Assembly (NCBI GenBank): GCA_002343075.1
Contig: DDRH01000044.1
Coordinates: 99,566-163,565, forward strand
Direction: 5' to 3'
Source of the DNA: Phycisphaerales bacterium UBA2421
Lineage (GTDB): Bacteria > Planctomycetota > Phycisphaerae > Tepidisphaerales > Tepidisphaeraceae
Length of the DNA: 64,000 bases
Position 1 is the first letter of the stretch, and every line of letters begins with the position of its first letter. This document shows, in pieces, positions 1 through 64,000 of this stretch. The translations under genes were made by a program, and so were the position numbers. The notes beneath the pieces are model-generated. The model did not search any database and was not told the DNA's origin. It was given only the letters and a program-made list of their open reading frames with translations.

Positions 1-2
1 AG

Positions 3-608
3 CTCTACACCGGCCTCAACGGCGCCGCTGCCGGAGGCAACACCCCTGGCAACACCCGTGCGGGCAAGCCGATTGTCCCGCCGATCTACGACATCAAGGA
101 AACTACGCATGACCTGCTTCTGAAGCTCGAAAAGGGTAAGTACTACGGCCACCCAAATCCGATTCGCGACGAGTATGTGCTAATGGGCGGCAACCCCACG
201 CGCGAAGTTGATCCGCAGGAAATCAAGTCCTATCCCGTCGGCACCGACCCTCAAGCCAACTTCTCCCCGCCGGCATTCGACTTCGGATATAGCGTTAGCC
301 CGAACGGCCTAACCGAATACAAAGGGAATGCCTTCGGTGGAAAACTCAACGGCAAGATCCTGGTGACCCGCTACAGCGGCGGGAAAGACATCATCGTCCT
401 CACGCCGGGCGCCGACGGCTCGATCGTCGAAGCCACCACCGGCATCGAAGGGTTTACCCAATTCAGCGACCCGCTCGACATCGTCCAACACCCGACGAAC
501 GGCAACCTATATGTTGCGGAATATGGCGGGCGGCAAATCACCCTCCTTCGACCCAACGAGAAGGGCGTGAGCCGAAGTGTTTTCCTTCAAGTTGTCGGCA
601 GGCCGTAG
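3..608 (+). CDS. Beta-propeller protein of the glucose/sorbosone dehydrogenase type, 3' part only
   Basis: The frame is open from the left edge and ends in TAG, so about 201 C-terminal residues are visible and the start lies outside the window. The sequence matches the C-terminal propeller of the protein encoded at 11451-14189 piece by piece (YYGHPNP, GGNPT, YPVGT, SPNG, DPLDI.QHP, YVA.YG), so the two are paralogues. An extracellular sugar dehydrogenase or propeller-scaffold role is inferred from the family; no catalytic residues can be judged from this part. Unlike the paralogue it stops just after the last blade and lacks the roughly 320-residue tail. It converges on the aldo/keto reductase gene with a 36-base gap. 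Confidence 0.8.
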   Translation, partial: LYTGLNGAAAGGNTPGNTRAGKPIVPPIYDIKETTHDLLLKLEKGKYYGHPNPIRDEYVLMGGNPTREVDPQEIKSYPVGTDPQANFSPPAFDFGYSVSPNGLTEYKGNAFGGKLNGKILVTRYSGGKDIIVLTPGADGSIVEATTGIEGFTQFSDPLDIVQHPTNGNLYVAEYGGRQITLLRPNEKGVSRSVFLQVVGRP

Positions 609-644
609 CATGGAAACGGATGACGGCTTTACGTCTTCAGTGGT

Positions 645-1622
645 CTACTTCCCCGCATACCAGAAGTATCGCCGCCATGCGTGGCTTCGCAATTCGGCCT
701 CGAGCGAATCGCTCATGGCCGGCAAGTCGCTTACAGCAAAGTTGGCTTCCGCTTGCGCGACATTCCGAATGCCCGGAATCACCGTACTGACCGCAGCGGG
801 CTTCAGTGCGAACTTCAGCGCCGCGGTCGGCATGTCTGGCTCACGATCACCAATCGTTTCCCTTACGGCCGCGGCGCGCCTTACAGCGCGTTCCAACCTA
901 TCGCCGGCAAAATAACGGCGCCGGAAATCGCCTTCGGGAAACGTACTCACCTCCGTGAGCTTGCCAGCCAGCACACTCTCATCGAACGCGCATCGCACGA
1001 TGACACCCACGGCGTGCTCCTTAGCCGCTGGAAACAGCTCGCCCTGTGGTTGCTGCTCAAAAATGTTGTAGATCACCTGCACGCTGTCCAGCCAGCCTTC
1101 ACGGATGAGTTGCACCAGCGCATCCTGATCATCTTCTGGGGTGCTGATGCCGATGCCGCGAATTTTTCCGTGTTTTTGAAACTTTCGCAATATATTCAGC
1201 GCATCAGGGTTTTTGTTCCAGGCGCGGGTCCAAGTATGAAGCTGCAGAAGGTCGATGCAATCTGTCCCGAGGTCGCGGAGACTTCGCTCAACACGGTCGG
1301 TGAGGTATGACTCGGAATAGCGCTGGTCGATCCTGCAATAGGGGCTTGGCGGCCAAGGCCCCGCCGCTGGGGGGATCTTCGTCGCGACATACACCTTATC
1401 ACGCTTCTTGCCACGCAGGGTCTGGCCAATAAGCCGCTCGCTGCGGCCGTCGCCGTAGCCTTGTGCGGTATCGATGAAGTTGCATCCGAGGTCGAGCGCC
1501 CGATCAAGCGCCGACAACGATTGTGCGTCGTCCGTAGGTCCCCACCCTCCGCCAATGGCCCATGCACCGAAGCCGATATCAGAAACATTCCATCCGAGCC
1601 TGCCGAACTTGCGATATTGCAT
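645..1622 (-). CDS. Aldo/keto reductase
   Basis: A 325-residue cytoplasmic NAD(P)H-dependent oxidoreductase of the aldo/keto reductase superfamily, which reduces carbonyl groups of sugars or aldehydes. The TIM-barrel landmarks are present: FIDTAQGYG carries the catalytic Asp51 and Tyr56, VATKIPP carries Lys82, and LLQLHTW carries His129, so the whole tetrad is intact. Length is normal for the family. The start codon lies 15 bases after the stop of the secreted sugar-dehydrogenase-like gene on the same strand, which suggests co-transcription and possibly a link to sugar oxidation; that link is inference. The substrate cannot be predicted. Confidence 0.93.
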   Translation of the reverse strand: MQYRKFGRLGWNVSDIGFGAWAIGGGWGPTDDAQSLSALDRALDLGCNFIDTAQGYGDGRSERLIGQTLRGKKRDKVYVATKIPPAAGPWPPSPYCRIDQRYSESYLTDRVERSLRDLGTDCIDLLQLHTWTRAWNKNPDALNILRKFQKHGKIRGIGISTPEDDQDALVQLIREGWLDSVQVIYNIFEQQPQGELFPAAKEHAVGVIVRCAFDESVLAGKLTEVSTFPEGDFRRRYFAGDRLERAVRRAAAVRETIGDREPDMPTAALKFALKPAAVSTVIPGIRNVAQAEANFAVSDLPAMSDSLEAELRSHAWRRYFWYAGK

Positions 1623-1637
1623 TCGGCCATCATAACG

Positions 1638-4106
1638 TCAACTGATTCGCAATTCCGGTTTATTGCTTGCCGCATTACTGCTATTGAATACCGCGTAGGG
1701 CGATGTGCTGGCGCTGCCCTTAAACACAAATGTGACATACCGCTGTCCAGCAGCCTTGGCGGCGCGCACATAGCTGCTCACATCCAGCTCAAACCACCCG
1801 CCGGTGGTGCTCGAGACGTTCCAGGTTCCCATCGCTGCGCCCGTGCTTGCGGGGCGGTTGTTCCAGGTTGTCGTGGCGAAGTTGAACGTCGTGTTTGAAG
1901 AGCCAAAAATGTTTACTGGCACCGTCCCGCCGGTGCTGCTGAGCCGGCCCCAGAGCCTCAGCTTGGCATTGGTGACGCTGGCGAATGTGTTGAGATCAAA
2001 CTTGATGAATGACTCGCGCAGGTAAAGAGGCGTAGTGCCGCCTTTCACCTGTAGTTCGGGTGACGAACCGAACGACTGCCCCGCAAAGGTCCCCCCGCGG
2101 GCGTAGGTGTCTCCGTTGATTGGTGCAATTTGGCCGGTGGTCGGTGTCCCGCCGGATGTCTGTTGCATAAAGTTGGCGGTGTAGGTTGTGTTGTTGACAG
2201 GGGTGATTACGGTGCGCGTGGCGGCCGTGACGCCGTCGCTCCAGCCGGTGAAATTGTAAGTAATGCCGTTCTTGGTCTGCGTGGTCGGCACACTCAACAG
2301 TCGTGGAAACTTCTCGACACTTTCAAAGCTGAATGTTGTGGTCTTGGGCTGGTTATCAAGATTGATGGTAAGCCCGCTGATGTTGCTCGCGAGTGAAACG
2401 GTCGACTTCTGCGGGAAGACCTCCCGGAAAACCGTGGTGCTGTTGCCACTCGAGTCGGTCGCGGTGAGGTAAATCCGAAACCAAGTGTTCGCCGACACTT
2501 CGCCGTCGGTGGGAATGACAAAGCTCCCGCTGCTGATACCGCTGGTCGCCGATAGGAACGGATGCGTGTGCGTGTCATGGTGGAAATCGATCAACCATGT
2601 CAGCCGCGATGCCGAGAGGGTGCCGTCCTGGGGATCGGTTGCGCCGCCGCTAAAGGTGATGGTCTGGCCAGCTTGATAGGTTGTTGTGGTTGTCGGGAGA
2701 TTAATAACCGGCACAGGCGCATTCTGAGGCTGGTTGACGGTAAGCGTTGCCTCGGCGCTGGTGGCACTGCCTGCGGAGTTACTGACAATGGCGCGAAACC
2801 GGGCACCGTTATCTGTTAGCAACGTCGATGCTATCGAATAAGTAGGCCCATTCGCGCCCGGAATATCAACGCCGTTGCGCTGCCATTTATAGCTGAGAGG
2901 CGATTGCCCATTGGCGATGACGCTGAACACCACCGAGTTACCAACATTGACCGCCTGGCTCTGCGGCGAGTTTTGAATCACGGGTGCCGCCGTCGTCGAT
3001 CCGGTTGCGCTGATTCGTCCGATTCTGCCCGGCGCGGAGTAGTATCGTTCCAGATAATAGAGTGCGCCCTCGGGTCCGACGTCGATATCAGTCATCGCTT
3101 CGATCCCACCCCTGGAGATCTCGCCCACGATTTGATGAGTATTGGGATCGAGGGCGCGAATCCATCCCTTGATATGATCGCCGAAGATGTACTTTCCTCG
3201 ATATTGGCTGGGAAACGAGCCCGAGTTTGGATAAAAGTCGGCGCCGATCACCGCATGCCCGCCGTCGTTGTGGTTGAAGGCGTAAATGGGCGAAACGAAT
3301 GCGGGGTTGGTCGTCGGGCCTTCGGTGTTGGGCCATCCAAAGTTGGAGCGCGCTCCCCCTTTGTTCACTTCTTCCCAGGAATCTTCCCCGACATCATTGA
3401 TGAACAGGGTTTGCGTGCCCGGCTGAATGGCGAACGTAAACGGGTTGCGCAACCCGAGCGAAAAGATCGCGCGGTTGTTGCCCGTGGTGCTGCCGTAGAA
3501 CGGATTGTCAGAGGGAATGGTCCCATCTTTGTTGATGCGCAGAATCTTTCCGAGGACAGTGTCCATCCGCTGGGCCGGGGTGCCGCGCGCGTTATCGCCG
3601 GTGCTGATGTAGAGCTTTCCATCGTCACCGAAATGCATGCCTCCGCCCATGTGGAAGTTAGTGGTGAGCGGGTCGAGGTCCATCAGCACTTTCTCGCTCG
3701 ACAGGCTGGCCGTGTCGCCGACCATGGTAAACCGGCTCACGCGGTTGTTGGCCGACGTTCCGACGGCGCGTGTGTAGTAAACGTAGATGTATCCGTTGCT
3801 GTTAAAATCAGGGTCGGCCACAACGCCGGACAGCCCGCGTTCGCTGGCCTTGCTCACGGTCAGCTGCAGCACGTTGGTCGCCTGCAGTTGCCCGTTCTTC
3901 ACAAGACGCAGTTTCCCCGCCTGCTGGGCCACGAGAAGCCGGCCGTCGGGCGTCCAGGCCATTTGCGTGGGCTTGTCCAGCCCCGTGACAAACGTCGAGT
4001 CGGCAAACCCCGCACTGACGTTGGCGAGCAGTTGCCGGCCTTCGAGCGGCTCGACAACACTGCGCGCACACGCGCCATCACGATGTGATACACCAGGTTT
4101 CAGCAT
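1638..4106 (-). CDS. LEPR-tagged secreted glucose/sorbosone dehydrogenase-like protein with Ig-like and CBM96 (DNRLRE) domains
   Basis: The N-terminus carries the tag EPLEGRQLLA near residue 20 in place of an ordinary signal peptide. Next is a PQQ-type glucose/sorbosone dehydrogenase propeller (about residues 30-370) with FHMGGGMHFG and GLRNPF.F followed by ND.GEDSWEE. After it come an Ig-like domain (about 375-460), a Ca-independent looking domain starting GGATDPQDG, a module ending GWSDG...NNTTYTANF, and a C-terminal DNRLRE/CBM96-type carbohydrate-binding domain (YLRESFIKFDL, TTWNNRPA). I prefer the ATG at 4106 because GGGAG lies eight bases upstream; a TTG at 4121 is also in frame. Surface sugar oxidation or glycan binding is inferred. 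The aldo/keto reductase gene follows after 15 bases. Confidence 0.85.
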   Translation of the reverse strand: MLKPGVSHRDGACARSVVEPLEGRQLLANVSAGFADSTFVTGLDKPTQMAWTPDGRLLVAQQAGKLRLVKNGQLQATNVLQLTVSKASERGLSGVVADPDFNSNGYIYVYYTRAVGTSANNRVSRFTMVGDTASLSSEKVLMDLDPLTTNFHMGGGMHFGDDGKLYISTGDNARGTPAQRMDTVLGKILRINKDGTIPSDNPFYGSTTGNNRAIFSLGLRNPFTFAIQPGTQTLFINDVGEDSWEEVNKGGARSNFGWPNTEGPTTNPAFVSPIYAFNHNDGGHAVIGADFYPNSGSFPSQYRGKYIFGDHIKGWIRALDPNTHQIVGEISRGGIEAMTDIDVGPEGALYYLERYYSAPGRIGRISATGSTTAAPVIQNSPQSQAVNVGNSVVFSVIANGQSPLSYKWQRNGVDIPGANGPTYSIASTLLTDNGARFRAIVSNSAGSATSAEATLTVNQPQNAPVPVINLPTTTTTYQAGQTITFSGGATDPQDGTLSASRLTWLIDFHHDTHTHPFLSATSGISSGSFVIPTDGEVSANTWFRIYLTATDSSGNSTTVFREVFPQKSTVSLASNISGLTINLDNQPKTTTFSFESVEKFPRLLSVPTTQTKNGITYNFTGWSDGVTAATRTVITPVNNTTYTANFMQQTSGGTPTTGQIAPINGDTYARGGTFAGQSFGSSPELQVKGGTTPLYLRESFIKFDLNTFASVTNAKLRLWGRLSSTGGTVPVNIFGSSNTTFNFATTTWNNRPASTGAAMGTWNVSSTTGGWFELDVSSYVRAAKAAGQRYVTFVFKGSASTSPYAVFNSSNAASNKPELRIS

Positions 4107-4627
4107 AACAAGTGCTCCCAATCCCCGCGGCTCTCGCTTGCTCGCTCCAGTGACAACGTAGATGCGAGCGCGTCGGCGACAGCATACCGCAGTTATGTCT
4201 TTTTTTTAGAGGTTTTTTTCTGCTCACGCGCGCTGCGCGCCGAGCACTCCAACTGCGCAACAAGCGAAAAATCTCCGGAACACCGGAATTATCGGACGTA
4301 CATCGGTTGCTATCGATTGTGTCTCCTTTGCCGGATTTGCAGCCTGGTGCGTGTCGCCTTGATTGACCGTGCGAGGTACTTCCCGAGCGCAGCAACGCGC
4401 TTGGGGGCTGCGCACAAGACGGTCAAAACATGTTTCCAATGGCTCATTCCACCCTACCCCCCGCGCTGCGCCTGCGGCACGCGCAAAGCGCAGCGCTTGG
4501 TCAATATCTCGCAAGATAAGTCGCTGCGGCGCGGATGCCGTCGGGCCGAAGGAGTTTCAAGACCGACGAACTCCCCCGGCGAACGCAGCTGGGTCGCGAA
4601 ACGGATTCGCAAGGTGCAACCGTATCG
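4107..4627. other. Intergenic stretch without recognisable gene
   Basis: About 520 bases between two minus-strand LEPR genes. Translations of both strands give only low-complexity, Arg-rich frames that resemble nothing I know. Two T-rich runs lie at about 4198-4219, and a GC palindrome (GCGCGC-T-GCGCGC) sits at 4228-4240. The hairpin is not followed by T residues on the minus strand, so I do not call a terminator. The promoter of the downstream gene is probably here, but no clear boxes are visible. Confidence 0.5.
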
Positions 4628-7600
4628 TCACACCAGCAAATCGCTCCAAGGTGATTGTGGACCAAAAACAAGCGGGCCTATCACGGTCGGGGCGACAGGT
4701 GCGGTATAGGTGTTCTTGGTAATCTCCGGCGCTGGCGGGAGGGGCCTGCCGCGAATCGTTGTCATGATCGAGTCGCTATCGCGCAGCGTGCCCATCGCGA
4801 AGACCCGGTATTGATGTTTGCCCGCGCGCCATTTCTCGCGATAGGAAGTTGAGTCGGCGGGAAGCACCGCGACCGTTGACCATTTTCCCTTAGCACCTTT
4901 GCGCGCCTGCACCGCGTAGCTAATCTCGTTCACTGCTTCATCCACCCAGTTGATTTGCACGCGATCTTCTCGCACGGTCTGAATGGAGATGTTGGTCGGC
5001 GCGGCCGGGATGTTGACGATCACTCCGTTGCTGTACCCGCTCAGCCCCGACACGCTCGTCGCGGCAACCCGGTATTCATAGGACACGTTTCGAATCGTCG
5101 TGTTATCTCGATAGCTGGTTACGTTCGGTCCGACAGTGGCGATGATTTCCCAGATCCAGCCGGCGTAACGGCGTTCGACCTGGAAGCCCGTTTCGTTGGT
5201 TGAGGTATCAGTCCAGCCGGTCTGCACTGATCCGTCGCCGGATTGCACCGTCGCGGTGAAGTTGGTCGGGGCTGATGGAATGCCGCTTGATGTCGTAGCC
5301 GCCGTCGCGATGTTGCTCGCGGGGGCGTCGCCGGTGCTGTTGGTGGCGAGGATGCGATAGTCGTAACTTGTGTTGGCGGCGACGGTTGTGTCGTCGAACG
5401 TCACGGCATTGGCGTTGGCGGTGGCGATGGTGGTCCATGCGGTGGCACCGGTGACGCGCCGCTGCACTTTGAAACCGGTCTCGTTGTTGGCGTTGTCGGC
5501 CCAGGTGAGCCTCACGCGAGAGGAAGAGAGCGCGACCGCCGCCAGCCCGCTGGCCGCTGCGGGTACGCCCCCACTGCTGACATTGCCGGTATTCACAACC
5601 AGTCCATCGACCCATGCCGAGTTACCGGCGGAGTTGGTCGAGCGAATGCGATACTCATACAGCACGCCGGGAATGGTCGGCGTATCGACGTAGCTGGTGC
5701 TGTTGGCAGGGGCGCTGGCGAGGGTTTCCCAGATCCAGCCGGCATAACGGCGTTCGATCGCAAAGTTGGCTTCGTTGTCGCTGTTATCGACCCATTGTAG
5801 ATCAACGCGCGTCCCGCTTACCACGGTCGCGCCAAATCCGCTCGGCGCCACCGGCGCAGTGACGACAACAGCAGCCGGGAAGAGGAACTGCTGCGGGACA
5901 ATTGTTGCCGCTGTGCCCGGAATGGCCCAGCGAAGTTCGGCTCGGGCGTCGCCGGTGTTCTCGAAATAATCCATGCGAAGGTCGTATCGCTGCCCGGCGA
6001 CCAGCGCGATGTTGCCGCTCCACTGCGTTGATGACTGATTGACGAACTTGTCGACCAGCAGATCGTCATTCACCCAAAGACGCACACCGTCGTCGGTCGT
6101 GGTGAGGAATTGATAAAGCCCGGTGACCGGTGCAAGGACCTGCCCGGTCCACCGCGTGCTGAAAGTGTCTGCGGCGATGCGCGCATCGGGCGAACCGGTG
6201 CCCCAGTTGAAGTTGATGTTGCTATCGGTGCGGCTGAAGGTGGTCCCCGTGAAGTCAATGTTGTCAAAGTAGGCACCGTTCAGCCCGGTGCCGGTGGCAG
6301 CGTTGGCAAATGTCGCGGTGTAGGAGGCGTTGCTGGTCGGCGCGGTGATGTTGTGCGTCGCCGCCCCGCCGTCGCTCCAGCTTGCAAACGTGTAGTAGCC
6401 GTTGCTGTTGCCCTGCGCGGGCGCGGTGACCGTGTTGGCTGAGCCGGCAATGACGCTGCGCGTAAACGGCGTGACGAACGTGCTCCCACCGACGTTTACA
6501 CTCAGCCCGCTCGGCGATGAGTTAAAGGTGAGATTGACCATACGCGGATCAACCCGCTTTGAAACCGTCGTAGAAAGCCCGCTGGAGTCGGTCGCGGTGA
6601 GGCGCAGCTCGAGCCAGGAAGGCGATTCATGGTCGGGCGCGAGGAACGAACCGCTCGCCACGCCGGTGTATGACTGAATCGAATGCTCGTGAGGATTGCC
6701 GGGGTTGATTTCGCTGTCGTGCATGAGCACGAGTTCCCAACTCAGCCGCGATGCCGCAAGGTTGCCATCTTCCGGGTCGGTCGCGCTGCCGCTGAAGGTG
6801 ATGGTATCGCCGACATTCCACCGCAGACTTGTCAGCGGCGTGATGATGGTGGGCGTGGGCGCGCTGCTGCCGACGGTGATGGATTGTTGCGCGATATCGC
6901 TCAGCCCCGCCCGGTCGGTGACGCGCAGCTTGACGACGCGCGTGCCACCGGTGGTATAGGTGAAGGTCGGGGCGATGGCGGTGGAATCATCAAACTGGCC
7001 GTCGCCATCGAGGTCCCATGCAAAATCGAGCGCGTCGCCCGGGTTGGGATCACTCGACGCTGCACCACTAAAGCTGACCGTCAGCGGCACGGTGCCTGCG
7101 GTGGGAGAAGCAGTGAATGACGCCGTCGGTGCCTGGTTCGACCCTGCAGCGAAGGTGAATCGTTGAATTCGACCGCCGCTCAGGTCGGCGTAGAACAAGT
7201 CGCCGTTCGGCCCGATCTGCAGCTCGACAGCGCCGTTGGTGGTGGCCTTAAACACCTGTCGATTGTTTACATCAGGCAGGCCATTGGGGCCGGCGTACAT
7301 GACATAGATTCGTTTGCGCGAGTAGTCGGCAAAGAACATTGCGCCATCGTAGCTCAGGGGATATGACCCGCCGTTGTAAAACGCGACCCCGGTTGCGCTG
7401 CTTCCCCCGGTGGGTTCGCCCGAACCGGGCACGACCTGCGCGCTGTGCGACCAGGCATAATACGGCGTGTTATGTGCCGATGCCCCCGCCGAGTAGAGCG
7501 ATTCGAGCAGCGGAAGATTCGCTGCGTCGTACCCGCTTTGTCGAGCCGCGCCTTCGTACGCGGGCCATCCAAAATTCTCTGCAATACTGTCCCCAACATT

Positions 7601-8812
7601 GGTGATTCGGTTGATTTCTTCCCAATTGTTCCAGCCGACATCGGCGGCCCAGATCTCGTTCGTGCCGGGGCGAAAGTTAAACCGGAACGGATTTCGCAGG
7701 CCGTAGGCGATGATTCGCCGCTCATTAGCGCCGCCAGTGAATGGGTTGCCGGGGGCACCCTCGCCGGTGTCGGGGTCAATGCGGATGATGGTGCCGTCGA
7801 GGCTCGTGGGGTCGCCGGTCGAACGAATGTCTTGTGAGCGAAGTGCGCCGCCTTCGTTGGGTGGATCGCCGATGAGATTGTTCTGCCCGAAATCAACGGC
7901 ATTAAAGCTCGCACCATCGCCGCCGGAGGCATAGAGGTAGCCGTCGGGGCCAAACTGCAGATGGCCGATCGAGTGGCTTGGATATTGTTGTGCCCAGTCT
8001 TCGATGAGGACAGTCTCACCCGTGCTGGTATTGCCCGAAGCGGTGAGGCGGGAGAGCCGCCCGCTTACCGCCGGGCCGTTGCCGGTGGTGCCCGGTCCAT
8101 TGTCGGTAACGCCGTTAACCGTGCCCCATGCGGGCGCGGTGCCGCCGATCGGCGCGTCGTAGGCATAGAGCGCGTAAACGTAGGGGCGGCCAGTGGTAAA
8201 GGCCGGGTCGAGCGCCAACCCGAGCAAGCCGCGGTCCCAGTGGTTGTGCGTCTTCGTGCGAAGATCGGCGAAAATGGTGGGCGTCGTCGCCGTGATGCTA
8301 TTGAAGACTTTGATCAGCCCACTCTTCTCCGCGACGAACACCCTCCCATCGGCGGCGAACTCAATCGCAGTCGGCTGCACGAGGCCGCTAAACACCGTGC
8401 TCTCGGTGAAATTGGGGACGCCGGTGTTGAATGCCCAGTTGAAGTCATTGGCCAGCGTGCCGCCAGCTGCGTCTTTCACGCCTGAGGGCCCGCCGACGAC
8501 TTTTGCGTAGTAGAAGTTGGAGCCGGAAGCGAGGTTGCTGGTCGGGTCGAGCGTTGCGGTGCGCGTGGCGCTGTTGTAAGTGACCGCCGCCGGGACGATT
8601 GCCCCGGTCGATGTGCGGAGTTGGAGTGTGCTGGAGGAGATCGTGGAGGCATTCATCGCCACATCAAATGTGACTGTGATATTGCTTCCCACCGCGACAC
8701 TCTGCCCGCCGTTCACCGGCGACACCGCGGTAACCGCCGCTAGGAGAATGCGTTTCTCGACCGCCTCAATCGAGCACTTTTGCGCCACTGCAACACGTTT
8801 TTTCGCCAACAT
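4628..8812 (-). CDS. Giant LEPR-type protein: Big_5 Ig domain, glucose/sorbosone dehydrogenase propeller, PKD, PA14 and FnIII domains
   Basis: About 1394 residues. A degenerate LEPR tag (VEKRILLA) is followed by a bacterial Ig-like domain of the SbsA/Big_5 type (about 25-130) and a sugar-dehydrogenase propeller to about 560 (SHSIGHLQFGPDG, GLRNPFRFNFRPG, DVGWNNWEEI). Next are a PKD domain (PTASFTASPTAGTVPL), the GSATDPEDG module, an NGYYTFASWSDGG module, a PA14 domain (GLNGAYFDNIDFTG, DDGVRLWVNDDL) and at least four FnIII domains with an uncharacterised end. The ATG at 8812 is chosen because GGGAG lies five bases upstream; a GTG at 8836 is in frame. PA14 suggests carbohydrate binding and the propeller sugar oxidation. 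The substrate is unknown, and cell-surface location is inferred from the tag. Confidence 0.85.
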   Translation of the reverse strand: MLAKKRVAVAQKCSIEAVEKRILLAAVTAVSPVNGGQSVAVGSNITVTFDVAMNASTISSSTLQLRTSTGAIVPAAVTYNSATRTATLDPTSNLASGSNFYYAKVVGGPSGVKDAAGGTLANDFNWAFNTGVPNFTESTVFSGLVQPTAIEFAADGRVFVAEKSGLIKVFNSITATTPTIFADLRTKTHNHWDRGLLGLALDPAFTTGRPYVYALYAYDAPIGGTAPAWGTVNGVTDNGPGTTGNGPAVSGRLSRLTASGNTSTGETVLIEDWAQQYPSHSIGHLQFGPDGYLYASGGDGASFNAVDFGQNNLIGDPPNEGGALRSQDIRSTGDPTSLDGTIIRIDPDTGEGAPGNPFTGGANERRIIAYGLRNPFRFNFRPGTNEIWAADVGWNNWEEINRITNVGDSIAENFGWPAYEGAARQSGYDAANLPLLESLYSAGASAHNTPYYAWSHSAQVVPGSGEPTGGSSATGVAFYNGGSYPLSYDGAMFFADYSRKRIYVMYAGPNGLPDVNNRQVFKATTNGAVELQIGPNGDLFYADLSGGRIQRFTFAAGSNQAPTASFTASPTAGTVPLTVSFSGAASSDPNPGDALDFAWDLDGDGQFDDSTAIAPTFTYTTGGTRVVKLRVTDRAGLSDIAQQSITVGSSAPTPTIITPLTSLRWNVGDTITFSGSATDPEDGNLAASRLSWELVLMHDSEINPGNPHEHSIQSYTGVASGSFLAPDHESPSWLELRLTATDSSGLSTTVSKRVDPRMVNLTFNSSPSGLSVNVGGSTFVTPFTRSVIAGSANTVTAPAQGNSNGYYTFASWSDGGAATHNITAPTSNASYTATFANAATGTGLNGAYFDNIDFTGTTFSRTDSNINFNWGTGSPDARIAADTFSTRWTGQVLAPVTGLYQFLTTTDDGVRLWVNDDLLVDKFVNQSSTQWSGNIALVAGQRYDLRMDYFENTGDARAELRWAIPGTAATIVPQQFLFPAAVVVTAPVAPSGFGATVVSGTRVDLQWVDNSDNEANFAIERRYAGWIWETLASAPANSTSYVDTPTIPGVLYEYRIRSTNSAGNSAWVDGLVVNTGNVSSGGVPAAASGLAAVALSSSRVRLTWADNANNETGFKVQRRVTGATAWTTIATANANAVTFDDTTVAANTSYDYRILATNSTGDAPASNIATAATTSSGIPSAPTNFTATVQSGDGSVQTGWTDTSTNETGFQVERRYAGWIWEIIATVGPNVTSYRDNTTIRNVSYEYRVAATSVSGLSGYSNGVIVNIPAAPTNISIQTVREDRVQINWVDEAVNEISYAVQARKGAKGKWSTVAVLPADSTSYREKWRAGKHQYRVFAMGTLRDSDSIMTTIRGRPLPPAPEITKNTYTAPVAPTVIGPLVFGPQSPWSDLLV
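5146..5757. repeat. Near-identical 33-base repeat inside two FnIII domains
   Basis: The copies at 5146-5178 and 5725-5757 differ at a single position (g versus a). They encode the shared ERRYAGWIWE segment of two FnIII domains in the giant LEPR protein. Other FnIII domains of this protein have diverged, so these two come from a recent duplication or are kept alike by conversion. Confidence 0.85.
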
Positions 8813-9044
8813 TTTCTCTCCCAATGAACCAGCCACCGTCGGCTTCCAGCCCCGCGGTCAATTCCCGGGGGCAATGCCGCAGTTTGAAGTGAGGGAACTA
8901 TGCCACGAATCTTGCGGCACGGTGCCACGCCCGGGCAATGATAGTCCGATAACACACTATGTTCTGTCAATTGAGAAAAGCAAAATGTGTTGTACCAGCA
9001 GCAGAATGCCCGTTAACTGGGTAGTCAGGGAGGAACGTACAGAC

Positions 9045-9077
9045 AAAAAACGCCGGCATGGGGGTTCCATGCCGGCG
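9045..9077 (-). terminator. Rho-independent terminator of the 9106-10077 gene
   Basis: A perfect 11-base inverted repeat (CGCCGGCATGG at 9051-9061, CCATGCCGGCG at 9067-9077) with a five-base loop. Read on the minus strand it is followed by six T residues (9050 down to 9045). It lies 28 bases after the stop codon of the gene. Confidence 0.9.
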
Positions 9078-9105
9078 CGTCTTGCTGACTGATTCTCTGC
9101 TCTGC

Positions 9106-10077
9106 CTAGGTGAAACGGAGCTTGAGCGAGATGGTGCTGCTGGCGGTCCCATTCGCTCCAAGCCCGCTGAACGCGGTACCGGAGATGGAGTAGGTCTTTC
9201 CGGCCTGGGCGCGGAAGCCGTTGTAGTTGCCGTTGTTATCTCCAAGAAGCGCGAACGGCAGGATGCTTTCCACCTGCGTGCGGCCGTCGAATACAAACCG
9301 AACGCTCTTCACGCCCGTGTCCACATTGGCTCGAATCGAGATGTTGCGGGTCGGCAGCGTGCTCAGCTTGATCGTGCGATCCGACGTGAAATTGCTGTAA
9401 CCCGAGATCACCTGATTTGTATCAGCATTGATCAGGCTATAGCTGGTGATCTTCACGTTACTACCGCTCGGCGGCGGGGGGTTGGGGTTCGGGTTGGTCG
9501 TTCCCGAGGTCGGGCTTTGCGGCAACGCCGGGTTCTGGCCGTTGACGCCATCTTTGAAAAGCACCAACCGATCAATGACATACGCATTCGATCGCGCAGA
9601 GATTTCCACGCTGTGCTGTCCCTTGGACAGATTCACGCGATAATCTTCGAAGACATTGTGCCGAATCTCTTTGCGAGTGACATAAGTCCACTTCTTGTTT
9701 TCGTATGTGAACGCCTTGAACCACTGCCCGCCATCCACGCGGATGAAGACGTCGTTGAATTCCTTGTTGTCGCTGCTGGCGTTGTAGCTGCGCAGGTCGA
9801 GGTTGTAGGTACCGGCGTTGTTGATGTTGAAGTTGTACTTCAGGATGTTCCGGCCGGGGGTGCTGAAGTAGTTCGGGCCGTTCCACTTGTAAGCCGCCGA
9901 ACCGGTGTAACCGGCGGGGCTGGTCACGCGGGTCCAGCCGTTGGTCGGCTCGGATTCGATTTCAGCTACGGCCAGGCCGCCTGTTTCCTGAAAAACGCCG
10001 GCGAAAAGGGTGCGGCCCTCAAGCGGCTCCATGCCGCGCGACACCGGCTTGGACTTGGCAAGTCGAGACTTAAACAA
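9106..10077 (-). CDS. LEPR-tagged secreted protein with carbohydrate-binding-like domain and Pro-rich linker
   Basis: A 323-residue exported protein. The tag MEPLEGRTLFA lies at about residues 17-27. A domain resembling CBM6/CBM35 or malectin-type sugar-binding beta-sandwiches follows (about 30-165: AEIESEPTNGW, AGTYNLDLRSYN, GQHSVEISARS). A linker rich in Asn and Pro (NPNPNPPPPSG) joins it to a C-terminal beta-rich domain of about 115 residues that I do not recognise. No catalytic signature is visible, so binding of a surface or extracellular glycan is the likeliest role. The start is TTG, supported by GGAGG six bases upstream. A strong terminator follows, so this looks like a single-gene unit. 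Confidence 0.8.
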   Translation of the reverse strand: MFKSRLAKSKPVSRGMEPLEGRTLFAGVFQETGGLAVAEIESEPTNGWTRVTSPAGYTGSAAYKWNGPNYFSTPGRNILKYNFNINNAGTYNLDLRSYNASSDNKEFNDVFIRVDGGQWFKAFTYENKKWTYVTRKEIRHNVFEDYRVNLSKGQHSVEISARSNAYVIDRLVLFKDGVNGQNPALPQSPTSGTTNPNPNPPPPSGSNVKITSYSLINADTNQVISGYSNFTSDRTIKLSTLPTRNISIRANVDTGVKSVRFVFDGRTQVESILPFALLGDNNGNYNGFRAQAGKTYSISGTAFSGLGANGTASSTISLKLRFT

Positions 10078-10287
10078 ATGACACCTCCAGGTGCAAAAAA
10101 AGAAAAACAGGTTGACGGTTTACAGGCCCCCCAGGAACGCGATCGGGGAGGGTTTTCCTCGCCAGGTTCCCGAGTGGCAATGGGGCAAAATAGCGAACGC
10201 AGATTAGGACGCAACCCCAAAAGTCGTTGAAACAGATATTTTTTTTACCCACTTCCCCACTGAAAAGAGGCAGATTATGCGCCACGA

Positions 10288-11373
10288 TCAGAAAATTGTG
10301 TCCAGATTGACACTTCTAAACACCTCTGTCTGCGATACGCCCACGATACTCCCACCAGCCATGTAGATCCGATCGTTGACGATCCCGGCGAATCCCGCCC
10401 GACGCACCAGGGGCAGCGAGCTGAGTGACGACCACGAATTTGCGTATGGGTCAAATACCCGCACGGACTGCGATGCGACGTTGTGCGAGGTTTCCCCGCC
10501 GACGGTGATGATCTTCTTGTCAAACACAAGCGTGGACGACAGTTGATGGCTGATCGCCGCCGGCACATCGGGCGCCGCGAACCATCGGTTTCTGTTTGGA
10601 TTGTATCGGTGCACCAAGTCGAGGTTGACGGAGTTTGCCACCTCGCCCTTCTGGCCCCCGATGGCATAGATCTGACCATCGACCGCGGCGCCGGCGAGAT
10701 GATTGCGCGGGTCGGGCATTCGAGCGATCACCTTGTATTCATTCGTGTCGATGTTAAACGACCACGTCTCGGCGAACTCGGCAGTGCGCGGCTTGTTGCG
10801 TCCTCCGAACAGGTAGACCATGTTCCCCGAGAGCACCGCTGCGTGGGCGCCGCGGGGCGACGGCATGTCCGGGCCGCGGGTCCATTTGTTGGTCTTGAAA
10901 TTGTAAATCTGCACGGCGGCGGTGGCGGGACCGGGGTCGCGGCCGACGTACCCACCGAAGAAAAATGCGCGCGTCGCGGTGGTGATGATCGGGGTGTGTG
11001 TCGTATTGAACATCATGTCCGCGCCGCGCGACCATGTGTTTGTGGCCGGGTTGTAAATGTCCACGCGCGGGGTGGCTTCAAAACGCTGGTTGAAAAAGCC
11101 CCCGAACATGTAGAGCCTTGAACCGGACACCGCGCTGATGCCCTCCTCGCGCGCCTGCGGCGTATCGCCGACCTCGGTCCACTGCAGATTGGTCGAATTC
11201 GTTGTGGTCGCGTTAAACGCCTGGAACACCGCCGACTCGGCGACCGACGCGTCGCCACCAAGCGATTCAGCCGTGTGCTCGGTGCAGAAATGCCGCCGCG
11301 GTTCGAGACACTCCATGCCTTTGAATTTTTTGTGAGAATGACTGAGTGCGACCAACGACATTGCTCTCTGCAT
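10288..11373 (-). CDS. LEPR-tagged Kelch-repeat protein
   Basis: A 361-residue protein with the tag MECLEPRRHF near residue 20, the variant closest to the family name LEPR. It is followed by six Kelch blades, each marked by a di-glycine (MFGG, FFGG, LFGG, AIGG, TVGG, MAGG) and a downstream Y/W pair such as DIYNPATNTWSRG. This predicts a six-bladed beta-propeller outside the cytoplasm. Kelch propellers bind proteins or glycans or, in galactose oxidase, carry a copper site; no Tyr/Cys copper set can be assigned here, so function is open. It lies 77 bases downstream of the 912-residue LEPR gene on the same strand and may be co-transcribed with it. Confidence 0.85.
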   Translation of the reverse strand: MQRAMSLVALSHSHKKFKGMECLEPRRHFCTEHTAESLGGDASVAESAVFQAFNATTTNSTNLQWTEVGDTPQAREEGISAVSGSRLYMFGGFFNQRFEATPRVDIYNPATNTWSRGADMMFNTTHTPIITTATRAFFFGGYVGRDPGPATAAVQIYNFKTNKWTRGPDMPSPRGAHAAVLSGNMVYLFGGRNKPRTAEFAETWSFNIDTNEYKVIARMPDPRNHLAGAAVDGQIYAIGGQKGEVANSVNLDLVHRYNPNRNRWFAAPDVPAAISHQLSSTLVFDKKIITVGGETSHNVASQSVRVFDPYANSWSSLSSLPLVRRAGFAGIVNDRIYMAGGSIVGVSQTEVFRSVNLDTIF

Positions 11374-11450
11374 TCACCCGGCTCGCGGCAAAGCCCGGCA
11401 GGATAGCGGCATCCGTGCGGCTAAAAAAACTGTGGCCCGTCGCTCCGCGG

Positions 11451-14189
11451 TCAGACCAATTCGTCTAAATCGAGTCGCTCGGTGCTGAAGACCGGACCCG
11501 TCACCGGCGCGCGTGCGGCAAGCGATTGGGCCGATCGCTTCTCGACCACCTGCACGTTCCGAATCACCAGAACCACATCCTGATGATCCACCGGGGTCGA
11601 AATGGCTTCCGAGCCGAGGATAAACGCATTCGGCTCGACGGTTCCATCCGCCCGCCGATACGGATAAACGCGAATCTTCCGGCCGTTGGCACTGCTCGTG
11701 TCCCAAGTGTTTCGAGCGTCGTCCGAGTATGTCACGCGGTTGTTCCGCTGCGGCCAGACCGTGTAGATGCCGAATCGTGCGTTGCCGGGGTCAAGCTGAT
11801 TCCAGCCGGTGTATGAGACATTCACCGTCTGGCCGTTGCCGGAATTGGCGGTGAAGACCGAAGTCTGCGCGCCGGTGCCGGAGTCATACCAGCCCACATC
11901 CGTGACAAACGGGGAGGCGTTGGGGGCAAACACCGCCAGGGGTTCGATCGTCACCCAGCCCGGCCCGGCTTTCACAAACGCCTGTGCCTCGATTTCATCG
12001 TTTCCTGCCCTCGGCGGAAGCGGGATATTTGCTTCAGCAGAATCGTTGTCGCCCACATCAATGTCCAGGTTGTAGGCGCTCAAGATCCGCTGCAATGAGG
12101 GCTCATTGGCATCTTCGAGTCCCGGGGTGGCAATTCCGCGCAGCGGGATGTTAAAAGTCGCATCGCCGGCGGTGTCGTTGCTCACAATTCGCAGCGACGA
12201 AGTTTTGATGCCGTTGGTCGTGCCGGTTGGCGCGCTAAAGTTGACGCGCAGAGTTACGCGCTGACCCGGGCCGAGGTCAAACGGCTGCGTCGGCGCGTCG
12301 AGAACCTGAAACATCGACGCATTTCCGCCCGACGGGAGAATGGATGCGATGGTCAAACCGCGCATTCCACGGTTCCAGATGCTGATGCTGCGCGACTTGG
12401 ATGCTCCCCCGCCGCGCACGTCGTTGAACACAAGTTGCTCTTCAGTCGCGCGAACGCGGCGTCCTGAAAGCAGTCTTGCCTGGTCCGGGTGCAGGAGCGT
12501 GATGCTTGCCGCACCGTAGTCAGCTACATAGATATAACCCGTCCGCGGGTGCTGAATGATGTCGAGCGGGTCGACAAACTGCGTCAGACCCGTGAAGCCC
12601 GCTTCGCCCTTGGTGATGTTTCCCGCCGAGTCGCGTGTGAGCACGATAATGTTGTCGCCGGCGCTGTACTGTGCGACCATGATGGTGTTGTTCAGCCGCC
12701 GCCCAAACACGCTGCCCGAGAACTCGAAGATGCCGTTGGGCGAGATGTTGCGGCCAAACTCGTAAACAATGCCGCGATAGTTCGGATTCGGCTGCGTTCC
12801 CACCGGGTAGCTCAACACCTCGGCTTCATCCACGCCGGCAGTCGGATTTCCCCCGTTAAGGACGAACTCGCCGCGGGCGGGGTTGGGGTGACCGTAATAG
12901 CCGCCTTCTTCGATGAGATAAAGATAGTCGTTAACAGTCGGGATGGCGGTCAGTGCAGGCGCGCCTCCCCCGGCGGGGGAGTTGCCGCCGGTGGCGCTGC
13001 TGTTGGTGGGCGCGTAGAGTTTTCCATCGCGGGTCCAGAGCAGGTCATACGCATTCCTTACACCGGTGGCATACAGCCGCACGGGAGCACCGTTGGCGCG
13101 CGGGTTGTACGACCCACCCACATCGGTCGTGCGCACATTCAGGGGCGAGGTGATGGCGGCGGTGTTGATCTGCAGAATGGCAGCACTCAGCAGGGTTTCT
13201 TCCCGCAAGCCCCACTGCGCATCGGGCGCGCCCTGGGCCGATTGACTGCCGACCGACACATACATCAGCCCGTCCGGACCGAACTTGGGTTGATTCGTCA
13301 GGTGATCGCGTGCCGAGCGTGGCAAGTTGAAGATGACCTCTGTATAGGTCTCCAGATTGCGGCCCGTGAGTTTGCTTATCTTCCCGGAGAAGTTGGTCGC
13401 TCCCTCAAGAACATTCTCGCCATGGCTTACCCAGAGAATCGGGCGGGTCTTGGTGGACGCTGGATCGAACGCGATGCCCGTGATGAGCCTCTCGCGACCG
13501 CTATGGGCGGTGCGGACAGTCTGGATGGTCTTGCTGCTGCGGAAAGTACCGTCGGGGTTGAGGACATATCGTACGATCTGGCCGGTGCGGGTCGCCGCAT
13601 AGAGTCGGTCGTCCGGGCCAATCTCCATCGCTGTCCACTGATATCCGACCGATGACGGAAGCGCAATCTTATTGAAGCGGACTGTCGGATCGGCCGCAGC
13701 TTCGGTTGGGCCGGTGGTGAAAACGCTGGTGAATGGCGCGAATGACGCGCCGCTGGTGTCTTTTACGGCGCTGGTGACGTTGAATCGATACTGCGTGAGC
13801 GGGGCGAGCGGCGTGCGCGGGGTGAGGATGATGGCATCGCCCCCGCCGGTTGTGTTGACGTTGGCGGCGATGACGACACCGTCGCTGACGCGCGTGAGCG
13901 TGACGGCACCTGCAGTGCGCAATGAGGCATCGCTCACACCCGCGCCGACGTTGGGCAGCGACACATCGGCCTTCACCGCCGCCAGGGTGCTGGCACCCGT
14001 GCTGTTGGGCCGGGGTACAACCCCGCTGACGCTCGGCGTGCCGTTGGCGAAGATCACATTCACCCCGCTGGGGTCGATGCTGGGCACCGACGACGCGCCC
14101 GCGAGGAGTCGGCGGCCTTCTAGATGTTCGAACATGTGTGAAGTCATATCACTCGACCGCCGGCCAAACCGGCAGCGCATAAAAGCCAA
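11451..14189 (-). CDS. LEPR-tagged propeller protein with Big_5 and ASPM/SPD-2/Hydin-type domains
   Basis: 912 residues. The tag is FEHLEGRRLLA. Then come a Big_5-type Ig domain (about 40-150, ending FAPFTSVFTTG), a sugar-dehydrogenase-like propeller (about 165-590), an ASPM/SPD-2/Hydin-like beta-sandwich (about 600-700: RSISIWNRG, FDLGPGQRVTLRVNF) and a C-terminal region of about 200 residues without recognised family. The propeller is the full-length counterpart of the fragment at the left window edge. TTG at 14189 has GAGGGG five bases upstream; ATG codons at 14180 and 14147 are alternatives, and all keep the tag. Extracellular sugar oxidation or glycan interaction is inferred from the fold only. 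Confidence 0.83.
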   Translation of the reverse strand: MAFMRCRFGRRSSDMTSHMFEHLEGRRLLAGASSVPSIDPSGVNVIFANGTPSVSGVVPRPNSTGASTLAAVKADVSLPNVGAGVSDASLRTAGAVTLTRVSDGVVIAANVNTTGGGDAIILTPRTPLAPLTQYRFNVTSAVKDTSGASFAPFTSVFTTGPTEAAADPTVRFNKIALPSSVGYQWTAMEIGPDDRLYAATRTGQIVRYVLNPDGTFRSSKTIQTVRTAHSGRERLITGIAFDPASTKTRPILWVSHGENVLEGATNFSGKISKLTGRNLETYTEVIFNLPRSARDHLTNQPKFGPDGLMYVSVGSQSAQGAPDAQWGLREETLLSAAILQINTAAITSPLNVRTTDVGGSYNPRANGAPVRLYATGVRNAYDLLWTRDGKLYAPTNSSATGGNSPAGGGAPALTAIPTVNDYLYLIEEGGYYGHPNPARGEFVLNGGNPTAGVDEAEVLSYPVGTQPNPNYRGIVYEFGRNISPNGIFEFSGSVFGRRLNNTIMVAQYSAGDNIIVLTRDSAGNITKGEAGFTGLTQFVDPLDIIQHPRTGYIYVADYGAASITLLHPDQARLLSGRRVRATEEQLVFNDVRGGGASKSRSISIWNRGMRGLTIASILPSGGNASMFQVLDAPTQPFDLGPGQRVTLRVNFSAPTGTTNGIKTSSLRIVSNDTAGDATFNIPLRGIATPGLEDANEPSLQRILSAYNLDIDVGDNDSAEANIPLPPRAGNDEIEAQAFVKAGPGWVTIEPLAVFAPNASPFVTDVGWYDSGTGAQTSVFTANSGNGQTVNVSYTGWNQLDPGNARFGIYTVWPQRNNRVTYSDDARNTWDTSSANGRKIRVYPYRRADGTVEPNAFILGSEAISTPVDHQDVVLVIRNVQVVEKRSAQSLAARAPVTGPVFSTERLDLDELV

Positions 14190-14500
14190 CTTGTCCCCTC
14201 GCGGTTGATGAAAGGGACAACCACTGAACGCTTGAAGCCCGGGGAAGATACTAAAATTCTAACCCAGTGACCAATGGTGATTCGATCTACTGAACGATCC
14301 CGGATGCACTTTCATTACACGCGAACGCAAAATGCGGGGATGTAATGCCTGGCGCAACTGGCGCACTTGGGCTGAGCTGGCAATCGCGATATCAATCTGG
14401 GGGGCTTAAATCGACTGTATTATCGGAATTTATGGTGATTCGCCGGCGGACATGCGGTATGGTGTCAAGGTTGCACTGCGCGCGGTCGGCCGGAGGCTTA
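14190..14500. promoter_or_regulatory. Divergent intergenic region between LEPR and PEP-CTERM genes
   Basis: About 310 bases between divergently transcribed genes. An open frame upstream of 14501 exists but has no ribosome-binding site, so I treat it as non-coding. The right end contains a sigma-54-like promoter described separately. Nothing else stands out. Confidence 0.5.
14460..14475 (+). promoter_or_regulatory. Candidate sigma-54 (-24/-12) promoter of the first PEP-CTERM nuclease gene
   Basis: TGGTGT-N5-TTGCA keeps the invariant GG and GC at the required ten-base spacing, though the CAC after GG is replaced. A start point near 14486 would leave a short leader with GGAGG at 14492-14496 and TTG at 14501. 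rpoN is encoded at 40686-42215. Confidence 0.4.
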
Positions 14501-16504
14501 TTGAAACGATTCAGCCCATTTTTGCTCTGCCTCTCTCTCGCCGGCGCGGCGTTAGGGCAGGTTCGTGTCGTTAACTACAACACGCTGGACGGCCCGACGC
14601 CCGACGTACATGACAACAGTGCCAATATGGCTGTCATTTTCTCGGCGATGGCATCGAACGCCGTCAATGGGATCGCTAAGCGCCCGGATTTGCTCATTCT
14701 TCAGGAGCAAACCAACGCATCGGCGGCGAATCTTGCCGCGACCTTAAACGCGCTGTTTCCCGGCGCGACGTACCTCGCCGTCACACCTGCCGGCCAGCCT
14801 GGGTCAAGCGATCCCCGCTTCATCGACCGGGGGGCTTTTGTGTACGACAGTTCCACCCTCACCGCGGTGACAGCGCCAGTCACCGTCTCGACCGGCGCTG
14901 TTCGACCCGTGATCCGCGGGCAGTTTCGGCCAGTCGGTTATTCATCCGCGCAGGCGAGCTTTTTCGCATATGGCGCACACCTCAAATCCGGCACCACCGT
15001 CGCCGATCGGGAAAACCGCGCCTTGCAAACATCTGTCATGCGCGCCAACGCTGATGCGCTGGGCAATGTCCACACGATTTTTGCCGGCGACTTCAACATG
15101 CAAAACAATCAGGAGCAAGGCTGGCTGAATCTCGTCACTGGTGCGGGTGCTGGGCTGGCGATCGATCCCCTGAACCCAACGAACGCGGCGCAAACCTGGA
15201 ACAACAACGCCGCGTTTGCATCCATCCACACACAATCCACCCGCACCAGCAGCACCCCCGACGGCGACGGTGGCGCGACCGGCGGAATGGACGACCGCTT
15301 CGACGTGCAGCTATCGTCCGCACCCTTCCACGACGGCGAGGGCCTTTCATACATTGCCAACAGCACGCGCGCTTTCGGCAACGACGGGCAACACTTTAAT
15401 CTGGCAATCAATGCCAGCCCTACGATTCCACTGGGCGCAACCGTCGCCAATGCGCTTTGGGATGCGAGCGACCACCTGCCTGTGGTCGCCGACTACCAGT
15501 TGCCAGCGCGAATGGCTGCCACCATCAGCACGCCGCCTCCGCCGCAGATGATTGTGGGCGGGCAGTTTCCGGTCACGGTTAACGTGCGCAACACCGCACC
15601 GGTTGCCACCAGCAATGCCGCCGACGAGTTGGACTATCAGTTGACAGTCGGCACGTTCTCAGGCTCATACTCGACACTCGCCACAACGCCCGGCAACGAG
15701 CACGCTTTTGAATTCTCCGCGACCAGTGTTGGCAACACCAGCCTCGTCGTGCCTGTCACGAGCAGCAGCCAGGGGGTGGAAGGCGGGGCGGCGAGCCTTA
15801 CGCTTGCAACAACGGTGAAAGACCACGCGCACCCAAGTTTTCTGCCGGGTTCGTCGGCACAGAATCTGACAATCGACTTCGGAATTCGCGGCCTAGGCGA
15901 AGCCGCTCCCGCCGATGTCGGAGTTGAGTTATACAACCGGACCGGCGCGTTTACTCCAGCATTCACCGCAGGGCTTGATCTTGATGCTGTCGATGGCAAC
16001 GGCGATGTCGGCGCGTTGACGCTTGACGTTACGGTCGGCGGTACAGCCATCCCCGCGGGGCAAAGTCGTAGTGGAATGGCCTCATTCGCCGCCACCTCGG
16101 TTGGCGCGTATAGCGCTATCTACTCGCTGCTCACTTCCGACGAAGATCTTCCGGGGGCTACCTCGTTCGCTCCATTAACAGTTCAACTGTCGGGCCGCAT
16201 CGCGCTGTTTGGCGATGCCACGCTCGACAACGCCGTGAATCTGGATGATTTCACCGCGCTCGCTGCGGCGTTCGGTGGCGCGAACCAGACCTGGCAAACC
16301 GGCGATTTCACCCACGACGGCTTGGTCAACCTTGACGATTTTACACTGCTCGCAGCACACTTCGGCGAAACGGCGATGATCCTGCCTCGTTCGGTACCGG
16401 AGCCATCGACCGCATCGCTGATAATGGTGATGTCAATCCTGTCGCAATGCCGTACGCGTTGTTCAGCAGCCGCGGAGTGGCGACAGAGGGTTCGACGAGG
16501 TTGA
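14501..16504 (+). CDS. Exported endonuclease/exonuclease/phosphatase protein with dockerin repeats and PEP-CTERM tail
   Basis: Begins with a clear signal peptide (KRFSPFLLCLSLAGAALGQ) if the TTG at 14501 is used; GGAGG lies four bases upstream. The catalytic EEP domain spans about residues 20-340, with LLILQEQ (metal-binding Glu), FAGDFNMQ, and ASDHLPVVADYQ (catalytic Asp-His). A beta-sandwich region of about 250 residues follows, then two dockerin-like calcium loops (GDATLDNAVNLDDF and GDFTHDGLVNLDDF). The end is a PEP-CTERM signal (VPEPSTASLIM). The protein is presumably exported and processed by an exosortase encoded elsewhere. DNA/RNA phosphodiester cleavage is the likeliest activity. The next gene is a paralogue. 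Confidence 0.85.
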   Translation: MKRFSPFLLCLSLAGAALGQVRVVNYNTLDGPTPDVHDNSANMAVIFSAMASNAVNGIAKRPDLLILQEQTNASAANLAATLNALFPGATYLAVTPAGQPGSSDPRFIDRGAFVYDSSTLTAVTAPVTVSTGAVRPVIRGQFRPVGYSSAQASFFAYGAHLKSGTTVADRENRALQTSVMRANADALGNVHTIFAGDFNMQNNQEQGWLNLVTGAGAGLAIDPLNPTNAAQTWNNNAAFASIHTQSTRTSSTPDGDGGATGGMDDRFDVQLSSAPFHDGEGLSYIANSTRAFGNDGQHFNLAINASPTIPLGATVANALWDASDHLPVVADYQLPARMAATISTPPPPQMIVGGQFPVTVNVRNTAPVATSNAADELDYQLTVGTFSGSYSTLATTPGNEHAFEFSATSVGNTSLVVPVTSSSQGVEGGAASLTLATTVKDHAHPSFLPGSSAQNLTIDFGIRGLGEAAPADVGVELYNRTGAFTPAFTAGLDLDAVDGNGDVGALTLDVTVGGTAIPAGQSRSGMASFAATSVGAYSAIYSLLTSDEDLPGATSFAPLTVQLSGRIALFGDATLDNAVNLDDFTALAAAFGGANQTWQTGDFTHDGLVNLDDFTLLAAHFGETAMILPRSVPEPSTASLIMVMSILSQCRTRCSAAAEWRQRVRRG

Positions 16505-16595
16505 AGAATTCATGCGATGCATGATTGCAGCGCTGAATCGAATGCAACAACGATCCCTCCGCCGCCGCTACGCGGCTTGGCGGTGCTTGTTCCGG

Positions 16596-16611
16596 TGGCA
16601 CAGGTATTGTC
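16596..16611 (+). promoter_or_regulatory. Candidate sigma-54 (-24/-12) promoter of the second PEP-CTERM nuclease gene
   Basis: TGGCAC-N5-TTGTC matches the -24 box perfectly and has correct spacing. The -12 box carries T where the consensus has C, so function is uncertain. It lies about 40 bases upstream of the GTG start at 16651. Confidence 0.45.
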
Positions 16612-16650
16612 ATCTGTGTTACCGTTTCGTATTTGTCGTCTGGAGATTTC

Positions 16651-18639
16651 GTGTTGTACTTGAACATTAAAGCTACTTCTTTCCTCGCCGTCGCCATTCT
16701 CGCCGTGCCGGTGTTTGGTCAGTTGCGCATTGTGAGTATCAACGCCAGCAACGCCGAGCCTGCCGTCGCCAGCCCGCGCGCGGGGATGAACACCATCCTG
16801 GGAGCAATCGGCACGACCATCAGCGATGATCCGACGACACCGGGCAATACCGGCATTGCCAAGCCAATCGATGTGCTCTGCCTGCAGGAGTGGCACACCG
16901 CCGCCACCACGGGGGCGGGTTATGCGAACCTGCTCAATTCGATGTACGGAACGACGACTTTCTCTCACGGGACCTTGGCCGGCGCTACAACCGGTGCCGG
17001 CACGCAGGGAATCGTTTACAACAGCGCAACCGTTCAACTGATTCATGAAGTCGCCGTCGGCACCACCAGCAGCAGTGGCATGCCACGACAGCAGGTGCGA
17101 CATCAACTGCGTCCCGTGGGATACACCGGCACAAACGCCGACATTTACATTTACAACGGACACTGGAAGGCGAGCAGCGGCGATCAGGCCCGCCGGTTGG
17201 TCGAAGCGCAAACAATCAAATCCAACGCTGTCGGGCTTCCCGCCAACAGCAATGTGATCTACCTCGGCGACATGAATGTCTTCACCAGCACCGACAGCGG
17301 CTACGCTCACTTGCTCGCTGCGGGCACGGGCCAGGCGTTCGATCCAATCAGCACTCCCGGAAACTGGGATGGCTCGGCCGCTTTCCGCAACGTTCACACG
17401 CAATCGCCTTGGAACTCCAGCCTAAACCCCGGCTTTAATGGCGCCAGCGGGGGAATGGATAGCCGCTTTGATCAGCAACTCATCACCGGCAACCTCAACG
17501 ATGGCGAAGGCGTTGCCTACATCCCAAACAGCTACTTTGTGATGGGCAATAACGGCTCGCATCAGCTCAACCAACCCCTTACCACTGGCACCGGTGCTGC
17601 GCCGGCGGTGCTCAACGCGCTGGCGAGCATTCTCGATCACCTGCCGGTCGTCGCCGACTATCAGTTGCCCGCGAAGATGAGCTTCTCCAAGTCCGCTGCC
17701 GAGCCGTCTGTTGTAATCGTCGGTGCCGCCGCGGGGGCGACGGTGCGCGTGCAGAATGTCGCGCCGACGCTCTTCACCAATGGTGCCGATGAACTCGATT
17801 ACACCATCACCACCAGCGGCAGCGCGGCCGGGTCGTTTTCCAGCAACACCCTCGCCACAACCCCGGGCAACCAGCACAACATCACCATCAACACTGCCAC
17901 CCCTGGCGTGAAATCGGCGACGGTCAACGTTGTGTCGTCGAGCCAGCAGGTAGAGTCGGGTACCGGCAGCGTGGGTGTCAACACAACCGTCCTCGCTCAC
18001 GCCAATCCGAGCTTCGATTTTGCTGCAGCCCAAACCGTGCGGACCATCAACTTCGGCATTTACGGCCTGGGGCAAGCGGTGCCGTCGCAGGAAATCACTT
18101 TGAACAATCTCCAGCACGCTTCGGGCTTCACCGCGGGGCTTGATCTTGATTCTATCAACGGCTCAGGAGACACCGCGCAGCTAGCACTGTCGCTAGCGAC
18201 CGGAGGCTCACCCATCTCGCCGGCCACCAGCCGCATGGGAACCGTATCGCTCTCTTCTCAGACGATTGGCCTGTTTTCGTCGTCCTACATTCTGAATACG
18301 TCAGACGAAAACCTTCCCGGCGCGATCAATCTCTCGCCGCTGTCGGTCAACGTGACTGGCCGAATAGCCATCCCCGGCGATGCCACGCTCGACAACACCG
18401 TCAACCTCGATGACTTTACCGCGCTGGCAGCGGCGTTCGGATCATCGGGCCAAGCGTGGCAAACCGGCGACTTCACCCACGATGGAATCGTCAACCTGGA
18501 CGACTTCACCATTCTCGCAGCCAACTTCGGCTCTTCTGCGGCGCACCTGCCCCGGGGCGCGGTGCCCGAACCAGCGGGCGCGCTCGTCGCAGCAACGGCC
18601 GCAGCGCTTATCCTTCGACGTAGGCGCGCCGCCTTGTGA
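16651..18639 (+). CDS. Exported endonuclease/exonuclease/phosphatase protein with dockerin repeats and PEP-CTERM tail (paralogue)
   Basis: Same architecture as the preceding gene: signal peptide (LYLNIKATSFLAVAILAVPV), EEP nuclease domain with VLCLQEWH, YLGDMNVF and LDHLPVVADYQ, a beta-sandwich middle region, two dockerin-like loops (GDATLDNTVNLDDF, GDFTHDGIVNLDDF), and a textbook PEP-CTERM end (VPEPAGALVAATAAALILRRRR). GTG at 16651 is chosen because GGAG lies five bases upstream; an in-frame ATG at 16633 would add six residues before a worse-placed signal. The 3' end overlaps the convergent esterase gene by 32 bases. Extracellular, surface-anchored nuclease or phosphatase activity is inferred. 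Confidence 0.87.
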   Translation: MLYLNIKATSFLAVAILAVPVFGQLRIVSINASNAEPAVASPRAGMNTILGAIGTTISDDPTTPGNTGIAKPIDVLCLQEWHTAATTGAGYANLLNSMYGTTTFSHGTLAGATTGAGTQGIVYNSATVQLIHEVAVGTTSSSGMPRQQVRHQLRPVGYTGTNADIYIYNGHWKASSGDQARRLVEAQTIKSNAVGLPANSNVIYLGDMNVFTSTDSGYAHLLAAGTGQAFDPISTPGNWDGSAAFRNVHTQSPWNSSLNPGFNGASGGMDSRFDQQLITGNLNDGEGVAYIPNSYFVMGNNGSHQLNQPLTTGTGAAPAVLNALASILDHLPVVADYQLPAKMSFSKSAAEPSVVIVGAAAGATVRVQNVAPTLFTNGADELDYTITTSGSAAGSFSSNTLATTPGNQHNITINTATPGVKSATVNVVSSSQQVESGTGSVGVNTTVLAHANPSFDFAAAQTVRTINFGIYGLGQAVPSQEITLNNLQHASGFTAGLDLDSINGSGDTAQLALSLATGGSPISPATSRMGTVSLSSQTIGLFSSSYILNTSDENLPGAINLSPLSVNVTGRIAIPGDATLDNTVNLDDFTALAAAFGSSGQAWQTGDFTHDGIVNLDDFTILAANFGSSAAHLPRGAVPEPAGALVAATAAALILRRRRAAL

Positions 18640-19732
18640 CAACTACGAGTGCGATGAGCAGGCTCAGTCCCGTTGGCTCGGGCACCTGCTTGGCGGCTTC
18701 CGCCCCAATGAGCGAATGAATGTAGCTTGTGGGGTGCAATTGATCCCAGAACACCCAACCATCTGGCTGCGCGCCCAAGGACGCCTGATTCTGCGTACCC
18801 GTTACGTCAATGCCTTGCGTCGTGCTCACAAATGCGCCTGTTGTGTTGATTAAGTTGAAGTTCGCTGGGTTGGCCAGCACATCATTGAACTGGCCGAGGA
18901 TATCCAGTGTCGCTAACTCGATCTGCGGCAACGCCTGCTTCAGTGCCGCAGCCGCGGCGGTCTGGTCGGCCTTGAAGTCTATCGACGCCTGCCTGGTTGC
19001 GTTGAAGCGGAGAAGCGAATTGGCGTTGTTGGGGACATTAAACCGCGCGATTTCGGGTGTCTTCTCAAGCGGGGGCATGTTGGGCCAGAGGAACTTTCGC
19101 GCACCCTTGTTGTAGAGCGACGTAATGGCCGATTTCAGGTTTGCAATCGCATTATCCTTGGCGGTGCTGATGGCCGCGGCGCTTGTGAAGATCGCCGTTG
19201 CCGCGTTAACCAGATCATTGCCGCCAGCCCAGACGACGTAGAGGCGATCAGCCGGTATCGAAGCCTGATTGCCTATGAATTGTGTCGTTTGCTGCCGAAC
19301 GTTGGTGATGATGCCCTGATTGGCTATGCCGGCGCCCGTTTCCGCGCCGCCGTACGCGTAGTTTTGGCCACCATTCAACGACGGCGTGGCGACGGGCAGA
19401 TTGAGCCGGCGGGCAAGATGCTCGTGCCAAACACCGTCGAACGCGGTAATCTGGCTGATGACCGGGCCAGCTTCCAGGCCGGTGTTGTCGGTGCCGTTGG
19501 TGAACCGCTTGGCGGTGTAGAACGGCCGATCGGGCCGGGCGGTGAGAGTCGTGGTACCGAGAATGCCCAAGTCGTATTGAAACCCGTCGGTCTTCTTGTG
19601 AATGTTACCGGTATCGGAAAGGCTGTCACCGAAAACCGTGATACCGGCAAATGGCCCCACAGTGCCCGCAGCAGCTACCGCCGCGGACACTGCGAAAGCG
19701 CAAAGGCTCGACAATAGCGCGCAAGACTTCAT
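18608..19732 (-). CDS. GDSL/SGNH-family esterase with PEP-CTERM tail
   Basis: 374 residues starting with a signal peptide (KSCALLSSLCAFAVSAAVAA). The SGNH hydrolase blocks are visible: FGDSLSDTGN (nucleophile Ser), VWAGGNDLVN (block III Asn), and FWDQLHPTSYIH (Asp-His pair). It therefore hydrolyses ester bonds, possibly acylated polysaccharides or lipids. The C-terminus VPEPTGLSLLIALVVVTRRR is a PEP-CTERM sorting signal. The start has GGGAG five bases upstream. The 3' end is antisense to the 3' end of the neighbouring PEP-CTERM nuclease gene, and each Arg-rich tail is written on the opposite strand of the same bases. Confidence 0.92.
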   Translation of the reverse strand: MKSCALLSSLCAFAVSAAVAAAGTVGPFAGITVFGDSLSDTGNIHKKTDGFQYDLGILGTTTLTARPDRPFYTAKRFTNGTDNTGLEAGPVISQITAFDGVWHEHLARRLNLPVATPSLNGGQNYAYGGAETGAGIANQGIITNVRQQTTQFIGNQASIPADRLYVVWAGGNDLVNAATAIFTSAAAISTAKDNAIANLKSAITSLYNKGARKFLWPNMPPLEKTPEIARFNVPNNANSLLRFNATRQASIDFKADQTAAAAALKQALPQIELATLDILGQFNDVLANPANFNLINTTGAFVSTTQGIDVTGTQNQASLGAQPDGWVFWDQLHPTSYIHSLIGAEAAKQVPEPTGLSLLIALVVVTRRRAYVEG

Positions 19733-19876
19733 GGCAACTCCCGGCTCAAGATGTGAAAATTAAACGACTCGATCTATCGGCAACCGAGGTGAAAGGGCAG
19801 CGCCGATCTATCTGATAAGGGTAGCGAATCAATCCGCAGGGTCAACCAAAATGCGGATCTATTGACCTGCAAAGCA

Positions 19877-19909
19877 TAAAAAAGCCCTTCCGCACAGGCA
19901 GAAGGGCTT
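19877..19909 (-). terminator. Rho-independent terminator of the 19939-20592 gene
   Basis: Inverted repeat AAGCCCTTC (19882-19890) and GAAGGGCTT (19901-19909) with a ten-base loop. On the minus strand it runs into a series of T residues. It begins 29 bases after the stop codon. Confidence 0.88.
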
Positions 19910-19938
19910 CCTCGTTTCACTAAGTCGTTTGGGCTCGA

Positions 19939-20592
19939 TCAGATGCCGTAACGATTTTCCACGCCGGTGATGAAGCTGCCGCCGGGAAGGTTGTTCCAAA
20001 GTCCGATGGCGGTGTCGGTTCCGGTGCCGCCGTCGACGCTTGTGAAACCAAACACCGTGTTGGCGACTGCGACGAAGGTGTCGTTGCCGCTTCCCAGCAC
20101 CACGCTGGAAAAGTTGAACACCGTGTTTCCGAGCACGGAGACCACATCGTTGTCCGCGCCAGTGTCGATGACCACGCTTTGCAGCGTGGTGCCGAGCAGG
20201 TTGACGTTGTCGTTGCCTGCTGCGCCCTGAACGAGCATCCCGTGAAGCGTGCTACGATAGATGTTGACGGTATCTTTGCCCGCGCCGGCATTGATGGTGC
20301 CACCGAGGCCCTGATCCACGCCGTCGAGCGTGAGCACATCATCCCCGCCGTTGAGATTGGCGAAGATCCCTGTCACCGAAAACTTTGGAAATGAGCGCCC
20401 GGCGGTCGAGCCATTCACGGTTGTTCCGGTAGCGCCTTTGACAGTCAGGGTGTTATTCGACACGCTCACGGTGAGCTTGTCCGCCGAGCTGGAACCGGCA
20501 ATCTGCAGCAGACCGTCAGCCAATTGAACAGAGACATTGGCCAGCAACTGCCGCTGCTCCAGCGCATCGATAGCGAACGCTTTGCGATTCAT
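19939..20592 (-). CDS. LEPR-tagged beta-roll/RTX-like repeat protein
   Basis: 217 residues. The tag IDALEQRQLLANV lies at about residues 7-19. The rest contains regularly spaced Gly-Asn/Asp repeats (LNGGDDVLTLDG, GAGKDTVNI, GAAGNDNVNLL, TGADNDVVSVLG, GSGNDTFVAV, GGTGTDTAIG), each about 20-24 residues apart. This predicts a calcium-binding beta-roll or parallel beta-solenoid like those of RTX proteins. No enzymatic domain is present. ATG at 20592 follows GGTGG six bases upstream. It is followed by its own terminator. A structural or adhesive surface role is inferred. Confidence 0.8.
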   Translation of the reverse strand: MNRKAFAIDALEQRQLLANVSVQLADGLLQIAGSSSADKLTVSVSNNTLTVKGATGTTVNGSTAGRSFPKFSVTGIFANLNGGDDVLTLDGVDQGLGGTINAGAGKDTVNIYRSTLHGMLVQGAAGNDNVNLLGTTLQSVVIDTGADNDVVSVLGNTVFNFSSVVLGSGNDTFVAVANTVFGFTSVDGGTGTDTAIGLWNNLPGGSFITGVENRYGI

Positions 20593-20881
20593 CACAATCC
20601 ACCTTCCTCAAAACTATAATGAGATAGAAATTACCCGAACGGCTAAGATGACGTGCCGCGGTTGAAAATCCACCCCTATTGATCTCGCTTTTATGTGGCG
20701 CGGCGTATTGTCTCGTAAGTATGGGTGGTTTTTGTCGTTACAATCGTCTGGGTGATCCGGCGAATGTGCTGGTCCGCGGCAGATGTTCAGGCGACCGCAT
20801 TCACGGAACCTTCAATTCTCACGTGGAAGGCCGCGCTTGGTAAGCGAAATCCGCCCGACGACCTTTTGCAGGGTTGATCCC

Positions 20882-22510
20882 TTAGAACAAGTTATCTTCC
20901 GCCTGACCATCGAGACTGTGAAGCTGTAGCCCGGGCGTGTTGTTGCGCAGGTCGTTTCGGAAGATGCGGAAACCGGTCGTGGTTGCACCGACACTCACGC
21001 CGTAGCCTGCGTTGCCGGTGATGACGTTGTCAATAAGCAGTGGGTTCACAGCATCATCAAGGCGCACGCCGCGGGCGTTGTTTTCGATTCGGTTGCGCAG
21101 GAACCACAAATCCGCCCCGCCGCCGTTATTGACCTTGATGCCTTCCTGGAGGTTGTTGTGAAAGTAATTGTCCTCGATGAACTGGCGATCTGAACCGAGG
21201 ATGATGTTGAGGCCACCCTGACTGTTGTACACCTCATTGTGGTGTATCCAGTTGTTCGGCCCACTATCGTCGTGAGTGCTGCCGGTGTTGCCGATTCCAA
21301 AGCCAAAGCCATCGCCGCCGTAGGCGATGTTGTAGCGCAGTTCGTTGCTGTACTCGTCTTCGCCGTGAAGATCGTAGGCATCTTCGGTGTTCTCAATGGC
21401 GATGTTATTTTCGATGAGGTTGTGGTGTGCCTGATACTGAATGATCACGGCGTGTCGAATGGTTGGACCGATGGTATTACCCTTGACCCAGACATTAAAA
21501 GTCTGCGGGTAGCCGATCATCACGCCATACCCCTGCCCCCCGCCGCCGAGCGCGGTGGCGTTGCGGATGAGGCTGTTTTCGATCAACACGTTGTCGGCAT
21601 TGCGAATCGCCACGCCGAAGCGCTCGAATCCTTCGATGTTGACATTGCGAATGGCGACGCGCCGGGTGTTACTGACGCCGGTCGAACCACTGCCGAGCGC
21701 GATGCCATATTGCATTGTCTGCCCCGCCGACATTTCGATGCGGAAATTGCTGAACGTGACGTTGCTCCGCCCGGCCTCCACCCGGAACACCTGCGAATTG
21801 GGATTGCTGGCCCCTTGATCAGTGAACTGCGCGCTGAGAATCGTGCCGCTCATCGATTGCCCGCGCACGCTCACGCCGCTCTTGAGTTGGATATCGCGCG
21901 CCTTGATGTGGAACACCCCATTTGGAATGTATACCTCGTCGCCCGCAACGGCTTCGCTGATGGCTGCGCGGATGGCGGCTGCGTCGTCATTGCTTGCGTT
22001 GTTGGAGGTGGCACCGAAGCTCAATATGTTGAGCGTTCGGCCGGTGGTGGCTGTCGGCGATTGAAAGGTGCCAGTCAGGCCCGCGTCATAGCGGGGGGTC
22101 ACCACGCTCGCCGGCGCGGTGAGCGCATTCGACCCGTCGATCCGCCGGAGCCGGTACTGATACGCACCGTCGGATCGCAGCCCGAGATCAACAAATGAGG
22201 TGGCCGATGCATCCACATCTCCGACGGCGGCAAATGTTCCGCCTGCAAACGCGCGCTCGACGGCGTATCGGGTGTTGCTCACCTGGACCTTTGCGGTAAG
22301 CGCGCTACGTGCAGCGGACTGAGCAAATGGCAGGCTCCACGAAAGCTGCACCTCAATGGGCGAGACTGCAACCGCAGCGAGCGCGGTGGGCATGGGGTAC
22401 GCAAACGCCTCCACCCGCCGGGCCGGCGCACAGTCGACCGCCGCTGCCATCGCGACAATGGCAAAGAAGGTGCGCGACTCCAGGTTTTCCAGCAGAGGCC
22501 GAAGCGCCAT
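20882..22510 (-). CDS. LEPR-type right-handed parallel beta-helix protein with N-terminal FnIII-like domain
   Basis: 542 residues from the ATG at 22510; a longer frame to 22621 adds 37 residues of poor quality. The N-terminus (LLENLESRTFFAIVAMAAAV) is a LEPR variant merged with a hydrophobic stretch. An FnIII-like domain (about 30-130) precedes a pectate-lyase-like beta-helix that begins FGATSNNASNDDAAAIRAAI and is typical of pectate lyase superfamily proteins. It continues with repeated turns such as NVLIENSLIRNATA, NLIENNIAIENTED and IENNARGVRLDD. Polysaccharide lyase or hydrolase activity is plausible, but no catalytic residues can be assigned, so a binding role is also possible. Confidence 0.82.
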   Translation of the reverse strand: MALRPLLENLESRTFFAIVAMAAAVDCAPARRVEAFAYPMPTALAAVAVSPIEVQLSWSLPFAQSAARSALTAKVQVSNTRYAVERAFAGGTFAAVGDVDASATSFVDLGLRSDGAYQYRLRRIDGSNALTAPASVVTPRYDAGLTGTFQSPTATTGRTLNILSFGATSNNASNDDAAAIRAAISEAVAGDEVYIPNGVFHIKARDIQLKSGVSVRGQSMSGTILSAQFTDQGASNPNSQVFRVEAGRSNVTFSNFRIEMSAGQTMQYGIALGSGSTGVSNTRRVAIRNVNIEGFERFGVAIRNADNVLIENSLIRNATALGGGGQGYGVMIGYPQTFNVWVKGNTIGPTIRHAVIIQYQAHHNLIENNIAIENTEDAYDLHGEDEYSNELRYNIAYGGDGFGFGIGNTGSTHDDSGPNNWIHHNEVYNSQGGLNIILGSDRQFIEDNYFHNNLQEGIKVNNGGGADLWFLRNRIENNARGVRLDDAVNPLLIDNVITGNAGYGVSVGATTTGFRIFRNDLRNNTPGLQLHSLDGQAEDNLF

Positions 22511-22623
22511 GACAGAAATCCGCCATTTTCGTAGTGCTGAATCGGTTTTGCAGGATAACGAGCGGGTTAATGTCTGGCAAGACAAATCGGGCTTTCTCGG
22601 TGGAAAATCTACAGAGACCACGG

Positions 22624-22824
22624 CTACACGACCGTCAACCCACTTGGGTGAATGACATAGTAACCATACTCGTCAACGATAAAGACCACCTGAAGAAATG
22701 GTCCAACATCGGTCTGCCCTCGGACGCGCCATTTACCGTCACCAAACGGTTCAGGAAACGGCTGAAGTGCATGTTTGGCGATGTGAGCTACATTCCACTG
22801 GTTCCAGCGAAACGCATCGCTCAT
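22624..22824 (-). CDS. Small BrnT/DUF497-like toxin-family protein, internally shortened
   Basis: 66 residues. The beginning (FRWNQWNVAHIAKH) and end (GDGKWRVRGQTDVGPFLQVVFIVDEYGYYVIHP) match the BrnT-like RNase toxin family. The family segment that normally follows the KH (a stretch like V.P.EAEEVV) is absent, so about 14 residues seem deleted. The gene starts 19 bases after lipA on the same strand, and no antitoxin gene follows. It may be a harmless remnant or a shortened functional protein; catalytic activity is doubtful. Confidence 0.6.
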   Translation of the reverse strand: MSDAFRWNQWNVAHIAKHALQPFPEPFGDGKWRVRGQTDVGPFLQVVFIVDEYGYYVIHPSGLTVV

Positions 22825-22826
22825 CT

Positions 22827-22853
22827 TGATTACACCCCCCTGATTACACCCCC
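22827..22853. repeat. 13-base tandem direct repeat at the lipA 3' end
   Basis: TGATTACACCCCC occurs at 22827-22839 and 22841-22853. One copy contains the lipA stop codon; the other lies just upstream of the BrnT-like start, where its G-rich complement could act as a ribosome-binding site. Confidence 0.8.
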
Positions 22854-23767
22854 GCGTGCGCGATCACCTGCTTTTCCGCATGGTAGCTTGACCGCACCAG
22901 CGGGCCTGACTCGACGTGGCGCAGGCCCTTCGCCTCACCGCGGCGCTTCCAACTGACAAACTCGTCGGGGTGCACCCAGCGTTCGACCGGCAAGTGCTTT
23001 GCCGTGGGTTGCAGGTATTGGCCGAGCGTGAGAATCTCGCAGCCGATGCTCACCAGGTCGTCCATCACGCTTTCGATCTCGTCTTCCTGCTCGCCGAGGC
23101 CGAGCATCATGCCGGTCTTGGTGACATGGCCCTGATCCTTGGCGATCTGCAGCAGCTTCAGGCTGCGGTGATACTTCGCCTGCGGGCGGACGCGCTTGTA
23201 TAGGCGCGGCACCGATTCGATGTTGTGATTCAAAATCTCTGGCCGCTGATCGAGCACGAGCTGGAGGGCGTCCCAGTTGCCGCAAAAATCGGGGATGAGC
23301 ACTTCCACGCTCGTTCCCGGCGATTGCAAACGAATCTGCCGGATGGTTTCGGCCCAGATGCGCGCCCCGCCGTCGGGCAGTTCGTCGCGATTGACGCTGG
23401 TGATGACGCAGTGGCCGAGTTTCATCATCGCCACTGCCTCCCCGACGCGTTGCGGCTCGTCCTCATCCAAAAAAGGCGGCCGGCCCGTGGCGATGTGGCA
23501 AAACCCGCAGCTGCGCGTACAGACGTCTCCGAGAATCATCAAAGTCGCTGTGCCCGCTGCCCAGCATTCGCCCATGTTCGGACACTTCGCCGATTGGCAA
23601 ACTGTGTGTAACTTCTTTTCATTAACCAACTTAAGCAACTGCGAATACCCCTCGCCGGCGGGCATTTTCATCTTCAGCCAGCTGGGTTTTCGGGCACCGG
23701 TGGAAGAGGTCAGGGTCGATGAATCGACCCCGGCGGATAAGACGAGATGGTTGAGGGAGACGCTCAT
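22844..23767 (-). CDS. lipA: Lipoyl synthase
   Basis: 307 residues, normal length. This radical SAM enzyme inserts two sulfur atoms into octanoyl groups on lipoyl domains of 2-oxoacid dehydrogenases and the glycine cleavage system. Both iron-sulfur cluster motifs are present: the auxiliary cluster CQSAKCPNMGEC and the radical SAM motif CTRSCGFC. The conserved C-terminal RSSYHA is also present and supplies the serine ligand. The gene sits between the DUF2339 gene (37-base gap) and the small BrnT-like gene, all on the minus strand, so the three may form one transcript. No lipB is seen in the window. Confidence 0.97.
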   Translation of the reverse strand: MSVSLNHLVLSAGVDSSTLTSSTGARKPSWLKMKMPAGEGYSQLLKLVNEKKLHTVCQSAKCPNMGECWAAGTATLMILGDVCTRSCGFCHIATGRPPFLDEDEPQRVGEAVAMMKLGHCVITSVNRDELPDGGARIWAETIRQIRLQSPGTSVEVLIPDFCGNWDALQLVLDQRPEILNHNIESVPRLYKRVRPQAKYHRSLKLLQIAKDQGHVTKTGMMLGLGEQEDEIESVMDDLVSIGCEILTLGQYLQPTAKHLPVERWVHPDEFVSWKRRGEAKGLRHVESGPLVRSSYHAEKQVIAHAGV

Positions 23768-23804
23768 GCGAGAAACCGATTATAGCCCAACACCTCGGGG
23801 GCAA

Positions 23805-26612
23805 CTAGCCCTGGTTTTCCTCGCCGGGCTGACCCGCCAGCGGCTTTGGACTAAACTTGCCGTAAAGAACGCTCGTGCTGAGCAGAAGCACCCCAAGCCC
23901 GAGGAATGACAAAATGCGCATGCCCTTTGCCGCGGTTGAAAGGTCAATCAGGACGACTTTTCCGAGTGTGACGGCAAACAGCGCGAGCCCCGCGTAACGT
24001 AACGCCGCCACACGCAGCCTGAAGCCGGAGATGATGAGGATAACCGCGTAGAGCGACCACCAGATGCTGAACCCCACTTGCCGCATGATCCAGCTTGGAG
24101 ATTGCGATGCAGCCCAGCGGTCAATCTCCATCGACACCAGAAACCAGCCCATTGCCACCGCAACAACCGCAAGCATTCGCGCCGCGGCGCGGTTCTGTCG
24201 CTCGGGTGTCCGATTGAGCCAGTAGCTAAGCGCCAGGTGCCCCAGCAGCCCAAGGCACGCGAGTGTTTGCAGATTGAGTCCGACTGTCGAAGCGCCTGCG
24301 ACGCCGTTGGCCAAGCGGAATGAAAGAAAGTCCAGGACCAGGAGCTTTGCCGCCAACACCAAGGCTAGCAGGGTGCCAATGGCGATGGATAGTGTGTCGC
24401 GCCGAAGCAGCCGCAAAGCACCGATAAGCGCAGCGCTGCTTGCGGTCCAGAGCATCGTCCACACCAGCATAATAGTTTGCGACTTTGGGAAGGTGAGTAC
24501 GCGCTCTGTCGCCGCCACGGCAACCGCGCGCTCTGCTTCGATGGAGAGTCCGACGGTCATCATTGCAATCACCCCCACCGCCATGGGCAGCGCGCCGCTC
24601 TGGGTGGAATCTGATTGCAGTGCCTGTGCAAGCCTTCGCCGCTTGAGCCACCAAATGGCAATCATCGAGAGGGCAATCGCACAACCGAGCGCCATCGCCG
24701 GGTTAAGGATGATCGGTGTGGTGCTTGCGCTTAGCCTCTGCGCAACGATATCGATCAGCGTCCATTTCACGGCAACCACTGCCAACCCGCCAGCAGAATG
24801 CCAGACCCAGTTCATGCGCGGCGCGAGCGATTCCCACCCGGCACAAAGCCACGCATAACCAAGAATTGCGATCGATGCGGCGATCGCGGGAAGCCCCGTG
24901 ATCGACGTCGCCACCCAGAACACCCCGCTGCTGACCATGACAGCCCCGGCAACCGTCGTCAGCGACTCGGTGGACCGACCAAGGTCATTCTTCCGGCGCA
25001 ACATGAGCCACGCGACAAGGTGACCCGTCAGCACAAGCGCCGCTGCAACGATCACAAACTGCGGGATGCCCGTTTCTCCCAGGGTGAATGCGTAGGCGGC
25101 GCGTAGTTCTTTCCAGTGTTGATCCACGCGTACGATGAAGTATCCGATTGAAAGCGCCCAGGTCGCCGCCCCCAATAGACGATGATCGGCGCGATTGGTT
25201 CGAACCCCAAGGCCTGTAAAGGTCACCGCAAGTGCCGCCCACCCGGCAACGACGGCCCACCCCGTAAACGAAACCGGCACCGCGATGACCAGCAGCGCAA
25301 TCGACTGGATCCAGTAACCGCCGGAGAGAGTGCTCCAGGCGTTTGCCACACCCCCACGGCGCGTGGCGCAGATCCACGCGAGCGTTGCGCACGCCACCGC
25401 GATGGCTGTCACAACCGCGCCACTCGTTATCCTGCCGCTATCGCGATAGACGAGCAACATCGCCGCAGAGAACATGGCGGTGACGATCGCACTGAACACG
25501 ACACCGACACGTTCGCTGCCGTTTCTCCCGCGGGCGGAGAGCAGGAGCTCAAGCTGGTACAATGCCGCAAAGAGGATCACGAATAGTACTGGTCCGCTTC
25601 TTGGATCAATCCATCCGCTGCCCCACATACCGGGAGCAAGCGTGGTCAGGGTCCACAAACCTGTTGTCACCAACGAAAAACCTCGAAGCGTCCACCAGCG
25701 AGCGCTCCCGCCCCGCCAAGCCAGCACCAGCGCGGTCACCTGGAGCAGCAACAGGTAGCCGAGAAATGGAACCTGCGACTCCCCTCGACTGCCAAGCAAC
25801 ATCGGTGCGAGATTACCGCCTATCAACGCAAGAATTGCGATGGATACCATCCCCGCGCGCATTGCCACGGCGGCACCCACCAGCGCGGCGCCAGCCATGA
25901 GAATGAAAGCCGTTTTCGGCTCATATGCATCAAGGAACGCATGGCCCGAGTAACTCACGAGAAACATGCACGCAACACCGGCACCAAACAGCCCGGCGGC
26001 AGACAGCTTGTTTACCCGACGGAACACCCATTCGCCCAACCCTATCAACCCGGCGCTACCCGCCCACATCAACAGCAGCTTGAGCCCGACGGGAATTGTC
26101 CCGAACCAGCCGTTGTCGTAGGCAAACTTGATTCCCAACCCCGTCGCTATCATCAACACCACGGCACCAACCCAGCCAGCCCACTTCAGCCCGATTTTCT
26201 GTTCCAGGCTATCGCCGGTAATCTGAGGGGGTTGCGGAGGCTTCGGCTGATAGCCGATCGCCGATGACTCCAGCGGCACCGAGCCTTCAGCCGACCGACG
26301 CGCGACTGGAAGCGGTGGCGGACACTTTGTTACGCCCGCGGGTTGCGTCATTACACTTGCGGCGGACACAGACGGGGCTTGCGGCACCGTGGTAGGAGAG
26401 TGCAGGGCTGTTTCAGGTCTGTTTGGATCGGCTTCTCGCACAATCTTGGATGCTGCTGCGTCTGATTCCACCACCGAGGGAGCGGGAAGCAAGGCGTCTA
26501 CACTTGGCGCTTGCCTGGGGACGGATGTTGGCATGAGGGTCGCAAGCCGCCGCTCGACTGCATCCAGCCGCACTTCCAACTTGAAAATTCGTTCCGACAG
26601 ATTAGTCGCCAT
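23805..26612 (-). CDS. DUF2339 multi-pass membrane protein
   Basis: 935 residues. A short coiled-coil-like start (SERIFKLEVRLDAVERRLAT) and a Pro/Ala-rich linker to about residue 150 are followed by KWAGWVGAVVLMIATGLGI, the entry of the DUF2339 domain. More than twenty hydrophobic segments follow. The family is described only as a predicted membrane protein; its biochemical role is unknown. The start ATG follows GAGGTG at suitable spacing. A palindrome upstream (26679-26698) could be an operator. It probably heads a transcript with lipA. Confidence 0.88.
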   Translation of the reverse strand: MATNLSERIFKLEVRLDAVERRLATLMPTSVPRQAPSVDALLPAPSVVESDAAASKIVREADPNRPETALHSPTTVPQAPSVSAASVMTQPAGVTKCPPPLPVARRSAEGSVPLESSAIGYQPKPPQPPQITGDSLEQKIGLKWAGWVGAVVLMIATGLGIKFAYDNGWFGTIPVGLKLLLMWAGSAGLIGLGEWVFRRVNKLSAAGLFGAGVACMFLVSYSGHAFLDAYEPKTAFILMAGAALVGAAVAMRAGMVSIAILALIGGNLAPMLLGSRGESQVPFLGYLLLLQVTALVLAWRGGSARWWTLRGFSLVTTGLWTLTTLAPGMWGSGWIDPRSGPVLFVILFAALYQLELLLSARGRNGSERVGVVFSAIVTAMFSAAMLLVYRDSGRITSGAVVTAIAVACATLAWICATRRGGVANAWSTLSGGYWIQSIALLVIAVPVSFTGWAVVAGWAALAVTFTGLGVRTNRADHRLLGAATWALSIGYFIVRVDQHWKELRAAYAFTLGETGIPQFVIVAAALVLTGHLVAWLMLRRKNDLGRSTESLTTVAGAVMVSSGVFWVATSITGLPAIAASIAILGYAWLCAGWESLAPRMNWVWHSAGGLAVVAVKWTLIDIVAQRLSASTTPIILNPAMALGCAIALSMIAIWWLKRRRLAQALQSDSTQSGALPMAVGVIAMMTVGLSIEAERAVAVAATERVLTFPKSQTIMLVWTMLWTASSAALIGALRLLRRDTLSIAIGTLLALVLAAKLLVLDFLSFRLANGVAGASTVGLNLQTLACLGLLGHLALSYWLNRTPERQNRAAARMLAVVAVAMGWFLVSMEIDRWAASQSPSWIMRQVGFSIWWSLYAVILIISGFRLRVAALRYAGLALFAVTLGKVVLIDLSTAAKGMRILSFLGLGVLLLSTSVLYGKFSPKPLAGQPGEENQG

Positions 26613-26678
26613 GCTTCACCTCACAGATGCAGACCGATCGCCTCGACCGGCCGGAGCGTACAACCCCCCACTTAATTT

Positions 26679-26698
26679 AAGTTAGTTTACGCTAACTT
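26679..26698. promoter_or_regulatory. Palindrome upstream of the DUF2339 gene
   Basis: AAGTTAG-N6-CTAACTT, a perfect seven-base inverted repeat about 65 bases upstream of the DUF2339 start in an AT-rich patch. The size fits a binding site for a dimeric repressor. No T run follows on either side, so it is not a terminator. No regulator is assigned. Confidence 0.35.
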
Positions 26699-26883
26699 TC
26701 ATCCCACGTCAAGTCGTCATCCGACGCGTTCGACTAGCACAAGTCCCCTAAAGCGGAATATCGGCAGGATGGGCAGAGTAAGCCCGGTGGGTCTGTTGCA
26801 ATACCACCAGCGATTTCGCGAGGGTTAGGGGACTGCTGTTTTAGTGAGCTTGCCGGATTCTGTCTCGACGAAGCTGAAAGAGG

Positions 26884-27297
26884 TTAGAACGTAACCCGCC
26901 GGGTTTGTTCGTCGTCGCCGTCGTACCAGCGGCCGAGACGCATGTTTATCTTGCGAAGTCCATGCGGTTTTCCCGCCAGCAGGATCTGCTTTTCAAGCCC
27001 GGCGAGGAGCACCGTCTTCAGTTCATACAGGTGTGAGGAACTGTCAACCAGCACTTTGAGCGTGCCCGCTGTGAAGCTCTCGATGCAGGTGTGATCGACA
27101 AGGGTAATGGGAATCAGTTGAAGCCAGATCTCGGCCACCTTGCCGACTTTCGCATGCTTTTTTTGAACGTCGTTCTTGAAGAAGTTCAGCAAGTCACCGC
27201 CAAGGGTTTCGACCTTCGGGTAGACAGTCTGCTTGTGCCGCGCCATACGGCGGAACGCTGCTTCAGCGTCGATCGGTTGTCCTGAGTGGGTGGCCAT
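26884..27297 (-). CDS. dciA: DUF721 protein, DciA-type helicase-loading factor
   Basis: 137 residues from the ATG at 27297, which has GGAAGG seven bases upstream; a GTG at 27312 is in frame but poorly placed. The C-terminal half contains the DUF721 core (AEIWLQLIPITLVDHTCIES, TLKVLVDSSSHLYEL, LLAGLEKQIL), similar to a type II KH fold. DciA is the ancestral bacterial factor that assists loading of the replicative helicase DnaB where DnaC/DnaI are absent. Its position directly after dnaN (48-base gap, same strand) supports a replication role. Confidence 0.83.
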   Translation of the reverse strand: MATHSGQPIDAEAAFRRMARHKQTVYPKVETLGGDLLNFFKNDVQKKHAKVGKVAEIWLQLIPITLVDHTCIESFTAGTLKVLVDSSSHLYELKTVLLAGLEKQILLAGKPHGLRKINMRLGRWYDGDDEQTRRVTF

Positions 27298-27345
27298 CCA
27301 TGAACCTTCCACAAAAACCCGGGCAGAGCATGAACTTGGCAGTCG

Positions 27346-28452
27346 TTACTGAAGATTAACCGGCATGATAACATAGCTGAAGTTATTGCCGCCTTTCATC
27401 AGCCCGGGGCGATTTGCCGCTGTCAGTTCCAAGCTGATTTCGTCAGCATCGACCACGCGCAGCGCATCGACCAGGAATGCCGGGTTGAAGCCGATTTCGA
27501 TGTCGGCCCCTTCAAACTTGCAGGCGAAGTTCACCGTCGCTTCACCACTTTCGGGGCTGCGGCTGGAGAGTACAAGGCCTTTCTTGTTGAACGCCATTCG
27601 CACGCCTTTGCTCTCTTCGGTCGTCAGCAAAGACGCACGTTTGATGGCCGACAGAAAATCGGCAGTGCTGGCGGTCATCTTCTTGTCTGACTCCTTCGGC
27701 AACACATCGTCATACGGAGGGAACTGGCCCTCGACGAGATTGCTGGTGAGCGTCGCATTGGGCGTACTGAACATGATCTGGTTTTCCGTCAGTTGGACGC
27801 CAACAGTTTCTTCTGGATCGCTCAGCAGCTTTTCGAGGAGGTTCAGCGCCTTGGCCGGGATGATCGGCTGGCTAAGTTCCTTTTCGTTTTTCTTAACCCC
27901 GATCGGATCGCCCTTGGCGAGCGCCAGCCGTCGTCCGTCGGTGGCGATAAGGTGCAGCACCTTGTTCTTGACGACCAGCAAGACGCCATTGAACGCATAC
28001 CGAGTGCTTTCTTTCGCGGCAGCGAAAAGGGTCTGGCCGATGAGCTGTTTTAGCTGTCCGCCTGTCACCTGAAAATCGGCCTCGCCGCCGAACTCTGGCA
28101 TGGGGGGAAACTCCGATGCCGGCTGCGTGTAGATCTTGAAATGAGAGTCGTTTCCTCTCAGGTGCGCCTGCTCCGAGATTACTTCGATGGAGATTGTGTC
28201 GTCGATGCTCTCTCGCACAATATCACGAAACTTGTCGGCGGGCAGAAGAGTTTCCCCGGGGGTTTCGATTTGCACTTGGCTGTCAGAATAGCGAATCGCC
28301 ACCTCCAGGTCTGTCGCTGAGAGCACCAGCCTGTCGTCCATAGCCGAGAGCTTCACACACTTAAGCACTTCTTTCGGACTACGAGGATTCACCACATTGC
28401 CGATTACGTTCAAAGCCTCGAATAATGCCCCACGATTGCAGATCACTTTCAT
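27346..28452 (-). CDS. dnaN: DNA polymerase III subunit beta (sliding clamp)
   Basis: 368 residues, normal length. The ring-shaped processivity clamp of the replicative polymerase. Family landmarks are MKVICNRGALFEALN at the start, TRYAFNGVLLV and ATDGRRLALAKG in the middle, and the C-terminal YVIMPVNLQ, close to the canonical MPMRL end. Three clamp domains of about 120 residues fit the length. It is followed by DciA and preceded by a gene-free region with DnaA-box-like sites, an arrangement expected close to a replication origin. Confidence 0.96.
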   Translation of the reverse strand: MKVICNRGALFEALNVIGNVVNPRSPKEVLKCVKLSAMDDRLVLSATDLEVAIRYSDSQVQIETPGETLLPADKFRDIVRESIDDTISIEVISEQAHLRGNDSHFKIYTQPASEFPPMPEFGGEADFQVTGGQLKQLIGQTLFAAAKESTRYAFNGVLLVVKNKVLHLIATDGRRLALAKGDPIGVKKNEKELSQPIIPAKALNLLEKLLSDPEETVGVQLTENQIMFSTPNATLTSNLVEGQFPPYDDVLPKESDKKMTASTADFLSAIKRASLLTTEESKGVRMAFNKKGLVLSSRSPESGEATVNFACKFEGADIEIGFNPAFLVDALRVVDADEISLELTAANRPGLMKGGNNFSYVIMPVNLQ

Positions 28453-29052
28453 CGCTGCTCAACCTTTCCTTGGCAACACCCTTTGACCGAAACTACCCCG
28501 AAGTTCCTCGGGCTGGGTAATGTACCGTCATCTTAGATCTATTAGTATTCTAAATACATATAAGACAGTAGTGATGATGAAGAGCCTTGTTGGAATGTGG
28601 ATAGCTTAGTTATGAAATCATGTAAGTACCGACTTAAAAGAGACTTATAACAGCTAGCCACATTCATTAAATGTGGACGGCCTGTGTTTCTGGATTTAAC
28701 AACCTGAACCCAAAACAGGCCTCTGGCAACAGGGGGGCGATGCTGACCGAAAGGGGTGTCGCGGGCGAACTTGACTGGTGACGCGGTTGCGACATTCTCC
28801 TCCCCGGTTGTCCACCCGTTATCCATCGCCGCTGTCGCGAAATCACCCACCAACATTCAACATGTGGATGAACTCGTGCACAACCATCATGAGTCGAGCA
28901 CCCAACTTAACTTTGAACTTGCTCGATGCAACCCGTACCTTCGTGTGCGTCAAGCGGCCATGTACTGACCCGATTTCACAGCGGGCAACAGTACAGCCGC
29001 GATCTGTTTGCCGCAGGGCATCGAATGAGGAAATGGCGCAACGCGCCTGAAC
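28453..29052. other. Candidate replication origin region (oriC) between dnaN and asparagine synthase genes
   Basis: A 600-base stretch between divergent genes without convincing coding content. It has an AT-rich patch at about 28528-28572 including the palindrome GTATT-CTA-AATAC. DnaA-box-like nonamers are TGTGGATAG (28596-28604), TTGTCCACC (28808-28816), TTATCCATC (28819-28827), TGTGGATGA (28863-28871) and TCGTGCACA (28874-28882), each one or two bases off the TTATNCACA consensus or its complement. An inverted pair CCACATT/AATGTGG lies at 28658-28676. None is a perfect box, so this is a candidate based on position next to dnaN and site clustering. Confidence 0.45.
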
Positions 29053-31050
29053 ATGTGTGGCTTAGCGGGCATCATCACCTGGGACGATCGCTATCGCATC
29101 GACCATGCGCAGCTCGAGTCCCTGAGCGCAGACTTATCGCATCGCGGGCCGGACGGCCAGGGGCTTTATCTGAATCACGATCAGGAAGTGGCCAAGTTTC
29201 GCCCGCAATGTGGTCTCGTTCATCGACGCATGGCAGTTATCGATCTCGATGAAAGATCGCTGCAACCGTTCGACGACGGCCGTAACGGCAAATGGATGGT
29301 GTTCAATGGCGAGATCTACAACTATCGCGAGCTTCGCCGCGAATTGTCTGATATCCGCCCGAACTACCGTTGGCGAACCGAGAGCGATACCGAGGTATTG
29401 CTGCTTGCGCTCGATCAATGGGGAACGGATGCGCTCAGGCGAGTCAATGGCATGCTCTCGTTGGCTCTTTGGGACGAAACGACGCAATCACTGCTCCTTG
29501 CCCGCGACCGAATGGGGCAAAAGCCGCTCTACTTCTGTGCAGTCGATGCAGCCGGAAACCCCTGGACGGGGTTTTTGACGCACGAAACGGATGATTTACA
29601 GGTGGAGATTTTCTCCAACGCACAGTGTCCGGCAGCCATTGCATTTGCCAGCGAACTCTCGGCGTTGCGTCGTGTGCCGTGGTTTGTGCCCGCGGTGGAT
29701 TACTATGCGCTGGCGGAGTATCTGCGGTGGGGCTATGTGCCAGGTGCCATGACGATCTATCGCGGCGCATGGAAGCTTGCGCCGGCAAGTTGGATGCGAC
29801 TTCATCAGCGTGGGTGCGATCGCGAGAGCTACTTCGACCCGAATCACGGCACCGCTACCAGCAACCTTTCGCCAGAACAGGCCGTTTCCCAGACGCGCGC
29901 GCTCGTGCAGCAAGCGGTCAAGCGGCAACTGGTTTCAGATGTGCCGCTCGGCTGTTTTCTCTCCGGTGGAGTCGATTCTTCCGTGATAGCGCTGGCCATG
30001 CGACAGGCGGCGGGCGACCGGCAGAGTGTGCATACGTTCAGCATCGGGTTTGATGACGCCCGCTATGACGAAACGGCCCACGCCCAGGCGGTCGCGGGCC
30101 ATTTGGGCACCAGGCACACTAAGCTCGTTGTCCGCCCCAACGCCGCGGAGGATTTGCCTAGGCTCGCCGGGGTGTACGGCGAACCCTTCGCGGACTCATC
30201 GGCTCTGCCTACCCATTATCTGGCGCGTGCGGCGCGCGAGCACGTCAAAGTAGCCCTCTCCGGCGACGGCGGTGACGAGTTGTTCGGGGGGTATGACCGC
30301 TATCGCGCGATGAAGATCGCCGAACGCATCCGCGCGCTACCCCTGGGATTGGGCGATGTCGTTTCTTCACGAATATGGCAGGCGTTGCCCGGAATTCACC
30401 CAAAGGGTCGGATCACGAGGCTCAAACGCCTTCTCCGCACGGCGATCGAAGCGCCGGCCGACCGGTACTCGGCCTATATGAGGTTCTTCGACGAGCGCAC
30501 GTTGCAACCGCTGCTTGGCGTGACGGGGGGAATTGTCGATACACTCGATTCGTTAGTGACAATATTCACAAAAGTGGGCGGCTGTAGAGACGTCGTTCAA
30601 GCAGCGTTGGCGACCGATCGAGTGACCTATTTGCCGGATGATCTGCTGACCAAGGTCGATCGCGCCAGCATGCTCCACGCATTGGAGGTGCGTGCCCCCT
30701 TCATGGACCACGACCTTGTCACCTTCGCCGCAGGGCTTTCTACACCGCAACTCCTAAAGGGGGGTGGCAAACGGCTTCTGCGGGAGGCATTTGCAGCGCA
30801 GTTACCCAGAGAGGTCTTCACGCGGCGAAAAATGGGCTTTGCTTTGCCGATCGGCGAATGGTTGCGGGGCGAGCTTCGCCCGATGGTGCACGACCTGCTC
30901 TTTGCCAAAGACTCGTTTTTGTCGCAAAACATGGTCCCCGCCGAGGCGCGCAAGCTTGTCGATGCTCATGAGGCGCTTCGTTTCGACCACTCACATCGAA
31001 TCTACGCGATGTTAATGCTGGAACTCTGGTGGCGCAGATTCCGCCAGTAG
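29053..31050 (+). CDS. asnB: Asparagine synthase (glutamine-hydrolysing)
   Basis: 665 residues. The N-terminal Cys2 (MCGLAGI) is the glutaminase nucleophile of class II amidotransferases, followed by SHRGPDGQG, VFNGEIYNYRELR and DSDTE-like ESDTEVLLL. The synthase domain has the ATP pyrophosphatase loop SGGVDSSVIA and ALSGDGGDELFGGYDRY. It converts aspartate to asparagine with glutamine as nitrogen donor; homologues also act in exopolysaccharide loci. An insertion of about 28 residues between GQKPLYF and FASELSAL lengthens the glutaminase domain relative to typical members. It is transcribed away from the candidate origin. Confidence 0.95.
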   Translation: MCGLAGIITWDDRYRIDHAQLESLSADLSHRGPDGQGLYLNHDQEVAKFRPQCGLVHRRMAVIDLDERSLQPFDDGRNGKWMVFNGEIYNYRELRRELSDIRPNYRWRTESDTEVLLLALDQWGTDALRRVNGMLSLALWDETTQSLLLARDRMGQKPLYFCAVDAAGNPWTGFLTHETDDLQVEIFSNAQCPAAIAFASELSALRRVPWFVPAVDYYALAEYLRWGYVPGAMTIYRGAWKLAPASWMRLHQRGCDRESYFDPNHGTATSNLSPEQAVSQTRALVQQAVKRQLVSDVPLGCFLSGGVDSSVIALAMRQAAGDRQSVHTFSIGFDDARYDETAHAQAVAGHLGTRHTKLVVRPNAAEDLPRLAGVYGEPFADSSALPTHYLARAAREHVKVALSGDGGDELFGGYDRYRAMKIAERIRALPLGLGDVVSSRIWQALPGIHPKGRITRLKRLLRTAIEAPADRYSAYMRFFDERTLQPLLGVTGGIVDTLDSLVTIFTKVGGCRDVVQAALATDRVTYLPDDLLTKVDRASMLHALEVRAPFMDHDLVTFAAGLSTPQLLKGGGKRLLREAFAAQLPREVFTRRKMGFALPIGEWLRGELRPMVHDLLFAKDSFLSQNMVPAEARKLVDAHEALRFDHSHRIYAMLMLELWWRRFRQ

Positions 31051-31223
31051 CGCGTAAGTTGTGTGTCCTACTTCACTTGCAGGGGTTCCGAGGAAATTGA
31101 ATGAAATGCCGAGCGTTATGCCGACGTTCAATAATAGTCCTTTGAGAGCGGCAGACGCGCTGTCTGCGCATCGAAGGCAGATATGATGCGCGGGTCTGCC
31201 GCGTGCTTTTTGGAGTGTTACTT

Positions 31224-32672
31224 ATGTTTTCTCGATTGTTTACCCGGGGTTCACGCAACACCGCCGCCAATGTCTCTGGCAAATCCTGCTCGATCGAAAC
31301 GCTCGAACGACGCCAGCACCTCTCTACCTCGATCTTGGATAGCAAGATCAAAGTGGCAATGCTGACCGGTGATGACGGTACCGGCATCGCGTCATCGCGC
31401 GTCACTGTGCGCTTTGCCACCAACATTACGCTACTTGATCCGACCAAGTTCCGCATGTTTGGCTTCAAGACCGACACAACCAGCCCCAACCTGGCTCAGA
31501 AGAAGCAAACCATCAATATAACCAACGTCGATGTGGGTGCTGATGGCAATAAGCTTGTCTTCACCACTGACCGACGCGTTCGCAAGGGGGCTCAGCTCAT
31601 CGCGTATGCCGGAGCCATCGCCGACGGTGCCTCGGCACCGACCACGACCGATCTAATCGCCAAACTTCCAAAGGGACTCAACAAAGAGCGATTCACCCTC
31701 GCCAGCCGTTCCTTCGTGGCAACAAATCTCGCCTTTTTCAACAACAGCATCTTCAGCAGCGCGCCGGCCGTGACCGCCACGCCCACCTCGCCGTCCAGCG
31801 GCACCGTCACCACCAACCTCAACGCATATCTCGACGCCAAGGTGAATGCTGGAACCCTCACAACCGCCCAGCGTACGACGGCTTTGGCACGGTTCAACGA
31901 TGCCACGACAACATCAATCGTCCCGAACGCCAACCTGCGTGCCGCGATGGCTTCGCTCGTCGGCACTGTCGGCGAACCAGCCATTGAAGTGATGCTGACC
32001 AGCGCCAACCCGACCAACCAGCCCTTCACGGTCGTCGATTTCAGCTCCGAAGTGTCCGGCGGAGCGGTTGTGGCTGAAACCAAGGTCTCTGCAACCACCG
32101 GCCGCCTTCGCACACTCTTCAAGACTTCGCTTCAAGGCGAACCGTTCCAGGTGCTCGCGACATTCCTCGCGCACGAAGCGCTCCACACCGATAACCCCAA
32201 CAGCCAGAACGAAGAGATCTTCGCCAACTATGTCCAGACATCCGTATGGGCACAAAATGTGCTCGCCCAGCCGTCAATTGTTGGTGCCGGAACTCAGCTT
32301 GTTACTGAGAATAATCTGCTGCTGATGGCCGCGCTGAACTCCGGCGATGCGCTCTACCCCAGAACCGGCATCAATGACGCGCCGCTTATCGGCGGGCAGA
32401 ACGTTTTCCCCAACGCCAACGTTCCCTCGACCACGTACACCAGTTACCAGGATTACGTCCGCAAGATCTACCAGGCCCGCAACTTCGGCGGTGGCAACAC
32501 CAATGCCCCGCCGGTGGCGACGACCTACTCGAACCTGATCACCGGCCGAGCCGACACGGGAACATTCACGTTCTCTACAGCACGGTTTGACACGTTTGAC
32601 AACAGCCAGCAGATTCTCAGCGATCGCGCCTCAGTCCAACTTGCCGGCGCGCTTCGGCTGGCAACGAGGTAA
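31224..32672 (+). CDS. LEPR-tagged protein with HExxH metallopeptidase-like motif
   Basis: 482 residues. The tag IETLERRQHLSTS lies at about residues 24-36. A Big_5-like Ig domain follows (to about 150), then a linker rich in Thr/Ser/Ala. The C-terminal part contains LAHEALHTDNPNSQNEE at residues 315-331: His317, Glu318 and His321 form an HExxH zinc signature, and Glu330 or Glu331 could be the third ligand. I recognise no named peptidase family, so activity is an inference from the motif. ATG at 31224 has GGAG about nine bases upstream; a GTG at 31203 is an inferior alternative. A terminator follows. Confidence 0.75.
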   Translation: MFSRLFTRGSRNTAANVSGKSCSIETLERRQHLSTSILDSKIKVAMLTGDDGTGIASSRVTVRFATNITLLDPTKFRMFGFKTDTTSPNLAQKKQTINITNVDVGADGNKLVFTTDRRVRKGAQLIAYAGAIADGASAPTTTDLIAKLPKGLNKERFTLASRSFVATNLAFFNNSIFSSAPAVTATPTSPSSGTVTTNLNAYLDAKVNAGTLTTAQRTTALARFNDATTTSIVPNANLRAAMASLVGTVGEPAIEVMLTSANPTNQPFTVVDFSSEVSGGAVVAETKVSATTGRLRTLFKTSLQGEPFQVLATFLAHEALHTDNPNSQNEEIFANYVQTSVWAQNVLAQPSIVGAGTQLVTENNLLLMAALNSGDALYPRTGINDAPLIGGQNVFPNANVPSTTYTSYQDYVRKIYQARNFGGGNTNAPPVATTYSNLITGRADTGTFTFSTARFDTFDNSQQILSDRASVQLAGALRLATR

Positions 32673-32701
32673 ACCGCTCCGCTACAATCTTCAAACAAAT
32701 T

Positions 32702-32738
32702 GCCGCCGGCGACATTCACATGTCCCGGCGGCTTTCTT
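32702..32738 (+). terminator. Rho-independent terminator of the HExxH LEPR gene
   Basis: GCCGCCGG (32702-32709) pairs with CCGGCGGC (32725-32732), and an inner GAC/GTC pair extends the stem. The T-rich sequence TTTCTT follows on the plus strand. It lies 29 bases after the stop codon. Confidence 0.85.
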
Positions 32739-32786
32739 GTTTGCGTGGGATAGAACGTTTCGCCCATCATGTGATCCGACCAAACG

Positions 32787-33809
32787 CTATCCCAGCGCTC
32801 CCGTACAGCTTGACCCCGCACCGGCGGTGCAGCCGAAGCAGTGGCTTGCCGTGCGGATGTCGCGATTGATCAGCTCCTCGGGCGTGAATTCCCACAGTTT
32901 TCTGCCTGCGGACTCGACAAAGTGCTCTTCCCCCGCCGGGCCGTCGAGCGGCATCTGCAGCATCTGGTTGAAGTCGCAGTCGTACACGCTTCCCTGCCAG
33001 CCGATGCTCACCAGGTCGCGGCACATGACATTCTCCACATTGTCCCTGCGGTGGGCCGAGGTGAGCTTGTCCATGTACATGTCAAACTTCTTATCGCGGC
33101 GCAGCGCATGCTCGAATCGCTTGATCGGCATGTTGGTGATCGACCAGAGCGTATGAAAGTGAATGTTGTATCGCGCTAGAAGTTCGCGCTTGTAATCGAT
33201 TTCCAACTGTTTCTGCGCTGGCGGAAGGCCGTAACCCACCGGGTTAAACACCAGGTCGAGCCGCAGCGGCGAGCCGGGCAAGCCATATCCGGCCGCGTTG
33301 AGTTTCTGCAACACGTCGATCGACTCGTGGTACACGCCCTGCCCTCGCTGCTTGTCGACGTTGTCTTCGAGGTAACAAGGAAGGCTCGCGACCAATTCAA
33401 CCTTGTGCTTCACAAAAAACGCGATCATCTCCTCGTAACCCGGCTCGAGCAGGATTGTGAGGTTGCAACGGTCAAGAATATGATAGCCGCGCGCGGTCAA
33501 CGCCTCGACGAATCGCTTGAAGTGAGGGTTCATCTCTGGCGCGCCCCCGGTGATATCGATTGTCGTGACGCCAGCCGCCTTCCCATGTTGATCGAGCCAT
33601 GTGACGATGTTTTCCATCGTCTCCCAGGTCATGATCTCCTTCCGCCTAGGCCCTGCTTCAACGTGGCAGTGATGACAAGCGAGATTGCACATTTTGCCGA
33701 CGTTGATCTGCAACGTCCCCAGCGCCCTGCGGCGGAGAAGTTGGTTGTCTGCGCGAAGCCGCTCGCCAAACAAGTCGTGTCTTTGATTGACTGGTAATGT
33801 GATGTTCAT
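32787..33809 (-). CDS. arsS: Arsenosugar biosynthesis radical SAM protein ArsS
   Basis: 340 residues. The radical SAM motif CNLACHHC (Cys41, Cys45, Cys48) is followed by DITGGAPEMNP and the family-specific C-terminal region (DCDFNQML, HCFGCTAGAGSSC). ArsS enzymes attach the 5'-deoxyadenosyl group to methylated arsenic, giving the precursor of arsenosugars. Some relatives are selenoproteins with a terminal Sec; this one ends CTGALG and TAG, with no in-frame UGA, so it is the standard form. It is the last gene of a minus-strand string: arsenosugar glycosyltransferase, pstS, pstCA, pstB, arsM, arsS, with 56 bases separating it from arsM. Confidence 0.92.
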   Translation of the reverse strand: MNITLPVNQRHDLFGERLRADNQLLRRRALGTLQINVGKMCNLACHHCHVEAGPRRKEIMTWETMENIVTWLDQHGKAAGVTTIDITGGAPEMNPHFKRFVEALTARGYHILDRCNLTILLEPGYEEMIAFFVKHKVELVASLPCYLEDNVDKQRGQGVYHESIDVLQKLNAAGYGLPGSPLRLDLVFNPVGYGLPPAQKQLEIDYKRELLARYNIHFHTLWSITNMPIKRFEHALRRDKKFDMYMDKLTSAHRRDNVENVMCRDLVSIGWQGSVYDCDFNQMLQMPLDGPAGEEHFVESAGRKLWEFTPEELINRDIRTASHCFGCTAGAGSSCTGALG

Positions 33810-33865
33810 GCTTATTCCATAGCTTTTTCAGAGGAGACGAAGGCGCAAAGCGGTCGGTTGCGCGC

Positions 33866-35059
33866 TCAGCAGCAGCCATCCGGCCCGCAGCAGTCGGCGC
33901 CGGCGCCAGTGGTGGCGCGATAATCCTGTCCTTTACTTTCCTTAGCGTGTCGGCGGGCTACACGCTTGCAGTCAAACAGCTCTGCGTCTGCTGATTTGAC
34001 TGCATTGAGCGGTTCCACACCGATGACCTGCCCGGCGTAGGGCCCGTTGGGGTCGGTCATCAGGTCAAACGTTTTCTTGCACACGGCCATCCGTTCCCCG
34101 CGGAAGAACATGTGGTTGTCATCATCCTTCACCTGTTTCCACGGCCCCTTGTATATCAGTGCCTGGTTGTGTTCGCGGCATTCTCCCTGCTTCCCCTTGT
34201 AGGCTCGGACAGTGAGCGAGCGAAACTCAACGCCGTCGATGGTTTGCCACGGCTCGAATTGTCGCACCAGCACCTCGATGCCGTAGAATCCGGCTTGCTC
34301 GAACATTTCAAGGAACTCCACCTCCCCGAACGCCCCGCTGATGCACCCGCTCCAAAGTTTTGGGTCATTAAGAATCGCGTCAGTCGGGGGTTCGTCCCAG
34401 ACGATGTCGCTAATCACGCACCGCCCGCCGCGCTTCAAGACACGGAACATTTCGCCGAAGAGTTTCTTCTTTTCACCAGGCTTGACCAGGTTCAGCACGC
34501 AATTGCTCACAATCACGTCGATGCTGTCGTCTGCAATCAGCGTTTCTTCCCGGCGCAGACGGTCGCACTCGGCCTCAAACTTCTGCACGTCATCGATCGA
34601 GCGAATGGGATTCTTATCGAGCCATGTTTGTGCCTTGTCGAGCGAGAGAGCGAGATCTTGAATCTTGCCCTTGCGAAAATCGGTATTTTTATAACCCACG
34701 GATTGGGCGATCTGATTCTGATACTTCCGCGCGAGTGACAGCATGGTGTCGTTCATGTCGACACCGATCACGGTTCCCGCCGACCCGACCTTTTGTGACA
34801 GGATGTAGCAAATCTTCCCTCCGCCGGAACCGAGATCGAGCACAGTCTCGCCGACCTCGACATGTTTGCTGGGATCGCCACAGCCGTAATCGCGCTCGAT
34901 GATCTCCCTTGGAATGATCTTGAGGAATTGCGGGTCGTAGTCCACGGGGCAACAGAGTGCGGCCTCCGCTGCCTGGGCCCCTGCGGCATAGCGCGACTTC
35001 ACTTCGCCTTCGATGTCGTAATCCACTTCCGCTTCACTTGATGAAAATTCTCCGGCCAT
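33866..35059 (-). CDS. arsM: Arsenite methyltransferase ArsM
   Basis: 397 residues. Class I SAM-dependent methyltransferase with motif VLDLGSGGGK (73-82) and VIGVDMN. The three cysteines expected for As(III) binding are visible: Cys60 (YGCGDP), Cys187 (SNCVLNL) and Cys239 (WSGCISGA). An extra Cys pair occurs at 36-37, and the end GADCCGPDGCC adds four more cysteines. It converts As(III) to methylated arsenicals, the substrates of ArsS. AGGAG lies four bases before the ATG. It sits 83 bases downstream of pstB and 56 bases upstream of arsS. Confidence 0.93.
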   Translation of the reverse strand: MAGEFSSSEAEVDYDIEGEVKSRYAAGAQAAEAALCCPVDYDPQFLKIIPREIIERDYGCGDPSKHVEVGETVLDLGSGGGKICYILSQKVGSAGTVIGVDMNDTMLSLARKYQNQIAQSVGYKNTDFRKGKIQDLALSLDKAQTWLDKNPIRSIDDVQKFEAECDRLRREETLIADDSIDVIVSNCVLNLVKPGEKKKLFGEMFRVLKRGGRCVISDIVWDEPPTDAILNDPKLWSGCISGAFGEVEFLEMFEQAGFYGIEVLVRQFEPWQTIDGVEFRSLTVRAYKGKQGECREHNQALIYKGPWKQVKDDDNHMFFRGERMAVCKKTFDLMTDPNGPYAGQVIGVEPLNAVKSADAELFDCKRVARRHAKESKGQDYRATTGAGADCCGPDGCC

Positions 35060-35142
35060 GGTCTCCTCTATTTCTTAATCCCTTACAGCGTTGCATGGAA
35101 CAGGATTGCCTCACCTGTGCTCGGCACAGACGTTTTACAGCT

Positions 35143-35952
35143 CTAGTTCCTTTTCAAGTAATCCACTACCGCCTGGCAGCAGGGGTTGTCGAGCATCTGG
35201 TCGCAGCAGGCAGTTTCGGCGACTTCGCCAACGCCATTGTTGACGCAGACACACGCCAGCCAGTCGCACACGCGACGCGCCTGCCCGATGTTATGTGTTA
35301 CCAGTACGATGGTATGTCGCTCTTTCAACCGCAGCATGAGTTGTTCGATCGCCTCGGTGCTGCGCGGGTCGAGCGCGCTGGTCGGCTCATCCATTAATAT
35401 GACTTCCGGCTGCATAGCTAGCGTCCGCGCAAGGCAAAGGCGTTGCTGTTGCCCGACGGAGAGCTTCAAGGCCGAGTCGGTCAGACGGTCCTTCACTTCC
35501 TCCCAGAGCGCCGCTTCGCGAAGCGCCGCTTCGGCCACATCGGGCAGCGCACGCCGCGACACCATGCGTAGCCGGCGCACGCCGAAGATCACATTCTGAT
35601 AAATGCTCTTCGGGAACACCACCGGTTGCTGAAAGAGCATGCCGATGCGGACGCGCAAGTCGTCCGGGTGGAGGGCGCCGCTCAATATAGACCCCTGATT
35701 GAAGGTAATGTCACCCGAAACAACCGCGCGCGGGGTCAGCTCGATGAGTCGATTGAAACATTTGATGAGCGTACTCTTGCCCGCACCGCTAGGCCCGATG
35801 ATGCCAAACACCTGCCGCGGTTGAATCGTGAGATTGACATCTTTGAGGATGGGCCGTCCAGCAATGGAAACTGACAGTCCGCGCGCTTCCAGCACCGCCG
35901 GAGAGACTGTTTCGGTGCTGCAACATGCGCTATCCTGAGCCAGCTTAAGCAC
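35143..35952 (-). CDS. pstB: Phosphate ABC transporter ATP-binding protein PstB
   Basis: 269 residues. ABC ATPase with Walker A GPSGAGKST, signature LSVGQQQRL, and Walker B VILMDEPTSALDP. It energises the Pst-type importer. The GTG start overlaps the end of the permease gene by eight bases, with AGGAGG six bases upstream, so translation is coupled. Unusually, it carries Cys pairs near both ends: DSACCSTE at residues 8-15 and ACCDQMLDNPCC close to the C-terminus. These are not part of the ATPase core. Vicinal thiols can bind As(III); a sensing role here is speculation. Neighbours make arsenate as well as phosphate a possible cargo. Confidence 0.92.
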   Translation of the reverse strand: MLKLAQDSACCSTETVSPAVLEARGLSVSIAGRPILKDVNLTIQPRQVFGIIGPSGAGKSTLIKCFNRLIELTPRAVVSGDITFNQGSILSGALHPDDLRVRIGMLFQQPVVFPKSIYQNVIFGVRRLRMVSRRALPDVAEAALREAALWEEVKDRLTDSALKLSVGQQQRLCLARTLAMQPEVILMDEPTSALDPRSTEAIEQLMLRLKERHTIVLVTHNIGQARRVCDWLACVCVNNGVGEVAETACCDQMLDNPCCQAVVDYLKRN

Positions 35953-37864
35953 TTACGGCCTCCTCGTGAATCCTGAGCCGCACCGGTAGTGCGATCAGGC
36001 TGAGCAGCATGACAATCATCAAAAGTGCCGCGGCGGTGCCCCATAGCTTTTCGCCGACACGTGGATCAAACGAATCTTGTGCGAGAATGAAAATGTGATA
36101 CGGCAGCGACAGCACCGGGCTTTCCACGATCCCGCGTGGGAACATCGCGCCGGCGAAGATCGTCGCGGTGAACATGATCGGTGCCGTTTCCCCCGCGGCA
36201 CGGGCTAGCCCCAGCAGCGAGCCTGTGACCAATCCTGCGCGCGATTGAGGGATGATGACTGACCAGACCGTCTGCGACTTGCTCAAGCCCAGCCCACGTG
36301 CGGCCTCGATGTATTTCTTGGGCAACGCTTTCATGCGCTCCACCAGCGCGACGGTGACGATGGGGATCATCATCAGCCCGAGAAGAATCCCGCCAGCAAG
36401 CCATGACTTGCCCCAGCCAAGGAACTTCACGAAGACGACCAGCCCGAACAGGCCAAAGAGTATCGAAGGCGTGCCGTTCAGAAGGTAAAGCACCATGCCC
36501 AGTCCGCGCGCCGCCCGTTCACGAAGATAGACCGACTGCATGAGTGCGACGGCCACTGCGATCGGTGTGCAGACGCACAGTGCTGTGGTGATAAGCAGGA
36601 GTGTTCCGATGATGTTAAAGAAGATTCCGCCGTCGGCGCCGACCAGTTTGATTTGTTCGGTGAAGAAGCGGAGGCTCAGTGCCGAGCTGCCGCGATAGAA
36701 GATTGCGAGGATCATCGCGAGCATGACGCCGGTTGCCAGAAGCGTGCAGGCTGCGAATGAGCCGATCGAGAATCGCTCAAGCCATTTGCGGCGCTTTGGC
36801 AGGCGCGTTACCGCTGGCTCTTGGGCAAGACGCGCGGTCAAAAGTGCGTCGGATGTGCCTTTTGTTGAATGCGTTTTGGTCGGTCTGGCGTGTTTGGGCG
36901 CATTTTCAACCGGCTGTGGGGGCGAAGCGGCAGACTTTGGGGACGTTAGCGCCGCCGCAAGCAGTGTTACCGTGCCAACCATGACGAGCAGCATCAGCCC
37001 CAATCCCACGACTGCGGCCCAGTGGAGCGGGTCGCCGTAGGCGATGTTGATTTCCGCCCCGCCGAGTTTGCTGGCGAGTGTTTGTCCCGATTCCAGAAGC
37101 GGGCGTAGGGTAAACGGCTGGGTGGGGAGGTTGTTATCCTGCCGGCCGACCACGAGAAACACCGCGATCGCTTCGCCCAAGGCCCGCCCCAGGGCCAGCA
37201 GGACCGCGGCAATCACGCCGATGCGAGCCTGCGGCAGTGCCACGTGCATCACCGCGGAAAGGCGTGAAAGCCCTAGCCCGCGCGCCGCCTGCCGCTGCAG
37301 CGCTGGAACGGCGCGGAGCGCGTCGTCACTGAGTGTCATGACCGTGGGGAGAATCATGACCGCCAACAGCAGCCCCGCGGTCAGAATTGTATCGCCGCTG
37401 TGCAGGTCAAAGCTTTCAAATGTGTCATAGACGAAAGTGCGGAGGTACAGGATGCCGACCAACCCGTAGACAACTGAAGGAATACCCGCAAGCAGTTCGA
37501 TCACAATTTTTACCATCAGGCGCGCGCGTCCCGGTAGAAACTCGCTTGTGATGATCGCAGCGCCAATACCCACCGGCGCAGCCACGCAAAGCGCCACCGC
37601 CGAGACCAGTAGTGTGCCAACGATCATGGACAGCGCGCCGAACATCTGCTGGCGATAATGCCAGTTGTTCGAGGTAACATAGCCAAGACCGGAATGGCTT
37701 AGAACGGGAAGTGTCTGCCAGGCGAACAGCGCGACCATCCCCACGACAAACCCCGCGGTGACCGCAGTGCCAATCACGCTGAACACGAGCGTATAGCTCC
37801 ACCGCCGCCGGTCAGGTGCGACGACGCTGTAGGTGTCCGTGATTGGCACTGCGGGCGAGTTCAT
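35945..37864 (-). CDS. pstCA: Fused PstC-PstA phosphate ABC transporter permease
   Basis: 639 residues from the ATG at 37864, one base after the pstS stop, indicating translational coupling. The N-terminal half is PstC-like (VGIGAAIITSEFL, AGIPSVVYGLVG, ALGRALGEAIAV). The C-terminal half is PstA-like (LNGTPSILFGLFGL, LARAAGETAPIMFTATIF). Both halves have about six hydrophobic segments and a permease EAA-type loop (AARGLGLS in each). They are joined by a hydrophilic Pro/Thr/Lys-rich linker (SPPQPVENAPKHARPTKTHS). PstC and PstA are usually separate polypeptides that form a heterodimer. The longer upstream frame to 37987 overlaps pstS and is not used. Confidence 0.9.
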   Translation of the reverse strand: MNSPAVPITDTYSVVAPDRRRWSYTLVFSVIGTAVTAGFVVGMVALFAWQTLPVLSHSGLGYVTSNNWHYRQQMFGALSMIVGTLLVSAVALCVAAPVGIGAAIITSEFLPGRARLMVKIVIELLAGIPSVVYGLVGILYLRTFVYDTFESFDLHSGDTILTAGLLLAVMILPTVMTLSDDALRAVPALQRQAARGLGLSRLSAVMHVALPQARIGVIAAVLLALGRALGEAIAVFLVVGRQDNNLPTQPFTLRPLLESGQTLASKLGGAEINIAYGDPLHWAAVVGLGLMLLVMVGTVTLLAAALTSPKSAASPPQPVENAPKHARPTKTHSTKGTSDALLTARLAQEPAVTRLPKRRKWLERFSIGSFAACTLLATGVMLAMILAIFYRGSSALSLRFFTEQIKLVGADGGIFFNIIGTLLLITTALCVCTPIAVAVALMQSVYLRERAARGLGMVLYLLNGTPSILFGLFGLVVFVKFLGWGKSWLAGGILLGLMMIPIVTVALVERMKALPKKYIEAARGLGLSKSQTVWSVIIPQSRAGLVTGSLLGLARAAGETAPIMFTATIFAGAMFPRGIVESPVLSLPYHIFILAQDSFDPRVGEKLWGTAAALLMIVMLLSLIALPVRLRIHEEAVSA

Positions 37865-37865
37865 G

Positions 37866-38714
37866 CTATTTGCCGTCGACCACCATTTGATCGAGCGACA
37901 GGTAGCCGTGTTTGCGCACGAGCTCCTGGCCGCGCGGGCTGAGCACGAAATCAATGAACACTTTGGCATCGCCGGAAGGGGCACCATTCGTGAGCAGGAA
38001 GAGTGGGCGGCTCATCGGATATTTCCGATTGGCGATGTTGGCGGCGAGTGGTGCGACTTCTTCGCCGGCGTCGTTCTTTATTGACAATGCGAAAACCTGC
38101 TTGCCGTCGGCCCAGTTGGAGGATAGCTGGCTTAACGCGCCGCGCGTGCCAGCAACCTTGTTGCGAGCCTCTTCATTCCCGCCGACCTCGGGAAAGCTGA
38201 CCGGAGGCGCCTTCCTGGCGTTGCCGTAAACGAAGTGGGCAAAGACCTCCCAAGTTCCCCGGCCCGGCTCTTTGTTGAAGAATGCGATGCGGCGGTCTGC
38301 CCCACCGACGTCCTTCCAGTTGGTAATCTTGCCTTCATAAATATCGGCCAGTTGCTCCCGCGTCAGCGACCGCACACCGGCCTCCCACACATCTTTGCTG
38401 ACGATCATCGCGACAGCGTCTTCACCGATGTGTGTCTCAACAAAATCAACCGACGGATACTTCAGTTTGTCTTGTTCGGTGATGTGCTTTGAGCTCATCC
38501 CGATCTGCACCTGCCCGTCACCGAGGGCACTGATGCCGCCGGCACTGCCGCCTTGGGTATCGATCTGGATTGTCATCGCCTTCTCGGCCCGTAAAATTTC
38601 CGCGGCCTCGGCGGTGGGGAGATTGACTGTGGTCGAGCCGTTGATTTTTAAGATGTCAGCCAGCACGGGGGCGGCGATCGCGAGAATCGCGCCAAAGGTC
38701 ATCCATGTTCGCAT
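37866..38714 (-). CDS. pstS: Phosphate-type ABC transporter substrate-binding protein PstS
   Basis: 282 residues from the ATG at 38714, which gives a good signal peptide (RTWMTFGAILAIAAPVLA); an in-frame GTG at 38759 would place 15 polar residues in front. It belongs to the PstS/SphX periplasmic binding family: INGSTTV near the start, TQGGSAGGISALGDG, and PGRGTWEVF correspond to the phosphate-binding loops. Whether it distinguishes phosphate from arsenate cannot be read from sequence. It follows the arsenosugar glycosyltransferase gene by 66 bases and precedes pstCA by one base. Confidence 0.9.
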   Translation of the reverse strand: MRTWMTFGAILAIAAPVLADILKINGSTTVNLPTAEAAEILRAEKAMTIQIDTQGGSAGGISALGDGQVQIGMSSKHITEQDKLKYPSVDFVETHIGEDAVAMIVSKDVWEAGVRSLTREQLADIYEGKITNWKDVGGADRRIAFFNKEPGRGTWEVFAHFVYGNARKAPPVSFPEVGGNEEARNKVAGTRGALSQLSSNWADGKQVFALSIKNDAGEEVAPLAANIANRKYPMSRPLFLLTNGAPSGDAKVFIDFVLSPRGQELVRKHGYLSLDQMVVDGK

Positions 38715-38780
38715 AAAGAGTATTGCCTTCTGGTTCGAGTTGCCGAACCGCAGTTTCACGGGTTGTGGAGAGAGAAATGA

Positions 38781-39464
38781 CTATGCTGCGGGCAACACAA
38801 CGGGTGGGGGAATCTGCACGAATCGCTGGATGAAGTGCAGTGCCCCATGTCGGGCGATATCGCGAGAATCGGGAATCGAGGGGAACAGCGGTGTTGGTAG
38901 AACGAACAGCCGCGCGAGGATGGTTAAGTCGCCCGTGTGGTCAAGATCGAGCTTCCGTTCGAGCAGTGCGACGGCGGCACTGTCAAATCGGGCGAGCAAT
39001 TCGTCGGCATCGGTATTCTGTTGCCAGCGAATGCGGTGCAGTCTCGCGCGGTCGGCGGTGTGCAGGCCGATCAGCCAGCACCCCCCGCGGTGGTCGGGGC
39101 CGATGACGAGTTGATTGGAGTCAAGGAGTTGAATCGCATTTGATACGTGGTCGCTCGTCAGTTGCGGGCAATCTCGACCGACGATGACAACCCGGTCATA
39201 CCCCTCGGCGGCTAGATCGTTGACGGCGTTCTCCAGCCGCTGCCCAAACGATCGCCCCCGTTGGCGATGCACCCGAACGTCGCGCTCTGCAATCTCCGAA
39301 GTGTTGTTGGAAAACCAATGAAGGTCGGCTCCCGCAGCGCTCAGGGCTGGCAATGACAGCAGCGGTGAGAAGCGCGACGAAAATCCCTTGCGGCGCAGAT
39401 CGCGCTGCCGATTTTCGGCGAAAATGAGAATCGCAACGCGGGGTTGCGCGGGGGGCATGTTCAT
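38781..39464 (-). CDS. TIGR04282-family arsenosugar biosynthesis glycosyltransferase
   Basis: 227 residues, cytoplasmic. The DUF2064/CofC-like nucleotidyltransferase-glycosyltransferase fold shows ILIFAENRQ at the start, RSFGQRLENAV, VVIVGRDCPQLTSDHV and GPDHRGGCWLIGL. Members of TIGR04282 co-occur with ArsS-type radical SAM enzymes (formerly rSAM/selenodomain-associated transferase 1) and are assigned to arsenosugar formation. It is the first gene of the string that continues with pstS, pstCA, pstB, arsM and arsS, so pathway and transporter appear co-expressed. Confidence 0.85.
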   Translation of the reverse strand: MNMPPAQPRVAILIFAENRQRDLRRKGFSSRFSPLLSLPALSAAGADLHWFSNNTSEIAERDVRVHRQRGRSFGQRLENAVNDLAAEGYDRVVIVGRDCPQLTSDHVSNAIQLLDSNQLVIGPDHRGGCWLIGLHTADRARLHRIRWQQNTDADELLARFDSAAVALLERKLDLDHTGDLTILARLFVLPTPLFPSIPDSRDIARHGALHFIQRFVQIPPPVVLPAA

Positions 39465-39621
39465 TCTTTCATCGGCCAGGTTCCGCTCGGCGACCTGCCG
39501 TCATGAGATGGTCTCAGCATAGAAAACGTTACACACCGGTGCAGAATGAAGCAAATCGATCTGCGGCTTGTGACGGAACGAGAATCAAGCCGCCCGATCA
39601 CATTGGGACAACACTCGATGC

Positions 39622-40506
39622 CTACCGACTATTCCCGCGACGTAGCGCCGCGGCGAGCTGTTCGTAGTTGTAGCGCATGATCCTGTCGTAGCTGTCTCGC
39701 CCCTGGGGTGAACTTGAACCCAGTGAATCAATCCGGGCGACCGGAATCGCAACGGTTTGCTCGAGCGCTGCAACGGCTGAAAGCGGAATGTCGGCCTCGA
39801 CTAGCATGATTCTACTCTGCTTCGCTTTAATCGTATCTGGAAGCGTGGCAATGGCTTGCGCATCGAAAGTTAGAAGTGACGCGCGCGAGAGCGGTTCGAT
39901 TACAAAGCTGTGCTGCTTGCCGAGGGCGGAATAGTCCTTTCCGATCGAGCCGACGCGCAAACTGTGCAGAGGGGTGAGCAGGTTCTTTCCATAGTCGCCG
40001 AGCGAATCAAGCTGCTTTACACACTCTGCCGCGCGCTGCCGGTATTCGTCGCCGTGCGCGGGGTCGACCGCGGCGAGGCGGTCGCCAAGCTCGCGCGCGG
40101 CTTGAGCGACGATGGCAGTGTTGAGCCAGAGTTGCGATTCTCCTGCACCCCACTCGGCGAACCGGTCGAGTCGAATCAGTCGGCGGTCGCCAAAGGCGTT
40201 GGCGAACTGGTCGGTGTAAGGTCCTTCCGCCACGCCGTTGGACAAGATCGCTACGGCCCGGCGCATCTGCTCAATCTGGGCCGGCGAGGGTTGGTAGCCG
40301 GCAAGCTCCTGCCCCGACTCGATCCACCAGGCCACCTCCACTCGTTCGCCGCCGATTTGCTGGGCAATGCTGGCCAGGGGGTAGACACTTGCTACGACCA
40401 GCAACTTTCGCCGAGGCGCTTGTGAAGCGGCGGTGTCGGCTGTGCGGTCACAACCGAGGCTGCCCAGAACGAGAAGACTGCAGAATAGGGTTGTGATCCA
40501 ACGCAT
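39622..40506 (-). CDS. ZnuA-like substrate-binding lipoprotein lacking the usual metal-binding histidines
   Basis: 294 residues with a lipobox (LGSLGC, Cys19), so membrane-anchored. The fold signature of Zn/Mn-binding proteins is clear (VVASVYPLASIAQQIGGERV, YQPSP, LWLN, MLVEADIPLS). The three histidines that bind metal in ZnuA/MntC families are not found at their places: the PHxYEP site reads LAGYQP (Ala69), the PHxWLDP site reads SQLWLN (Gln125), and FHDAFGY reads GKDYSAL. The ligand is therefore probably not classical Zn or Mn. No cognate permease or ATPase gene is adjacent. It lies 157 bases upstream of the arsenosugar-pst string on the same strand. Confidence 0.8.
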   Translation of the reverse strand: MRWITTLFCSLLVLGSLGCDRTADTAASQAPRRKLLVVASVYPLASIAQQIGGERVEVAWWIESGQELAGYQPSPAQIEQMRRAVAILSNGVAEGPYTDQFANAFGDRRLIRLDRFAEWGAGESQLWLNTAIVAQAARELGDRLAAVDPAHGDEYRQRAAECVKQLDSLGDYGKNLLTPLHSLRVGSIGKDYSALGKQHSFVIEPLSRASLLTFDAQAIATLPDTIKAKQSRIMLVEADIPLSAVAALEQTVAIPVARIDSLGSSSPQGRDSYDRIMRYNYEQLAAALRRGNSR

Positions 40507-40601
40507 CGAGGTTTCTCGCTTGTTCTGTTGGTTTTCTCTCGCCCAGACACCCTAGCAACCACGCGCCCCGCACCGCGGACGATATCTTCCCGAAATCGAG
40601 A

Positions 40602-40629
40602 TTGCCCCACAACCGGGCGATGCTATAGT
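40602..40629 (+). promoter_or_regulatory. Candidate sigma-70-type promoter of rpoN
   Basis: TTGCCC (40602-40607), a 16-base spacer and TATAGT (40624-40629) lie 57 bases before the rpoN start codon. It is the best match in the 180-base gap between the divergent lipoprotein and rpoN genes. Confidence 0.35.
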
Positions 40630-40685
40630 GTAAAAGCATGCAAACGGTGTGCCGACGCGATTAAAGTTGTAAGTATTGATTATAA

Positions 40686-42215
40686 ATGAGTTTAAGTCAG
40701 TCCATGTCAATGCGGATGGATCAGCGGCAAGTGCTTACGCCGCGAATGATCCAATCGATGGAGATCCTCCAACTGCCGTTGATGGCGCTGCAGGAGCGCA
40801 TCGAGCAAGAGTTGCAGGCCAATCCGGTTCTGGAGCTTCGGCAGGACGACCCGGACGCCATCTGGGATCCCAAAGCTGCCGCCGACGCCTCCGCGGCGGC
40901 CGCGGAGACCTCCGAAGGAGAGCGCGCGTTGGTCGTCGATGATGCGAAAACCGACGGCGCCGAAGATTTCGCCCGGCTGGACCGCATCGCCGACTATCTT
41001 GAAAACTCGGAGTCGGCCACCGATTCGCCCTATAAAAGCCGAGCGGCGCAACAATTCGACGGCGAGCGCGATGGGAAGATGGACGCCATGGCCAATTCGC
41101 CCAGCCGGGGCGAGTCGCTTTCCGAGCACCTTTTGAATCAGTGGGCCTTGCTGGAAATCCCGCCCCACCTCGATGCCGCGGGCCAGGCAATCATCGCGAA
41201 TCTGGATGATTCCGGCTATCTGCGTACGCCGTTCGAGGAGATTCAAAGGCAGATGAAGACGCCCGCGACGACTGCCGAGCTGGAGCAGGCACTCAAGCTA
41301 GTGCAAACGCTCGAGCCCGCCGGCGTAGGTGCGCGGTCTTTGCCGGAGTGCCTGCTGATTCAGCTCGATGCGATCGAGGATGATGAAGTGATGTCTGAAG
41401 GGCACGATTTCGATCTGGAACGGGCACTGTTGCGGTCGTATCAGAAAGATCTGGAACTGAACCGGTATCCGCAGATTGCCAAGTCGCTGGGCAGGGAGAT
41501 TGAGGATATACAGGCCGCCGTCAGGCGGCTGGGCCGGCTTCGCCCGCATCCGGGGAAGCTGTTTGGCCGGGACGAAGCTGCGCCGATTACCCCCGATGCG
41601 ACAGTCTATTTTGACGAAGACACGAAAAAGTACGAAATCAAGATGGCGCGCGAGCCGGCGGACGACCTTTACATTTCCGGCACATACCGGCGCATGCTTA
41701 AGGATAAATCGGTCGAGAAGACCACCCGCGAGTATCTGAACAACAATGTGCGCAACGCGAAGTGGCTGATCGAATCGATTATGCAGCGGTCGAGCACGGT
41801 AAAACGTGTGATTCGGGTTGTGGTCGATGCTCAGCAGGAGTTTTTCGAGCGAGGCCCCGAAGCGCTCAAGCCGCTTCCGATGATTCTAGTCGCCGATCAA
41901 CTAGGGATCCATGTGGCCACGGTCAGCCGGGCAGTGAGCGAGAAATGGATCCAAACCCCGCGCGGCGTGTTCCCGCTACGACGATTTTTCAGCCAAGGCA
42001 CCACCAACACCGGCAGCGGGGAAGATGTCTCATGGGATGCGGTGAAGGAAAAGCTCAAGCAGTTGGTCGATTCCGAAGACAAGACCAACCCGCTGAATGA
42101 TGATGAGCTGGTTGAGAAGCTAAAATCGCAGGGCCTGGACCTCGCCCGCCGGACTGTTGCGAAGTATCGAAAGATTCTCGATATCCCCGTAGCACGGCAA
42201 CGACGGCAGTTTTAG
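40686..42215 (+). CDS. rpoN: RNA polymerase sigma-54 factor
   Basis: 509 residues. The N-terminal activator-interacting region is rich in Gln and Leu (RQVLTPRMIQSMEILQLPL) and is followed by an acidic linker. The core-binding domain, the helix-turn-helix (HVATVSRAVSEKWIQTPRG) and the C-terminal RpoN box (ARRTVAKYRK), which contacts the -24 element, are all present. It directs transcription from -24/-12 promoters with the help of AAA+ activators. Two candidate sites of this type precede the PEP-CTERM nuclease genes in this window. No activator gene is visible nearby. Confidence 0.96.
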   Translation: MSLSQSMSMRMDQRQVLTPRMIQSMEILQLPLMALQERIEQELQANPVLELRQDDPDAIWDPKAAADASAAAAETSEGERALVVDDAKTDGAEDFARLDRIADYLENSESATDSPYKSRAAQQFDGERDGKMDAMANSPSRGESLSEHLLNQWALLEIPPHLDAAGQAIIANLDDSGYLRTPFEEIQRQMKTPATTAELEQALKLVQTLEPAGVGARSLPECLLIQLDAIEDDEVMSEGHDFDLERALLRSYQKDLELNRYPQIAKSLGREIEDIQAAVRRLGRLRPHPGKLFGRDEAAPITPDATVYFDEDTKKYEIKMAREPADDLYISGTYRRMLKDKSVEKTTREYLNNNVRNAKWLIESIMQRSSTVKRVIRVVVDAQQEFFERGPEALKPLPMILVADQLGIHVATVSRAVSEKWIQTPRGVFPLRRFFSQGTTNTGSGEDVSWDAVKEKLKQLVDSEDKTNPLNDDELVEKLKSQGLDLARRTVAKYRKILDIPVARQRRQF

Positions 42216-42473
42216 CACCTCGAAGCGCTCCGGCACATTGAAGGTCTTTTCAAGGCGTTTCCTTCAGAGCTCCGCCGTGCTGGGTAGCCAGTGGAACCGG
42301 AGCATCATGCTCGCCGATTTCCAATCTACTGCATCTGGTGTAGCCAAAAAGCCGACCGCTGGATACTGGGCATTTTTTTGTGCGCTACCGCTTCAAGAAA
42401 AGACGACTGCAGGCGATTCGCACTGGGTGGCAAGTACCAGAGTATATGGTCCGAAATCGGGCAGGCAGTGGTC

Positions 42474-42791
42474 TTATTGCTCCGCCAACTGTCGCAGATA
42501 CTCAAACGAGTAAATCCCGCTGTTGTGGTCGTCGCTCCACTCCAGCCGCAGAGCATAGTTGCCGACAAGCTCGGCGCTCACTACGGCCGTTTCGCCATTA
42601 AATGTCCCGAGTACATTTAGCCGCCTTGGCTTAGCCGATTGCGCCTCGCGTGCGGCGCGACAGGAGGCGCAGGGGCAGTTCGTGCGAAGTTTCGCGAGCG
42701 AAAACTCGGCTCGTTTGCCGTCAGCGAACTCGACCGTGAGCTTTTCGGACTTTTTCAGGTCGATTCGGGTTGGGGTGGTTCGGGTTGACAT
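42474..42791 (-). CDS. DUF971 domain protein
   Basis: 105 residues from the ATG at 42791, whose A overlaps the stop of the upstream small membrane protein gene (TGATG). DUF971 is the domain found at the N-terminus of gamma-butyrobetaine hydroxylase-like proteins; family landmarks are LTVEFADGKRAEF, LRTNCPCASCR and LRLEWSDDHNSGIYSFEYL. The two cysteines in CPCASC suggest a zinc or iron site. Function of the stand-alone form is unclear; iron-sulfur or redox roles have been suggested for relatives. It ends the gatB transcript and converges on rpoN. Confidence 0.88.
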   Translation of the reverse strand: MSTRTTPTRIDLKKSEKLTVEFADGKRAEFSLAKLRTNCPCASCRAAREAQSAKPRRLNVLGTFNGETAVVSAELVGNYALRLEWSDDHNSGIYSFEYLRQLAEQ

Positions 42792-42976
42792 CAGCGTCGC
42801 AGGAAAAGCGCGTAGAGAATCCATGCAATTGCCAGCCCGCAAACGATCAGGCCCACCCACTGCAGAAACTTCGCACGGCCTTTCCCGCCGCGCATCTTAC
42901 GCAGTTCGCGATAGTTTCCCCCGTCAGGCCGAATGCTTCGTCGGCGGGCGGTTTTGTTGAGATATTTAGCACGCAT
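42791..42976 (-). CDS. Small single-pass membrane protein
   Basis: 61 residues, starting MRAKYLNKTARRR. A strongly basic N-terminal half is followed by one hydrophobic helix (LQWVGLIVCGLAIAWILYAL) and ends FLRR, so the N-terminal part should face the cytoplasm. I recognise no family. It lies 77 bases after gatB and its stop overlaps the start of the DUF971 gene, an arrangement that argues it is translated. Confidence 0.6.
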   Translation of the reverse strand: MRAKYLNKTARRRSIRPDGGNYRELRKMRGGKGRAKFLQWVGLIVCGLAIAWILYALFLRR

Positions 42977-43053
42977 CGTTCTGACACAGATTCTACCCGG
43001 ACGGTCATCTGCCGGTAGCCTATGCGCATTTGGGCCAAAACTCACGCAACAGT

Positions 43054-44565
43054 TCAGGCGAGTTTTTGCCGGAGCCGTTCTTGTACCACCTTGGGGTTCA
43101 ACCCCTTCATGCTCTTCATAATCATTCCCACCAGCGCACCGAGCGCCGCCTGCTTGCCTGCTCTGAAATCTTGCAAGGACTTCGGGTTTTCGGCGATCAG
43201 CAGGTCGATTGCAGCATCGACGGCGGTGGTGTCGCTCGACTGAACGAGGCCCATCTCCTGCGCGAGTTGTTCGACGTAGTGCGCGGTCAATGCGTTGCCC
43301 CCGCAGGAGAGTAACTTCTCGAATAAGGGGAGCGCGCTGCTTGCGCCGATCTTACTTGCATCGATGAGTTTGGCTACGTCGGCTAACTGCGACGCTTCCA
43401 ATCCGATTTCGGCGACAGAGTGGTTGCGATCATTGGCTAGTTTTTGCACGACGTTGATCAGCAGATTGGCGACGCGCTTGGCGTCGGCGCCATGCTTCAG
43501 AGTTGATTCGTAGAAATCGCCCACGCCCCGATCCGCCGCCAGCGCCGCGGCGTCAGCTGCGGATAATCCCAGCGCGGTTGCGTACCGCTCGCGCCGCTGC
43601 GCCGGCGACTCACCCACCTGCGACTTCAGTTCCGTCAGCCACACATCATCGATGATCACCGGTACCAGATCGGGGTCGGGGAAATAGCGGTAGTCGTTAG
43701 CCTCTTCCTTATCCCGTTGATGAAACGTCGTTTGCGTCGATTCATCCCAGCCGTAGGTGCTCTTTTTGCCCAGCGTCCCGGTTTCTTCCCACTCGCGCAG
43801 CTGCCTTGCGATTTCGTAACCGGTCGCGCGTTCCAGGACACTAAATGAGTTGAGATTCTTGATTTCGGTGATAGCGGTCTTGTGAACCGCGCCGTGGGTG
43901 TCGGTGATGTGCAAGTTGATGTTAGGCTCAAATCGCATCTGTCCGAGCTGCATTTGCGCGTGACTGACCCCGAGAAACTGCACGCGCTTCTGAAGTTCCT
44001 GTGCAAACAAAACGACCTGCTTGGCCGATGTAAAATCCGGTTCGGTCACTATCTCCAGAAGCGGCGTGCCCGCGCGGTTGAGATCGACGATGCTGTGATC
44101 GATCAGAAACCCGCCGGGCGCTTCGTGCAGCAGCTTTCCGGCATCTTCCTCAAGGTGTGCCCTGCGAATGCGAATGGTCTGTGCGATACCGGTTTCGTCA
44201 GGCACGGTCATCGCGCCTTCATAGCACAGCGGAAGATCGTACTGACTGATCTGATAGTTCTTCGGAAGGTCGGGATAGTAGTAGCTCTTGCGATCCCACT
44301 TGGTGAACTGGTTTATCTTACATCCCAGCGACAATCCCACCTTGATGGAATGCTCAACCGCAGTCTTGTTGATTACCGGAAGTGTGCCGGGCAGGCCGAG
44401 AATCTGCGCGTCCACGGCGCTGTTTGGCTCCGGCGGCGGCGCGCCCGGCCGCAGGTTGCCGCTGGCATTGGCAACCGCGGTAAAGAGTTTGGTGTGCGTG
44501 GCGAGCTGAACGTGAATCTCGAGGCCGATCATCACTCGAATTGATTGTGCGGTTCGTAGAGCCAT
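43054..44565 (-). CDS. gatB: Asp-tRNA(Asn)/Glu-tRNA(Gln) amidotransferase subunit B
   Basis: 503 residues, normal length. GatB binds the misacylated tRNA and amidates Glu-tRNA(Gln) or Asp-tRNA(Asn) with ammonia from GatA, as part of GatCAB. Landmarks are MIGLEIHVQL, GLPGTLPVIN, KSYYYPDLPKNYQISQYD, EDAGKLLH and DYRYFPDPDL, with the YqeY-like helical tail at the C-terminus. Its presence implies indirect tRNA amidation in this organism. It is divergent to the DUF6036 gene (46-base gap) and heads a minus-strand group with two small genes. Confidence 0.97.
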   Translation of the reverse strand: MALRTAQSIRVMIGLEIHVQLATHTKLFTAVANASGNLRPGAPPPEPNSAVDAQILGLPGTLPVINKTAVEHSIKVGLSLGCKINQFTKWDRKSYYYPDLPKNYQISQYDLPLCYEGAMTVPDETGIAQTIRIRRAHLEEDAGKLLHEAPGGFLIDHSIVDLNRAGTPLLEIVTEPDFTSAKQVVLFAQELQKRVQFLGVSHAQMQLGQMRFEPNINLHITDTHGAVHKTAITEIKNLNSFSVLERATGYEIARQLREWEETGTLGKKSTYGWDESTQTTFHQRDKEEANDYRYFPDPDLVPVIIDDVWLTELKSQVGESPAQRRERYATALGLSAADAAALAADRGVGDFYESTLKHGADAKRVANLLINVVQKLANDRNHSVAEIGLEASQLADVAKLIDASKIGASSALPLFEKLLSCGGNALTAHYVEQLAQEMGLVQSSDTTAVDAAIDLLIAENPKSLQDFRAGKQAALGALVGMIMKSMKGLNPKVVQERLRQKLA

Positions 44566-44611
44566 ATCTCACTACAGATTACCGCACATTTGCCGGCTTT
44601 GGGAATCGAAT

Positions 44612-45466
44612 ATGCTACAATCCCGACCGATGGCGACCGCCGTGGATAGTCTGTGGAGCTACGTCAAGGGCCGGCGCTGGATGTCGGCCCGGGTCTTGCT
44701 AGACCATCTGGACTTGGCGGCGGGGACGACCGACCCGGAAGACTTGGACTATCGGTCGCGGCTGCTCATTCGCGATTCCCTTGACGCGCTCGCCGGCCAC
44801 TACGGGCGGCCGTACATCCAATCCCGCATTTCGCGCCTGGCGTCCGCGGGCGCGCTTCAAGCGACCTGGAACACGAAGTTTGACGACGAGACGGGTTTTC
44901 CATCGTTGAAGGATCGAATCATGGAGCCTCTAACGCACGACGATGTGTTCAGTTACCTCCGCGACCTCGCCTGTGATGTCAGAACCCCTACAACGGTAAC
45001 CATTGGCGGTTCGGTTGCGCTGATCCTGCGCGACCTGTTGATACGCGACACGGAAGACATCGATGTGGTCAACGAAGTTCCCCCGACCATCCGTCAGCTG
45101 CATGCCACGCTCGACCGGCTCAGAGAGCGGCATGAGTTGATTCTTGGCCACTTTCAGTCACATTATCTTCCCAGCGGCTGGGAAAGCCGGACAACATTAC
45201 TTGAGACATTCGGACCGCTGCAGGTTCGGTTGGTTGATGCGATCGACGTGCTGCTGACAAAACTTTTCAGCGTTCGCTCGAAGGATTTTGTCGACCTCCG
45301 CTCGGCTTGGAAGCTGATTGACCGCGAGGCATTTCGTGATCGACTCGTACGCGAAACTACCGAGCTTCGCTCAATCGAACGACTGCTGGAGCCAGCAAAA
45401 CGCAACTGGTACGTCCTCACCGGAGAAGACGATTTGCCAGCACTTCGGAGAGACTCCAACGATTGA
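44612..45466 (+). CDS. DUF6036-type nucleotidyltransferase-like protein
   Basis: 284 residues. The middle contains TIGGSVALILRD followed by TEDIDVV, the G-G-S and D-x-D arrangement of the polymerase-beta-like nucleotidyltransferase fold (as in DUF6036 and AbiEii proteins). The N-terminal 100 residues are predicted helical without a known family. Some relatives act in toxin-antitoxin or abortive infection modules, but no partner gene is adjacent, so the role is open. ATG codons at 44612 and 44630 are both possible; no ribosome-binding site decides between them. Confidence 0.65.
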   Translation: MLQSRPMATAVDSLWSYVKGRRWMSARVLLDHLDLAAGTTDPEDLDYRSRLLIRDSLDALAGHYGRPYIQSRISRLASAGALQATWNTKFDDETGFPSLKDRIMEPLTHDDVFSYLRDLACDVRTPTTVTIGGSVALILRDLLIRDTEDIDVVNEVPPTIRQLHATLDRLRERHELILGHFQSHYLPSGWESRTTLLETFGPLQVRLVDAIDVLLTKLFSVRSKDFVDLRSAWKLIDREAFRDRLVRETTELRSIERLLEPAKRNWYVLTGEDDLPALRRDSND

Positions 45467-45572
45467 TGCAGTCGGCGGAAAACAGTCTGGCGCCCACTTG
45501 CGGGCGAAACAGGTGTTTAAGACTCTGTTCTTGGGTTCTGGCCGAAGCAACTCGGTTCGCTTCCGCGATCGA

Positions 45573-46031
45573 TCACGCCGCGCCGTGATGGTGGCAACAG
45601 CCGGCACGGCAGTTGCGAATGTTGAGAATGTGGCCGGTAATCAGCAGCGCGCTGCCCGCCATGGTGATGATCGTGCCCAAGGGCAGGTGAAAATGGTCGT
45701 GGTCGTGTGTTTCGTGCGGCACCGCCAGCGCCGCCCAGACCGCTATGACCCCGACCGAACCGATGATTAGCGGCAGCAAGTGGCCGTGTCGGCGGTAGCC
45801 GCGCCAGAGAGCGTAGCTGGCGATGCCGGTTACGCCCAGCGCGATGAGCTTATGAATAATGGGGTTATGAAACGCCTCCCCGACCGCGGGCAGCGCCAGC
45901 AGCAGCACGGGGGTGAGTAAGCAGTGGACGCCGCACGCCACCGACAGCGCCACCCCAGCCTTGTCGGCAGTGCTGGTTTCTGTGGGGGAGTCGATCGGAG
46001 TTGGCATGGTCAACGCTGCTTCAGACGCCAT
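45573..46031 (-). CDS. MerC-domain membrane protein
   Basis: 152 residues from the ATG at 46031; ATG codons at 46037 and 46007 are alternatives. Four hydrophobic segments begin at VALSVACGVHCLLTPVLLLA, which contains the paired-cysteine motif typical of MerC-type proteins. A His-rich loop (HETHDHDHFH) and a C-terminal CCHHH suggest metal contact. MerC takes up mercuric ion in mer operons; here no mer genes are present, and the many MerC-domain proteins outside mer loci have no settled role. A perfect palindrome lies just upstream of the start. Confidence 0.8.
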   Translation of the reverse strand: MASEAALTMPTPIDSPTETSTADKAGVALSVACGVHCLLTPVLLLALPAVGEAFHNPIIHKLIALGVTGIASYALWRGYRRHGHLLPLIIGSVGVIAVWAALAVPHETHDHDHFHLPLGTIITMAGSALLITGHILNIRNCRAGCCHHHGAA

Positions 46032-46413
46032 CCACATGATTCTATGCAATTTGATTGCATTTACAAGGCGATTGTGTTGCATTTGTGCGCAGGCCGGGCC
46101 GCTCCGCATTCATAAGTTTATTATTGACAGATATTTATGTTGGATTCCCCGCGGCCGGGTGCCCAAGTTCATTCCCGCGGGTGCCATCCCGACACCCCGC
46201 GGCTTTGTGCTGCTTAGACGGACCTGTTCCCCGGAGGTGCCCATCGGCTGCTTTGTTGCGATAACTTCCAGTTCACATCGCGCTAGGATTTCATAAACAC
46301 CTTGACGCCGCGGGCGGGCTTCGTTGCGATGCGAGCCCTTCGGATCGATCATGCCAGCGCCCGCCGCTGGATGCCGGCCCGGTTTTGTGGGTTTGTCCTT
46401 GGAGAATCGGAGC
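46032..46413. other. Intergenic region between MerC-like and phoB-type genes
   Basis: About 380 bases between divergent genes. It holds a 17-base palindrome at 46044-46060 and an AT-rich patch near 46108-46145. The rest is GC-rich and shows no recognisable coding sequence; a short frame around 46324-46400 is Arg-rich and has no family resemblance. Confidence 0.5.
46044..46060. promoter_or_regulatory. Perfect 7-3-7 palindrome, possible metalloregulator operator
   Basis: ATGCAAT-TTG-ATTGCAT lies seven to thirteen bases upstream of the candidate MerC-like start codons. Size and symmetry fit a dimeric repressor of the Fur or DtxR type, which would agree with a metal-related membrane protein. The assignment is inference. 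Confidence 0.4.
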
Positions 46414-47190
46414 ATGCTGCTAATGAGCAAGACGCAAGAATCGTCCCGGTCTGCTGGCGTGCAGGCAAATGCCCGCAAGCACCAGAAGAAGCGCGTGCTG
46501 GTTGTGGATGATGAGCAGGACATCGTCGAGTTGATTCGCTTCAACCTCGAGCGCAACGGCTATGAAGTCTTTACCGCCGCCGACGGAAACGCCGCGCTTG
46601 AATTGGCGCGGAAGCAGGTGCCCGATCTGGTCGTTCTCGATCTGATGTTGCCAGGCATCGACGGCACCGAGGTTGCCCGTCGGCTCAAGGCCGAACCGGC
46701 AACGTCAGGCGTGCCAATCGTGATGCTCACCGCCAAGAGCGAAGAGACGGATGTGGTGGTCGGCCTGACGCTTGGAGCCGACGATTATGTAACCAAGCCG
46801 TTCAGCATCAAGATTTTGCTGGCACGACTCAACAGCGTCCTGCGCAGAAGCGACGCTGCGCCCCCCGGGGCCGGGGATGATGCTCCGCTGCTCAAGGCGG
46901 GCCCGCTGGCGATTGACGCTAGCAAACACGAAGTGACCGTCGATGGCCAGTCGGTCAAACTCACGCTTACCGAGTTCAAGCTGCTGAGCGCGCTCGTGAG
47001 CGCGCGTGGCCGGGTGCTTTCTCGCGATCAACTGATGGACAAGGCGATGGGCTCCGATGTTTTTGTAACCGATCGCGCGATCGATGTTCACGTCACCGCG
47101 ATCCGCAAAAAACTGGGTAGCGCGAGCTATCTCATTCACACCGTGCGCGGCGTGGGATACCGCCTGCAAGAGGATGGCGAGGGGGAGTGA
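46414..47190 (+). CDS. phoB: OmpR/PhoB-family response regulator
   Basis: 258 residues from the ATG at 46414 (GGAG nine bases upstream). The receiver domain has the acidic pocket VVDDEQD and phosphoacceptor Asp in VVLDLMLPG, with the conserved Lys in VTKPF. The C-terminal winged helix shows LTLTEFKLLSALVS, RGRVLSRDQLMD and DVHVTAIRKKLG. It pairs with the kinase gene downstream and resembles PhoB, the phosphate-starvation regulator. Control of the pst-arsenosugar genes at 32.8-39.5 kb is plausible but I could not find a convincing Pho box there, so the name is by resemblance. Confidence 0.85.
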   Translation: MLLMSKTQESSRSAGVQANARKHQKKRVLVVDDEQDIVELIRFNLERNGYEVFTAADGNAALELARKQVPDLVVLDLMLPGIDGTEVARRLKAEPATSGVPIVMLTAKSEETDVVVGLTLGADDYVTKPFSIKILLARLNSVLRRSDAAPPGAGDDAPLLKAGPLAIDASKHEVTVDGQSVKLTLTEFKLLSALVSARGRVLSRDQLMDKAMGSDVFVTDRAIDVHVTAIRKKLGSASYLIHTVRGVGYRLQEDGEGE

Positions 47191-47376
47191 AGCGACGCCC
47201 CCGAGGTGGGTGGGTTTGGACCCGCGGTTGATTCAATTTTTGCGAGGAAAGGGCCGCTTTGATCGCCTGCTGGAGGCCTGCAGACTGCGGCACAGCCATC
47301 CTTGGGGACCGCGTTTTGACTTCTCGGCTTGGGCCCTTCCCAAGCGACACGCGGTGCTCGACAATTCAGCGAACTC

Positions 47377-48801
47377 ATGCCCTCGAAGACCAGCGTCATC
47401 CGAATCATCACCCCGCTTGCGGTTTCGATAGCGCTATCGATGCTTGTTTGTGCTGCGGCGTTTAAGCTGGTCTGGCCGGCAGTCCCGCTGGTTGTCATTG
47501 TGCTCCCGACGGTTGTTGCGAGCCTGCTCACGATTGCGTGGCTGATGATCGTCTTGCGCAAGCGTTGGGTTGGCCCCGTGCGCCATCTCGCCGAGACCGC
47601 CGACCGGATGGCCGCAGGCGATTGGGCGGCGCGTGCTGAAGTAAGCGGTGCGGAAGACCCTCGCTCGCTGGCCGGCCGGCTCAACCTGCTCGCCGCCGCC
47701 GCCGCCAGAGGGATGTCTGATCTGGACCACCAGCGCTCCAATCTGCAACAGCTTGTCGATTCGCTGCCCGACCCCATCCTGCTCTCCGACCCACAGCAGC
47801 ACGTCGTCCTGATCAACACCCCCGCGGCGCGAATGCTGCAGGTGCTCCCGTCTGAAGTTTTGGGGAAGAAGTTTGTCAATGTTGTGAACGATGCGCAGAT
47901 TCTCGATCTGTTCGAGTCGATCCACGAGTCGCCCGTTCACCAGCAGGAGATTCGCATCGCCCGCGCGGGCCAGCGCAACATTTACCAAGGTGTTGGTACC
48001 CGCACCAAAGCCGGCGGCGTGCTTATCGTGCTCCGCAACGTCACCACCATGGCGTCGGCGATTCAGATGAAGACCGATTTTGTCGCCAATGCCAGCCACG
48101 AGCTGCGCACGCCGATTGCCGCGATCAAGATAGCGTTCGAGACGCTCAATGAGGTGTACCGGGAAGACCCCGAAACGTCGCAGAAGTGCATCGGCATTAT
48201 TGAAGGACACATGCACCGGCTGGAAGAACTGCTGCGCGACCTGCTCGACCTTTCGCGCGTGGAAACGACCGACCTCAAGCCGCAGTTGGGCGAAGTGTCG
48301 GCCGCGCAACTGTTTCAGATTCTACGTCAGGCATTGGTGCCGATGGCTCGACAGCGTGAAGTCGAACTGAAATTTGAGGGCGACGAGTTACTGAAGTTCA
48401 GCAGCGATGTGCGGCTGCTCGATCTGACTCTCAAAAATCTTGCTGAGAATGCGATCAAGTTCACACCGCCGGGAGGCAGCGTGACTGTCGCAATATCGAG
48501 ACACGCCCCAGCGGCGGGTGCCGGGTCGGGGTCGCACGCGCCTCTCGCCAGCGAGATAAGGATCATCGTCGCCGACACGGGTGTCGGAATCCCGCAGGAA
48601 CATCTTGATCGCGTTTTCGAGCGGTTTTATCAAGTCGAGCCTGCCCGCACCGGCGGGGGCATGCGCGGGACCGGGTTGGGACTGGCAATCGTGAAGCACG
48701 CCGTTCATGCACTCGGCGGCACGATCGAACTGCGAAGCGCATTGGGCAAAGGTACGACCGCTGTCTGCACCATCCCCGACCGCACGGCGGGGCGAAAGTA
48801 G
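47377..48801 (+). CDS. phoR: PhoR-type sensor histidine kinase
   Basis: 474 residues from the ATG at 47377. Two transmembrane segments near the N-terminus, a HAMP-like segment, a PAS domain (LQQLVDSLPDPILLSD), the dimerisation/phosphoacceptor box NASHELRTPIAAIK with the catalytic His, and the ATP-binding domain (LAENAIKFTPPGG, VADTGVGIPQEHL, GTGLGLAIV). The architecture with HAMP, PAS, HisKA and HATPase matches PhoR-type kinases. It lies 186 bases downstream of the response regulator gene and probably phosphorylates it. No phoU is seen in the window. Confidence 0.9.
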   Translation: MPSKTSVIRIITPLAVSIALSMLVCAAAFKLVWPAVPLVVIVLPTVVASLLTIAWLMIVLRKRWVGPVRHLAETADRMAAGDWAARAEVSGAEDPRSLAGRLNLLAAAAARGMSDLDHQRSNLQQLVDSLPDPILLSDPQQHVVLINTPAARMLQVLPSEVLGKKFVNVVNDAQILDLFESIHESPVHQQEIRIARAGQRNIYQGVGTRTKAGGVLIVLRNVTTMASAIQMKTDFVANASHELRTPIAAIKIAFETLNEVYREDPETSQKCIGIIEGHMHRLEELLRDLLDLSRVETTDLKPQLGEVSAAQLFQILRQALVPMARQREVELKFEGDELLKFSSDVRLLDLTLKNLAENAIKFTPPGGSVTVAISRHAPAAGAGSGSHAPLASEIRIIVADTGVGIPQEHLDRVFERFYQVEPARTGGGMRGTGLGLAIVKHAVHALGGTIELRSALGKGTTAVCTIPDRTAGRK

Positions 48802-48843
48802 GCAGCGCGTTTCAAGCGACAACATCGCCGCTATACTCGACTT

Positions 48844-49710
48844 ATGTCAGCCACAATCATCGACGGCACTGCGATCGGCAATCGCATCAAGCAGGAGATC
48901 GCCGCCCAGACCGCCCGGCTTGCCAGTGAGGGCAAGCGCGTGCATCTCACCGCGGTCATTGTCGGATCAACCCCCGCGGCGGAGGTGTATGCCAATCGAC
49001 AGGGCGAGGCATGCCGCGCCGTCGGAATCGATTACACCCTCCAAACACTTCCCGACGACATCAGCCAACGGCAACTCCGCGATGAGATTCGCAAGCTTAA
49101 CAAAGATAAATCCGTCACCGGCATCATGCTGCACGCCCCGGTTCCCCCGCACATCGACCTGGCACGCATGCAGTTTGAGATCGACGTCACCAAAGATGTC
49201 GAAGGAGTGAACCCTGCAAACATCGGCTATGTGGTCTACGGCCACACGCTCATCGCCCCTTGCACCGCCGGCGCGGTCGTCGAACTGATTCACTCCACCG
49301 GCATCGATCTCTATGGCAAGGAAGCGGTAATCGTGGGCGCCAGCGAAATCGCCGGCAAGCCGATCGCCCTGCTGCTGCTTGGCGAAGGCGCAACGCCCAC
49401 GCTGTGCCACATCGGCACGCGCGACCTCATCAGCCACACCCGGCGCGCCGATATCCTGGTGGTTGCGGTGGGCAAACCCGGGTTGATCGGCGCAGCACAT
49501 GTGCGCGCCGGCGCGATCGTGATCGATGTCGGCATTAATCGCGTCAAACAACCCGACGGCACAAGCAAAACCGTCGGTGACGTGCAGTTCGACGCCGTTC
49601 AACCCATCGCCAGCCACCTCACCCCCGTCCCCGGCGGGGTGGGGCCAATGACCGTGGCGATGCTGCTAAAAAACACGCTCCGTGCAGCGGAGATTGTGCT
49701 GGGGAAGTGA
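48844..49710 (+). CDS. folD: FolD-like methylenetetrahydrofolate dehydrogenase/cyclohydrolase with altered active site
   Basis: 288 residues, normal length. Classical FolD oxidises methylene-THF and hydrolyses methenyl-THF to formyl-THF. The Rossmann part is typical (IVGASEIAGKP, ILVVAVGKPGLIG, VIDVGINR, TPVPGGVGPMTVA). The catalytic set of E. coli FolD is Tyr50, Lys54, Gln98 and Asp121; the aligned residues here are Tyr49, Gln53 (in VYANRQGEAC), His97 (in GIMLHAPVP) and Glu120 (in KDVEG). Three of four are replaced, including the lysine essential for cyclohydrolase activity. It may be a dehydrogenase only, or use another substrate. Confidence 0.88.
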   Translation: MSATIIDGTAIGNRIKQEIAAQTARLASEGKRVHLTAVIVGSTPAAEVYANRQGEACRAVGIDYTLQTLPDDISQRQLRDEIRKLNKDKSVTGIMLHAPVPPHIDLARMQFEIDVTKDVEGVNPANIGYVVYGHTLIAPCTAGAVVELIHSTGIDLYGKEAVIVGASEIAGKPIALLLLGEGATPTLCHIGTRDLISHTRRADILVVAVGKPGLIGAAHVRAGAIVIDVGINRVKQPDGTSKTVGDVQFDAVQPIASHLTPVPGGVGPMTVAMLLKNTLRAAEIVLGK

Positions 49711-49941
49711 TGTCCGGCATGCGGAAATGCCGCAAGGTCATTTCGTGGGTCCTGATGATATTTGGTTCGGCGATTTGCTTCGGGGTGCCGCCTGAACATC
49801 TCATCGCATACCACGCTGTCGCGACTACCATTGGCAAGTGGAGGTGCGATGCCGGGCCTGAGCGCCAGCCACGAGCCAGAGTAATCTATAAAAAATTTCG
49901 ACAATATTCGACATCGTCTGCAAACGACCCACATGGCATAG
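49711..49941. other. Intergenic stretch after folD
   Basis: About 230 bases without a supported gene. A short hairpin (CGGCAT-N6-ATGCCG, 49715-49732) follows the folD stop but has no T run. Frames on both strands show no family resemblance. Confidence 0.4.
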
Positions 49942-50211
49942 TTGAATATCTCCACGCCGGAATCGCCCCGAAAATTCGTCGTTCAGCGAGCGCGTCAAAC
50001 CAGCCACGCGACGCCCAAGGAGTACATTCGTACGCTGATTCGCGCCGATCAGAAGCGGGCCGAGTTAGACCGGCTTGACCGACTACTGATGGTGGGTCTT
50101 GCCTCGAGGCCCGAAGGCGAGTTGGCCGGCGATTATTTGAAGCGACTAAAGGAATGCATGCAGAAAAGTGCCGACAGAGGCGCGCGTTCCAGGCGAAAGC
50201 GGAAAGCGTGA
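49942..50211 (+). CDS. parD: ParD-like ribbon-helix-helix antitoxin
   Basis: 89 residues with a TTG start that aligns with the usual ParD beginning (MNISTPESPRKFV). The DNA-binding ribbon and following helices (ATPKEYIRTLIRADQKRAELDRLDRLL) fit ParD, and the basic tail is Arg/Lys-rich. ParD neutralises the ParE toxin and represses its own promoter. The stop overlaps the start of the parE remnant (GTGA), the normal coupling of such pairs. The partner is broken, so this may be an orphan antitoxin. Confidence 0.75.
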   Translation: MNISTPESPRKFVVQRARQTSHATPKEYIRTLIRADQKRAELDRLDRLLMVGLASRPEGELAGDYLKRLKECMQKSADRGARSRRKRKA

Positions 50212-50527
50212 AGCGTCGCAAGCACACGATGCTCCCCGCCGCCGGTTGTGAACTGATTCAGATCGCCGAATACATCGCCTGCGACAACCGTGCCGCTGCC
50301 GAGCGTTTCATTGTTAGGGCGCTGGAAAGCATCGACTTTATCACGTTCATGCCAGACCCAGGATCACGGTATGAAGCCGCGCCGCCGAAATGGGCGAGAT
50401 CCGAAGATGGTCGGTCAGAGGATTCCCCAACTAATCAATCTTTTATCGGCTGGAGAAGTCGGCGATAAAAATCATCCGCGCACTACACAGTGCCCGAGAC
50501 GTTCAGCTCATTTTCAACGAAGAGTGA
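50208..50527 (+). pseudogene. parE: Broken parE toxin gene
   Basis: The first frame (GTG at 50208) reads LPAAGCELIQIAEYIA, DNRAAAERF and PPKWA, a ParE/RelE-type toxin start. The continuation RRWSVRGFPN, IFYRLEKSAIKIIRALHSAR and DVQLIFNEE is found in another frame from about 50393 to a TGA at 50527. A one-base loss near 50390 therefore breaks the frame. In the restored frame a TAA at 50432-50434 stands where ParE normally has Tyr (GFPNY), a second lesion. No active toxin can be made. Confidence 0.85.
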
Positions 50528-50623
50528 TCGTCCGCTTAGAGCGGCACATCATCTGACACGGCAAATCCAGCACCTCGCTTGCCAATAGCTCAGTTTCTGC
50601 AAACACGGCAGTCCGGCTCTCCG

Positions 50624-50684
50624 CGGCGAGAATGCGCCGGCAGAACACATTCTCGCCGGGGCACTCACTTTGCATGTGCCCCGG
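50624..50684. other. Two strong inverted repeats downstream of the sulfatase gene
   Basis: CGGCGAGAATG (50624-50634) pairs with CATTCTCGCCG (50648-50658), and CCGGGGCAC (50656-50664) pairs with GTGCCCCGG (50676-50684). The two share a few bases, so they exclude one another. No T run follows on the minus strand. They lie 12 to 70 bases after the sulfatase stop and may mark the transcript end or stabilise the message. Confidence 0.6.
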
Positions 50685-50695
50685 GCGCGGCCTTG

Positions 50696-52216
50696 CTATT
50701 GCTCCGGCACTTCCAGTTCCTTCTTCAGCCGGGCCAATTCAGCCTCCAGTTCCCGCTGAACTGCGGCATATTCGGTCAGGCCGTAGACGTTGTTCATTTC
50801 CTGTGGGTCCTTCTCCAGATCGAACATTTCCCACTCATCTATCGGATAGAAATGAATGAGTTTCGCGCGGCCATTGGTCACGCCTTCGTGCCGGTATACC
50901 TTGTGCTCCTTTTCTTCGCCTTCGTAGTAGTGGTAATAGAATGAGCTGCGCCAGTTTTCCGGGGTCTCGCCCTTCAGAATCGGCAGAATGCTCATCCCCT
51001 GCATTTCCGGCGGGGCTTTGAGGCCGGCCGCGGCGAGGAAGGTCTGGGCGAAGTCGACATTGCCGACCATCGCACGCTCCACCCGCCCGGGCACGACAAC
51101 CCCCGGCCAGCGGATGACCAGCGGGGTGCGGAACGACTCTTCGTACATCATGCGTTTATCAAACCAGCCGTGCTCGCCGAGGTAAAAGCCCTGATCGCTG
51201 GTGTAGATGACGATGGTATTGTCGGCCAGTTTCAGTTCGTCCAGCGTGCTGAGCAACTGTCCGATGCCGTCGTCTACTGAATCGACGCAGGCAAGGTAGT
51301 CTTTCATATACAACTGGTAGTACCATCGCGTTCGATCGTCGCCGGCGGGGTTGGCAGCGATGAATGCGGCCCGCCGGGGGTCTACCAGCGTTTCCCACGC
51401 CTTCTTTTGCTCTTCGACCATGTGATTAAACAGCCAGACACGATGGTGGTTATCCGGCTCCCAGAGCTTCACATCGCGGTCGTTCATCTGGCTGATGCGC
51501 AGCTCGGCAAACTGCGCCGCCTTTCCACGGCGGCTGTAGTCTTCGAGAAGCGTTGGCGGTTCTGGAAAGTTTCTGCCAGCCATCTTCTTCAGCTTTTCCG
51601 GGGCGGGGTCCCACGGGCGGTGCGGCGCTTTGTGTTGCACCATGAGCAGAAACGGCTTGCTGTTGTCTCGCTGGCTCTTAAGCCAGTGGACGGCCTTGTC
51701 GGTGATGATATCGGTGACATAACCCGGTACCGGTGCCTGCCCGGCGGGGGTGATGAAATCGGGCGTGTAGTATTTTCCCTGGCCGGGCAGAACTTCCCAA
51801 TGATCGAAACCGGTCGGCTCGGTGTGCAGGTGCCATTTGCCGATCACTGCCGTCTGATATCCGCCAGATCGAAACAGCTTTGGGAAAGTGGTTTGGCTGC
51901 CATCAAAATCTGTGCGATTATCCGGGACCCCGTTTTTGTGGCTGTATCTGCCTGTCAGAATCGTCGCCCGACTGGGCGAGCAAATGGAGTTGGTCACATA
52001 GCAGCGATCGAAGCGGATTCCCTCGGCTGCCATGCGGTCAATGTTCGGCGTTTCGTTGCGATTAGAGCCGTAAGCGCCGATGGCCTGATATGCGTGGTCA
52101 TCGGTCATGATAAACAGAATGTTGGGCCGATCCGCAGCGTGAGCGAGAGACGCCACGGCGATAGAAGCGATCGACGCGAACACAATGCGCAAGGCACTCT
52201 GTTTGATGAAACTCAT
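50696..52216 (-). CDS. Family S1 sulfatase, exported
   Basis: 506 residues from the ATG at 52216, which gives the signal peptide SFIKQSALRIVFASIASIAVASLAHA in shortened reading. The metal-binding start PNILFIMTDDHAY, the formylglycine motif CSPSRATILTGR, and VIGKWHLH are all intact, so an active type I sulfatase is predicted once the Cys is oxidised by a maturase. Planctomycetes use many such enzymes to desulfate algal and host polysaccharides. It lies 107 bases downstream of the LEPR GH30-like gene on the same strand, which suggests joint use on a sulfated glycan. The exact substrate is not predictable. Confidence 0.93.
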   Translation of the reverse strand: MSFIKQSALRIVFASIASIAVASLAHAADRPNILFIMTDDHAYQAIGAYGSNRNETPNIDRMAAEGIRFDRCYVTNSICSPSRATILTGRYSHKNGVPDNRTDFDGSQTTFPKLFRSGGYQTAVIGKWHLHTEPTGFDHWEVLPGQGKYYTPDFITPAGQAPVPGYVTDIITDKAVHWLKSQRDNSKPFLLMVQHKAPHRPWDPAPEKLKKMAGRNFPEPPTLLEDYSRRGKAAQFAELRISQMNDRDVKLWEPDNHHRVWLFNHMVEEQKKAWETLVDPRRAAFIAANPAGDDRTRWYYQLYMKDYLACVDSVDDGIGQLLSTLDELKLADNTIVIYTSDQGFYLGEHGWFDKRMMYEESFRTPLVIRWPGVVVPGRVERAMVGNVDFAQTFLAAAGLKAPPEMQGMSILPILKGETPENWRSSFYYHYYEGEEKEHKVYRHEGVTNGRAKLIHFYPIDEWEMFDLEKDPQEMNNVYGLTEYAAVQRELEAELARLKKELEVPEQ

Positions 52217-52323
52217 AATCCACCCGGCAAAAAGAGAGGACGCAACCCAGCCGCCGGGGAAAAGCGTACCGACCGACAATCCGTGGGGCAATGGCCCGCC
52301 GCTCTACCGGGCTGATTGCCGCG

Positions 52324-55275
52324 TCATGCGGTTGCCAGCCGAGCGCCGCCGGTGTTCGACTCGCGGGCGGCGAACACGGCTTGTGCCGATGCGGTGTTGC
52401 TCATGTTCTTCAGCACGAGAGTCACCGTCTGCCGGCCTGCGGCTTTCTGTGCCTGGATGTACGCGGTTAAGTCCAGTTCGTACGTCCGGCGGGTTGTGTC
52501 GCGCACTTTGACAGATCCGAGTGGTGTTGCTCTTTCGCGCGGGCGATTGTTCCAGGTCAGGCCTGTTTCGGTCCAGTTGTCGTCGGCATCAAACACGCCC
52601 ACCGACAACCCGTTGGTCACACTTTCACTCAGCCGGGCAGACAGCTTGAGCATCACACTACTGAAGCTGCCAATTGAGGAGAGATCAAACTTCAGGTAGG
52701 CGCGCCGGTTTAAGCCGCTCACGCCCGACTGCACCGCAAGCTCGTCGCCGGTGCCATAGTTCGTGTTGCCCTTTGCATCGCGGACATACGCGTCGGCGAC
52801 AGTGTTTATCTCGCCGGAAACAGGCGGCGAAACGGTTGATCCGCCGACCACCAGTAACTGCGGCTGATTCGCCGTTGCTTCGCGTGCGTTAAAACCAGCG
52901 AACGGGCTGCTGGTGCTCGATTGTGCCAAGGCGAAACTGACCGCGCCCGCGCCCGCGGCACGGGCAGTCTTGACCGCTGCGGTCACATCAAACTCGTACC
53001 ACCGCCCGACCAGATCAGCGACCGTGGTCGCGGCAATCGCCGTGGCTCCCAAGGTGGGGCGATTGTTGAACGTGATTGTGTTCTCGCTCCAGTTATTGCT
53101 CACGCTATAAGCACGGGTCTCGACGATTTCGCCGTTCCCGCTGAGGTTGCCGAACAGCCTGAGCTTTGCTGTGCCAACCGCACTAAACGATGACACGTCA
53201 AACTTAAGGTAGCTAAGCCGCGTTCTGCCGAGATCGAGCGATTGCTTATTCTCCAAGATCGCCGAGCTACCAAAATTGCTGGTTGCGCCATCGCCGTCGC
53301 GCACAAAGGCATCGGCGGTGGCGCCGACGAACCGGCCCGCAGAACCATCAGTCACCTGTGTGTAGTTGGCAGTGTAAGTTGCATCCGCGGTCGCCGCGAT
53401 ACTTCGCGTGGCCGCCCCGCCCATCGACCAAATACTAAATTTGTAGACTTTTCCATCCACCCATTGCGGGGACGGCGCGAAGAGATTCTGAGTCCCGGCG
53501 ACCATCGACTGCGGAGCCGAAGTCGACTCCCAAAGGCTGTTTAACCCAACTGCCAAGCCCGGGACGTTGCTTTTGACAGCAATCTTCACCGATTGCGGCC
53601 GAATCTCAGTGGACTTGACGCTTGTCTGCCCGCTGGAGTCGGTCACTTTCAGTTCGATGACGTACTTCTGGTCAATTGCGCGTTGAAACGCCGCAGGGAT
53701 GGTAAAACTGCCACTTCTGATGCCATTGAAAGTCAGCGGCGCCGCGACCAGGCCGTTGCGTATGGGGGTGATGATCCAGTTAAAGCGGTTTGCCGGAAGC
53801 GCGCCATCTTCGGCGTCGGTTGCGATGCCGGAGAAACTGATTGTCTGCCCGGCGCCGTAGCGCGTTGAGCCGGTTGGCGCTGAAATCGTCGCGACGGGCG
53901 CCGCGCCCGCGGCGGTGTTGTTCAGCTTGCCGCTGATGGTGATCCAGGAATACGCCGGCGATTGGAATGTCAGCCGCCCGTTTACCGGCGTAAACGTACC
54001 GATTTGCCTGCCGAGGTCGTTTTCCGTGTTGCGAACGAAGGTCAGCGGCGTGTTGGGCAGGCCTGTGAGCGTCACGCTCTCTCCGCTCGTGCCCACCGAT
54101 CCGCCGTTGAATACCTGTGCGAAAAACTTGTTGTTGGCAGCATCCCTGGTTGCCAGGGTCTTGATCGCGCCCGTGTTGTTCGGCGACACCTTTACCATCT
54201 GCGCGCCCGGCTTCACATGATCATGAAACGGCTTGACCGCATAATACGGCGGCTTGGGCGCAAATGTCTGCGCATCGACAAGCGTGAAATCGTTGGCGAA
54301 TTGCCACCAAAGAATCACATTGGCCTTGGTGACACTGAGGGCGCGCCAATAGGCCAGTGCCGTGTCGTGGGCCCGCGCATAGGCGTTCATCGTTCCCAGG
54401 TTGGGAACATATGCATCGGTGCCGAACTCGGTTACCCACACTTCTTTTCCGTAGCGCCCTGCTTCGACGGCCCACTGCGACAATGCCGAGTCATTGATCG
54501 AATAAAAACTCCACGAGTGATACGCCACCGGCCCGAGGTATTGGCGAATATCCGGGTTTTCCAGGAGCGGCTTGGTGTGCGAATTGAGCGTGTGCACACC
54601 GTCATCGCCGAAAAACCACTTCACATACCCCAACCCCTTGCCGGCCATGTAAGGCCCGGCGGTTCTGAGGAAGTTGGTAAAGATGAGCTGGTTAAAGCGG
54701 GCATTGTACCCGCCGTTGCCTTCGTTGATGCTGATGAAGTCCACCTTCACGCCATATTGCTCGCGGGCGTGGTTGAGCCAGTGGCTGATCGATTCGGCCA
54801 GTTCTGCCTCAAACCCGGGCTTGAGTTCGCGCTTGCTGTGGGCTTCGGGGTTGCTGACCATCCAATCGGGCAAATCAAACACACTTGCGATAACCGGCAC
54901 GCCCTTTTGAGTGTATTCGCGCATTAACTCGAAATTCTGCCGGATTCCCCCAAGGTCGGGAAAGCCGGCGGCGCGGACGACGTTTGGGTCGGCGTTGTCG
55001 TTGGTCGGTTCCCAGGTCTTAATGTTGATCGCGACACGCAGCATGCCGACATCGAAGTTATTTAGATGATAGTTGGTGGTGGCGTCGCGCACCGGGTCGT
55101 TCGGCCAGGGGTTGCGGGCATTCTTGGCGGTGTTGGCCCCAATAGCGCGAATGGTCTGCAGCGGGGTGTTGAGATCGATGCTTACCGTTTGCGCCAGCAG
55201 TTGACGCTGTTCCAGCGGTTCGACCATCCACCCTCCGGCACGGCGGGCACGATCAGAGCTTGGTGACTGCAACAT
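52324..55275 (-). CDS. LEPR-tagged GH30-like glycoside hydrolase with two CBM96 (DNRLRE) domains
   Basis: 983 residues. The tag is MVEPLEQRQLLAQ. A TIM-barrel catalytic domain of clan GH-A, nearest GH30, follows (about 30-450); ISINEGN provides the acid/base Glu and VWVTEFGTDA the nucleophile Glu. After it come the same two accessory modules as in two other LEPR proteins (SGIATDAEDG and SIWSMGGAATRS...ATYTANY), then two DNRLRE/CBM96-type domains (RLSYLKFDVSSF and RRAYLKFDLSSI). AGGAGG lies four bases before the ATG. Extracellular polysaccharide cleavage is inferred; the adjacent sulfatase suggests a sulfated substrate. Confidence 0.85.
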   Translation of the reverse strand: MLQSPSSDRARRAGGWMVEPLEQRQLLAQTVSIDLNTPLQTIRAIGANTAKNARNPWPNDPVRDATTNYHLNNFDVGMLRVAINIKTWEPTNDNADPNVVRAAGFPDLGGIRQNFELMREYTQKGVPVIASVFDLPDWMVSNPEAHSKRELKPGFEAELAESISHWLNHAREQYGVKVDFISINEGNGGYNARFNQLIFTNFLRTAGPYMAGKGLGYVKWFFGDDGVHTLNSHTKPLLENPDIRQYLGPVAYHSWSFYSINDSALSQWAVEAGRYGKEVWVTEFGTDAYVPNLGTMNAYARAHDTALAYWRALSVTKANVILWWQFANDFTLVDAQTFAPKPPYYAVKPFHDHVKPGAQMVKVSPNNTGAIKTLATRDAANNKFFAQVFNGGSVGTSGESVTLTGLPNTPLTFVRNTENDLGRQIGTFTPVNGRLTFQSPAYSWITISGKLNNTAAGAAPVATISAPTGSTRYGAGQTISFSGIATDAEDGALPANRFNWIITPIRNGLVAAPLTFNGIRSGSFTIPAAFQRAIDQKYVIELKVTDSSGQTSVKSTEIRPQSVKIAVKSNVPGLAVGLNSLWESTSAPQSMVAGTQNLFAPSPQWVDGKVYKFSIWSMGGAATRSIAATADATYTANYTQVTDGSAGRFVGATADAFVRDGDGATSNFGSSAILENKQSLDLGRTRLSYLKFDVSSFSAVGTAKLRLFGNLSGNGEIVETRAYSVSNNWSENTITFNNRPTLGATAIAATTVADLVGRWYEFDVTAAVKTARAAGAGAVSFALAQSSTSSPFAGFNAREATANQPQLLVVGGSTVSPPVSGEINTVADAYVRDAKGNTNYGTGDELAVQSGVSGLNRRAYLKFDLSSIGSFSSVMLKLSARLSESVTNGLSVGVFDADDNWTETGLTWNNRPRERATPLGSVKVRDTTRRTYELDLTAYIQAQKAAGRQTVTLVLKNMSNTASAQAVFAARESNTGGARLATA

Positions 55276-55661
55276 TCTGCCTCCTGTTATTCGATTCCAG
55301 CGAATTCAGGCACGGCAAAGAAGGTGTGTGAACTCGCATCGCCTTGTTGGATCCATCCGTAAGACTGCCGCTTTCGCTGGAGCGGCCACGTATGATTCTA
55401 CAGGAACTTAGACTGGCCGCCCAATTCCCCGCGCGGCAGGTGTACGCAGGGTGCGATCGATCTGGAAACGATGTGCCGTAGGCGAAATCACGCCGTCTCG
55501 CATCCAGCCCGCTATTCAAAGTGCTCGATCGAGGGAAGAACGACGCATCCCAGTGGCACTAAGTTTCGTCTTGACTAAACCGGTTGATTGCTGAAGAAAC
55601 TAACGTTGAACGCGTTGGTTTGGGGGATTGGGTTCGAGTTTCGCTTTAGGAGAAGATCGAA
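55276..55661. promoter_or_regulatory. Divergent intergenic region between GH30-like and GT39-like genes
   Basis: About 385 bases. No supported gene; short frames have no family resemblance. AGGAG at 55649-55653 serves the gene at 55662. Promoters for both directions must lie here, but no boxes stand out. Confidence 0.5.
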
Positions 55662-57659
55662 ATGACGGTCGTCGATTCGCCGGTAGGAGTTTATGAAGCC
55701 GACGCACCGTCCGCCGGGGTGAGCGGGGAAGCCGTTGTGCAACCTGAGTCGATAGGCGGACTTGCGCTCGCAGCAGTGCCGCTGCCCGAACGCCAGTTGC
55801 TGGTTGATCTTGACGAACCGGTGTGGAAGTCGCGCGCCTATCTGCTCGTTAGCATCATCATTGCTTGCGCCTATCTCTGGACGATGCTGGGGTTCTGGGC
55901 ACCGGCGCATCCCGGCGTCGATCAGAATGGCTATCTTGTCGGCGGGCGCGTTTTTGCAGAAACTTTCTCGACCGGCGTGATGCCGGCCAATCCGTTTCAG
56001 TATTTCGGTGCGATGTGGGTGATGACGCCAGAGGGCTGGCTTTATCCGAAATATCCGCTGGGCATTCCCATCCTCACCGCGGCGTGTTTTTGGTTGGGGG
56101 GGAATGCGTATGGGCCGATCCTCACCTACCTCATCTCCCCCATTTGCGCCGCCGCGGCGCTGGTGGCGATGTTTTTGCTGACTCGCCAAGTCGCCGGCAG
56201 TTTCTTCGGCCTGATCGGCCAGCTACTGCTGGCGACCAACGCCATTTTTCTCACACAGACCAATAACCCGTGGTCACACATGCCCGATGTCGCTTTTGTG
56301 CTATGGGGCATGGTGTTTCTCGTCTGGTGGTGGCGCTTTGACGGACTGTGGCGCGGCGCGATCGCCGGGCTGCTGCTCGGATTTTCAGTGCTGATTCGGT
56401 ACACCGAAGGATTGCTCTTGATCCCGATGGCGGTCGTCGCGCTGAGTAAGCTTCGGTGGCGATCGCCCCAGAGCTACCTGCGGTGCGCCACGCCGTTTGT
56501 GGCATGGCTGGCACCGGTGGTTTATCTACTGGTCTTTAACAAGCTGGCGATGGGAACGCTCACCGGCTACGACACCACCAACGAAAGCACCGGCTTTGAG
56601 GTCAGTACGCTGACCGAAAAATGGCGCACTTCTTTGTCGCAGCTCTATCAGCTTGGCGCGTTCTTCATCCTGCCGATGGGTCTCCTGGGGTTAATTCTCA
56701 TCTTTGTTCGTTCCTGGCGCATGGGGCTGTTGCTGTTGGGCTGGTTTCTGCCCGGGGTGATGATTTACAGCGCTTACTACTGGGGCGGCGAACGCATGGG
56801 CATGGGGTTTTTGCGGTTTTTTCTCTCGCTGATTCCTCCATTGTTGATTGCGGCGTGTTGGCTGTTCAGTCGTCTTAGCGCCACAGGCATTGACCGTGAC
56901 GCACTGACGGGCTGGCGCGCCCGAGCCGCTGCGGCGGTGGCACCGGTTGCGGTTGGCGTGATCGTCGTCGTCGCAGGGGCGGCGAGCCTGCGCGAGTCGC
57001 TCACAGGTATCACCAATGATTTTGTTAACGCCAGTAACCTTTCCACCGCGGCAAGCATTGTGCGATTGCATACGAGGCAGTCGGCACCGGAAAGCGTCAT
57101 CCTGTTCGCCGAGGCGGGACGCGGGCCAAGCGGGTGGGCTAATTACCTGCAGTTTGCGACCGGGTTTGAGCTGTATGCGCACGACGCGTTTTCCCCCAAT
57201 CCGCGGCAGCTTCTGGGCGGCCGCGGCGGCAACGACTCCGATCAACCCAACCCCGTGCAGCCGCTCCGGCGGGAGGCGGCCCAGAAGGCGTACGCAAAGT
57301 ACAACGACGCCCAACTCATCGAACAGCAGAATCTTCTGATGAATCGCGCGTTTACAGAGGGCCGCCGAGTGCTGCTGCTTCTGCCAGCAAGCGAGGCGAC
57401 GAGGTTCACCAAGCGGTTTGTGCAGGACCGACCGTATCAGCAAGTCACGCTCGCCACTTGGCGTGACCCCGTTCGCTCAGCCGACATCTACACACCGGCG
57501 CAGGACCAGACAACGCGCCAGCGGCAACGCGGCCAGCCCGGCGGCGCGGTTGGCGCGCTGCTTGGAGGACCTCAACAGGGAGGACCTCCACAGGGCGGGC
57601 CCCCCGGCGGCGGGAGCGCGCCGCGCGACATGCAACTCATCGAAATCAAGCGAAAGTAG
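55662..57659 (+). CDS. GT39/ArnT-like integral membrane glycosyltransferase
   Basis: 665 residues. After about 60 polar residues come roughly ten transmembrane helices. The first extracytoplasmic loop contains HPGVDQNGYLVGGR, where PMT/ArnT-type enzymes have a catalytic Asp, and YPKYPLGIPIL and SVLIRYTEGLLLIP are typical of the GT39-like fold. Such enzymes transfer sugars from lipid carriers to proteins or lipids outside the membrane. The C-terminus is a Gly/Pro/Gln-rich tail (GGPQQGGPPQGGPPGGG) without structure. It converges on the next gene with 14 bases between. Confidence 0.75.
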   Translation: MTVVDSPVGVYEADAPSAGVSGEAVVQPESIGGLALAAVPLPERQLLVDLDEPVWKSRAYLLVSIIIACAYLWTMLGFWAPAHPGVDQNGYLVGGRVFAETFSTGVMPANPFQYFGAMWVMTPEGWLYPKYPLGIPILTAACFWLGGNAYGPILTYLISPICAAAALVAMFLLTRQVAGSFFGLIGQLLLATNAIFLTQTNNPWSHMPDVAFVLWGMVFLVWWWRFDGLWRGAIAGLLLGFSVLIRYTEGLLLIPMAVVALSKLRWRSPQSYLRCATPFVAWLAPVVYLLVFNKLAMGTLTGYDTTNESTGFEVSTLTEKWRTSLSQLYQLGAFFILPMGLLGLILIFVRSWRMGLLLLGWFLPGVMIYSAYYWGGERMGMGFLRFFLSLIPPLLIAACWLFSRLSATGIDRDALTGWRARAAAAVAPVAVGVIVVVAGAASLRESLTGITNDFVNASNLSTAASIVRLHTRQSAPESVILFAEAGRGPSGWANYLQFATGFELYAHDAFSPNPRQLLGGRGGNDSDQPNPVQPLRREAAQKAYAKYNDAQLIEQQNLLMNRAFTEGRRVLLLLPASEATRFTKRFVQDRPYQQVTLATWRDPVRSADIYTPAQDQTTRQRQRGQPGGAVGALLGGPQQGGPPQGGPPGGGSAPRDMQLIEIKRK

Positions 57660-57673
57660 ACCACACAACTGAT

Positions 57674-60310
57674 TCACCGCTCAATCAGGTAGTACATCAC
57701 ATCGCGCGATAGAGAAATCACACCGCCGTTGTGTGGTACCGGCGCGCTCACCCGTCCATTGATATCAAGCGCTTGCACACGCTGCGGCGCGGGCCTAAGC
57801 GTCACGCTTCCTTCAATCATTTTCACGACAATCGGAGGTTCGCCCAGTGATACGATCGTTTTCTGCTTCTCGCCCGTGGTTTCGTAACCGTAGTTTTTTT
57901 GTTCGGTCATCACCTGCAGCAAAATCTTGTTGGATGTGGCTATCGGTGCATCATCAAGGCTGACAAGCCAGACTGCGGCAAACTCATTCTTTAAGTCGAT
58001 CGTAACGTCGGAGAGCGCAACCGGGCCATTCGCGCTGACGAAGCCGCATGCCGCTTGAACCCGCGGGGTGTCGATGGTGACGATGCCCTTACCGTAATTC
58101 CAGTTCAATTCATTGGTTACACTCCGAATGGTCCGGGCTTCGGCATCGATGAGCGTGGATAAATCTGCAATGCGCGACGCGCCGGCATCGGGCGCGATGG
58201 TCACCTCCACCCGGCCGGCTGCGGGGGCGCGCGGGTCGAGTTGTTCGAGCGCATCGACGACGACAGTCGCGCCAGCGGGAATGTCGGCGGCACGCAGCGC
58301 GTCCAGATTTCCGGCGGTGTTTGCCGGCATGCCCTTGAGCGCACGGATGTGTTCCGGGGAAAGACTGATCTGCGCGATCGGCTCGCTCTGCCGAATCATC
58401 CCGCGGCGATATGCCAGCGCCGCTGCGGGAAACTGCCCCAGCCCGGTAGGCGTTTGAAGGCAGAATTTCGCCGGAGTCGAATCCCAACCCGGGCTGAGCA
58501 ATGTGAAGAACATGAACCCATCCGTGCCCTGCAAACTCCCATAGGCCGCGGCGAGCAAGGGCATTTCGGCGGAAAATCGATTCGGGTGTGGCCAGTTGAC
58601 TTCACTCACCACCGACGGCTTTCCGTTGTACTGGAAGTCAAAAAACGGCGTGTTAAATGAATATTTTCCAGCTTCGCCAGTCGGTTCCTGCCGATCAAAC
58701 CGTGTAGCAGAGCGATCGAAGTAGCGGTCGCCGCGATCAATCGCGAAGCTGGCGCGCGGGCCTTGGTGCTTCCCCTCATAGTAGCCGTGATGATCCATCA
58801 CGTCGGCGACTGTGTTACTGAACTTGTCGAGCGGTCCGAGTACCCGCGCGTCGGCGGTCACCCAGTTGCTCGCGACCGTTAAACCGTTGTAGCCACAGTC
58901 GTTACGCAAGAACGCCTGCGTCGACTCGAAGAATGATTGCTGCTTGAACGCAAGAAAGGCGGCTGTGTCTTGCGCACGCGCGTCCTTCCGCTGTGCGATG
59001 TCGTACGCAGAGAGGACGCCGACCCGCCCGGCGGCGAAATCGTCACCGCGGACTGCTCCAGCGGGCCACTTCTTTCGTGCGGAGTCGACTGTGCCATACT
59101 CTTCAACCAGCCAGTTAAAGAACTGCGCCTGCAGCTTCGCCATCGCCGCCGCCGGCACGCGGTCGTAGGGCTTGAACGTGTGAAAGAACAGCGAGTCTTC
59201 ATTCACCATCTCCACAATCGCGACCGCCGGATCAATCCCGAGCGGTTGGCCGTGAGGATTGTGGCGGGTGAGCAGTTCCTTGAACCACGACCGATAGACT
59301 CGTTGAAACTGCTCGTCAAAGAAAACGAGGCCAAAAGGGTGTCCGCTGTTGTAGTCGCCATACCCGTCTTCATTGGCAAGCTTGATCCACAGCGGAAAGT
59401 AGATGCTGATGGCGGTGTAGATTCCCTGCGATTTCATCGCCGCAGTAAAGTTCTGTATGCGTTCGATCGCCTTGACATCAGGCCCGTGTTGATCGCCGGC
59501 TGGCATGTGAACGCGCACGAGGTTGACACCTCGTTTCGCGAGTGTCTTCGCGAGCCGGTCGAGAGTGGCGCGATCGAGGCCGACGACATCGGGCCGGGCA
59601 TTGGCTCCCCAGAATCGAATGGTTTCGCCGGTTGATTCGTGGATTAGTTTCTCGCCGCGCGCAATCAACCGCCCCTTTTCTCCCGCGAACGCTTCATTGA
59701 GAAACCGCAGATCGATTGAGGAAGGCTCGAATGTGTCGTCGTCTGGCTCAAAGGCAAACCAGCCATCGGGCGCGCGGTTCAGCTTTTCGCCGGGCCTGAG
59801 CAGGCCGCGCGGCGTAAACGGGCGGCTGGTGATCACAAAGCAATCGAACGCCGCAGGGCCGGAATTGTCCGCGAGTTCGATCCGCAGCGTGTGCTCGCCG
59901 GGGGATAGATCGATGCTGCCGAGGCCGACCCAATTGGCCTCGACGTTTTTTCTGAGTTCGACCCGATCGAGCAGGGCCACGGTCTTATCGACGGTTCGCA
60001 CTTCCCCGTCGTCGATTTGCCAGCGAAACGGGCCGTGTTTCCAGAATTTCCGGGCGAAGATCTGAAATGTCCCGGCTTGGGCGGTTTTGAAGCGATACTC
60101 CGCAAAGACCGGCTGTTCTCGCCGGCCATCGATGCCGATCCAGGCCCCGCCGCTTAGGTTGGCGCGCTCCTGAGGGCTGGCTGGCGCAAATGGGTGGCGA
60201 TCGGGGAAGTTGCTGGCGAATGGGCGTTCGGCTTCGATCCAGCTTAGTTCGGCGCGGGTGGTGCCGGAAAAGCCCGCCGTGACGATGAAAATGATGAGCC
60301 ATCGGACCAT
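57674..60310 (-). CDS. Exported GH5-like glycoside hydrolase (cellulase-type fold)
   Basis: 878 residues from the ATG at 60310, giving a signal peptide (VRWLIIFIVTAGFSGTTRA). A longer frame to 60595 would overlap the divergent regulator gene. The first 150 residues form a carbohydrate-binding-like domain (IEAERPFASNF). The TIM barrel (about 195-600) has RFWGANA, NLVRVHMP, EMVNEDS with the putative acid/base Glu, and VSEVNWPHP with the putative nucleophile Glu. The last 250 residues are beta-rich. Length is well above that of simple GH5 enzymes. Substrate unknown. An ArsR-type regulator is encoded divergently 70 bases away. Confidence 0.82.
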   Translation of the reverse strand: MVRWLIIFIVTAGFSGTTRAELSWIEAERPFASNFPDRHPFAPASPQERANLSGGAWIGIDGRREQPVFAEYRFKTAQAGTFQIFARKFWKHGPFRWQIDDGEVRTVDKTVALLDRVELRKNVEANWVGLGSIDLSPGEHTLRIELADNSGPAAFDCFVITSRPFTPRGLLRPGEKLNRAPDGWFAFEPDDDTFEPSSIDLRFLNEAFAGEKGRLIARGEKLIHESTGETIRFWGANARPDVVGLDRATLDRLAKTLAKRGVNLVRVHMPAGDQHGPDVKAIERIQNFTAAMKSQGIYTAISIYFPLWIKLANEDGYGDYNSGHPFGLVFFDEQFQRVYRSWFKELLTRHNPHGQPLGIDPAVAIVEMVNEDSLFFHTFKPYDRVPAAAMAKLQAQFFNWLVEEYGTVDSARKKWPAGAVRGDDFAAGRVGVLSAYDIAQRKDARAQDTAAFLAFKQQSFFESTQAFLRNDCGYNGLTVASNWVTADARVLGPLDKFSNTVADVMDHHGYYEGKHQGPRASFAIDRGDRYFDRSATRFDRQEPTGEAGKYSFNTPFFDFQYNGKPSVVSEVNWPHPNRFSAEMPLLAAAYGSLQGTDGFMFFTLLSPGWDSTPAKFCLQTPTGLGQFPAAALAYRRGMIRQSEPIAQISLSPEHIRALKGMPANTAGNLDALRAADIPAGATVVVDALEQLDPRAPAAGRVEVTIAPDAGASRIADLSTLIDAEARTIRSVTNELNWNYGKGIVTIDTPRVQAACGFVSANGPVALSDVTIDLKNEFAAVWLVSLDDAPIATSNKILLQVMTEQKNYGYETTGEKQKTIVSLGEPPIVVKMIEGSVTLRPAPQRVQALDINGRVSAPVPHNGGVISLSRDVMYYLIER

Positions 60311-60380
60311 GGCGGCATGATAGTCGCCGGTGCCGGGTGCGCCTTGAACTTGTATGAAGAATTGAGAATACTCAGATGCG

Positions 60381-60710
60381 ATGTCGGATGATGAGGACGA
60401 TAGTTTCTCGCTTGTGCTCGGCGCGCTGGCCAACCCCACGCGGCGGGCGATTGTGGAACAACTCCTCGATACATCGTGCGCCGTAAGCGAACTGAAGCTC
60501 CCGCGGAAGATCAGCGCATCGACCCTCAGTAAGCATCTCACCGTGCTGGCCGAAGCTGGCCTGCTCACCCAACATGCCTCGGGCCGCAAGCGCATTTGCC
60601 GGGTGCAGAAAGTTCCCTTGAAACAACTCGGAAGCTGGCTGGAAACGCATCGGCGGTCGATCTATAGCCAGCGGGCGTCGCTGGAACGATTTTTTGGGGT
60701 GAATCCGTAA
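60381..60710 (+). CDS. ArsR-family transcriptional regulator
   Basis: 109 residues. Winged helix-turn-helix of the ArsR/SmtB type: LVLGALANPTRRAIVEQLL at the start, then SASTLSKHLTVLAEAGLLTQ as recognition region, and an Arg-rich wing. The usual arsenic or zinc cysteine motif (ELCVCDL) is not present; only one Cys lies at the matching helix, so it is probably not a metal sensor. Being divergent from the GH5-like gene with 70 bases between, it may control that gene; this is inferred from position. Only 19 bases separate its stop from the convergent glycosyltransferase gene. Confidence 0.88.
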   Translation: MSDDEDDSFSLVLGALANPTRRAIVEQLLDTSCAVSELKLPRKISASTLSKHLTVLAEAGLLTQHASGRKRICRVQKVPLKQLGSWLETHRRSIYSQRASLERFFGVNP

Positions 60711-60729
60711 CGGACAGTCTGGGGGCGGT

Positions 60730-63132
60730 TTATGCCTTGCGGGCGCTGCGCTGCATTACATCCTGGTAATAGCCCACCCAATTATTCGCGATGCGACTCC
60801 AATCATATCGTTGCCGTGCAAACGCCTTGCCTCGCTCGGCTGCGGCATGACGGAGGGAATCGTTGCCCAGCCAGCGCGTCATGATCGCGGTCAACGGGGC
60901 AACTTGTGTCTTGACCACTGCGGCACAACCGGCCTCCTGCAGTTCGCGCCAGATGTTGACCTGATCGCTGATGATCGTCGGGCAACCGATCGCAACGGCT
61001 TCGGCGACCGCCAGGCCGAAGTTCTCCTGATAGCTGGGCAAGACAAACATCGACGCGTCTACCATCGCGCCCAGTCGATCGGCACCATGCAGCATCCCCG
61101 TCAGCAGGCAGCGGTCGCCCAGATGCTGGCGATCGATCATATCTTCGATGACGGGCCGGTAACCGTCGGCGAATGGCCCGGCAATCACCAGAATGTCGTT
61201 CGGATGCCCCGCGGCGGCGAATGCGGGAATGAGCAGGTCCAGCCCCTTCTTTGGGTGTATGCGGCTGAGAAAGAGCACAATCCGCCGGTCGCCCAGTTGC
61301 GGGAACTTTGAACGAAAACTCCCCCGAACCGGTGCGCGATCGAACTCTGTAAAATCCAGCCCAAGCGGTTCGACGATGCGCGTGCCCGGAAGGTCGAGTC
61401 GCGCGACCAGATCGCGCTCGATGTCGGTTGTGAATGCAAATGCGCTGGCCGACTCCAAATCTTTCTGAGTGCGCCATTTCATCACGGCGCGCTTCTTCCA
61501 TTTGCTCTGACGCAGGCTCCAGGGGTCGAGCATGCCGTGTGGCATCCAGACGATCGGCGTGCCGGTTTCGCGGGCGACTGCCGCGGCGTGGTGTTGGGCA
61601 TCTTCCCAAAGGGCGTGAATATGAAAGATTGTGTGTGCGCCCGTAAGGCTGCGCAATGTTGGATAAAGGGAAGAGTGCGATGAAAACTTTCCGATCGTAG
61701 GACCGATGAGAATCGCTTTCACCCCGCGGGCTTCGAGGTAGCTGCGATTGCCGTCGACCACATCATCCGAGCGAAATGAGGAGACCACGCTTACATCCAG
61801 GCCGGCGGCGGATTGGGCCACGGCGAGGTCCATGAGTGCTTTGGTTGTACCCCCCGCACGCGAATCAAGGCACGAAATCACATGGATGATGCGCGGCAGT
61901 CCTTCGCGCAAAACAACCGGCCCGGCCGCGGCTGCCGCCGGGGCGGGACCCTTCTCGGGCACGGCGGCGACCGTGCGACTTGCACTGCTGGCCGCCAACC
62001 GCTGATAATGGGCAATCCAGCGCTGCGCGATATTCAGCCAGTCATACCGCTCCCGCACAAATGCCGCAGCGCGCTCGCCTGCCGCGCGGCACAAAGCGGG
62101 ATCGCCCAGCCACCGGTCGAGCTGAAGCTTGAGCGGCTTGACCTCCGTCGGCACCGCAGCCCCCGCGCCGGCAGCGACCACCTCACGGTAGATGTTGACC
62201 TGATCGCTGATGATGGCCGGCTTACCGGTTGCCATTGCTTCAGCCACGACGATGCCGAAATTCTCCTGATAGCTGGGAAGCACAAACAGCATCGCATCCT
62301 GCATCGCGGCCAATCGATCAACCCCTTCGAGCATGCCCGTAAAGATGACTTCGTCGCCCAGCAGGTGTTCTTCCACCAGGTTGCGAACAGTCGCGCCGTA
62401 GCCCGAGTCGTCGGGGCCGGCGATTACCAGCATCGCGCCATTGCGGCGGGCGGTGGCGAATGCGGGAATGAGCAAATCGAGCCCTTTTTTCTTGTGAATT
62501 CGACTCAGAAACAACACAAATGGGCGATCTCCCAGGGCCGGAAATCGCGCGCGAAAAGTGCCCGCGGGGGGTAGGTTGTCAAACTCCTCGAAGGTCAATC
62601 CATTGGCTTCGACGATCGCGGGCACGCCCAGTTTGAGCGGCAGGGTCAGGTCGCGTTCGACGTCAGCGGTGAAGTGCAGCGCCGCCGCCCCGCGGAGGTC
62701 GCGCTTGAGGCGCGCCGCCATGTACAACTTCTTCTTGATTCCTCCCTGCGCCAGGCTCCACGGGTCGAGCATTCCGCAAGGCCTCACAACGTACGGCTTG
62801 CGCAGTCGGCGAGCAATCACCATCGCCTGATGCTGAACCTCTTCCCACAGCGCATGAATGTGCACAACATCAGCCGTGGCAATGACTTCGGTAAGTTTGG
62901 GAACGATATCCGGATGCCGGCGCAGCAGGCGCGTGGTGGGGCCGATGCGGGTGGAGGCGACCCCTTGCTGGATCAACTGCTGGTGAATGGTATCGAGATC
63001 GTCGCGGAAGAATGTTGAGACGACCCACGGTTCCATGCCCCTTCGCAGGAGCGCAGGTGCTAGCCCACCGATGGCCATCGCCGGCCCGCCCGCGCGCGCA
63101 TCAATACTGGAGAGGACATGGACAATTCGCAT
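60730..63132 (-). CDS. Tandem GT4-GT4 glycosyltransferase fusion
   Basis: 800 residues made of two complete GT4 (GT-B fold) units, about 1-390 and 410-800, that align with each other (IVHVLSSIDARAGGPAMA and IIHVISCLDSRAGGTTKA; FLSRIHKKKGLDLL and FLSRIHPKKGLDLL). Both carry the E-x7-E motif in SYQENFGIVVAE and SYQENFGLAVAE, so both could be active. An Ala/Pro-rich linker joins them. They would add two sugars in exopolysaccharide or O-antigen assembly. The ATG lies one base after the acetyltransferase stop, which couples translation. Confidence 0.9.
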   Translation of the reverse strand: MRIVHVLSSIDARAGGPAMAIGGLAPALLRRGMEPWVVSTFFRDDLDTIHQQLIQQGVASTRIGPTTRLLRRHPDIVPKLTEVIATADVVHIHALWEEVQHQAMVIARRLRKPYVVRPCGMLDPWSLAQGGIKKKLYMAARLKRDLRGAAALHFTADVERDLTLPLKLGVPAIVEANGLTFEEFDNLPPAGTFRARFPALGDRPFVLFLSRIHKKKGLDLLIPAFATARRNGAMLVIAGPDDSGYGATVRNLVEEHLLGDEVIFTGMLEGVDRLAAMQDAMLFVLPSYQENFGIVVAEAMATGKPAIISDQVNIYREVVAAGAGAAVPTEVKPLKLQLDRWLGDPALCRAAGERAAAFVRERYDWLNIAQRWIAHYQRLAASSASRTVAAVPEKGPAPAAAAAGPVVLREGLPRIIHVISCLDSRAGGTTKALMDLAVAQSAAGLDVSVVSSFRSDDVVDGNRSYLEARGVKAILIGPTIGKFSSHSSLYPTLRSLTGAHTIFHIHALWEDAQHHAAAVARETGTPIVWMPHGMLDPWSLRQSKWKKRAVMKWRTQKDLESASAFAFTTDIERDLVARLDLPGTRIVEPLGLDFTEFDRAPVRGSFRSKFPQLGDRRIVLFLSRIHPKKGLDLLIPAFAAAGHPNDILVIAGPFADGYRPVIEDMIDRQHLGDRCLLTGMLHGADRLGAMVDASMFVLPSYQENFGLAVAEAVAIGCPTIISDQVNIWRELQEAGCAAVVKTQVAPLTAIMTRWLGNDSLRHAAAERGKAFARQRYDWSRIANNWVGYYQDVMQRSARKA

Positions 63133-63133
63133 G

Positions 63134-63718
63134 CTAACTTGCCCCTGCCGCGTCGAGGAATATGCGCGGCTTGACGGCTCGGGCCGGTGACCCGACGCAG
63201 ATCATGTCGGCGGGCAGGTCGGTGAATGCGCTGGACCGCGCGCCGAGAACGACACGGTCACCGATTGTCACATTCGGGCCGACAAATGCATCCGTCGCGA
63301 TCCACACATCGTCACCAACGGTGATCGGCGGCCGCAGGAGTCGCATCAGTCGGTCGGTGGTCTCGTGTGTGCCGGCACACAGGTGGGCATACTGGCTGAT
63401 GGTGACATACCTGCCGAGTTTGATCGGGCCGAGGTTGTAGATGATGGCGAAGTCGCCAATTGCAGTATTGGTGCCGGCTTCGAGGTTCCAGGGCACCTCA
63501 ATCCGAACCGTACGCCGAATGCGCACCTCGCCATGCAGTTGGGCGCCGAACATTCGCAGGAGCCACGCGCGAAACCCGTACAGGTTATGCGGCGACCACT
63601 TGAATAACGTCGCTTGCACCATCGCCCAGGCCATGCGCCCGAGCTTTTCGCGCATGCTCCAGGGGCTGGTATGGCGCTGCTCGTTGAGCTTTTGAAGATG
63701 GCCCGCGGCGTCGCTCAT
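63134..63718 (-). CDS. WcaF-like hexapeptide-repeat acetyltransferase
   Basis: 194 residues. The left-handed beta-helix of hexapeptide acyltransferases is visible (AIGDFAIIYNLGPIKLG, TVGDDVWIATDAFVG, TIGDRVVLGARS), together with the colanic acid WcaF-type ends (LYGFRAWLLRMFGA and AVKPR). It likely O-acetylates a sugar during exopolysaccharide synthesis, using acetyl-CoA. It is the first gene of a two-gene unit with the double GT4 enzyme and is divergent from the GT2 gene (37-base gap). Confidence 0.9.
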   Translation of the reverse strand: MSDAAGHLQKLNEQRHTSPWSMREKLGRMAWAMVQATLFKWSPHNLYGFRAWLLRMFGAQLHGEVRIRRTVRIEVPWNLEAGTNTAIGDFAIIYNLGPIKLGRYVTISQYAHLCAGTHETTDRLMRLLRPPITVGDDVWIATDAFVGPNVTIGDRVVLGARSSAFTDLPADMICVGSPARAVKPRIFLDAAGAS

Positions 63719-63755
63719 TTTTCAAAGCGGAACATTCGAGTAAAGTGCCTCTACC

Positions 63756-64000
63756 ATGAACCCCACTCCGAGTATGGAGGATAACAATCATCCGCGTCAA
63801 GCGTTGCCGATTTCCGTTGTGATTCTTACTTACAACGAAGAACACAACATCGGCCCCGCCATTCGCAGTTGCAGTTGGTGCGACGATGTTCATGTTCTCG
63901 ATTCCGGCTCGAAAGACAGGACGTGCGAGATTGCCGCAAGCCTCGGGGCGAAAGTCTGGGTGAACAAGTTTCAAAGCTTCGGCCAGCAGCGAAACTGGGC
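63756..64000 (+). CDS. GT2-family glycosyltransferase, 5' part only
   Basis: Runs off the right edge; 81 residues visible from the ATG at 63756 (a second ATG lies at 63774). The GT2 start PISVVILTYNEEHNIGPAI, the Asp-containing DDVHVLDSGSKD and GAKVWVNKFQSFGQQRNW are typical of WaaE/KdtX-like or lipopolysaccharide-type glycosyltransferases. It belongs to the same exopolysaccharide locus as the acetyltransferase and GT4 genes, which are transcribed in the opposite direction. Confidence 0.85.
   Translation, partial: MNPTPSMEDNNHPRQALPISVVILTYNEEHNIGPAIRSCSWCDDVHVLDSGSKDRTCEIAASLGAKVWVNKFQSFGQQRNW

Follow-up and report, generated by a model that had tools for sequence, protein, structure and literature searches.

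A phosphate-type importer cassette in line with arsM and arsS in a planctomycete genome: a candidate route for arsenate uptake

The locus described here raises the question of why genes for a phosphate-type importer stand in one string with genes of organoarsenical synthesis. The usual account is that arsenate, which mimics phosphate, is taken up by phosphate transporters (accessible parts of PMC4284471 and PMC4010505). In a partial survey of the literature, pst or PHO4 genes with arsM/arsS were not described.

The gene string and its proteins

The window, that is, the whole 64,000-nucleotide stretch of DNA analysed, contains six minus-strand open reading frames at 32787..39464. The original prediction had read these as arsenosugar genes built into a phosphate-transporter operon, and recomputed gaps of 66, 1, -8, 83 and 56 bases (taking the ATG at 38714 as the pstS start) confirm the coordinates, order and spacing on which it was based. 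From the first gene onwards, the features are as follows.

39622..40506, minus strand: orphan ZnuA-like metal-binding lipoprotein (PF01297, 107.5 bits), possible extra first gene
38781..39464, minus strand: first gene of the string; 227-aa protein resembling TIGR04282/DUF2064, with no family match in its N-terminal part
37866..38714, minus strand: pstS, whose product is a phosphate-type periplasmic binding protein from the K-x-x-G-R-G-T clade; alternative ORF start at 38759
35945..37864, minus strand: pstCA, fused PstC-PstA permease, 639 aa, above the TIGR02138 and TIGR00974 cut-offs
35143..35952, minus strand: pstB, ATPase of a Cys-rich subclass; GTG start, 8-base overlap with pstCA
35060..35142, minus strand: pstB-arsM spacer, 83 bases; contains the inverted repeat CTGTGC-CGA-GCACAG but lacks a T run
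33866..35059, minus strand: arsM, arsenite methyltransferase-like, 397 aa, Cys-rich C terminus; profile matches all below ArsM cut-offs
32787..33809, minus strand: arsS, Cys form, above the TIGR04167 cut-off; encodes the radical SAM enzyme that transfers the adenosyl group in arsenosugar biosynthesis
32701..32714, minus strand: terminator-like hairpin with T-rich tail, 72 bases past the arsS stop, a consensus match only

On our reading, the pst-ars string would be transcribed as one unit. A terminator scan of the region reported no terminator-like site in the pstB-arsM spacer, and found five such sites overall against 8.4 expected from shuffling. The ZnuA-like gene lies on the same strand, 157 bases upstream, and is a possible additional operon member, its product scoring under every NCBIfam cut-off. 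A mobile arsenic island was considered and rejected: by reading of the sequence, the flanks resemble dnaN, asnB, rpoN and gatB. The window contains no Rfam hits and no tRNA.

The gene labels held in part. ArsS is a clear member of its family (TIGR04167, 427.9 bits against a cut-off of 300), with PF04055 and PF12345 matches, a DUF3641 C-terminal domain and the cluster motif CNLACHHC (radical SAM CX3CX2C); arsM adjoins it on the same strand, as expected of an arsenosugar cluster. The fused pstCA product, scored on the longer 680-aa ORF, qualifies both as PstC (TIGR02138, 332.4 bits, cut-off 196.45) and as PstA (TIGR00974, 306.8 bits, cut-off 193.45), and fused homologues exist. The remaining four labels fell under their cut-offs. 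PstB reaches 280.6 bits with TIGR00972 (cut-off 343.2) and PstS 179.2 bits with TIGR02136 (cut-off 206.6); the AlphaFold model of PstS (pLDDT 90.5) predicts a phosphate-binding-protein fold, its best PDB matches being phosphate-binding proteins, with 4gd5 first (E 5.6e-25). The glycosyltransferase label for the first gene is not upheld, as its product scores 95.3 bits against a TIGR04282 cut-off of 134 and covers only profile positions 62-189 of 189; its Pfam match is PF09837 (88.9 bits).

Nor does ArsM belong to the NCBI family of arsenosugar methyltransferases (NF038099, 112.7 bits, cut-off 400). Its best profile is that of the arsinothricin ArsM, NF040538 (314.4 bits, cut-off 500), and PRK11873 gives 183.8 bits (cut-off 263). 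Three other arsS-linked ArsM proteins from planctomycetes (L046, L062 and L066) likewise score under the NF038099 cut-off, and in 57 of 140 loci with arsS in the phylum an ArsM at most 3 kb from arsS matches that of the window or of a second genome, G084, at more than 180 bits. Judged by these matches, the window ArsM is of a kind frequently found with arsS in Planctomycetota.

Signatures of the importer

Two features set the cassette apart from canonical Pst. The C-terminal region of PstB carries five cysteines (C234, C236, C249, C250 and C259), all of which are present in 114 of the 120 listed homologues, whereas no canonical PstB (n=13) has more than one, and that of G303 has one. The homologues listed as P0001 (PstB) and P0241 (PstS) represent the window's own cluster; a scan with the PstB alignment, which contains generic ABC motifs, also returned other PstB and ABC ATPases, and some of these loci were reused as canonical controls. 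Cys-type Pst is also found in G396, G397 and G415, genomes without an arsS above cut-off, and we therefore reject the idea that a Cys-type PstB is arsenic-specific on its own. No match to the window ArsM or ArsS occurs in the 20 kb examined around the Cys-type Pst in G396 and G415, where other arsenic families were searched for in some of the neighbours; in G035, arsS and Cys-type Pst are on different contigs. No plasmid match to the window PstB was found at E 1e-70.

The second feature is the PstS loop, K-x-x-G-R-G-T in the window against canonical R-x-x-G-S-G-T. Its K and R are present in 121/121 window-type rows, in 6/6 Streptomyces proteins and in G084, and the R in none of 32 canonical PstS having a residue at that position; at the other pocket positions, the residues are also common in canonical PstS. 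In a tree that took in 20 of the 120 listed PstS homologues, the window type and the Streptomyces proteins group with a support of 0.998, or 0.999 on adding G084, whose long branch (1.6) means that its placement may be an artefact. One of the Streptomyces searches matched nine genomes, five loci of which were read. The clade members adjoin an ArsR with CVCDL or CVCDM in five of the six Streptomyces loci read, and two loci seen in wider context also lie near arsC, trxB and aroA-gpmI (bsnMN-like) genes. In these two the Pst is of the window's PstS clade with a fused PstCA; the PstB of the Streptomyces clade loci is without the C-terminal cysteine cluster. The proposed pathway of BsnM/BsnN starts from As(V), with As(V) as the putative substrate of BsnM (accessible part of PMC12159101).

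Permeases beside arsS in other genomes

Comparison of gene order in related genomes, a check set by the original prediction, went against it as worded. The exact order pstS-C-A-B-arsM-arsS occurs in two of 140 arsS loci in the phylum, the window and the distant genome G084 (where pstC is recognised from a 39%, 101-bit match to the window PstCA and an ORF), and a conserved planctomycete operon of this order is therefore rejected. These loci are the window and the 139 that could be anchored among 140 fetched regions, 17 of them under 10 kb; L061, with a partial arsS, failed to anchor, L184 (G018) is included though under the family cut-off, and over-cut-off arsS matches at contig ends in G191, G176 and G074:C27 are left out. 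By a rough estimate that assumes 5,000 genes and two pst operons in each genome, 0.03 pst-arsS adjacencies would be expected in the other 139 loci, and one was seen, that of G084. The string arsS-Na/Pi-phoBR-pst-phoU of G303 (L052), with a canonical PstS loop, is possibly accidental. Several weak PstB-like matches close to arsS are left out of the Pst count; a single representative, L085, was examined and is LolD/MacB-like.

A more frequent partner is a PHO4 (Pit-type) permease, of a family unrelated to Pst, which adjoins arsM or arsS in 17 of the 140 loci, spread over 12 families and in every case on the arsS strand; 13 have their centres no further than 1.75 kb from arsS, and the remaining four directly follow arsM. 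At 120 of the 140 loci the DNA examined shows neither a Pst nor a PHO4 permease. The association of PHO4 with arsS is far beyond chance: across 80 genomes (79 of the 131 with arsS above cut-off, namely G000 and those lowest in handle number, G176 and G191 excepted, plus G018), 11 of 41 PHO4 genes lie within 6 kb of arsS against 0.11 expected, the 41 being 43 rows after two were merged as fragments. G392, from the window's own family, has arsM-PHO4-arsS. Beyond the phylum, four of 52 arsS-bearing plasmids were read (H1, H2 and H6, and H26 via its PHO4); a Cupriavidus KK10 plasmid has PHO4-arsM-arsS, with a 0.5 kb gap before arsS, and an Acinetobacter portensis plasmid arsS...TIGR04283-TIGR04282-methyltransferase-PHO4. 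None of these permeases was present at six arsS loci in proteobacteria-named records (flanks up to 1.5 kb) or at the B. glumae and Thiodictyon plasmid arsS loci, and phage records gave no match to the linked PHO4. The linked PHO4 proteins conserve a CxC plus a further C in 16/16 and typically read NGANDNFKG and NDTPK, where E. coli PitA differs.

Elsewhere in the window's genome there is an ordinary Pst, which makes that of the string a second one, and a PHO4 gene that is not near arsS. The search for efflux and reduction genes covered the Acr3 and PF01451 families; Acr3 had no match at E<=0.001 in the assembly, which is ~91% complete, and two PF01451 genes, outside the string, are possible thiol arsenate reductases.

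A dedicated arsenate importer and its alternatives

We consider it probable, though some way from assured, that the pst cassette is a dedicated system, possibly gated by arsenic, which imports arsenate for ArsM and ArsS, and its purpose may be deliberate arsenic uptake. This reading builds on the PHO4 genes beside arsS in the phylum and on plasmids outside it, the recurrence in G084, the PstS clade in Streptomyces arsenic islands, two of them with bsnMN-like genes of a pathway proposed to begin with As(V), the conserved cysteines in both importer types, and the separate ordinary Pst and PHO4. It is weakened by Cys-type Pst in genomes without arsS, the split contigs of G035, the permease-free majority of planctomycete loci and those in proteobacteria, B. 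glumae and Thiodictyon, the ordinary residues at other PstS pocket positions, the long G084 branch and the pstB-arsM spacer. In the proposed model, pstS-pstCA-pstB would be a specialised second Pst whose PstS captures arsenate, to which its altered loop would be suited, and whose PstCA and PstB import it. Arsenate would then be converted to As(III) by a thiol-dependent reductase whose gene lies elsewhere, ArsM would methylate the As(III), and ArsS would add the 5'-deoxyadenosyl group to give an arsenosugar precursor, with the PstB cysteine cluster sensing As(III) or thiol state and throttling import.

The original prediction had offered phosphate supply as the other option. In the corresponding rival reading, a phosphate-selective Pst would protect the cell by keeping up phosphate entry in the presence of arsenate, and would be co-expressed with ArsM and ArsS as a detoxification pair. 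The PstS fold and most of the pocket residues checked are phosphate-like, phosphate systems of high affinity are in general better at excluding arsenate (accessible parts of PMC4010505 and PMC4284471), and two Porin_O_P genes lie near the homologous Pst of G415. The recurrent partner is, however, Pit-type and would worsen arsenate stress if it resembles PitA, a low-affinity phosphate/arsenate transporter (accessible part of PMC8552651); in Streptomyces, too, the neighbours of the PstS clade include genes of a pathway for which As(V) is the proposed substrate. Of the two options, arsenate import fits the recurrent Pit-type partners better, and we regard phosphate supply as unlikely.

It is more doubtful still that two functionally unlinked operons simply became neighbours. 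The rarity of the exact order, the small hairpin in the 83-base spacer and the Cys-type Pst of genomes without arsS would all suit such an accident, but an independent second case was hardly to be expected on the rough estimate above, and in other phyla, too, PHO4 and the PstS clade are associated with arsenic genes in a similar way. Together, these two recurrences indicate that the importer is probably tied to organoarsenical synthesis, as had been claimed. The replacement of Ser by Arg in the PstS loop and the departure of the linked PHO4 from E. coli PitA could also be taken to mean that these permeases carry an organoarsenical (such as dimethylarsinate or an arsenosugar, free or phosphorylated) in place of inorganic arsenate. 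Given that this PstS clade also occurs in bsn-like loci, which contain ArsC and ArsR and for which As(V) is the proposed starting point, and that the PstS model best matches phosphate binders, we think this the least probable of the alternatives.

Beyond the arsenate importer proposed for this locus, we tentatively advance a broader idea, to which we give rather less than an even chance. Importers meant for arsenate may have evolved as a K-x-x-G-R-G-T PstS clade in Planctomycetota and Streptomyces, coupled to the unrelated C-As pathways of ArsM/ArsS and bsnMN, and as a separate PHO4 subfamily; the window Pst and the linked PHO4 would have gained As(III)-gating cysteine clusters independently, and arsenic would be a scavenged building block and not an accidental poison. 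We know of no earlier sequence handle on deliberate arsenate uptake. A transporter clade with a defined loop change and cysteine clusters, whose genes are linked in two phyla to the synthesis of arsenic compounds, would if confirmed provide one; it would make the reason why microbes produce arsenosugars testable and would be of help in predicting organoarsenic producers from genomes.

The locus resembles several known systems in part. Cyanobacterial ars operons also associate a phosphate-binding protein gene, PstS, with arsenic genes, but in a resistance context of arsB(ACR3), arsC, gap3, MFS and glyoxalase genes, with arsM and arsS not named in the accessible part of PMC4284471. Canonical PstSCAB shares fold, subunits and operon layout with the cassette, which differs in its PstS loop, Cys-rich PstB, fused PstCA and a string without phoU. 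The arsinothricin cluster arsQML of Burkholderia gladioli similarly has organoarsenical genes near a phosphate/arsenate permease, and its ArsM family is the one that the window protein approaches most closely; its pitA, however, is of another transporter family and lies with arsR and aioAB on the opposite strand, and ArsL takes the place of ArsS (accessible part of PMC8552651). The bsn (bisenarsan) clusters of Streptomyces form the C-As bond without SAM enzymes (accessible part of PMC12159101); the likeness lies in the two bsnMN-like loci described above, and the differences in the adjacent ArsR and ArsC and a PstB without the cysteine cluster. Another is the ArsM-ArsS arsenosugar pathway of Synechocystis (cited in the accessible part of PMC8552651; an ArsS mechanism study is cited in that of PMC12159101), from which the window differs by the importer cassette in its string and an ArsM under the NF038099 cut-off, and with which it shares an ArsS next to an ArsM-type methyltransferase.

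The gene string and its genome

The string consists of six closely spaced genes on one strand, in the order originally predicted, and the recomputed gaps between successive genes (66, 1, -8, 83 and 56 bases) are identical to those given before. In the family profile search ArsS, PstC and PstA passed their curated cut-offs, while PstB, PstS, TIGR04282 and every ArsM model scored below theirs. The labels of TIGR04282 glycosyltransferase and arsenosugar ArsM should be softened.

Features of the string and its flanks
39464 to 32787, minus strand: TIGR04282/DUF2064-like gene, pstS, fused pstCA, pstB, arsM and arsS
40506-39622, minus strand: orphan gene for a metal-binding lipoprotein resembling ZnuA/MntC, 157 bases before the first gene of the string
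35060-35142: the 83-base pstB-arsM spacer, with a perfect CTGTGC-CGA-GCACAG hairpin (inverted repeat) without a T run
32714-32701: terminator-like site, 72 bases past arsS (consensus scan)

The repeat in the pstB-arsM spacer may be an attenuator, an operator or a product of chance. On the minus strand of the region the consensus scan returned no promoter-like site, and the site after arsS was the one terminator-like match; neither kind of site was clearly above shuffled expectation. No permease or ATPase partner is seen adjoining the ZnuA/MntC-like gene. Beside arsS, a 489-aa ORF (31203-32672, plus strand) matched nothing in NCBIfam or Pfam at E 0.001.

In the assembly (4.47 Mb in 67 contigs, 91% complete) there is no match to Acr3, two PF01451 genes are present, and a single PHO4 gene lies away from the only arsS over cut-off. 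Another contig carries an ordinary Pst set, in which PstB ends in the usual tail and lacks all five C-terminal cysteines of the window protein; the genome thus has the window Pst in addition to an ordinary system.

Phosphate permeases beside arsS in Planctomycetota

An arsS gene over the cut-off was found in 131 of 392 genomes sampled across the phylum, and in 5 of 26 from the Tepidisphaeraceae, the family of the window. Up to 20 kb around arsS was taken in 140 regions (at least 19 kb in 90, under 10 kb in 17), and 139 of these together with the window form the 140 loci compared. In 57 loci an arsM of the window kind is found no more than 3 kb from arsS. Other neighbor groups, each named from one representative, recur within 6 kb: GT2/TIGR04282-like glycosyltransferases (41 loci), DUF547 (36), FAD disulfide oxidoreductase (31), the TIGR04169 peroxidase-like family (18) and purine nucleoside phosphorylase (9). 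The last of these, downstream of arsS at 7752-8573 of locus L106 and in eight sister loci, could cleave adenine from the product of ArsS.

A Pst string adjoins arsM-arsS in the window and in one other genome, G084, where pstS-pstC-pstA-pstB-arsM-arsS follow the order and strand of the window with pstC and pstA as separate genes. The genome with the nearest ArsS of the survey (G352, 67%) has neither arsM nor pst nearby. Pit-type permeases of the PHO4 family (PF01384) are found near arsS in 17 of the 140 loci, always on its strand; 13 are centered no more than 1.75 kb from arsS and the other four lie directly 3' of arsM. The 17 genomes represent 12 families, among them that of the window, in which genome G392 has the order arsM-PHO4-arsS. 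A background test on 80 genomes counted 41 PHO4 genes, of which 11 lie no more than 6 kb from arsS where 0.11 would be expected; because the genomes are related, the formal P is optimistic. In family f50 (L132 372-4533, L127 and L124) a redoxin-like gene separates PHO4 from arsS, with arsM downstream. In genome G303 (locus L052, 44-10690), arsS directly precedes a Na/Pi cotransporter, followed by a response regulator/kinase pair, pstS-C-A-B and a phoU-like gene, all on one strand. All three permease types are absent from 120 of the 140 loci, as judged from fetched regions of which some are shorter than 10 kb.

Unrelated permease families thus occupy the same position beside arsM/arsS, a pattern that looks like functional replacement. 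The most likely route, as predicted from sequence, would be entry of arsenate through the window Pst, reduction by an unlinked thiol reductase, methylation by ArsM and then adenosylation by ArsS. The Pst might instead be a purely protective supply of phosphate, but the Pit-type replacements beside arsS would speak against this if they pass arsenate like PitA, which PMC8552651 describes as a phosphate/arsenate transporter. The dedicated route of the original prediction gains real comparative support, through a wider pattern than was envisaged: PHO4 accounts for 17 of 140 loci and the exact Pst string for 2, its order being shared with G084 and nowhere else in the survey.

The window-type Pst proteins and their Streptomyces relatives

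The window PstS belongs to a well-conserved subclass in which FFNKEPGRGTWEVF is nearly invariant across 121 rows. Canonical PstS proteins mostly have R..GSGT where the window protein has K..GRGT, in a loop that would contact phosphate, as the corresponding one does in E. coli PstS. The K and R are present in 121 of 121 window-type rows, in six of six Streptomyces proteins and in G084, and the Arg in none of 32 canonical PstS with a residue at that position. The remaining pocket positions hold residues common in canonical PstS too, and an AlphaFold model of the window protein (pLDDT 90.5) has phosphate-binding proteins as its best matches. In the PstS tree the window type and Streptomyces are joined at 0.998, with G084, on a long branch, added at 0.999.

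Of 120 listed PstB homologues, 114 have all five cysteines (C234, C236, C249, C250 and C259), and each single cysteine is conserved in 115-120; among 13 canonical PstB proteins, 12 have none and the G303 protein has one. At E<=1e-95 this subclass is restricted to 4 of 397 class genomes, all Tepidisphaeraceae, and G035 carries a variant. We hypothesize a gating role for these residues. The tail alone was rejected as a mark of an arsenic operon because three genomes with it (G396, G397 and G415) have no arsS over cut-off and no ArsM or ArsS match in the fetched DNA around their Pst. In G415 (locus L299, 6717-13737) the Cys-type Pst operon is followed by two Porin_O_P genes.

At E 1e-40 the only plasmid match to the window PstS is on a plasmid of Streptomyces NBC_01708 (51% identity). 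The genes there run arsC-trxB-trxA-arsR-pstS-pstCA-pstB, flanked by ACR3 and ArsO at one end and, at a distance of about 2.5 kb, by gpmI-aroA at the other. Relatives of this PstS occur in 9 of 101 Streptomyces genomes at E<=1e-50. PstCA is fused both there and in the window (41% identical); the Streptomyces PstB has no cysteine tail. Four of five Streptomyces loci examined have an adjoining ArsR-type gene with CVCDL or CVCDM, and 3.9 kb of the fifth (L326) showed no such gene. The CVCDL motif is the site at which ArsR binds As(III). In genome G1137, aroA and gpmI (74% and 67% identical) flank the locus at one end and trxB-arsC-arsR at the opposite end. From family and pairing, we infer that these aroA/gpmI genes would be bsnMN of the bisenarsan clusters; in PMC12159101, bsnM is an EPSP-synthase homologue and bsnN a phosphoglycerate mutase, and As(V) is the proposed substrate of BsnM.

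Arsenosugar-type loci outside Planctomycetota

Six arsS loci in proteobacteria-named records (flanks of at most 1.5 kb) show none of the permeases, and the annotations of the plasmid loci from Thiodictyon and B. glumae list none either. Since arsS is common (103 of 249 genomes at E<=1e-60) in a sample around an Undibacterium genome, arsenosugar-type chemistry may be widespread.

Within the plasmid collection, relatives covering at least 80% of the Acinetobacter PHO4 are found in two records only, itself included, and in both the gene sits in an arsenosugar-type cluster. The Cupriavidus KK10 plasmid has PHO4, arsM, arsS and FAD oxidoreductase, its arsM being 47-50% identical to the query ArsMs; that of Acinetobacter portensis has arsS, TVP38/FAD oxidoreductase, DUF547, TIGR04283, TIGR04282, a methyltransferase and PHO4. 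All 16 planctomycete PHO4 that include the central loop have a CxC there together with one more Cys, and the Acinetobacter protein likewise contains the CxC and a third Cys. In the Cupriavidus protein the motif is replaced by CC, with additional cysteines. Set against these arsS-linked copies, E. coli PitA lacks a CxC and has a total of only two cysteines. The NGAND and NDxPK signatures are common to the planctomycete arsS-linked proteins with ends present. On the A. portensis plasmid pJNE5-X3_NDM-1 (locus L317), an IS3 transposase and genes of tniQ/tniB/tnsA type come after the near-complete arsenosugar gene cluster (1184-11704).
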